A DNA stretch of 26,630 bases from a virus, in IMG/VR virus record IMGVR_UViG_3300008217_000067, positions 1-26,630 of that record; one strand, 5' to 3'. Of the stretch, positions 1 to 26,630 are shown one piece after another. Position 1 is the stretch's first letter. Every line of letters begins with the position of its first letter. Below the pieces are notes generated by a model that searched no databases, had not been told where the DNA came from, and saw only the letters and a program-made list of their open reading frames with translations. Made by a program: the position numbers and the translations under genes.

Positions 1-935
1 ACCGGAAGGCGATCGTTCAGGCTGCTGGGAAGATCCTCAAAGCCGCTGCGCCTGTCGACCTCACCCGAACCACCGCGGACCTGGCAGAGGTCCGGTTCTC
101 GGGCGTCGAGGTCGGGCCCTATCTGGGCCGCGGGATCATAGACAGGATAGACCTGTCTACCACGGCTGCTGGTGGGCAGCTGGTCCATGTCGTGGACTAC
201 AAGACCGGCCAGCCGCAGCAGCGCGAAGAACTGGCCCGCGCGCCGCAGACCCTGATTTACCTCGAACATGCGGTCAGCGAGTACTTCAACGGGTCCCCGC
301 CGCAGCCCTCAGACGACGTCGCCATGATCTACGACTACGTAGGCTCGGGCGTGCGGGTCAGGATCGACTACGACCCGTTCGTTGTCGAAGAAGGGCTAGC
401 CGCTGCAGGCCTGCTCTACGAAGAGTTCCAGGCCACGCCGACCGAAGAACTCGCAGAGACGCCGAATCCTTCGTGCTCCTGGTGCTCGTTCCGGTCGGAG
501 TGCTCTGAGTTCAAGCGGGTGGTAGAGAAGCCCGCCAGCCCGCCAGCGTGGGCCGCAGGCCTGCCCTTGGGTGACCTGGTGGCCAAGCGGTATCAGGTGA
601 GCCAGGATATACGCCTGCTCGAGCTCGCGCGCAAAGACCTGGACGTCGCAATTAAGGACCAGATCGAAGACGGTCGCTACGAAGACGCGGACCACACGGT
701 GCGCACGACCCGGCGGAAGACCACTACATACTCGCCGACGGTTCTGCCGCAGCTAAGCAGACATTTGGGCGTGCCGCTGCTCGATCTGGTGCGGAAGACC
801 TGCAAGGTAAGCAATACGAAGGTCAAGGCGCTGGCGAAAGGTGACGCAGCGAGCGCGGATATTCTGGCGCTCCACGCGTCGACCGAACCGGGCTCGGCGT
901 TTTTGACCGTCAAGGCTCGCGGAGGGCTGTTCTAG
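1..935 (+). CDS. Cas4/RecB-like PD-(D/E)XK nuclease, 5' end missing
   Basis: The frame is open from base 3 to the TAG at 933-935, so at least 310 residues are inside the window and the true start lies upstream; the GTG at 192 is internal. The visible part carries the hallmarks of the PD-(D/E)XK family: a GRGIIDRID segment (acidic motif II), then VVDYKTG (D and K of motif III), then QTLIY (the Q-x3-Y motif IV). Near base 460-510 is a CSWCSFRSEC cluster (C-x2-C-x5-C), as in Cas4/AddB-type nucleases that hold an Fe-S cluster; the expected fourth cysteine would be in the missing N-terminus. By family knowledge this would be a single-strand exonuclease used in phage DNA recombination or replication. 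It is first in a plus-strand chain and its stop overlaps the next start. The nuclease fold is well supported; the exact role is inference. Confidence 0.88.
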   Translation, partial: RKAIVQAAGKILKAAAPVDLTRTTADLAEVRFSGVEVGPYLGRGIIDRIDLSTTAAGGQLVHVVDYKTGQPQQREELARAPQTLIYLEHAVSEYFNGSPPQPSDDVAMIYDYVGSGVRVRIDYDPFVVEEGLAAAGLLYEEFQATPTEELAETPNPSCSWCSFRSECSEFKRVVEKPASPPAWAAGLPLGDLVAKRYQVSQDIRLLELARKDLDVAIKDQIEDGRYEDADHTVRTTRRKTTTYSPTVLPQLSRHLGVPLLDLVRKTCKVSNTKVKALAKGDAASADILALHASTEPGSAFLTVKARGGLF

Positions 936-1213
936 TGGGGCCGCTGTGCGGGCTGTGCCATACGGCTCATATCCTAATGACGCCCTGCTCTGCGATCCCG
1001 GGCGAACCGCCGCCACTGCTGGACAGAGAGCAGCGCAGGACAGTAAAGGCTGCGCTGGAGGTGGCGATAGAGCGCGGGAAGATCCGGCCATACCAGGCGC
1101 TTGAACTCGCTGAGATCCTGTCGGTCCAGCTCGAGCCCTGGGTAGATCGGCAGGCTGCCCACCTGGACAGGGCCATGGGGCCCGTAACTCCAACAGCCGA
1201 AAATCGAGAATAA
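935..1213 (+). CDS. Small cysteine-containing hypothetical protein (92 aa)
   Basis: The GTG start shares its G with the TAG of the nuclease gene (TAGTG), and a GGAGGG ribosome binding site lies about 8 bases upstream, which supports this start. The N-terminus has a C-x2-C-H pattern (C5, C8, H9) and another cysteine at 18, possibly a small metal site. Residues 30-75 look like two amphipathic helices. No family was recognised. The coupling suggests co-expression with the nuclease. The opposite strand also has an open frame here (753-1193), but it lacks a comparable ribosome binding site and runs through the nuclease gene. Confidence 0.6.
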   Translation: MGPLCGLCHTAHILMTPCSAIPGEPPPLLDREQRRTVKAALEVAIERGKIRPYQALELAEILSVQLEPWVDRQAAHLDRAMGPVTPTAENRE

Positions 1214-1227
1214 TCCCGGTATTACCT

Positions 1228-1255
1228 TGCGTCTTTGAAATTCTGCCGCTATTAT
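1228..1255 (+). promoter_or_regulatory. Candidate sigma70-type promoter
   Basis: In the 72-base gap between two plus-strand genes there is a TTGCGT (1228-1233), 16 bases, then TATTAT (1250-1255). The -10 box matches the consensus at 5 of 6 positions, the -35 box at only 3 of 6. It sits about 30 bases before the next ATG and lies in a locally AT-rich patch, unlike the rest of this GC-rich arm. It is the only larger gap in the early chain, so a promoter here makes sense, but the call rests on a weak match. Confidence 0.35.
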
Positions 1256-1285
1256 CTAGGCATAAGCAACAACGAAAGGCTTACC

Positions 1286-1456
1286 ATGAGCTACACCATG
1301 ACCGCGGACGAGACTGCAATCTGGGACGGGAACGACGACGCAGCCCGCGACGAACTGCGCCGCGAGGTCCGCATGCGGTTCCGCAGCGACTCACGAGGCG
1401 ACGTCCACGTTTACACCAACGACGGCGTTATGCTGTTCGTCGTCGAGAACGAGTAA
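1286..1456 (+). CDS. Small acidic hypothetical protein (56 aa)
   Basis: The ATG at 1286 is preceded by GAAAGG at a good distance; the in-frame TTG further upstream at 1235 has no such site. The product is rich in Asp, Glu and Arg, and its last 20 residues look like a beta hairpin (VHVYTNDGVMLFVVEN). No family was recognised. Its stop overlaps the next ATG (TAATG), starting a run of coupled micro-genes. Its own gap and candidate promoter suggest it may head a small transcription unit. Confidence 0.7.
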   Translation: MSYTMTADETAIWDGNDDAARDELRREVRMRFRSDSRGDVHVYTNDGVMLFVVENE

Positions 1457-1602
1457 TGACAGACCCAATCAAATCCGCCATAAACCAGGCCCTCAACGCT
1501 GCCATAGTCGGCAGCGGAACAGGCGAGAGCAACGAAGACGTTTTCTGGGCGCGGCTCGTCGCTGAGCTCCAGGCCGCGAAATCAAGGGAGCTGGAAGCAT
1601 GA
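1456..1602 (+). CDS. Micro-gene, 48-aa hypothetical protein
   Basis: The ATG at 1456 shares its A with the TAA of the preceding gene (TAATG), and the frame ends in a TGA that overlaps the next ATG (ATGA). The peptide begins MTDPIKSAINQALNAA and is predicted to be mostly helical. No family was recognised. The main support is the uninterrupted chain of start-stop overlaps on both sides, which is unlikely for random frames. Translation is probably by coupling, since no strong ribosome binding site precedes it. Confidence 0.6.
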   Translation: MTDPIKSAINQALNAAIVGSGTGESNEDVFWARLVAELQAAKSRELEA

Positions 1603-1700
1603 ACGAGAGCAACCTGCGTGCGGAGAAGAACGACTACGGGTGGTCTGTGATCGACCCAGACGGCGGCAGGTGGTGGCCAGGCCCCAGGGACTACGCATGA
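1599..1700 (+). CDS. Micro-gene, 33-aa hypothetical protein
   Basis: The ATG at 1599 overlaps the previous TGA (ATGA), and its own TGA at 1698-1700 overlaps the next ATG at 1697 in the same way. A GGGAG sequence precedes the start by about 9 bases. The peptide is 33 residues with a Trp-rich end (GGRWWPGPRDYA). No function can be assigned. It is reported because it fills the gap between two coupled genes exactly. Confidence 0.5.
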   Translation: MNESNLRAEKNDYGWSVIDPDGGRWWPGPRDYA

Positions 1701-1900
1701 GCCGCGGAGGCAAGCGGAAGGGCGCAGGCCGCCCCCCCATTGTCGGGCCTGATTCTGCAGAGGTCCGGGTCAAGCTCGGGCCGCGGGCGCTGGTGAAGTT
1801 AGACGAATACGCGGCGAAGCATTGCGCCCTACGTGCTGGCAGGCCTGATCGAGCGGCGGGGCTGCGGTCTATGGTCCTGCACCATGGAGCGACCCAATGA
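1697..1900 (+). CDS. Putative ribbon-helix-helix-like DNA-binding protein (67 aa)
   Basis: The start is the ATG at 1697, which overlaps the preceding TGA; the longer frame from 1640 runs through the previous micro-gene. The N-terminus is a basic GGKRKGAGRPP tail that resembles an AT-hook-like arm common in small phage proteins. It is followed by a short strand (EVRVKL), a helix (RALVKLDEYAAKH) and a second helix with a turn near RPDRAAGLRSM. This order is that of a ribbon-helix-helix fold, so DNA binding is a reasonable inference but not proven. The gene ends inside an 18-base repeat that carries the next ribosome binding site and start. Confidence 0.65.
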   Translation: MSRGGKRKGAGRPPIVGPDSAEVRVKLGPRALVKLDEYAAKHCALRAGRPDRAAGLRSMVLHHGATQ

Positions 1901-1901
1901 G
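1884..1901 (+). repeat. Start-site repeat A, copy 1
   Basis: The 18-base sequence ATGGAGCGACCCAATGAG occurs here and again, identically, at 2134-2151. In each copy the GGAG acts as the ribosome binding site and the second ATG is the start of a gene (1897 and 2147). The proteins that begin here are unrelated, so the identity is at the DNA level. Confidence 0.9.
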
Positions 1902-2130
1902 AGGCCTACCAGGACAGTGGATCATTTCGCCCAGCAAGCAGCGTCCCTGCCAACAATTGAGGGCCAAGTACCTCGAAAGAGACCTGTCCACGCTGCCGCC
2001 AGGCTGTGACCCCTGCTGCTCGAGAGCCGCTACGATCTTCGTCTATGATCCAAAGGCCAACCTCTGCACTCAACATTACCGCGCGCTGCGTAAGGCCAAG
2101 AGCGAGGCTTACCATGAGCCACCAGAATGA
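1897..2130 (+). CDS. Small cysteine-rich hypothetical protein (77 aa)
   Basis: The ATG at 1897 overlaps the preceding TGA and has GGAG about 7 bases upstream within repeat A. Cysteines at 18, 37, 40, 41 and 57 plus His60 (C-x2-C ... C-x2-H) suggest a treble-clef or zinc-ribbon-like metal site. The motif CTQHYRALRKAK near the end resembles the C-terminal half of a small zinc finger followed by a basic helix. No named family was recognised. The last codons lie in repeat B, which recurs at the start of a later gene in another frame. Confidence 0.7.
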   Translation: MRGLPGQWIISPSKQRPCQQLRAKYLERDLSTLPPGCDPCCSRAATIFVYDPKANLCTQHYRALRKAKSEAYHEPPE

Positions 2131-2133
2131 GTA
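2112..2133 (+). repeat. Junction repeat B, copy 1
   Basis: A 22-base block (CCATGAGCC, then A, then CCAGAATGAGTA) recurs at 2345-2366 with a single mismatch (T for A). Here it encodes the C-terminus HEPPE and stop of one gene; in the other copy it holds the start of another gene in a different frame. The sequence is thus conserved as DNA and not as protein. Confidence 0.85.
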
Positions 2134-2151
2134 ATGGAGCGACCCAATGAG
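2134..2151 (+). repeat. Start-site repeat A, copy 2
   Basis: This is identical to 1884-1901. Copy 2 abuts repeat B copy 1 directly and supplies the ribosome binding site and ATG of the gene at 2147. Confidence 0.9.
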
Positions 2152-2350
2152 CCTCCACGAGTATCAGCAGAGCCGCGCGGTCGAGCGCCACGGGTTCCCA
2201 TTCTACAGCCTGGTCATGGGCGCAATGCGCCAGGCCGACTCGGACAACGCGGAGAGGCTCAAGCGCGCGTTCCCAAAGGTATGGGAGGAGCTCCAGGCCC
2301 GGTACAGTGCGCCTGGAGGACTGCTCCCGAACGAGGCACATGCGCCATGA
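2147..2350 (+). CDS. Small helical hypothetical protein (67 aa)
   Basis: The ATG at 2147 lies in repeat A with GGAG 7 bases upstream. The overlapping frame from 2134 has no upstream ribosome binding site, and only its last 29 codons are used by the next gene. The product is mixed in charge and probably helical (residues 30-52). No family was recognised. Its TGA overlaps the next ATG. Confidence 0.65.
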   Translation: MSLHEYQQSRAVERHGFPFYSLVMGAMRQADSDNAERLKRAFPKVWEELQARYSAPGGLLPNEAHAP

Positions 2351-2366
2351 GCCTCCAGAATGAGTA
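2345..2366 (+). repeat. Junction repeat B, copy 2
   Basis: This is the second copy of the 22-base block at 2112-2133, with one mismatch. In this copy the first ATG is used as the start codon of the membrane peptide gene at 2347. Confidence 0.85.
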
Positions 2367-2436
2367 TCTGACCGCTATAGGCGGATTCTTAGCGCTCGTA
2401 ATGTCCGCGGCGCTGATCGCGTGGCTATGCTCGTAG
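2347..2436 (+). CDS. Small single-span membrane peptide (29 aa)
   Basis: The ATG overlaps the preceding TGA (ATGA). After a short polar start (MSLQNEY) there is one hydrophobic stretch of about 20 residues (TAIGGFLALVMSAALIAWL) ending in CS, enough for one membrane span. No function can be assigned. Small membrane peptides of this kind are common in phage early regions, where some act on host functions, but that is only an analogy. Its last codons overlap the start of the zinc-finger gene. Confidence 0.6.
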   Translation: MSLQNEYLTAIGGFLALVMSAALIAWLCS

Positions 2437-2918
2437 CGTGCGTCTCACAGGGCTGCGATCGCTCGTGGGACCCCGCCAAGCACAGGCCCTCTAAGCGATA
2501 CTGCTCCAAGCACTGCGGGAACCGTGACTACCACAGGCGCCCGCCAGCGAGCAGGACCTGCGCCTACCAGCCCTGCAGCGGGTCGTGGGTGATCGCTAGC
2601 CGCCACGCCACGGCGCGGCACTGCAACCGAGAGTGCGCTGCGCGGGCCTACCGGCAGAGACCTGGGCCTCGGGCCAGGCACGCCGCCCGGATCAGGCGCC
2701 GCCGCCGCGCGTCGATCGGCAGAACCTGCCGCTGGTGCCAGGTCCAAGACGGCGATCGGCAGTTTGCGACCATGACAGTGTGCACCCGCTGCGACCGGGC
2801 CCTCAGGCGTCAGGCCTGCGAGCGCTGCGGTGGCCCGTCATACCGGCGAGAGCCGGCCTGCCTGGTCCGGTGGCGCGCGCCCTATGGCACCGACTGCAGG
2901 CTCGAGAGCCTAGAATAG
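2427..2918 (+). CDS. Multi-zinc-finger protein with duplicated CGNR-like module
   Basis: The chosen start is the ATG at 2427, 10 bases inside the preceding gene; the GTG at 2421 is an alternative. The 163-residue protein contains two modules of identical geometry, C-x4-C-x15-C-x3-C, at C5/C10/C26/C30 and C45/C50/C66/C70, exactly 40 residues apart. The first contains YCSKHCGNRDY, close to the pattern of the CGNR zinc-finger family (PF11706); the second reads HCNRECAARAY. A C-x2-C-x14-C-x2-C finger follows (101-122), then C131/C134 with C145 and C157. An Arg-rich stretch (83-96) links the parts. Nucleic-acid binding is the likely role. The gene ends the plus-strand arm and overlaps the convergent resolvase gene by 9 bases. 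Confidence 0.75.
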   Translation: MLVACVSQGCDRSWDPAKHRPSKRYCSKHCGNRDYHRRPPASRTCAYQPCSGSWVIASRHATARHCNRECAARAYRQRPGPRARHAARIRRRRRASIGRTCRWCQVQDGDRQFATMTVCTRCDRALRRQACERCGGPSYRREPACLVRWRAPYGTDCRLESLE

Positions 2919-3344
2919 GTCCGTGGAGAGCTCGCGGGCCTCTGCTGCTGAGGTCGGGCCCGCTGGCAGCGCCTCGAGCCGGATCCGGAACCCAGGCAGG
3001 GGCCCGTAGGCTTTGCCGACCTCGCCAGCGCATATCTGACCGTCGTCAGCGAGAAAACCCGCGCCCTCCAGCCCGTCTTCAAACATTTTGAGATAGTTTC
3101 CGCGATCACCTCTGCCTGTCGCAGTGGGCCTAATGGATCCGTCCAGCGCCGCCTCTCGCTTCCAGCGCGGCCAGCTGGCAGGCACGCCCAAGACGAACAG
3201 CACGTCTAGTCGAATGTCCGCGGCCCAGGGCACCAGCGGCCTCTCGGGCACCTCCAGTAGGGCCTTAACGAGCGCGGCCTGAGCCGCGCGGGTGCGGCTC
3301 GAAGGGGATATCCTAGGCTGCCCCTTGACCCGGAACAGCGCCAT
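2910..3344 (-). CDS. rusA: RusA-like Holliday junction resolvase
   Basis: The ATG at 3344 is preceded by AAAGGGA at a good distance; the longer frame to 3473 has no such site. The 144-residue length is typical of RusA endonucleases, which cut four-way junctions during phage recombination and packaging. The key region is at residues 79-103: GDRGNYLKMFEDGLEG then LADDGQI, matching the family pattern D-x-D-N-x3-K ... D-x-L ... D-D-x-Q. Asp80, Lys86, Asp90, Asp100 and Asp101 are present, but the second Asp of the D-x-D-N motif is Gly82. The gene lies near a Cas4/RecB-like nuclease, fitting a recombination role. Family membership is fairly sure; whether the enzyme is active is open. Confidence 0.8.
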   Translation of the reverse strand: MALFRVKGQPRISPSSRTRAAQAALVKALLEVPERPLVPWAADIRLDVLFVLGVPASWPRWKREAALDGSIRPTATGRGDRGNYLKMFEDGLEGAGFLADDGQICAGEVGKAYGPLPGFRIRLEALPAGPTSAAEARELSTDLF

Positions 3345-3465
3345 GCTGTTCCCTTTAACCGCTGGGTGCTGGCCAGTCTTCTTCTTTTTCTTCTCCCGCC
3401 AGGAAAAGGTGGGCCCGGGTAAGAAGAACTCAACTGACGTCACAGGGTGGTTGTAGCCTGCATGT
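3345..3465. other. Divergent intergenic region with purine/pyrimidine tract
   Basis: These 121 bases separate the divergent starts of the resolvase gene (minus) and a 50-aa gene (plus). It holds a long pyrimidine-rich run on the plus strand (3378-3400, mostly CTT repeats) and the palindrome TGACGTCA at 3435-3442. No convincing sigma70 promoter pair was found for either gene. Confidence 0.5.
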
Positions 3466-3618
3466 ATGACCAAACTAGAAAGCCTGGCTCAGAAGGCGGC
3501 GACAGAGACCCTAAGCCCGGAGGAGTCAGAGGCTCTATCGCGCGCCCTGCTCGAGCTCGAGCTGCACCGGGCCAGGGAAGTGGCCCGGCGCATTCTCGCG
3601 GTCTGGTCTGAAGGCTAG
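3466..3618 (+). CDS. Small helical hypothetical protein (50 aa) on the minority strand
   Basis: The frame runs from the ATG at 3466 to the TAG at 3616-3618. The peptide (beginning MTKLESLAQKAATETLSPEE) has good helical composition, with a clean alternation of Leu and charged residues, and ends in RILAVWSEG. There is no strong ribosome binding site; an AGGGTGG lies about 20 bases upstream. Its stop shares the palindrome CTAG with the stop of the convergent minus-strand gene. No family was recognised. The coding call rests on composition and fit to the gap. Confidence 0.5.
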   Translation: MTKLESLAQKAATETLSPEESEALSRALLELELHRAREVARRILAVWSEG

Positions 3619-4100
3619 GCCTTCGCTGTCTTCTTCTTGCTCTTCTTCGCGGCCTTTGCCCTGGCCGCCGGGACTCTCTTCCCGTTGACGTCAACGGATC
3701 GGGTGGTCCCGTTGCGTGCTTTTCTCTTCTTGGCTCGCTGGAGTACCTTCCGCGCCGAAGACGGCGGCGGCGGCTGTCCCATGTCCTCACGCCACGAGAA
3801 CCGCGACACACCGTCAGTCACTGATAATTCTGCCTGCGCGGGGATCGACTCGCGCCCATGCTCGGTCGCAATCTGTCCCAGGGTCCCCGTGTAGGTCGTG
3901 TCCGCGTCCTGGGCAATCTTCTGTATCTGGCCTTGGATAGTCTTGATCTGGGACTGAAGGCGTGCAATTTCTGCCATGCGCTCTTCACTCCTGGCCCTGA
4001 CAAGCTCGAACGCGCGGGCCTGGAGCGGCGTCAGTTCGATTGAGATTGACTCCATGTGCGCGAAGGGATCAGACTCTGCCAGTATTTTAGATTGGGTCAT
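3615..4100 (-). CDS. Coiled-coil protein with Lys-rich tail (161 aa)
   Basis: The ATG at 4100 has AGGAG 6-7 bases upstream. Residues about 20-66 form a clear coiled coil (ERMAEIARLQSQIKTIQGQ and on). A Ser/Pro-rich linker follows, and the last 45 residues are very basic, ending AAKKSKKKTAKA. A basic tail of this type suggests contact with DNA or a polyanion, but no family was recognised. It is the last gene of the late minus-strand block, 40 bases after the fibre gene, so it could be a minor virion or fibre-assembly protein, or a separately controlled regulator. The ribosome binding site may be hidden in a hairpin. Confidence 0.75.
   Translation of the reverse strand: MTQSKILAESDPFAHMESISIELTPLQARAFELVRARSEERMAEIARLQSQIKTIQGQIQKIAQDADTTYTGTLGQIATEHGRESIPAQAELSVTDGVSRFSWREDMGQPPPPSSARKVLQRAKKRKARNGTTRSVDVNGKRVPAARAKAAKKSKKKTAKA
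3682..3697. repeat. Perfect 16-bp palindrome inside a gene
   Basis: CCGTTGACGTCAACGG is its own reverse complement. It lies in the coding part of the coiled-coil gene (codons for VDVNGKR). Its core TGACGTCA occurs once more at 3435-3442 in the divergent gap. A single such palindrome is expected by chance in a window this size, so no function is claimed. Confidence 0.6.
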
Positions 4101-4103
4101 GCG

Positions 4104-4124
4104 TGCTCCTTGGGTTCGGGAGCA
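4104..4124 (-). promoter_or_regulatory. Hairpin covering a ribosome binding site
   Basis: In the minus-strand RNA, TGCTCC (4124-4119) pairs perfectly with GGAGCA (4109-4104) across a 9-base loop. The second arm contains the GGAG ribosome binding site of the gene starting at 4100. Pairing would reduce initiation unless translation or a factor opens it. The stem is only 6 bp, so the effect is inferred. Confidence 0.4.
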
Positions 4125-4140
4125 GAGTGTAACAAAGCCA

Positions 4141-7100
4141 CTAGGGCACAGCCTGGATAAGCTCGACCTTCCAGCCGCGGACGCTTGTCGCGTCGTTGTT
4201 CGATCCTACCGTGTTGTCTCCGCGCAGCAGTAGGTCGATCGTGCCTGAGATCGCCTCCGTGTGCGAAGTGTGGTCGACAAACGTCGTCCCTGTGCTCGTG
4301 TAGACCGTGACCCCGTTTGCCTCCTGCCCAGCCGCAGCGGTTATAGAGACTATTGCGTCGATCCTCCACGGGTCGCCGCCGTCACCCTGCCCTGTTCCGA
4401 TCTTTAATCCGCCGGTCCCGCCCCAGCGCAGGAACGCCGAACCTGTCTGCACTCCGTCGTCGAAGGTACCCCACGCCGTAATCTTGACTTGGTCCCCGAC
4501 AGACAGCTGGGCAGCGCTGAACTGGTAGCTCTTTAACGTCTGCTCTGCAGCGCCTACCGTGGACACGAGCGTAGCGTCGGCAGCGAGCACCGACGTCCCG
4601 CTAATAAGCGAAAGGTCTACTTCTGTCCCGTCGTCACGGACCCACCAGGCCTCGTTGGACCCTGCCGTGTCTCCTGCATAGAGTCCGGGGAGGAATACGC
4701 CAGCGCCAGGGCTCGGCCAGTTCGCAGGTCGCACGGCCTGCTCAGCGAATGCGATCCCTGTAGGGTCTATTATGTCGTCGAAAGTAGCCTTTCCTGTCGC
4801 ATGGACCGGGCCCGTGATAAGCACGCCGCCCTCACCGACTAGCAGACTGGTGCCCGACGAGACTCCAGCCGAAGTGAGGACGTCGAATTCTAGGCCTACC
4901 TGGGTATGAGTAAGGCGTACGCCGCCGCCGCCCTGCACGCCGGAGAACCCAGGCGTCCCGAAGACCATGCTAGCGCCGCCGCCTGGCAGGAAGAGGTCGA
5001 CCGGCCCCGCGCCGACCGATCCAGAGGCTGTCTCTCCTGGGTTATAGTCCCCGCTTTGGAGCGCGTAGAGCACGCTAGGCTCTACGAACTCTGGCGGCCC
5101 GAACACGATACCGCCAGCGGTCGCCTGGCCTCCTCCTCCAGCTGCGGTAAATGACTCCCAGGTCCCGTCTCCTTGAGCGACGACGGTAATAGCTGCGACA
5201 TTCCCAGCATTGGCAGGCACGCTCACCAGGTCTTGTATCCAGCCTCCGTTAGTGAAGTCTGTCTGCCCCTGGGCTGTCGCATATCCGCCTAGGATAATCC
5301 CGCCATTGAACCCCATGCTCTGTAGCGCTGTCGGCGTGCGGCTCGACTCGCCTCCTCCTCGTGCTTTGCGCACGGCGTCTGAGTCGCCCACTCGGGGGGG
5401 TGGCGTCTGTGCTGGGCGCCCGTATTCGTCAATAACGCCAGCGCCGTTTAGAGCCCAATAGGTGCTTGGCGTCATTGTGCCGCCGCCAAACACAGACAGG
5501 CCGCCAATTGGCAAACCTCCCCCCGAGATTGAGCCGTCGCCACGGCTTGGAGGCGGGTATCCAGTCCCTGAAGTCCCGCCGGGGCCGACTCCTGTTAGAC
5601 CATTGCCGCCGCCGCCGCCTGCTTTCTGATCGGGCCGCGTAGGCTCTAGTCCCCCCGGGTCTAGCGGGAGCTGCCCGCCTGGATAGCCGGGCCCCGTGTC
5701 CCAGCCGTCAACCTTGTCCCAGGCGCCCCAGCCCGCCGGAGGGTCCACCCATTCTTCGGGCGGATCCCAGTTCTCAAGCTGGCCGCCAACAGTCGTCTGA
5801 CCGGCCCCAGAGTTTGAATTTGGGCCACCGTCTGTGCCCAGATCCGTCGGCTCAGATCCACTGGGTGCATACTGCCCAGTGCCGCCTGGGTAGGTCTGCG
5901 GAACCCAGTTCCCTCCCATGTCTGAGAAAGGGCCTATATCGCCAGTCGTCCCGCCTGACGTCGGTAAGCCCGTGCCTGAGATCGAGCCGTCTCCGCGGGT
6001 GACTGGGCCTGGGTCATATGTCGTCCCCGCTCCAGTCCCGCCACCTCCCGGGGTAGTCTGGCATTCCTTTGGTGGGCCAGTATCGGTCTTCTCCGGCTTC
6101 TTAGGTCCTTTTTTGGTGACCTTCTTCTTTTTCGGGTCTCGCCTGCGACCTGTGACTGTCTTGGTCTCGTCCTGTGGAATAAAGAAGAAAGTCTCAGCAG
6201 CCCACCGCCACTTGCCTGGCGCGGTTCCGCCGCACCAGCCGTGGGCTACGCCACCGTCCCAGCGAAGGTGGACTGGGCTCAGGAAGGGGCCACCAAGAGT
6301 TGGGTCCTCCCATGGTTGAGTCTCAAAGTCCAGCGGCCCGTCGCCCATGGAGTTCTTGTAGAGCGCGTCGCAGGAGATATGCGCCGCGTTAACGGGCTCG
6401 CCGTCAACGGTGGTCCCGATCCTGTGGACGTCGCCCTGATCGCCAACCTCGAGGAACCCGCCCGAGCGCGCGGTGATCGACGCGAGGACGAAGCCAGCGG
6501 CCAATGGTTCCGGCGGTTTGTCTTTGGGCGGCTCTTCTTTCTCTTTTGGCGGATCCTCCTTGGGCCGCGTTTCGGTCTTCTCGGGCGGCGGTCGAGTCTG
6601 CGTCTCGTCGCCTGGCCTCCGCTCTGGGACCTCTGGCTGGTTCGGCGTCTTTCCCTGGGTCCGCTCCTGGTAGTTCTCGAGGAGCTTCTTCATGTACTCC
6701 TGGGTGTTAGTGATCCTCCCATGGGAGGTCTTCATGCCCTCCTCGCCCTGCTTAGGGACCCCCTCCTCTTCTCTGGCTTCGCCGCTGGCGCCACTGGAAG
6801 CGCCAGGCGTGTCGTAGACGAGGCCTCGCCCGTCCAGCCCGTCTTTGCCAGACAGGGTCAGCTGCCAAGCAAGCGTGTCATTTCCGCCTAGACACTTGCC
6901 TCCCGCCAGCTTTGCCACCCGCCAGAATGTGTGCAGTCGGGCTGCTCGGTCCTTATCGGGCTTGTCGTCTTTGTCGAGGTCGTAGACCAGGGTTCCCAGC
7001 TTGGGGTCTCCTGCCTTGTTGACCGCCACCAACGGCGCGCCGCCGGTCGCGAATGCCAGCAGCTCTTGGCTGTTCTCGTTGGTCGAGGCCAGGACAATCA

Positions 7101-7566
7101 GCGGCTGACCTACAGAGACGTCTGCCGCGTCTGGGTGAAGGCCTGCGACCTGCGCGCGATATCTCGGGTCCGCGGCCCAGCGTGAGTTTCCAGCCAGGCC
7201 CACGCTGACGGTGCGGCTATCGCTCTTCTTCTTCTTGTCCTGAGCGCGGGTGCGAGTGACCGAATTATCAGACTTGGTCGTAGTCTCCTTCTTGGAGTTC
7301 GACAGCGCGACGCCTGGAGCCGCGAACAGCCAAGACCCGTGCTGACGTAGCGCGGTGCTGGCGGTCGGAAAGTGCATTCCGCCGATAAGGTCACCGGAGG
7401 TCATTACTGCCGACTGAGATCCTTCGTGGCCCTCAATGACCCACTGGCCAAGGTCCCGCCGACCCTCGACCCGGCCACACATGACCTTCTCTCGGTTCTG
7501 CGGAAGGATCCCGCGGTGGTCCTGAAGCGGGAGCATGCCCAGGACTCTGAAGTCGGCAAGTTTCAT
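4141..7566 (-). CDS. Large tail fibre / receptor-binding protein (1141 aa)
   Basis: The ATG at 7566 overlaps the TGA of the upstream gene (ATGA); the frame's earlier ATG at 7704 lies deep in that gene. The N-terminal 300 residues form a compact non-repetitive part that may attach to the virion. Then comes a Pro/Lys/Glu-rich spacer (about 320-357), a further folded segment with Trp-rich motifs (WRWAAETFFFIPQ), a Lys cluster (about 475-495) and a long Gly/Pro-rich stretch (500-760) with two copies of RGDGSISG-x-GLP (near 523 and 673). The C-terminal 380 residues look like beta-rich fibre domains, ending in a jelly-roll-like part. Order and size fit a fibre or tip protein that contacts the host. 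Homology to a named fibre was not recognised. Confidence 0.75.
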   Translation of the reverse strand: MKLADFRVLGMLPLQDHRGILPQNREKVMCGRVEGRRDLGQWVIEGHEGSQSAVMTSGDLIGGMHFPTASTALRQHGSWLFAAPGVALSNSKKETTTKSDNSVTRTRAQDKKKKSDSRTVSVGLAGNSRWAADPRYRAQVAGLHPDAADVSVGQPLIVLASTNENSQELLAFATGGAPLVAVNKAGDPKLGTLVYDLDKDDKPDKDRAARLHTFWRVAKLAGGKCLGGNDTLAWQLTLSGKDGLDGRGLVYDTPGASSGASGEAREEEGVPKQGEEGMKTSHGRITNTQEYMKKLLENYQERTQGKTPNQPEVPERRPGDETQTRPPPEKTETRPKEDPPKEKEEPPKDKPPEPLAAGFVLASITARSGGFLEVGDQGDVHRIGTTVDGEPVNAAHISCDALYKNSMGDGPLDFETQPWEDPTLGGPFLSPVHLRWDGGVAHGWCGGTAPGKWRWAAETFFFIPQDETKTVTGRRRDPKKKKVTKKGPKKPEKTDTGPPKECQTTPGGGGTGAGTTYDPGPVTRGDGSISGTGLPTSGGTTGDIGPFSDMGGNWVPQTYPGGTGQYAPSGSEPTDLGTDGGPNSNSGAGQTTVGGQLENWDPPEEWVDPPAGWGAWDKVDGWDTGPGYPGGQLPLDPGGLEPTRPDQKAGGGGGNGLTGVGPGGTSGTGYPPPSRGDGSISGGGLPIGGLSVFGGGTMTPSTYWALNGAGVIDEYGRPAQTPPPRVGDSDAVRKARGGGESSRTPTALQSMGFNGGIILGGYATAQGQTDFTNGGWIQDLVSVPANAGNVAAITVVAQGDGTWESFTAAGGGGQATAGGIVFGPPEFVEPSVLYALQSGDYNPGETASGSVGAGPVDLFLPGGGASMVFGTPGFSGVQGGGGVRLTHTQVGLEFDVLTSAGVSSGTSLLVGEGGVLITGPVHATGKATFDDIIDPTGIAFAEQAVRPANWPSPGAGVFLPGLYAGDTAGSNEAWWVRDDGTEVDLSLISGTSVLAADATLVSTVGAAEQTLKSYQFSAAQLSVGDQVKITAWGTFDDGVQTGSAFLRWGGTGGLKIGTGQGDGGDPWRIDAIVSITAAAGQEANGVTVYTSTGTTFVDHTSHTEAISGTIDLLLRGDNTVGSNNDATSVRGWKVELIQAVP

Positions 7567-8420
7567 GCGGCCGCGACCTTCTCTAATGCGGTAAAAAACG
7601 CGTGGGCACACACGATCTCTCTGTGTATCCAGCCTTGTACATAGCTCGGTGGGATCCTGGCGGGGTTCCAGAGCACAGAAGCGTCTGCTGGATCTGTGAA
7701 CCACTTTTTGTACCAGGTGCGGTATTCGTAGGCATAGTGGATCAGGGGGGCCTCGACTGGTGCCTCGTATTCCCAGTTCGTCTGCGTCAGCTTCAGCCGC
7801 TGCGGCTTCTTGCCCACGACAGCGAGCGCCAGCGCGAAGGCCCGCATTTGGTCAGACCACTCCCAGCCCGGGAGATCGCAGAACAGGTCCATGATCTGCC
7901 ACCAGACCTCACCGAGATCCTTCGCGATCTCTATTGGGATCACATAGGGAACCCTGGCGCCCCATGTGTGGTTCGGGTCGTCGCCCAGGTCCAAGCCGAG
8001 ATCGTCAGCAATCCTCGCCGCGAGCCCTCCCCGGAGGTCGTTCGGGCACCTGTCGACAGCCAGTGTGGTGGGCCACGATACCTTGCGAGTCCAGACCATA
8101 TCAGGGTCCATGAGTACTATATGAGTAGCGCCCAGCTGCTTGCCTTTGTGGTATCCGTCGAGCAAAGACGCTGCAGTATTCCGCGCGGCCCATTCTCTGC
8201 TGCCCTCGCCCCGGTAGTTCTTGCTGGGAACGACAAGCGCGCCAGCCTCGCGACAGGCAAGGAACTCGCCTGTCAGGCCTTCTTCGTAGCCGCCATGAAC
8301 AACGATCATAGGTGCTACCCTCTGCCGCTTCAGACAGGAATAGGTCGCGACCTGAGCCTGCCAGCCGTGGTAGTACCAATTCTCACAAGAGATCACCACG
8401 AGGTGCTTACTCTCTGTCAA
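7563..8420 (-). CDS. Glycosyltransferase-like protein (GT-A type, 285 aa)
   Basis: The start is a TTG at 8420, chosen because GAGGG lies 6 bases upstream and no ATG is near; it overlaps the TAA of the upstream gene. The N-terminus (KHLVVISCENW) begins like a Rossmann-type strand. Residues 98-110 read ATHIVLMDPDMVW, a hydrophobic strand ending in a DPD, which fits the DXD metal/nucleotide-sugar motif of GT-A glycosyltransferases. Several Trp and Tyr residues in the last 80 (QTNWEYEAP, HYAYEYRTWYKKWF) could line a sugar site. Family assignment is by motif and layout, not by search. It lies between a large tail-tip protein and the fibre with coupled overlaps, so a virion or fibre substrate is possible; host surface sugars are the alternative. 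Confidence 0.65.
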   Translation of the reverse strand: MTESKHLVVISCENWYYHGWQAQVATYSCLKRQRVAPMIVVHGGYEEGLTGEFLACREAGALVVPSKNYRGEGSREWAARNTAASLLDGYHKGKQLGATHIVLMDPDMVWTRKVSWPTTLAVDRCPNDLRGGLAARIADDLGLDLGDDPNHTWGARVPYVIPIEIAKDLGEVWWQIMDLFCDLPGWEWSDQMRAFALALAVVGKKPQRLKLTQTNWEYEAPVEAPLIHYAYEYRTWYKKWFTDPADASVLWNPARIPPSYVQGWIHREIVCAHAFFTALEKVAAA

Positions 8421-10587
8421 CGAAGCCCTCTACGATCCTGCGCACGTCTGGTGGCAGCAGCGCCTGAGCGTCTACGGCAGGAGGCGAGGGCGCAAGCTCC
8501 ACGGTGGTAAGCGCGCCGCCCTCTTCGCCGCTCGCGAAATTATGCACGACCCGTGTCACTGTCCCGCCAATGGTGGCGTCCGGGCGGAACGTCGTCGTCA
8601 GCTGGCCTTCTGGGTGGTCCCTGTAGCGCATGAACTCACGGAGCGCGAAGGCCTTGGCAATGTCCTCTAACTGTCCCAGATTTACGGGGTCCCCTAGGTC
8701 TGGAAATTCAAAGTCCGATCCGCCCTCAGTAAACGCTGCGAAGAACTGCGGGGCCAGGTCGTCATTCCAAGCGAATCGTGCTACAGCGCGCGGGAGCCCG
8801 ACCCGGAGCTCGAGCACGGGACCCTCGCCCTGCTGCGAGCGGGGCGTAGCGCCCGGCAGGAGGCTTTCAGCCTCGCTTAATGTGACCTCCACAGGATAGA
8901 ACCGGCGGCGGTTATTGGGCGCGCCCAGGCTCAAGGTCACCAGGAACGAGAGTTCCATGTCCGGTGTCAAGAACGTGTCCTCAATGAATATCTTCCGCTG
9001 ATCGAACCGAGCGAGCCCGCCAGACCTCGCGACCGCTGCTGATCGCTCGTAGGTGTCTACCAGCCCTTTGAAATCCTCCTGCAAGACGACCTGCAGGATC
9101 CCTAGGTCCTGGTCAAGGACACGGACGATAGCAGGCGCTGGCTCGAGCTTGTCTAGGCGGGTCCCAATGATCTGATTCCCTACGTCCTCCTTGGCCAGCG
9201 TGTTTGAGAAGCGGTTCTGCGTCAGCTGGAACAGGGCCTGCTCCACCGAATCAGACTGGTTTAACGGCGTCCAGGCATGGACTACGCAATAGTCCTGGTA
9301 GGCCAGCGCTGGCGCGCGGGAGCCTGTCTCTGGGTCTTCGATTCCCACTCGGTAGGGATAGATCCGCTTTACCCGGTCTCGCCATATCTTGCCGATTAGA
9401 AAGGTTCGCCGGTAGTGTTCGCGGAGGAGCGCGATACGCTTACGCCAGACGCCGCCGCGGTCAACTTCCGGCGCGCCGTAGGAGTTCAGCGCGTTACCGA
9501 ACCAGTTCTCTCTGATTCTGGTCCGCGACAGCTCAAACGCTTTTGCCAGTGGGTTGGGCCCTTTGTTCTGGTTGCAGAACTCTATGTAATCGTCCAGCGT
9601 GAGCCATGTCCCGCGGACTACCCTCCTGGTAGCGTCGCCCACGGTAAACGTCCCGTCTTCAGGGACAGGGATCACGTTAGAGCAGCGCAGGAGCTCGCCA
9701 GCGTCTCTAGGCCTCGTCTCCTTGCCTCCGAGCGGATCAGACTCCTTGGTGTCTATCCTCGCCTCCACCTGTCGCTCATATAGAACCCTGATCTTGGCGG
9801 GTCGCTCCTTCCGCCTGTCTTGGCGCTCGAACAACGGGAACCCGACGATAGGTCGCAGCTCCACGAGCCCTTGGCGTGTCGTAGTCTCGCGCAGATTCGG
9901 GAGGCCTAGGGCCTGCGCCTCACCGTCTCCTTGGGTGTCGTAGAGAATGACCTGCCCGGTCCCGTCTACATAGACGTTTGCGCCGCCGCCTAGATAAGCC
10001 AGGAGCTTCGCCACCGCGGCGTCCCCTTGCATATTGAATTCCCAGTTTTCTACCGGAACTGTTGACGCGACCAAGACGTGGTCACGGTCGGTCCAATTGC
10101 CAGCCCCGGCCACGGTGTCCAGAATATCCCTCGCCACCTCTTCGCCGCTCCAGGCCACTCCGTTGTTGATAGACCAGGGAGCATAGGATACGTCGTCGCT
10201 GACGACGGTCTGCTGCGTCCGCGCGTCAGGGGGCAGGTTCCCGGATCCCGGGGACCGCTTGACGTTAGGCGTCTTCCTGCGGACATTGTAGTAGCGTGGG
10301 ACGAACACATACGCCCATTGGAATCGGCGGTCTACCAAGGTCAGAATGGTTGTGCTGGGGTTGCTGCTGGGTGCTAGGCCTAAGATCGTGAGTTGGGCAA
10401 TCTCCTTTGAGTCCCCCTCGTTCTCCAATTCCAAGACGGAGCCTAGGGCTGTGCCTACAGCGAACAAACCCTGCGCTGTCTCGCGGTCTACCTCGAGTTG
10501 GACGATTGACGGAGCAACGCCGGGGACCTCGATCCACCGGGAGCCAGACTGGACCTCGAGCGGGACACCGTCTAGCCGGGCGATCAC
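8407..10587 (-). CDS. Tail tip / baseplate-hub-like protein (726 aa)
   Basis: The GTG at 10587 overlaps the upstream TGA (GTGA) and has AGAGG about 10 bases before it. The protein is beta-rich and without low-complexity parts. Residues around 185-220 contain a GDAAVAKLLAYLGGGANVY segment followed by VDGTGQVILYD, a pattern often seen in hub proteins of tailed phages, where a small alpha/beta domain precedes a beta barrel. It stands after the tape-measure candidate and another large tail protein and before the fibre, the usual place of tip proteins. Hub identity is inference from position and composition. Confidence 0.6.
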   Translation of the reverse strand: MIARLDGVPLEVQSGSRWIEVPGVAPSIVQLEVDRETAQGLFAVGTALGSVLELENEGDSKEIAQLTILGLAPSSNPSTTILTLVDRRFQWAYVFVPRYYNVRRKTPNVKRSPGSGNLPPDARTQQTVVSDDVSYAPWSINNGVAWSGEEVARDILDTVAGAGNWTDRDHVLVASTVPVENWEFNMQGDAAVAKLLAYLGGGANVYVDGTGQVILYDTQGDGEAQALGLPNLRETTTRQGLVELRPIVGFPLFERQDRRKERPAKIRVLYERQVEARIDTKESDPLGGKETRPRDAGELLRCSNVIPVPEDGTFTVGDATRRVVRGTWLTLDDYIEFCNQNKGPNPLAKAFELSRTRIRENWFGNALNSYGAPEVDRGGVWRKRIALLREHYRRTFLIGKIWRDRVKRIYPYRVGIEDPETGSRAPALAYQDYCVVHAWTPLNQSDSVEQALFQLTQNRFSNTLAKEDVGNQIIGTRLDKLEPAPAIVRVLDQDLGILQVVLQEDFKGLVDTYERSAAVARSGGLARFDQRKIFIEDTFLTPDMELSFLVTLSLGAPNNRRRFYPVEVTLSEAESLLPGATPRSQQGEGPVLELRVGLPRAVARFAWNDDLAPQFFAAFTEGGSDFEFPDLGDPVNLGQLEDIAKAFALREFMRYRDHPEGQLTTTFRPDATIGGTVTRVVHNFASGEEGGALTTVELAPSPPAVDAQALLPPDVRRIVEGFVDRE

Positions 10588-12056
10588 CTGCTTTGACCTC
10601 TGGTCCTGGTCTTGGGCTGGTTTGTGCTCCCGCCTGATCCTTGCGCGCTCGCTGCTATGATCTCGAACTCCTCTGTGACGGTCTTTATCGTTACGAGCTG
10701 CTGGGTGCCCTGGATCCCGCGGAACCCTGGCTGGTTGCGGCTCCTGCGCGACAGCCGCACGGCCTCAGTCCCTGCCTCTGTCGTTGGAGTCGCGAGCTCG
10801 CCCAGCACGGTCGCGCCCTGACCTTCTCGGAGCACAATGCGTGGCGAGCCTCGGACCCCACCCGCGCCACCCAGCGCAGGCGAGGCTATGTCGCCCAGCG
10901 TGGTCGTGGTCGTGATCACCTGGCGGTTTAGCTTGCGGTTGGCCTGGTACTTGAATGCCTCGGTAGGGTTCGGCTCGTCGTCTGTCTCGTCGTCTGGGAC
11001 GACTTCGGGCCATGTGTAACGAATGATCTTCCCGAAGTCGATTGAGTCCGTGAACTCTATCTTTCGCTCCAGGAGCGAGCCGCCAGCCGTTCCAAGCCCG
11101 GTCAGCGTCGCTTGAATCGTGTGCTCGTCGAAGTTGTAGCCTGGCTCTACCGTCTCAAGAATCACAGACCCGCCCGCTACGGTCTCCATGTTCTGGGTGA
11201 TCCACGGCAGAATGGTCGTATCAAACAGGCTGACCATGTCTTCCTCTATCGTCTGGTCTACGGCAGCGGTGTACTCGGCGACGATCCGCTTTAGCGGTCG
11301 CGCGGAAGGGTCGCCGTCGGTGCCCTCGTCTACCACCTTGACGATCAGCGAAGGGTCAACAATCCCTGGGTTATCTAGCTGGCCTGAGTCCTGGTTAAAG
11401 AAGACCTGCCTATAGGATCGCTCGAACTCAACGGTGGTGTCTGTGACGTTCGGCGTATATCGCTCGGTCACGAGCTCTGCTGACCAGCCCAGAGCCGCAA
11501 TGATCGTGGCTACGCGCGCGGTGATCTCCGACAGGTAGACAGCGCTGGCCTTGACCACCGGCAGCCCTGGGTCTGCGGTGTATGCGCCACGCACCGTCAG
11601 GCCGCCACGCCTAGACGGGGTGTAGACCACGTCATACTCAAAGTCCTGCAGGAAGTCGTCGTCAACGGTTCGGGCTGGAATGCCAGCCTGAATCGTTACC
11701 TCGTAGAGCCTCGAGGTGTTCGTGTCAAAGCGCGGATCAGACTCGCCCACCTTGACGATCTCGGGCGTGACGTCGAAGCCTGTAGCGTCCGCGTCGCTGA
11801 GCTCGAGGGACTCAGAAGACAACAGGTTGACCCTCAGCGCCTCTCTTCGGCGGGTAAACAGTTCCTCCAGGGATACGCAGGCTGCAGCCAGAATGGACTC
11901 GGACGAAGCCTGCACGACGAACCGAAAGACCACGGTAGCGTCTACGGGCCCTTTTCTGATCCTGTGTATCCCTGTCAGGTGGAGATCAGCACCCGCGCGG
12001 GATCCCGGGATAGCCTGGCCCGCGTAGACAACCGACATTTCGCGAACGACTGCCAC
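10584..12056 (-). CDS. Tail protein, possible distal tail/tip component (490 aa)
   Basis: The start is the GTG at 12056, which shares its G with the TAG of the upstream gene and has GGAGG 6 bases upstream; the ATG seven codons later lacks such a site. The product is beta-rich and acidic, with many Thr/Val strands, and ends in a disordered polar tail (QGSGGSTNQPKTRTRGQSR). No named domain was recognised. It follows the short tape-measure candidate and couples to the 726-aa hub-like protein, so a role in the tail tip is likely. Its start site shares a 12-base DNA sequence with the nested scaffold start at 19354. Confidence 0.6.
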   Translation of the reverse strand: MAVVREMSVVYAGQAIPGSRAGADLHLTGIHRIRKGPVDATVVFRFVVQASSESILAAACVSLEELFTRRREALRVNLLSSESLELSDADATGFDVTPEIVKVGESDPRFDTNTSRLYEVTIQAGIPARTVDDDFLQDFEYDVVYTPSRRGGLTVRGAYTADPGLPVVKASAVYLSEITARVATIIAALGWSAELVTERYTPNVTDTTVEFERSYRQVFFNQDSGQLDNPGIVDPSLIVKVVDEGTDGDPSARPLKRIVAEYTAAVDQTIEEDMVSLFDTTILPWITQNMETVAGGSVILETVEPGYNFDEHTIQATLTGLGTAGGSLLERKIEFTDSIDFGKIIRYTWPEVVPDDETDDEPNPTEAFKYQANRKLNRQVITTTTTLGDIASPALGGAGGVRGSPRIVLREGQGATVLGELATPTTEAGTEAVRLSRRSRNQPGFRGIQGTQQLVTIKTVTEEFEIIAASAQGSGGSTNQPKTRTRGQSR

Positions 12057-12805
12057 TAGGGGCCTCCGATACCTTTGGCCAGGATCTCAAGGACGTTGAC
12101 GGCTCCTCGCTTCGCCAGGCCCAGCCGGTTACGACCAGCGATCAGCCGCCGCTCCTCGCGGCTCTGGAGGATCTCGTCACGCACCCGAGCGGCTTCGAAT
12201 GCCTCGCCGACAGGTGTAAAGATCAGACCACCCGCGCCCGTGTCTCCACCAGCCGCGAAGGCGTCCTCGATCCCTCGGGCCCGCAGGCGGCCCACGCCAA
12301 ACGAAGCCCGAAGAACTCGCATTGGGTCTGACATGAACGCGATCTGGTCAGTCTGCGCACGGATTTCGCCCTCTAGCTTGGCGAACTCCTCTCGAGTGAC
12401 GTTCCTGGGGATTGAGTCGATCCTGGGCTGCTCGAAATTCTCCGCGACGAAGCTGCTAACTGCTCCAACGACCTTGACGGCTGCGAAGCCTGCCGCGGCA
12501 GCTGTCAGGCCTGCGCGCCCGCCCTTCGCGATCCCACGCATGCGCTCCTTGATCGTCTCTTTTTTGAGCGCGCCAGCTATCAGGCCGCCGCCGAACCCAG
12601 GGCCCTTCTTCCCGGCAGGCGCTCGCTTGCCCGTCGGCCTCGTGGGCGCGCCCGGTGGCTGCCCGCGGGCCTGGTTGCCGCCGCCGCCAGCCTGCGATTC
12701 CCTTACGCGTTGCTCAGACCGCTCAGACTTAGACCGGAGTTCGCGGGCCTTTTTCTCGGCCTCCTTGGTGTTTAAGACAACCTTGATTTCAGCGCGTTCT
12801 GCCAT
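12056..12805 (-). CDS. Short tape-measure-like tail protein (249 aa)
   Basis: The ATG at 12805 opens with AEIKVVLNTKEAEKKARELRSKSERSE in spirit: a short strand followed by a charged helix, as at the N-terminus of many tape-measure proteins. A Gly/Pro-rich basic linker (about 38-80) follows, then a hydrophobic helix region (residues 95-120, rich in Ala/Gly/Val) that could be a membrane-active segment, then charged helices to the end. It lies just before the large tail-tip genes, where the tape measure is expected, and no longer candidate exists in the block. At 249 residues it is very short for this family. The ribosome binding site is weak. The identity is inferred from position and composition. 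Confidence 0.5.
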   Translation of the reverse strand: MAERAEIKVVLNTKEAEKKARELRSKSERSEQRVRESQAGGGGNQARGQPPGAPTRPTGKRAPAGKKGPGFGGGLIAGALKKETIKERMRGIAKGGRAGLTAAAAGFAAVKVVGAVSSFVAENFEQPRIDSIPRNVTREEFAKLEGEIRAQTDQIAFMSDPMRVLRASFGVGRLRARGIEDAFAAGGDTGAGGLIFTPVGEAFEAARVRDEILQSREERRLIAGRNRLGLAKRGAVNVLEILAKGIGGP

Positions 12806-12825
12806 GATCTGAGTGTAGCAGTCGC

Positions 12826-13332
12826 CTATGGCGAGCTCCCAGCCCCTGTCCAGGCAGACCAGGTGTATTGGCGCTGGGCTACATAGCCAACCTCGGCGTC
12901 TAGTTCAGCCGCGACCGCTGAAGCTGAGATCAGTTGGATTCGGACACCGTCCTGCTCTGAGAGTAGCGCTATGGCGTCAAACAGGACCTGCTCAAGCTCG
13001 AGCAAACCGCGCCCCTTGGAAGTCAGGCCAGTCCCTGGTCCTGCGCCCCCCATGATCACAGTCTCGCCCCATGTGTCGCCTGCTACAGCATGAGCGATCA
13101 GGATCGTAAACTTTTGGGTGACCAGGTCCGGCTCCTCGTCGTCTACCTCCATTTCAGCTGGCAGGATCAGGCAATAGGGCCACCGCACCTGGGATCGGTA
13201 GCGCTCACCGTCGATCCCGGCGGATACGATCACCTTCCCGAAGACCCGCTCACCGCCAAGACCTGGCCAAACAGCCGTAGCCAGCGCGGTCTTGATCAGC
13301 CCAGCTATGGCAAAGGTACTAGCCACGGGCAC
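12826..13332 (-). CDS. Tail terminator/completion-like protein (about 168 aa)
   Basis: The frame is open back to an ATG at 13377, but that start would overlap the upstream gene by 59 bases; the GTG at 13332 overlaps it by 14 and gives a typical beginning (PVASTFAIAGLIKTALAT). The ribosome binding site is poor for all candidates, so the start is uncertain. The protein is alpha/beta with a long middle strand pair, 'YCLILPAEMEVDDEEPD' before 'QKFTILIAHAVAG', and a central helix (LLELEQVLFDAIALLSEQ), the layout of tail terminator proteins such as lambda gpU types. Position between tube-like and tape-measure-like genes fits. Function is inference. Confidence 0.55.
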   Translation of the reverse strand: MPVASTFAIAGLIKTALATAVWPGLGGERVFGKVIVSAGIDGERYRSQVRWPYCLILPAEMEVDDEEPDLVTQKFTILIAHAVAGDTWGETVIMGGAGPGTGLTSKGRGLLELEQVLFDAIALLSEQDGVRIQLISASAVAAELDAEVGYVAQRQYTWSAWTGAGSSP

Positions 13333-13657
13333 GATCCATGAACGCCGCCAATGTCCTTGATACCAGCGAGTCTCCACCGTCTAGGACCGCAAGCACGGCA
13401 GCCTCGCCCAGCTCCGTCCGCGCGGCATGCGCGAAGCGCACGGCCTGGCGGGTAGCTACACGGTCTCCGGCCACAGCCAGCGACGAGCGCTCGATCTCTG
13501 AGAGGCCCGCGAATTCTTGAATGGAGACCGAGCCTCCCCCGCGCAGGAACTGCTCGCAGCCCTGCGTTAGCCGGTTCAGCCGGTCCTCTGCCTCCTGGCC
13601 TTCTGTGGCGGCCTCTACGTCCCCATAGACGCCCAGGGCTTCTGCTAGAGCCCCCAT
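13319..13657 (-). CDS. Small helical tail-region protein (112 aa)
   Basis: The ATG at 13657 has AGGGAG about 7 bases upstream and overlaps the preceding gene by 13 bases. The product is almost wholly helical, acidic at the N-terminus and Ala-rich in the second half (AVRFAHAARTELGEAAVLAVL). No family was recognised. Lying between tube-like and tape-measure-like genes it could be a tail assembly chaperone, but no slippery heptamer was seen that would give the usual frameshift product, so this is only a possibility. Confidence 0.65.
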   Translation of the reverse strand: MGALAEALGVYGDVEAATEGQEAEDRLNRLTQGCEQFLRGGGSVSIQEFAGLSEIERSSLAVAGDRVATRQAVRFAHAARTELGEAAVLAVLDGGDSLVSRTLAAFMDRARG

Positions 13658-14124
13658 GAGACACTCCCTGTGGGCGCAGCGCCCTCTCGGATAGCTAGGA
13701 ACTCGCAGAGGATCAGGTGCTCGGTGCGTGCCGCCATACTTACCTCGATCTCCTCAGCCGCGCGCGGTATCGCCTTTGCAAACGTGAAGCCTGGATAGTT
13801 GGAATCCTTGGGCGTAAAGACCAGCGCCGCGGCGTCTTGGGATCGGAACCAGCCGGCCTTCTTGGCTCCTGGGAACTGGACAAAGCCCGCCGATACATTC
13901 GGGAAGACCGCGGCGATAGAGGTTGACAGGAACCCACGCAGCGCGAGACCGACCCGATAGACCGCGCCTACAAATAGCTCGTCAACGATCTCAACGCCGA
14001 ACTCCTCGGCCTCTATTGGCGTCTGAGACGCTGTGCGGAGGAGCTGGACGTCACGAATGAGCCCTAGGTCAGTTCCACCGAACGACACAGAGCCGGGGAC
14101 CCTGAGCGCGTCCAGGGCGCTCAT
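13645..14124 (-). CDS. Tail tube-like protein (159 aa)
   Basis: The ATG at 14124 overlaps the upstream TGA (ATGA). The protein begins with a short strand pair (GSVSFGGTDLGLIRDVQLL), has a loop (ASQTPIEAEEFGVEIVDEL), then alternating strands with a helix, and ends in a hydrophobic helix (RTEHLILCEFLAIREG) and tail. This is the general layout of siphovirus tail tube proteins, which start with a statement-like GTDLG turn and remodel a loop upon assembly. The place directly after the gpG-like gene fits. No exact family was recognised, so the tube call is moderate. Confidence 0.55.
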   Translation of the reverse strand: MSALDALRVPGSVSFGGTDLGLIRDVQLLRTASQTPIEAEEFGVEIVDELFVGAVYRVGLALRGFLSTSIAAVFPNVSAGFVQFPGAKKAGWFRSQDAAALVFTPKDSNYPGFTFAKAIPRAAEEIEVSMAARTEHLILCEFLAIREGAAPTGSVSWGL

Positions 14125-14699
14125 GTGGCCCGCCTGGCAATCTCCTGCTCGATCTCTTTAACCACCAGGCGCCTCTCGTCGTCGCCGATCTCTATAAACC
14201 TGCGCTCTCTTACGTTTAGGGTAAACGTCGGTTTTGAAAAGAGCCAGCCCAGCCCAAAGTCTCGGCGAGACCGATCCTGACGCAGCCAGATAGCCAGCTG
14301 CCGCCGCCCGGTGGCGTTGAGCGTGAGCGTCACGGCCCCGCCCTCGTTCTGGATCGAGGCGTAGCTTACGCTCGTCCCGACCACCAATTCGGACCCGCGC
14401 ACCTCCCATGTCAACGAGCCGCGGAGGCGGCCCGTGTCTACAACGGCTGGCCGCGGCTGGAATCTGCGCCCCTTGGGAAAGCCGCCCGCGTTGAGATCCT
14501 TCACGATCCCAGCCACGTTAGGCGTCAGCCGTGGCGCCCATGCGTCGCCTGACGGAGAGCGCTGCAGCCTCCAAGACCGCTGGAACCTCGAGGTCAGCAG
14601 CGCGCCGATACCGTCCAGAACCTCTTCTACGGCCTGGACTGATAAGGAATCTGATAGGAGGTCGATCTGATCCGGCGACACCCGGACCTCTACAGTCAC
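14121..14699 (-). CDS. Phage virion morphogenesis protein, Mu gpG-like (192 aa)
   Basis: The start is the GTG at 14699, which overlaps the upstream TGA (GTGA) and has GAGG about 5 bases before it; the ATG at 14747 lies inside the previous gene. Characteristic parts of the gpG/tail-completion family (PF05069 type) are seen: RSPSGDAWAPRL near residue 50, then VVDTGRLRGSLTWEV, a strand block (VVGTSVSYASIQNEGG) and a final RRFIEIGDDE. In Mu-like phages this protein acts in head completion or head-tail joining. The gene lies between a connector-like and a tube-like gene, in agreement. Confidence 0.8.
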   Translation of the reverse strand: MTVEVRVSPDQIDLLSDSLSVQAVEEVLDGIGALLTSRFQRSWRLQRSPSGDAWAPRLTPNVAGIVKDLNAGGFPKGRRFQPRPAVVDTGRLRGSLTWEVRGSELVVGTSVSYASIQNEGGAVTLTLNATGRRQLAIWLRQDRSRRDFGLGWLFSKPTFTLNVRERRFIEIGDDERRLVVKEIEQEIARRAT

Positions 14700-15145
14700 T
14701 CGTCCTCGTCCCCGCCGCCGACAGCATTGGGCACGAAGCCTCTCCACCGGGAGCGGTCCTGGTCAGGCCGCGATCCCGCACGCTCGGTGGAAGGATCCAG
14801 CGTAGAGTTCGAGGTCGGGCTGATCCGCTGCTCGGAGCCGCGGGTGGTAGCGATCTGGATAAGGCCTCGGTTCCAGCGCTCGGTGACCTGCTGCGTATTC
14901 CTGCCGGTTATCCCGGAGTACTGCATAAGGAATACGAGCACACCCTGCACGGCAATTGCCACATGGAGCGCGTCTGTGTCGTCGTAGGCTATCCCGGTCT
15001 CTATAAGGAAGACGGCCTGCGTGTCTGCTACGGCAGCGTCCAGGACGCCCGTGTTGACCGTGGTCTCTGAAGGTTCTCCAGGGTTCGTAAGCTCGACCAG
15101 GAGTTGCGTCGAGAGGCGCAGCGTCGCGTTGACCTGGAGCGTCAT
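14696..15145 (-). CDS. Head-tail connector-like protein (149 aa)
   Basis: The ATG at 15145 lies 3 bases after the TAG of the upstream gene; the ribosome binding site is weak. Residues 35-100 form helices with a pattern close to adaptor proteins (DAAVADTQAVFLIETG, then HVAIAVQGVLVFLMQYSG, then QQVTERWNRGLIQIATTRG). The C-terminal 45 residues are polar and disordered, ending GGGDEDE. Position before the gpG-like gene matches the gp36/DUF1320 connector place in Mu-like phages, but the sequence match to that family is only approximate. Confidence 0.55.
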   Translation of the reverse strand: MTLQVNATLRLSTQLLVELTNPGEPSETTVNTGVLDAAVADTQAVFLIETGIAYDDTDALHVAIAVQGVLVFLMQYSGITGRNTQQVTERWNRGLIQIATTRGSEQRISPTSNSTLDPSTERAGSRPDQDRSRWRGFVPNAVGGGDEDE

Positions 15146-15148
15146 GCT

Positions 15149-16432
15149 CTACGGGTCCGTTACCGTGGGCGTCCCTGAGTGGGGGAGATAGCGCCCATAG
15201 GCGCGCCATAGCCACTTCTGAATCTTGGAGTCGCTGCCAGCGAAAACGTCTGTTACCTGGATCTGATCGTCAAGTAGGAACTTGCTCGCGAGCGACCCTG
15301 AGAGGTGCCACCAGGTCCCGTCGAAGGGCTCCATGGTCCCAAAGTAGACCTCGTCTATCAGCACCTCCGCGTCATGGCCGGAGAAGGAGAACTCAAACTC
15401 AGCGTTAGCCTGGTTGAAGCTGGCAGCCCAGAGATCCTCGTCCCTGTCGACAATTACAGAGTTCCACGCGCCAGCCACGAGCCCGGAGAGCGTGACGGCC
15501 TGCGTAGCCGAGCCCCACTTGATCGTTAGTGTACCAGCGGTCAAGGCAGCGTCCGGCCTCACCCAGACCTCTGTAAGATATGGGACGTCTGCCGCCAGCT
15601 GGAGCCGGTTGACCGAGAAGGCCTGTGTAACCGTTCTGACGGCTCCCGTCTGGACAGCCAGACTCGTAGGGTTTGGGTCGCCAACGGCGTCCCGCGCGAA
15701 CAGGTTCCTGTCCAGTTCGTAGCCCGTAGGATCGTCTAGGGTCCAACCTGTAATCGTGTCAGTCGCAATCAGCGGATATCGGCCAGCTGCAAATTGACCT
15801 GCAATTGCAAACTGGCTGAAAGAGGAGTTCCGGAGCAACGACGACGACGAGTCCTTGGCGAAGAAGTTCCGGCGGATAGCGCCTGACGAATCAGCCTCGA
15901 GCGAGTCAACGCCAGCGTTACCGCCTCGGAGCTCGAAGACCTCGCGGAACCTCTCGGCTCCTGTGTTCTCGTCTTGGATACAGCGGAGCGTCTTGGTCTC
16001 TACAAACTCGTTTTCGAGGTCGTATGCGTTCTCGTCCTTGGACAGACGCACCAGTACGCCCTTACTCGCGCCGAACGAAGGGATAGCGCCATAGGTGATC
16101 CCGCGGCTCTTTACCGTCTTCGAATTGGCCTCAAAGTATGCGTATATTCGATCCAGTGCAGCCTGGGCCGCACGCTCTGGCGCGTTGACTATGTGGTGGG
16201 TGTATGCCGTCAGAATCGGGCTGAGGACTGAGGGACCAGCGCCGACACCTGAAGCTATCCTGGACCGGAAGAGCCGAGCCCCTGCTGCTTGCGCGGCAGC
16301 AAAGTCTGACTCCAGGATCTGCATGTAGGCGTCTTCGTCCGTTGCGACCGTCTGCTGCGCTAGCAGATTGTCGATCAGCAAGACACCAGCCCTAAGCTGG
16401 TTGTCCATTTCTCCTTCGGTCGGTGACGCCAC
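15149..16432 (-). CDS. Structural protein with helical base and carbohydrate-binding-like jelly roll (427 aa)
   Basis: The GTG at 16432 has AGAGGT 6 bases upstream; the ATG at codon 9 has GGAG only 2 bases away, too close. Residues 1-100 are helical, 100-190 mixed. From about 195 to 370 there is a beta domain of the CBM4/9 or galactose-binding type: LLRNSSFSQF at its start, GWTLDDPTGYELDRN, strands with TAGTLTIKWG, a FSFSGHDAEVLIDEVYFG end strand. The C-terminus ends in KIQKWLWRAYGRYL. Sugar-binding-like domains on phage heads or necks can help attachment. The gene stands between capsid and connector genes, so a head-surface, neck or whisker location is possible. The beta domain is a moderate call. 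Confidence 0.6.
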   Translation of the reverse strand: MASPTEGEMDNQLRAGVLLIDNLLAQQTVATDEDAYMQILESDFAAAQAAGARLFRSRIASGVGAGPSVLSPILTAYTHHIVNAPERAAQAALDRIYAYFEANSKTVKSRGITYGAIPSFGASKGVLVRLSKDENAYDLENEFVETKTLRCIQDENTGAERFREVFELRGGNAGVDSLEADSSGAIRRNFFAKDSSSSLLRNSSFSQFAIAGQFAAGRYPLIATDTITGWTLDDPTGYELDRNLFARDAVGDPNPTSLAVQTGAVRTVTQAFSVNRLQLAADVPYLTEVWVRPDAALTAGTLTIKWGSATQAVTLSGLVAGAWNSVIVDRDEDLWAASFNQANAEFEFSFSGHDAEVLIDEVYFGTMEPFDGTWWHLSGSLASKFLLDDQIQVTDVFAGSDSKIQKWLWRAYGRYLPHSGTPTVTDP

Positions 16433-16441
16433 GGGCTACCT

Positions 16442-16975
16442 CTAGTTTAGATTGTCGACCTGCTTAGACCGCCGTCGCTTGGGCTTCAGCTTGACGGGTG
16501 CCGCTGGCTCAAAGCCCGCGGCCTCCTTCTTGGTGGCGGCCTCGGCCTCCTGAGCGCCCTCCGTCGACTGGCCCATGGTGTCAGACAGGCTCGGGTATCC
16601 GGCCTTCTCGTAGGGGTTCTCCAGGGTGTCTAGAGGAACCGCATACATGAGCCCAAGGATAGGGCGGTCGTTGTCCATTTTGCGATAGTTCCGCGCGCGC
16701 GTGTCGTGGATCCTCGAGCGGCTCTTGCGTCCCTTCGTAGAGCGGACGACCTTATGAGACGCGGCCTCAAAGCACTTCTCTAGCTGGCCCGGTCCCATGC
16801 GGACAACTGCCCCGCGGACCTTTGTCCGTTCGGTCTCTGATCCGTAGCCGGTCACCTTCTCAGATTTTCGCGGGAAGCATTGGCCGCCTGCGAAGATCTG
16901 GTGAACAGGGCAGTCGTCGTTGACGCCGATACGGTAGAGCTTCTCGCCCTTCTGGAGTGTTACTACTGGGGCCAT
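16442..16975 (-). CDS. Basic head-region hypothetical protein (177 aa)
   Basis: The ATG at 16975 has AGGAG 7 bases upstream. The first 60 residues look beta-rich with two cysteines (22, 33) and a PVHQIFAGGQCFPRK segment. A basic region (VVRSTKGRKSRSRIHDTRARNYRK) follows, then an acidic linker and a strongly basic tail (KLKPKRRRSKQ). No family was recognised. It is the first gene after the capsid terminator, so it should be made at a lower level than the capsid protein. The basic regions suggest DNA or capsid-interior contact, which is inference. Confidence 0.65.
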   Translation of the reverse strand: MAPVVTLQKGEKLYRIGVNDDCPVHQIFAGGQCFPRKSEKVTGYGSETERTKVRGAVVRMGPGQLEKCFEAASHKVVRSTKGRKSRSRIHDTRARNYRKMDNDRPILGLMYAVPLDTLENPYEKAGYPSLSDTMGQSTEGAQEAEAATKKEAAGFEPAAPVKLKPKRRRSKQVDNLN

Positions 16976-16993
16976 TGGCTTCTCCTAGTCGTT

Positions 16994-17026
16994 AAAAAGA
17001 AGGGCCCGCCCACAGCGGACGGGCCC
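16994..17026 (-). terminator. Rho-independent terminator after the capsid gene
   Basis: Read on the minus strand: GGGCCCG, one bulged T, CC, the loop GCTGTG, GG, CGGGCCC, then TTCTTTTT. The 9-bp GC stem plus the T run right after it is a standard terminator. It lies 27 bases after the capsid gene stop and just before the gene starting at 16975. On the plus strand there is no T run, so it works for minus-strand RNA only. Confidence 0.85.
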
Positions 17027-17052
17027 CCTCTGTCTCCGCATAACCAACAAGT

Positions 17053-18036
17053 CTAGTTGTTTACTTTGACCGTGCCGTAGGCAGTGTTCACGCCGTACCC
17101 GGCGCGCATGTCCAGCAAGGTCGCGAGGATCCGGTAGCGGCGAGCTCGCTCGCTGTTCTCGCGGGTCTCGTCGATCATGCGTGGTGCGCGCCGCATGGTC
17201 TCGAAGACGGGCTTGGGGTCCACGCCGGGAAAGAAGATATAGTAGTCGTCGTCCGTGATCCGCTGGGTAGACCAGAGCGTCATAGACATTCCAGACTCTA
17301 GAATCGTGTTCGTAACGGCCTGTCCGCCGCCGCCCCTATCAACCGTCCTGCCCTGAATAAAGGCCTCGCGGAACACCTCCTCGTTCTGCACGCCATAAAT
17401 CACCAGCGCGCCCTGGTCGAGGTCTGCGTCATTCAAGAGCGGTTCGCCCTCGGTGTCTTGGAACTGCTTGGCTTGCTCGAGCGCTGACCAGAAGTCGGAG
17501 CGCACCGCGCCAGACGTTGCCACGCCCGTCCCTGTGATCAGGTTCCCGTTGACCACGCCGAAGCGCGGGTTAGCGCCTGCAGTCGTAGCGTAGAGCGCTG
17601 CGCCGTCGGGCGCCGTCGGGATAGCCTTTAGCAGCCTGGCGTCAGCAGTGCCTTGGAGGATCTGAAAGAAGACCTGCTCGGGAAGTTGCGCCGCTCTGAT
17701 CGCCAGCTTGCGCGCGACCTCTCGGATATCGCCCAACTGGATATCCTCGATATCTTCCTCGTGGAAGCCTATGGCTTTTCCCCACGTCAGGTTCTCGACG
17801 CTGTAGGCGATCGCTCGGAATGCGTCCTCTACAACGGCCTCGCCACGGTCAATCCGCTCAATGACGGGCGGCGACTCTAGGTAGCCGAACCGCTCGCGAC
17901 GCTTGCTCGAGGAGATCCCCAGCCGCATAGCATTAGCGAGGCTCGGGTGACGGCCTACCGTGTCTCGGTAGGTCGAGAGGAATGTCGCGTTGATATCTCT
18001 GAACAGGTCGTCAGAGGTAATAACTACTTCGGGCAT
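17053..18036 (-). CDS. Major capsid protein, Mu gpT-like
   Basis: The ATG at 18036 has AGGAG about 7 bases upstream. The 327-residue product fits the Mu-like major head subunit family (gpT, PF10124): the N-terminal segment DLFRDINATFLSTYRD, a GYLESPPVIERIDRGEA block, the KAIGFHEEDIEDIQLGDI part and the long helix with IRAAQLPEQVFFQILQGT, followed by a domain ending DDYYIFFPGVDPKPVFETM and a final RRYRILATLLDMRAGYGV. It forms the icosahedral shell with the HK97-type fold. It is preceded by the decoration protein and the protease-scaffold and followed by a strong terminator, as expected for the most highly made protein. Confidence 0.9.
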   Translation of the reverse strand: MPEVVITSDDLFRDINATFLSTYRDTVGRHPSLANAMRLGISSSKRRERFGYLESPPVIERIDRGEAVVEDAFRAIAYSVENLTWGKAIGFHEEDIEDIQLGDIREVARKLAIRAAQLPEQVFFQILQGTADARLLKAIPTAPDGAALYATTAGANPRFGVVNGNLITGTGVATSGAVRSDFWSALEQAKQFQDTEGEPLLNDADLDQGALVIYGVQNEEVFREAFIQGRTVDRGGGGQAVTNTILESGMSMTLWSTQRITDDDYYIFFPGVDPKPVFETMRRAPRMIDETRENSERARRYRILATLLDMRAGYGVNTAYGTVKVNN

Positions 18037-18076
18037 GTCGTCTCCTGCTGCTGGGTTCTAGTGGACTGGCCCGCCG

Positions 18077-18601
18077 TTAGGCGATACCTACCCGAGTTCC
18101 GAAGGCGGTTGTCGCGCCACCGGCGATCGTTGCATTGGCGAGGATTCCAAGGAGGAACTGCGCCTCCATTCCGAACTGCCAGACGTCAGCTTCAGCCGTT
18201 GCGGTGACGTCGAGCACGACGCCCATAGGCGGCGTGGTTCCCGGGTCGGTCAGGACGAGCGGCGGGCCGGAGTCCGCGGCCCATACGAGCTTGCCGAAAT
18301 CCGCGGCCGTTGTGGTCGCGCCAGTGACGGCGATCCGCTTAAGAACTCGGCCAGCGCCGTTGAAGTTGTTTTCTGCCGTTCCGTCGCCAAGGGTCTCGTC
18401 TGAGTATTGCCCGCCCATGAGCACCTGGCCCTGGAGCGCTGCATACGTGATCAGGAACCCGTCGCCCGCTGCTGCCGCGGCTGTTGCAGCCGCAGCAAAC
18501 TGACCGGCGAAGGTCTGAACCGTGTTCAGGACCGGGTGGCCTAGGCGAACGTCAGGGCCTGGAGACTCAGGGAGCGGATCACTTCGGGTGGGATCAGTCA
18601 T
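18077..18601 (-). CDS. Capsid decoration/stabilisation-like protein (174 aa)
   Basis: The ATG at 18601 has AGAGGA about 6 bases upstream. After a polar Pro-rich arm (MTDPTRSDPLPESPGPDV) there is an Ala-rich helix, then a small beta domain (VLKRIAVTGATTTAADFGKLVWAAD, then a PPMGVVLDVT strand). This order, a flexible arm plus a DUF2190-like beta barrel, and the place between protease-scaffold and capsid genes fit head decoration or cement proteins. Family membership was not confirmed. Confidence 0.6.
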   Translation of the reverse strand: MTDPTRSDPLPESPGPDVRLGHPVLNTVQTFAGQFAAAATAAAAAGDGFLITYAALQGQVLMGGQYSDETLGDGTAENNFNGAGRVLKRIAVTGATTTAADFGKLVWAADSGPPLVLTDPGTTPPMGVVLDVTATAEADVWQFGMEAQFLLGILANATIAGGATTAFGTRVGIA

Positions 18602-18613
18602 AGTGTCCTCTGC

Positions 18614-19354
18614 CTAGCGCGTCAGCGCGGGTGTAGTCTTCACGCCCAGAAAGGCGTCAGGGTTGCTGTTGGCCGCGACATAATCGTTAAACTTTACAGG
18701 CGACTCGCTGCGGCTCCACGAGCCGAACAGGTCTCGAGCGGTCGAGAGCGCCTCCGGGCCCTGGGCCGCGAAGGCCGCTACCTCTGGCGGATCCATTGAG
18801 CTCGTGTGCGGGTTGATCTCGCCAGTCCAGTGGGTGGGCGGATCGCTCGGGCCAATCCGCTCCATTCCCTGCGCATAGCTCAGCGCGGCGTCGAGGCCGC
18901 CCTTGGCAGCCGCTGCGCGGAACGTGTTCACGTGGTCGATACCGAAGCCCGCCGCCTGCAGCTGGCTTGCTTTGGCCTCGATCTGCTGGCCCGCCAAGAA
19001 CTCGCTAAAGGTCCGCTCCATGCGGTCCATGCGTGCCACGAGAGCGTCTTGCGCGCCTTGGGCTGCTAGTTCTGTAGCTGTCGAGGCCTGTGTCTCTGGC
19101 TTGGCCTCGGCTGGCTCTGTCTCTGCTGAGAAGAGGCCCATTCGCTGGCCCATACCCTGACCCATACCCTGCTGCTGCATAGCGGGGGCGGGCTGCTCTG
19201 CGGGGGCCTGCGGGTTAGGCATGCCCTCCTGCTGCGGCTCGATCACCTGCTTGAGCAGCTGGAAGATCTGCATGAGGACCTGTTCCGCATTGGCCGCGAA
19301 GGTGGCCTTAGCGTCGGTGTCGGCTTTTCCAGTAGCCGTAGTAGGCGTAGTCAT
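18614..19354 (-). CDS. Nested scaffold protein from an internal start (246 aa)
   Basis: Inside the protease-scaffold gene, in the same frame, an ATG at 19354 (Met200) is preceded by GGAGG with 6 bases of spacing, a better site than that of the full gene. The product would be the scaffold part alone, starting MTTPTTATGKAD. This is the arrangement known from phage Mu genes I and Z (and lambda C/Nu3), where excess free scaffold is needed for prohead assembly. The start is seen in the sequence; use of it is inferred from the site and the precedent. Confidence 0.7.
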   Translation of the reverse strand: MTTPTTATGKADTDAKATFAANAEQVLMQIFQLLKQVIEPQQEGMPNPQAPAEQPAPAMQQQGMGQGMGQRMGLFSAETEPAEAKPETQASTATELAAQGAQDALVARMDRMERTFSEFLAGQQIEAKASQLQAAGFGIDHVNTFRAAAAKGGLDAALSYAQGMERIGPSDPPTHWTGEINPHTSSMDPPEVAAFAAQGPEALSTARDLFGSWSRSESPVKFNDYVAANSNPDAFLGVKTTPALTR

Positions 19355-19951
19355 AGGGGCCTCCGTGACGTAGTGAGCAAGTGACCGGACGCGATCTCCG
19401 GTCTGTGAATAGGCCAGGATCGGTCCACCTTCGGCAAGTGTGGTGATCCTGGTGCCGCTGTCGATTGGCGCCTTCGCCTCTGCGACTCGCAGCAGGGGGA
19501 ATCTGAAGAACGGGACCTCGTCGTCGAGCAGGGCCAGAGAGTCAATCTCCTTCTCGTTAACGTCGAGGATTTCCACGCTGCGGTAGGAGAGCTCGCCACG
19601 CTGGATCCGCTCGAACACTGCAGGCCTGACGCCCACCAGATCAGCGAAGACCGTGGGAACCTCCTCGCCGCCGTGCATGATCGAGCCGATTCTCGTCAGG
19701 CGGAACTTGCCCGCGGCCTCTGCTACTTGAGCGTCGCCGTGGTGCCGAACGTGAAGCGGAGCTAGGTAGCCCTCTGCCTGCCGTTGCTGCGCTGTGGCCA
19801 GCGCGCCGTGGAGCCAATCGACGCCGAATTCCAGCTCTTTGTCGCTCCCTCGAGTGTTAACTGAGAAGATTGGGACGTCAAATATCGTAAAGGTCCCGTC
19901 GGGCCCCTTGGCGTGGCGATAAACGGGCGGACTGCCTACGGTGGGTCCCAT
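18614..19951 (-). CDS. Prohead protease-scaffold fusion, Mu gpI-like (445 aa)
   Basis: The ATG at 19951 has only a weak ribosome binding site. The first 165 residues are a compact protease-like domain: HVRHHGD (His67, 70, 71), FRLTRIGSIMHGG, and LSYRSVEILD (Ser122, 125), a layout like the Mu gpI type prohead protease with His and Ser residues as likely catalytic groups. From about 200 on it changes to a scaffold-type sequence: Gln/Pro/Met-rich repeats (GMGQGMGQRMG), long helices and an acidic, soluble character. The protease frees itself and removes the scaffold during head maturation. A strong internal start at 19354 marks the scaffold part as a separate product. Which residues are catalytic was not settled. 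Confidence 0.82.
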   Translation of the reverse strand: MGPTVGSPPVYRHAKGPDGTFTIFDVPIFSVNTRGSDKELEFGVDWLHGALATAQQRQAEGYLAPLHVRHHGDAQVAEAAGKFRLTRIGSIMHGGEEVPTVFADLVGVRPAVFERIQRGELSYRSVEILDVNEKEIDSLALLDDEVPFFRFPLLRVAEAKAPIDSGTRITTLAEGGPILAYSQTGDRVRSLAHYVTEAPMTTPTTATGKADTDAKATFAANAEQVLMQIFQLLKQVIEPQQEGMPNPQAPAEQPAPAMQQQGMGQGMGQRMGLFSAETEPAEAKPETQASTATELAAQGAQDALVARMDRMERTFSEFLAGQQIEAKASQLQAAGFGIDHVNTFRAAAAKGGLDAALSYAQGMERIGPSDPPTHWTGEINPHTSSMDPPEVAAFAAQGPEALSTARDLFGSWSRSESPVKFNDYVAANSNPDAFLGVKTTPALTR

Positions 19952-19986
19952 GTCCGAACCGTAGGGCCTAGACTACGTCAGTGTCC

Positions 19987-20007
19987 ATGTCTACTATGTC
20001 GGCGTGA
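19987..20007 (+). CDS. Possible six-codon leader peptide before the RHH gene
   Basis: ATG TCT ACT ATG TCG GCG TGA (MSTMSA) ends in a TGA that overlaps the GTG start of the next gene (GTGA). The GTG itself has no ribosome binding site, so translation may depend on this leader. No site is seen for the leader either, so a leaderless message is possible. This is a weak call. Confidence 0.25.
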   Translation: MSTMSA

Positions 20008-20198
20008 ACATTGGCGACGAAAAAGCCACCGCCCGGGTCTGTTTTCGAGCGACCCCGACACAAGAGCGAGAGATCAGGTACCGCGCCAACCACGAGCGCA
20101 GGTCAGTCAGCGAGTGGATCCGCCTGCGAATGGAGCGCGTGCTAGAGGCTGAGCCGCCAATTGACCCGCCGAAGCATCGAGGCCACCGCGGAGCTTAG
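20004..20198 (+). CDS. Ribbon-helix-helix regulator on the opposite strand of the late block (64 aa)
   Basis: The GTG at 20004 is the only plausible start; the frame is open upstream to a stop at 19962-19964 without another standard start. The sequence follows the Arc/CopG-type ribbon-helix-helix order: strand ATARVCFRA (8-16), helix PTQEREIRYRANHERR (18-33), turn SVSEW, helix IRLRMERVLEAE (39-50), then a Pro-rich tail. Such proteins bind DNA as dimers at inverted repeats. It lies between two minus-strand head genes, and its TAG overlaps the TAA of the convergent gene (TTAG). It may control nearby promoters or a distant site. No clear ribosome binding site or promoter was found. Confidence 0.6.
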   Translation: MNIGDEKATARVCFRATPTQEREIRYRANHERRSVSEWIRLRMERVLEAEPPIDPPKHRGHRGA

Positions 20199-20500
20199 CC
20201 CTCTTTCTCTAGGGTCGGGCAGTCGCTCTTGTGGTCCAGCGGGGCCTCTCTTACACCGCAGTGCCCGCAGGCCATGCCCATTCCGCAGTTCGTACAGGCC
20301 CCATAGGCGTCCCAGCGCTCGCATTGGCAGTCTGGGCACTTGGGCTTTACCCGATCCACCAGCCGGGCTGAAGCGTCTGTCAGCTCGAGGAGGGACTCTT
20401 GGATCTTGTTTACCGCCTCCTCTGCCTGGAGTCGCAGCCGTCGCTCTTCTGCGTAGTTCTTCCGGGCTTGCTCGAGCAGCTTTCCCCAGTCGGTAGCCAC
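20195..20500 (-). CDS. Coiled-coil/zinc-ribbon protein (101 aa)
   Basis: The start is the GTG at 20500, with GGAGAG about 8 bases upstream; the longer frame to 20590 crosses the structured intergenic region. Residues 4-50 are a charged coiled coil (LLEQARKNYAEERRLRLQAEE). The rest is Cys-rich: C55, C58, C60, then C69/C72 and C78/C81 (two C-x2-C pairs), and H90/C94, likely one or two zinc ribbons. No family was recognised. A zinc ribbon protein inside a head operon is unusual; it could act on DNA, on transcription, or in assembly. Confidence 0.7.
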   Translation of the reverse strand: MATDWGKLLEQARKNYAEERRLRLQAEEAVNKIQESLLELTDASARLVDRVKPKCPDCQCERWDAYGACTNCGMGMACGHCGVREAPLDHKSDCPTLEKEG

Positions 20501-20556
20501 TGGCGAACTCTCCAGCCTTACGTGCAGGGCCGACACGGCGCGCGTGGAAGGGTTGA

Positions 20557-20629
20557 CCAGCGGGCACCGACGACGATTCCCCGGGCCCAAACAGAGAGAG
20601 TGGGAGCCAAGGAAGACGGTGCCCGCTGG
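20557..20629. repeat. 13-bp perfect inverted repeat with 47-base spacer
   Basis: CCAGCGGGCACCG (20557-20569) and CGGTGCCCGCTGG (20617-20629) are exact reverse complements. Inside the spacer, TTCC and GGAA can pair further. It might be an RNA stem or a pair of protein-binding half sites. Confidence 0.85.
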
Positions 20630-20634
20630 CTTTG

Positions 20635-20664
20635 AATGCCCCGGGAGGTATCCCGGCAGGCATT
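20635..20664. repeat. Strong hairpin, 12 bp with a 2-base bulge
   Basis: AATGCC and CCGGGA are followed by a GGTA loop, then TCCCGG, an unpaired CA, and GGCATT. All 12 positions pair. It lies 5 bases from the inverted repeat at 20557-20629. Confidence 0.85.
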
Positions 20665-20689
20665 GCTAGAGTGCCACCAGGGTAGGACG

Positions 20690-21034
20690 CTAGATCACGC
20701 CGCCTTTGACTATAGACACCATGAGGAACAGGGTCCCGCCAACGCTGACCTCAAAGTCTATGACGTCGCCTATCTCTGCCTCCCATGCCAAAGCGGTGCA
20801 CTGGCCCGCGTCTAAGGCGTGGAGAAGCAAATCCCTAGAAGCAACGCCGCCCCTAGTGTGCTCAATGGTCAGATTCGCTGCTGTCGAATGGTTGACTGAG
20901 ATCCGCAGCGCCGCCGACTGAGGCATAGTCAACGGCTCCGCAGGGGTGCCTAGGTTCGCGAACACGGGCTGACCCGCTACCGCGGTTACCTCGAACAACG
21001 ACCCAAGCGGCACCAGGCTTTGAAGACTCGTCAT
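20690..21034 (-). CDS. Small beta-rich virion-region protein (114 aa)
   Basis: The ATG at 21034 has GAGGAG about 6 bases upstream. The sequence is a row of beta strands with Gly/Pro turns (SLFEVTAVAGQPVFANLG, LRISVNHSTAANLTIEHTR) and ends VSVGGTLFLMVSIVKGGVI, suggesting a small beta sandwich. No family was recognised. It follows two fibre/decoration-like genes 3 bases apart, so a head-surface or fibre-associated role is plausible. It is the last gene before the structured gap. Confidence 0.65.
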   Translation of the reverse strand: MTSLQSLVPLGSLFEVTAVAGQPVFANLGTPAEPLTMPQSAALRISVNHSTAANLTIEHTRGGVASRDLLLHALDAGQCTALAWEAEIGDVIDFEVSVGGTLFLMVSIVKGGVI

Positions 21035-21037
21035 AGG

Positions 21038-21907
21038 CTACTCCTCGTATCCCAGCATGACTCCGGACATTGTCAGTGTGCCCGTTGCCTCGTCCCAGAA
21101 TACGCCCGTAGAAAAAGGCAAAGGCTCCGCGAATGCGTGAGCAATCGTGGTTACTGTCGAGGAGCCTGCGCCAGGGTCTGGAACGAACAGCGGGAGCACA
21201 ATCGATCCGGCCACCGTGGTCCCGTCTCTGATCAGCAGCTGGCCAAGGTTATTAGCTGTTTGCTCGACGGTCACCAGTAGGTCGGTAATGTAGAGCACCT
21301 TGCCGCCCGTCACCGTGTACTCCAGCGTCGGCGCGGTGATCGCGTTTGTGACTATCTGAATCGGCGTCCTACCAGGTAGCTGCGAGGGCCGAGCGCCAGA
21401 GACAACCTGCAGATTCTGGAATGTGCCAGCAGCGTTGGTTGTCGGAGCGACGCTGACGTTGTTGTAGGCTCCTCCCGAGTCTGCCCCCACGAGGATAGAC
21501 CTGTTTAGCTGCGTCACCATTCCGCCCGCAATGAACGAGCCCACGCCCAGGATCTGCGGGCTCAGGCTTGTGTGGAGCAACTTCTGTTCAAAGAAAAAGT
21601 CACCCTGGGGCGTCGCGCCATTCGTGTAGACGTATCGGTTAAATGGAGTGAACGCGGGTGCGCTGAACAACTGGAAGCCGTCGGCAGCGCTGTAGGGAAT
21701 CGTGAGCAGTCGCACCTCGTCTAGCCCGGCGGCGTCGGAGTACCAACGAATCGTGATCGTCCCGTCCTGGTCAGAGACGATCCTGGTGTCTACCTGTGTC
21801 CACCCGCGCAGGTCAATAACTCCCGAGTCGAAAACAGCCGCAGCGCCAAGGTTGGCGGTGGTCTGGAATACCTGCTCTGCTGCAGGCTCTGCCGGTTGAT
21901 AAGCCAT
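21038..21907 (-). CDS. Beta-rich fibre or head-surface protein (289 aa)
   Basis: The start is the ATG at 21907 with AGGGAG about 7 bases upstream; the longer frame to 22048 runs into the previous gene without a site. Residues 10-150 look like a jelly-roll domain (VFDSGVIDLRGWTQVDTRIVSDQDGTITIRWYSDAAG and on, seen at 21850-21700). The second half has further strands and Gly/Thr-rich loops (LEYTVTGGKVLYITDLLVTVE), as in phage appendage proteins. It lies between MuF and protease-scaffold genes, beside another fibre-like gene, which suggests head fibres or decoration. Family not identified. Confidence 0.65.
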   Translation of the reverse strand: MAYQPAEPAAEQVFQTTANLGAAAVFDSGVIDLRGWTQVDTRIVSDQDGTITIRWYSDAAGLDEVRLLTIPYSAADGFQLFSAPAFTPFNRYVYTNGATPQGDFFFEQKLLHTSLSPQILGVGSFIAGGMVTQLNRSILVGADSGGAYNNVSVAPTTNAAGTFQNLQVVSGARPSQLPGRTPIQIVTNAITAPTLEYTVTGGKVLYITDLLVTVEQTANNLGQLLIRDGTTVAGSIVLPLFVPDPGAGSSTVTTIAHAFAEPLPFSTGVFWDEATGTLTMSGVMLGYEE

Positions 21908-21917
21908 TCCGTGCTCC

Positions 21918-22466
21918 CTAGTAGATCCACCAGCCAACGCCGTCGCTGACCATGCTGATTTGCTCGTACTGCTTCTTGAGGTCCAGGCCAGTCGCGGAGT
22001 AGTCCGTCCCGTCAATGTCGACGCCTGCGCCGCTGGTGCGAACCTCAATACTGGTGACGGTGCCTGTGATCACCTTGACCGCCACTCTTGCGTCTGCTGC
22101 AGGGGCAGGAAGCGTGATCACACAAGTAGCCGCGTCGACCAAGACGAACTCACCGTCGACCGCAGACCGGGCCGCTGTCGTCTCTGTGACCACAGACCAG
22201 ACGACGCCGCCGCCGCCCGGGAGGCTTCCGACCGTGATCCTTTTCTTAGCGTTAGCCGCGGCTGAATCCTCGATCAGCAGCAAGTCGGCGGCGACAGGCG
22301 TGGGCTTCAAAGCCACAGCTACGATCTCGCCAGCCGTGTCGTCGTGGATCGCTGTAGCGTCCGCGCCGTCGGCTACGGCCGGATTCGGATAGGTCCCAGA
22401 TAGGTCGCCTCCCGCGGGGCCCGTAGGGGCGCCGCCGCCGCCGCCTTGTGGTGGATCCCAGCCCAT
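21918..22466 (-). CDS. Fibre-like protein with GDLSGTYPNP motif (182 aa)
   Basis: The ATG at 22466 has AAGGAG about 6 bases upstream. The N-terminus is Gly/Pro-rich and contains GGDLSGTYPNPAVADG, a short motif widespread in phage fibre and appendage proteins. A linker with DDTAGEIVAVALK and DLLLIEDSA follows. The last 90 residues form a compact beta domain (FVLVDAATCVITLPAP to YEQISMVSDGVGWWIY) of the kind seen at fibre ends. It follows MuF and precedes another beta-rich protein. Head fibre or decoration is the likely role; the motif is seen, the location is inferred. Confidence 0.7.
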   Translation of the reverse strand: MGWDPPQGGGGGAPTGPAGGDLSGTYPNPAVADGADATAIHDDTAGEIVAVALKPTPVAADLLLIEDSAAANAKKRITVGSLPGGGGVVWSVVTETTAARSAVDGEFVLVDAATCVITLPAPAADARVAVKVITGTVTSIEVRTSGAGVDIDGTDYSATGLDLKKQYEQISMVSDGVGWWIY

Positions 22467-22481
22467 GTTGTCTCCTTCGCG

Positions 22482-23369
22482 CTAGGGTATCAGGGCCCGG
22501 CGGCCCGTGAAACCAGGATCCGGCATGAACCCTGGCGGTGCTTGTACGAACCGTGCCACCGCGCCGCCCGGGTGGCTGAGGCCCAGCGCCACCATTTCGG
22601 GAGTGGGCACGATCTCTAAGGCGCAGCGGCAATTGTATCCGTTAGGCGGTGCGTGCAGAGACCATACCGGGTCGTCGACATGCGCGATCAGGTCCTCTCC
22701 CGCCTTGTGGTTCGAGCGCAGGTCTACGTCATTGGTCACGACATAGCGCCAGCCAGACGCCGCCCGCTGGACTGCTGGACGCCGAGCCTGCGCGGCCCGG
22801 CCCTCGGTGTATGCGCTGCTCGTTACCGTGCGGAAGACGGTATCCGCATACGCGCGCGTGATCGAGTCGTTGCCTTCTCGCAGCTGCATTTGGATCCTGG
22901 TGACTGCCTCCTCCTCGCCGAGTCCGCCACGCAGGGACCGGACGAATGTCTCGCGCACCTTCTTTGTGATAGTGACAGACGTAGACCGGGCGAGCGCGAA
23001 GCCGCGGGCCTCCCATGCGTCTCGAGTGGCGATCCAGCCCTCAGCCAAGACCGGATAGCGCTGGAGGATCGCTATGGCAGCCTCTACGAACGGGACCTTG
23101 GCCGCGAAGCTGACCCGCTGCGATCCTTCGGGCTTTGGCAGCGTGATCCCTTGCGCGCGGAGCTCGAGCAGCAGTCGGCGGCGGCCCAGCAGATCGGCAG
23201 CTGCCATGAGAGCGCCTAGGTCTTTGCCTAGCCGCTCCTGTAGCACGCCGACTCGCTCTAGGTCCCCGCGCAGCTTGGCGACGCCGATACCCGCTAGAGC
23301 ATTGGCCAGGACGCGGGCCGATTGGGCGTGCAAGCGGTCGAGCTCTTCGTGCGCGGAGAGCGTCGTCAT
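22482..23369 (-). CDS. MuF / SPP1 gp7-type head morphogenesis protein (295 aa)
   Basis: The ATG at 23369 overlaps the upstream TGA (ATGA). The N-terminal 130 residues are helical. The C-terminal part holds the family signature (PF04233): a helix with ITRAYADTVFRTVTSSAYTEGR, then NDVDLRSNHKAGE (Asp214, Asp216, His221), and PPNGYNCRC at 241-249. These proteins are minor head components that bind the portal and act in head assembly and DNA entry. Here four small genes stand between it and the portal gene. Confidence 0.9.
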   Translation of the reverse strand: MTTLSAHEELDRLHAQSARVLANALAGIGVAKLRGDLERVGVLQERLGKDLGALMAAADLLGRRRLLLELRAQGITLPKPEGSQRVSFAAKVPFVEAAIAILQRYPVLAEGWIATRDAWEARGFALARSTSVTITKKVRETFVRSLRGGLGEEEAVTRIQMQLREGNDSITRAYADTVFRTVTSSAYTEGRAAQARRPAVQRAASGWRYVVTNDVDLRSNHKAGEDLIAHVDDPVWSLHAPPNGYNCRCALEIVPTPEMVALGLSHPGGAVARFVQAPPGFMPDPGFTGRRALIP

Positions 23370-23788
23370 GCTGCCATGAGAATTAGCGGAATGACCTTAA
23401 CGGCGATTTGGCCCAGGTCTTTGAGAAGGCCCCGCACCTCTGCCCAGGCTCGTTCTCGGTTGACCCGCTCGCGTATTGCTTCCTCTGAAGCGTCGCGGCT
23501 AGCGGCCAGCCGCTCAGAGAACGTCGCGCCCTGCGCTAGGTAGTCAATCTCGGCCTGGTCCTCTTCGCCTAAATGGAACCTGGCGAGCAGAGACACAAGC
23601 CCGCCAGCGCCTAGGTGACCGAGAGAGGTAGACTTGTCGCCGATCTTATCTAGGGCCATTTTGGCAATGTCCCGCTCGGGCCCGTTGAGGTTCTCGTCGG
23701 CGAGGTGCTTGGCCCGCTCTACGATCCGCTCTACGACCTCTGGTGATCTGTCCTCTGCCAGGTTTGCCAGCTTGTCCAGGAGGCTCAT
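23366..23788 (-). CDS. Helical protein with hydrophobic C-terminus (140 aa)
   Basis: The ATG at 23788 overlaps the upstream TGA (ATGA); the frame's earlier start at 23887 lies in the previous gene. Most of the chain is amphipathic helix (DKLANLAEDRSPEVVERIVE and further), rich in Glu/Arg. The last 16 residues (LGQIAVKVIPLILMAA) are hydrophobic and could be a short tail anchor. No family was recognised. It is the last of four small genes between portal and MuF. Confidence 0.65.
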   Translation of the reverse strand: MSLLDKLANLAEDRSPEVVERIVERAKHLADENLNGPERDIAKMALDKIGDKSTSLGHLGAGGLVSLLARFHLGEEDQAEIDYLAQGATFSERLAASRDASEEAIRERVNRERAWAEVRGLLKDLGQIAVKVIPLILMAA

Positions 23789-24048
23789 TTCTCGTATCCC
23801 TCTGGGACCTTGCCTAGTGCCTTCATGCGCTCGTATACAGCCTCTGAGAGCTTGGTCCCGTCGAGGTTGTAGAGTTGCGCTGACCATGACTCCTCGCCCA
23901 CCAGGCCGATCGTGCGTGCTTCAGGAGGCAGCGTGGCGTCGTTCGCGTGCCCACGCTGTATCCCGATTTCTTTGCGGGCCTGGTCGATAGCTGCCGCAGA
24001 GACGCAACCCATGGTTAGCGCGAGTATGCTAAGCGCTAGGATTCTCAC
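23785..24048 (-). CDS. Putative small lipoprotein (87 aa)
   Basis: The GTG at 24048 has AGGAAGG about 6 bases upstream and overlaps the previous gene by 20 bases. The N-terminus (MRILALSILALTMGCVSAA) is a signal peptide with a cysteine at 15 after Met-Gly, a lipobox-like site though not the canonical L-A-G-C. The rest is polar. Small lipoproteins next to membrane-anchored coiled-coil proteins are typical of the outer-membrane spanin (Rz1) of Gram-negative phages. The role in lysis is inference; if right, the host is Gram-negative. Confidence 0.6.
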   Translation of the reverse strand: MRILALSILALTMGCVSAAAIDQARKEIGIQRGHANDATLPPEARTIGLVGEESWSAQLYNLDGTKLSEAVYERMKALGKVPEGYEK

Positions 24049-24409
24049 TTGAATCCTTCCTGGGCTTCTTCAGCCGGTCTGTAATTCTCTCGACGTCTGC
24101 CTCTAGGCCAGCGTCCCATAGCTTATTGACCTCAACGCCTAGCTTGGTTGCCTTGTCTCTGGCCAGACGCTTTACCAGTTTGCCCGCTGCCGGGTGCTGC
24201 TGGTGCGTCTCTTCTACAGCTTCGATAACAGCCTGTAGCTTCTTCCCGCCCCTGATCGCTTTGGCCAGAACTGGAATGAGCGTCGTCAGGGCTCCTATCA
24301 GGATCACCCACTCTTCCACCAAGAGCCCAAAAGGCCTCGAGCCCGCAGACGATTGGGTCAGGGCGTCAGAGACCACAGGCGCGACGCTTTGTGCCAGTAG
24401 GTCTATCAT
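24029..24409 (-). CDS. Single-span membrane protein, holin-like (126 aa)
   Basis: The ATG at 24409 overlaps the upstream TGA (ATGA); the frame's earlier GTG at 24463 would lie in the previous gene. Residues 31-52 (VEEWVILIGALTTLIPVLAKA) form one membrane span. The rest is charged: helices with KKLQAVIEAVEETHQQ and a very polar Lys/Asp-rich C-terminus. It could be a holin or another lysis-linked membrane protein, as the neighbours suggest, but nothing specific was recognised. Confidence 0.6.
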   Translation of the reverse strand: MIDLLAQSVAPVVSDALTQSSAGSRPFGLLVEEWVILIGALTTLIPVLAKAIRGGKKLQAVIEAVEETHQQHPAAGKLVKRLARDKATKLGVEVNKLWDAGLEADVERITDRLKKPRKDSSENPSA

Positions 24410-24681
24410 TCCGGAATCTTTAGCTTCAGATCTGGGTTCAGGAACCGGAGCTCTGACCCCCACAGCTTCTGGTCGGTTGTCGACCAGGCTAGGTTGTCTC
24501 TGTCTTCCAGCTTCTCAAGCCGCCGGTCCTGCCTCTCCAGGGCCACCATGATCGCTGAGAATTGGGCATTGAAGTAGCCCCACCCAACAGACAGCGCAAC
24601 AACAAGAGTGACCACCAGGCCCACAGGCATAAGCGTCGCCTTGCTTAGGACAGATCCCTGATCACTAGGAACCAGGCTCAC
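24406..24681 (-). CDS. Membrane-anchored coiled-coil protein, spanin- or holin-like (91 aa)
   Basis: The GTG at 24681 overlaps the portal gene's TGA (GTGA); the site before it is only G-rich. One membrane span lies at about 17-36 (LMPVGLVVTLVVALSVGWGY), followed by a short coiled coil (ALERQDRRLEKLEDRD) and a polar C-terminus. Span plus coiled coil is the plan of inner-membrane spanins (Rz type) and of some holins. Together with the lipoprotein gene downstream it suggests a lysis cassette. The role is inference. Confidence 0.6.
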   Translation of the reverse strand: MSLVPSDQGSVLSKATLMPVGLVVTLVVALSVGWGYFNAQFSAIMVALERQDRRLEKLEDRDNLAWSTTDQKLWGSELRFLNPDLKLKIPE

Positions 24682-26138
24682 GCTACGCCCCGCCCCAGGT
24701 TCGCCATGAGCTCAAACGGACTAGGGAGCGTAGGCATGCCGTAGTCGCCGTTAGCATTAGGCCCAGGGAGTTCCGGCGGTGCCTGCTCTGGTGGCTGCTC
24801 GGCCTCTGGCGCGGCGAAGCCTAGACCCGCAAGCGGCGAGGCCGCCCCGCCTTCGATCACGTCGTCTCCTGGTAGCGGCATAGTGAATCCGACTTTTTCA
24901 TAGACCTCACGCGCGCGGAGCTTGACTCCAGCGCCCAAGAGAACCGCGATCAGATCCGCGGCCTCCTTCGGGTCTTCTTTTTTGCGCTGGTCGATCTTGA
25001 GGGTAGGCATTTGAGCCGGGCCCACCTGAGCCATGATCTGGTCCCGGTTAAGCCGCCAGATTAGGCCTAGAAGGTCCCTAGTCAGGTCGTCAGCCAATCG
25101 TGCCCGGTCTGCCTGAATCAGCGCCTCTGTGCTGTTCTCTTGGACCTCACCCAGCGCTCGAGAGCCGCCGTCGCCCTCGAGGGTCGGCAGAGTAGAGCCA
25201 AGGATTGCAGTTACCTGGGCGTTATCTAGATAGCCCAGGATCCATTGCAGCAGCTGCCAGCCCTCGCCGATCCCATTATAGGTCTTGAGCTCGTCTCTTG
25301 AGTCGTGGACCAGGACATGTCTCGACCGCTGCTTGCCCAGCTCCCGCTGCCAGTCGCCCGCGATCTTGGCGGTAGAGTTTAGGTCCCCGCCGACAGGCCG
25401 CCCGTCGGCTGCGCGCAGGTTGTCGATCGCGATAGTGATCAGGCCTTGACCGAATCTCTCACCCGCTGACGTGAGATCCTGCAGTGATCGGGCCTTCGTC
25501 GACTGGAAGTAATAGAGCGTGTCGAGCAGCCCGCGCCCGTAGCCCAGGCTCGATTCAACGGCTTCATAGACAGAGCGGATAAACCACTCAGGGTGCGTCA
25601 AGGGCTCCCAGCCTCGGCGCTCGACTGACCACAGCTGCCAATGCATTGCCTTGGTCTTCGGGTCACGCTCGAGGCGGAACCGCCGCCTGTCGACGTCCTG
25701 CAGGCGCTCGGGAACCCACCAGTTCAGCGGTACTGGGTCGTCGCCGCCTGGGAGCGTCCCAGCAATTATGTTCTTCCTGGAACCCGTGATCCTGGCGTAG
25801 GAGGATCCCTGGAAGATCGCATTAGCGAGACAGATCCGCGCGTCAGTGAAGCCGCTGATCTTCCGCAGCAGGTCCTCGCAGATCTTCGCCGCGGCCTCGT
25901 CTTCTGGGCGCTCGGAGGCAGAGACCACGCGCACCTCTGCTGCGGCTACCAGGTGCTTTCGAAACCTGATCGCGTGTGCGGCTACAGGGTCCCGCAGGAT
26001 CTTCTCGTAAATCTGCCTATCGGACTGGAGCGCGAACGAAGGATCGTAGACCCAGTCCCTGTTCTTTATTGCGTCAGAGAGCGCGTTTACATAGCGCGTA
26101 TAGGCTGACTGGGACCCCTGTGGGAAGACCTGCGACAT
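24678..26138 (-). CDS. Portal protein, DUF935 / Mu gp29-like (486 aa)
   Basis: The ATG at 26138 follows the upstream stop by 3 bases; no clear ribosome binding site is seen, so re-initiation after the upstream gene is likely. The family pattern of Mu-type portals is present: an N-terminal DPVAAHAIRFRKHLVAAAEVRV block, a WVPERLQDVDRRRFRLERD core, a WFIRSVYEAVESSLGYGRGLLD segment and a YNGIGEGWQLLQWILGYLDNAQVTAILGSTL part near the centre of the second half, then a Pro-rich tail. It forms the dodecameric ring at the vertex through which DNA enters. Head genes follow in the usual order, except for the small-gene insertion. Confidence 0.88.
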   Translation of the reverse strand: MSQVFPQGSQSAYTRYVNALSDAIKNRDWVYDPSFALQSDRQIYEKILRDPVAAHAIRFRKHLVAAAEVRVVSASERPEDEAAAKICEDLLRKISGFTDARICLANAIFQGSSYARITGSRKNIIAGTLPGGDDPVPLNWWVPERLQDVDRRRFRLERDPKTKAMHWQLWSVERRGWEPLTHPEWFIRSVYEAVESSLGYGRGLLDTLYYFQSTKARSLQDLTSAGERFGQGLITIAIDNLRAADGRPVGGDLNSTAKIAGDWQRELGKQRSRHVLVHDSRDELKTYNGIGEGWQLLQWILGYLDNAQVTAILGSTLPTLEGDGGSRALGEVQENSTEALIQADRARLADDLTRDLLGLIWRLNRDQIMAQVGPAQMPTLKIDQRKKEDPKEAADLIAVLLGAGVKLRAREVYEKVGFTMPLPGDDVIEGGAASPLAGLGFAAPEAEQPPEQAPPELPGPNANGDYGMPTLPSPFELMANLGRGVA

Positions 26139-26141
26139 GAT

Positions 26142-26411
26142 CTAAGACAGCGCCTGGTTGACGGCCAGTTTCCCGGTGGGGACGCCGTTTACCTTCTCGA
26201 GGTGGATCTCGGTGATCGTGGCAGGCACAGCGGGGAGTCCAAGGACGTTATCCAGCGTCGTCTGGGTGTCCGCATAGCACTCGTCCCGCGGGGCCTCCGA
26301 ATCGCTCGCCAGGCGGGTGAACCGGATAACGGAGTCCTGGCAGGACTCGGCTCGTTGGAGCAGATCGCCAACTGCTGCCATTTGATCTGAGGTGAGGTCG
26401 TACTCGGGCAT
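26142..26411 (-). CDS. Small acidic hypothetical protein (89 aa)
   Basis: The ATG at 26411 has AGGAG about 7 bases upstream. The first half is helical and acidic (DLTSDQMAAVGDLLQRAES) with cysteines at 24 and 45; the second half ends in beta-like segments (TITEIHLEKVNGVPTGKLAV). No family was recognised. It stands between a fibre-type protein and the portal with 3-9 base gaps. Confidence 0.65.
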   Translation of the reverse strand: MPEYDLTSDQMAAVGDLLQRAESCQDSVIRFTRLASDSEAPRDECYADTQTTLDNVLGLPAVPATITEIHLEKVNGVPTGKLAVNQALS

Positions 26412-26420
26412 GGGTTTCTC

Positions 26421-26630
26421 CTAAGCCACAATTGCGCGGTCTGTCATGCGTCGCCAGTCGATCCCGTCAGAGAACGCTGGGATTGCCCCGCCGGTCTCGT
26501 CGCTGACATAAATAATGCGTGCCGCTGTAGCAGCAGAAGGGAGTGTGGCTACGGTAAACGTCGCGAGCTCCACAGGGTTAGTGAAAGCAGAGGCTGCCTC
26601 ACTCAGCGTCAGCCGAGTAACAGCAGTCTG
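26421..26630 (-). CDS. C-terminal part of a fibre/virion protein, 5' end missing
   Basis: The frame is open from the window edge to the TAG at 26421-26423 (69 codons visible). It contains the pattern FTVATLPSATAARIIYVSDETG followed by AFSDGIDWRRMTDRAIVA, seen here as two adjacent strands. This is a widespread terminal domain of phage structural proteins, in which a strand, a Asp-Gly-x-x-Trp-Arg-Arg turn and a last strand close the chain. It is upstream of the portal gene in the same transcription direction. The full size is unknown. Confidence 0.75.
   Translation of the reverse strand, partial: QTAVTRLTLSEAASAFTNPVELATFTVATLPSAATAARIIYVSDETGGAIPAFSDGIDWRRMTDRAIVA

Follow-up and report, generated by a model that had tools for sequence, protein, structure and literature searches.

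Duplicated start-region repeats at the edges of an extra small-gene unit in an uncultured tailed phage

A 250-base unit in the small-gene stack of an uncultured tailed phage begins with one short repeat and ends with another, and the whole unit is missing from a sister phage. The unit is probably an extra small-gene cassette at positions 1884-2133 of the window (the entire virus record analyzed, a 26.6-kb genome fragment of 26,630 nucleotides), in which case the two repeats, A and B, represent the shared edges of alternative cassettes that were joined head to tail by illegitimate recombination. Read in this way, the locus provides a base-resolved view of a compact phage gene stack gaining a gene with its neighbors unbroken.

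Repeats and genes of the small-gene stack

Among the products of the window are a Mu-type portal (Pfam Portal_Mu, E 5e-40) and, from 2910-3473 (-), a RusA-like resolvase, and its left edge codes for a PD-(D/E)XK nuclease. The small-gene stack lies on the + strand between the nuclease and the resolvase, with genes starting at 935, 1286, 1456, 1599, 1697, 1897, 2147, 2347 and 2427, by which they are referred to here, and with overlapping stop and start codons at most of its junctions. A promoter-like TTGCGT-17-TATTAT is present at about 1228-1256, directly upstream of gene 1286, and by eye is mostly kept in the sister phage, G004. The features of the stack are as follows.

1277..1294 (+): repeat C copy 1 (AGGCTTACCATGAGCTAC), with the Shine-Dalgarno (SD)-like AGG and ATG of gene 1286; site of an extra gene in G004
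1696..1702 (+): CATGAGC, containing the start of gene 1697; a breakpoint at which G004 carries an additional gene between two copies of this sequence
1697..1900 (+): upstream neighbor of the unit, a 67-aa gene whose G004 protein is 96% identical
1884..2133 (+): unit of 250 bases that G004 lacks, made up of A copy 1, gene 1897 and B copy 1
1884..1901 (+): repeat A copy 1, covering the end of gene 1697-1900 (its last codons and stop), an SD-like GGAG and the ATG (1897) of gene 1897
1897..2130 (+): gene of the cassette (77 aa), for which viral contigs and phage records yielded no relatives
2105..2122 (+): repeat C copy 2 (AGGCTTACCATGAGCCAC), fused to B copy 1 and providing the SD and start for a six-codon stub
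2112..2133 (+): repeat B copy 1, overlapping the 3' end of gene 1897; a membrane-gene-like open reading frame (ORF) starts here and is cut short
2114..2134 (+): six-codon ORF MSHQNE-stop, by its sequence a stub of the membrane-gene start
2134..2151 (+): repeat A copy 2, immediately after B copy 1, with the GGAG and the ATG (2147) that belong to gene 2147
2147..2350 (+): downstream neighbor of the unit, a 67-aa gene with 99% identity to its G004 counterpart
2345..2366 (+): repeat B copy 2, where the intact 29-aa membrane gene starts; same in G004
2347..2436 (+): membrane-protein-like gene of 29 aa (MSLQNEYLTAIGGFLALVMSAALIAWLCS) that looks hydrophobic by eye and is the intact version of what B copy 1 begins

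Repeat A, ATGGAGCGACCCAATGAG, occurs twice without mismatch, and repeat B, CCATGAGCC[A/T]CCAGAATGAGTA, occurs twice with one mismatch; these copies, and the contact between the end of B copy 1 (2133) and the start of A copy 2 (2134), agree with a preliminary description of this DNA. A third repeat, C, which was absent from that description, reads AGGCTTACCATGAGC[T/C]AC (also written AGGCTTACCATGAGCYAC) and overlaps B copy 1. Every copy of the three repeats contains an ATG start, and the SD-like GGAG of A and AGG of C are found at ordinary spacing to it. Each A copy had been described as the ribosome binding site and start of a gene, which is correct but incomplete, as A copy 1 also encodes, in frame, the last residues (HGATQ-stop) of gene 1697-1900. 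Repeat B had been read as coding C-terminus in one place and as a start region in another frame in the other, with the conclusion that selection acts on DNA and not on protein. The C-terminal overlap is real (gene 1897), but both B copies are start regions in one and the same frame, and the conclusion therefore does not follow.

In B copy 1, the first six membrane-gene codons are retained, preceded by an SD-like AGG. The stub reads ATG AGC CAC CAG AAT GAG TAA versus ATG AGC CTC CAG AAT GAG TAT... in gene 2347, which begins ATGAGCCACCAGAATGAGTATCTG..., and its TAA stop is formed at the join, while its ribosome binding site comes from C copy 2. The six-codon ORF with its own SD-like AGG (2105-2134) sits between genes 1897 and 2147, ends one base into A copy 2 and may help ribosomes to pass over the join.

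A search of the whole window for 18-base direct repeats with up to one mismatch and copies within 900 bases returned three, namely A, B and C and nothing else, all on start regions within one 1.2-kb small-gene stack. Sixty dinucleotide shuffles of the whole window, analyzed with the same distance limit, gave a mean of 0.03 such pairs and contained neither an exact 18-mer pair nor a 22-mer pair with one mismatch. With up to 3 mismatches allowed, each repeat had two copies in the window, a partial genome, and no further occurrence of A was present there. On a smaller scale, all five ATGAGC hexamers in 1213-2440 are starts when the six-codon stub is counted (0.56 expected; 0 of 2000 shuffles reached five), because the genes overlap their neighbors' stops and favor serine as the second codon. 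Most gene boundaries consequently share a short sequence, and boundaries inherited from one locus share more. MSLHEYQ (gene 2147) and MSLQNEY (gene 2347) look alike but were not taken as another repeat, as MSLHxY is conserved in a relative of gene 2147 in the distantly related contig G009.

Sister phage and distant relatives

A search with the major capsid protein identified 19 related contigs, of which G004 (IMGVR_UViG_3300024520_003924) covers the gene-stack region. The same protein gave no match to this phage in bacterial genomes, and no phage records with DNA similarity to window 1-4000 were found. G004 is 89-96% identical to the window over shared DNA, with 94% identity over window 1696-1901 and 95% over 2136-15163, and shows three gene-scale differences within the stack (J1, J2 and J3). 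At J3, window 1884-2133 is missing in G004, which is exactly one A-to-A period. G004 reads ...CACCACGGAGCGACCCAATGAGCCTCCACGAG... at this position, a single A flanked on its left as A copy 1 is and on its right as A copy 2 is, and the alignment blocks 1696-1901 and 2136 onward both include it. G004 carries one A (1 mismatch) and one B, the latter at the intact membrane gene.

The other two differences add genes to G004. At J2 (1697), the window reads GGACTACGCATGAGCCGCGGAGG and G004 reads GGACTACGCATGAGCACATACG...GGCTTCATGAGCCGCGGAGG, with its extra gene between two CATGAGC copies. At J1 (1286, repeat C copy 1), the extra gene separates the leader AAAGGCTTACC from the gene 1286 start, which is ATGAGCTACACC in the window versus ATGGCCAGCTACACC in G004. 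The J1 and J2 breakpoints, like J3, fall at start codons, that of J2 inside the 7-base CATGAGC repeat. Such positions are also expected from selection for intact genes, whatever the mechanism. The check proposed in the preliminary description, whether gene content differs exactly at the motifs, had a positive outcome at A, with one unit present or absent, and at C copy 1, with a gene added in G004. Two further differences were discounted as support. The only other large difference in the aligned 17 kb outside the stack, at 15162 (15149-16432 (-); L031 about 4075-4350), is an in-frame insertion of ~80 codons in G004 near the C-terminus of a structural protein and does not involve a start codon. 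The second, of 81 bases at 1686, alters the interior of gene 1599 in frame.

More distant relatives were reached through the nuclease, which matched no relatives as a single-sequence query and, as an alignment query, only G007, G009 and one weak match. The nucleases of G007 and G009 are 42-43% identical to that of the window. Collection queries with gene 2427 (zinc-finger-like) and gene 2147 returned only G004, G007 and G009. In G009, a 49% identical relative of gene 2147 directly follows the nuclease, with the nuclease stop CTGTGAGC before it and the next start GGCATGAGC after it. G007 reads CTTTGAGC here; the gene is present or absent at a common TGAGC stop/start overlap. Slightly further along, the two contigs share an ATGACC start followed by different genes. 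A relative of gene 2147 was also found in Mycobacterium phage JustASigh (gene 38, 49% identical), likewise in a small-gene stack with 4-base stop/start overlaps. The position of the RusA-like resolvase is held in G007 and G009 by a different small protein on the opposite strand (L032 about 4235-4618; L033 about 15130-15547), which by eye looks nuclease-like (...PDFLV...IHEVKGT...) and is possibly a functional replacement.

None of the three repeats was found in the stretches of G007 and G009 that were read, at up to 3 mismatches, and G009 carries its gene 2147 relative without repeat A. A start-associated motif recurring in relatives, as the preliminary description envisaged, is not what these genomes display, given only one A and one B in G004. 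Four other IMG/VR contigs match the 16-base core of A, none encoding relatives of this region's genes; collection matches to the A core or to B outside G004 were rejected as chance, being in contigs of this kind.

Origin of the tandem unit

We favor as probable a head-to-tail joining of two cassettes of one locus, in which A (the end of gene 1697, the SD and the start) would be the left edge and B (the membrane gene start) the right edge. One ancestor would have had the order A-gene1897-B-membrane gene, and the other the order A-gene2147-B-membrane gene, as in G004. A single illegitimate end-to-start join, with the donor cut at codon 7 of the membrane gene (2133/2134) and placed just before A of the recipient, would yield A-1897-B'-A-2147-B. 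Such a join accounts for A and B each occurring twice, for B copy 1 being truncated and touching A copy 2, and for the intact neighboring frames; the one-base difference between the B copies would reflect different parents. That viral contigs and phage records yielded no relatives of gene 1897 is as expected for an import. The reading also agrees with the J1 and J2 breakpoints at start codons, with the gene differences in the independent, more distant pair G007/G009, and with the short homology carried by gene boundaries as ATGAGC. The donor order was present in no contig searched, and the boundary is held by G004 and the window only, the gene 2147 cassette being seen alone and the gene 1897 cassette only in tandem. 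Unlike the other breakpoints, the 2133/2134 join has no evident microhomology. From parsimony and one close relative, we infer that the window gained the unit rather than that G004 lost it.

The unlikely but strongest alternative is a simple loss, in which the window shows the ancestral arrangement and gene 1897 was deleted from G004 when the two 18-base A copies recombined. The single A of G004, joining the left flank of A copy 1 to the right flank of A copy 2, is the exact product expected. However, the truncated start of B copy 1 is joined to A copy 2, so a tandem join is needed anyway, and loss requires two events where G004 as the unjoined state requires one. Under the head-to-tail reading, too, the cassette could later be lost, as the A copies provide homology for A x A recombination.

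A mis-joining of strain variants (cassette 1897 and cassette 2147) during metagenome assembly has a small chance of being the explanation. The window is a contig of metagenome origin and the sole sequence in which the B1/A2 join was seen. Assembly k-mers are usually longer than 18 bases, and the longest exact repeat at the join, at 18 bases, falls below them; moreover, the sequence has no N run, and A copy 2 and the downstream frame run on intact. It is improbable as well that the repeats are dedicated boundary sequences selected as recombination ports for small-gene swapping. Gene content does change between the sister phages at A, C copy 1 and ATGAGC starts, but A and B are not common to the wider family, and the short ATGAGC is explained by stop/start overlap and a serine second codon, with no need for selection on recombination.

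A start-associated regulatory or translation element of the cluster K mycobacteriophage type, kept for a factor or the ribosome, is very improbable. Every copy does lie on a start, and A and C have SD-like GGAG and AGG at ordinary spacing, yet two copies of each do not constitute a family, none occurs elsewhere in the window, all three motifs are missing in G007 and G009, and the gene 2147 relative of G009 does without A. Chance similarity of start regions, which do look alike in SD and ATGAGC, can be dismissed in view of repeats of a length essentially absent from shuffles and a unit exactly present or absent in G004. Of the roles initially proposed, a recombination joint fits in the form of duplicated cassette edges, whereas a regulatory site is not supported.

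We regard A, B and C as edges rather than signals, with no role demonstrated beyond ordinary ribosome binding, start and stop. A cassette edge of this type brings an upstream stop, a ribosome binding site and a start, which leaves old and new genes both translatable, and the truncated start at the join tells which ends were joined. With every ATGAGC of 1213-2440 at a start, gene boundaries carry the same short homology, and it is conceivable, though rather doubtful, that overlapping stop/start codons with a serine second codon ((A)TGAGC) form a general homology port in this phage family. If so, cassettes would enter and leave at starts without damage to reading frames or ribosome binding sites, and start-codon context would steer gene turnover.

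Comparison with known systems

The start-associated sequences (SAS) of cluster K mycobacteriophages consist of one 13-bp consensus with 11-19 copies per genome, conserved across subclusters (PMC3203893). The present repeats share with them the position of SD-containing sequences just before the starts of unrelated genes. They differ in being three different repeats with two copies each, unconserved in G004 (one A and one B) and in G007 and G009 (none). The match is a poor one, agreeing in location near starts and failing in copy number and conservation.

Boundary sequences of lambdoid phages are found at one and the same boundary in many phages, whereas A and B are known only from the window and G004. 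The likeness lies in short homology at gene edges with differing gene content, and short conserved boundary sequences have been proposed for phage mosaicism (cited in PMC3029335).

The closest parallel is gene 68 of mycobacteriophage Island3 compared with Brujita, an orphan gene whose presence or absence goes with that of one copy of a 50-60-bp repeat (PMC3029335, Fig. 5C). That repeat lies at gene 3' ends, whereas the repeat here is 18 bp over a stop, SD and start, and a second repeat (B) with a truncated start marks the other edge. In both cases, an orphan small gene is present in one of two sisters with a direct repeat shared with the upstream neighbor gene, the other sister (here G004) has a single recombinant repeat copy and misses exactly one repeat unit, and the flanks are syntenic and of high identity on both sides (94% and 95% here). 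The unit thus adds a clear and seemingly recent example of small-gene gain and loss in phages, a process already known, and does not represent a new system.
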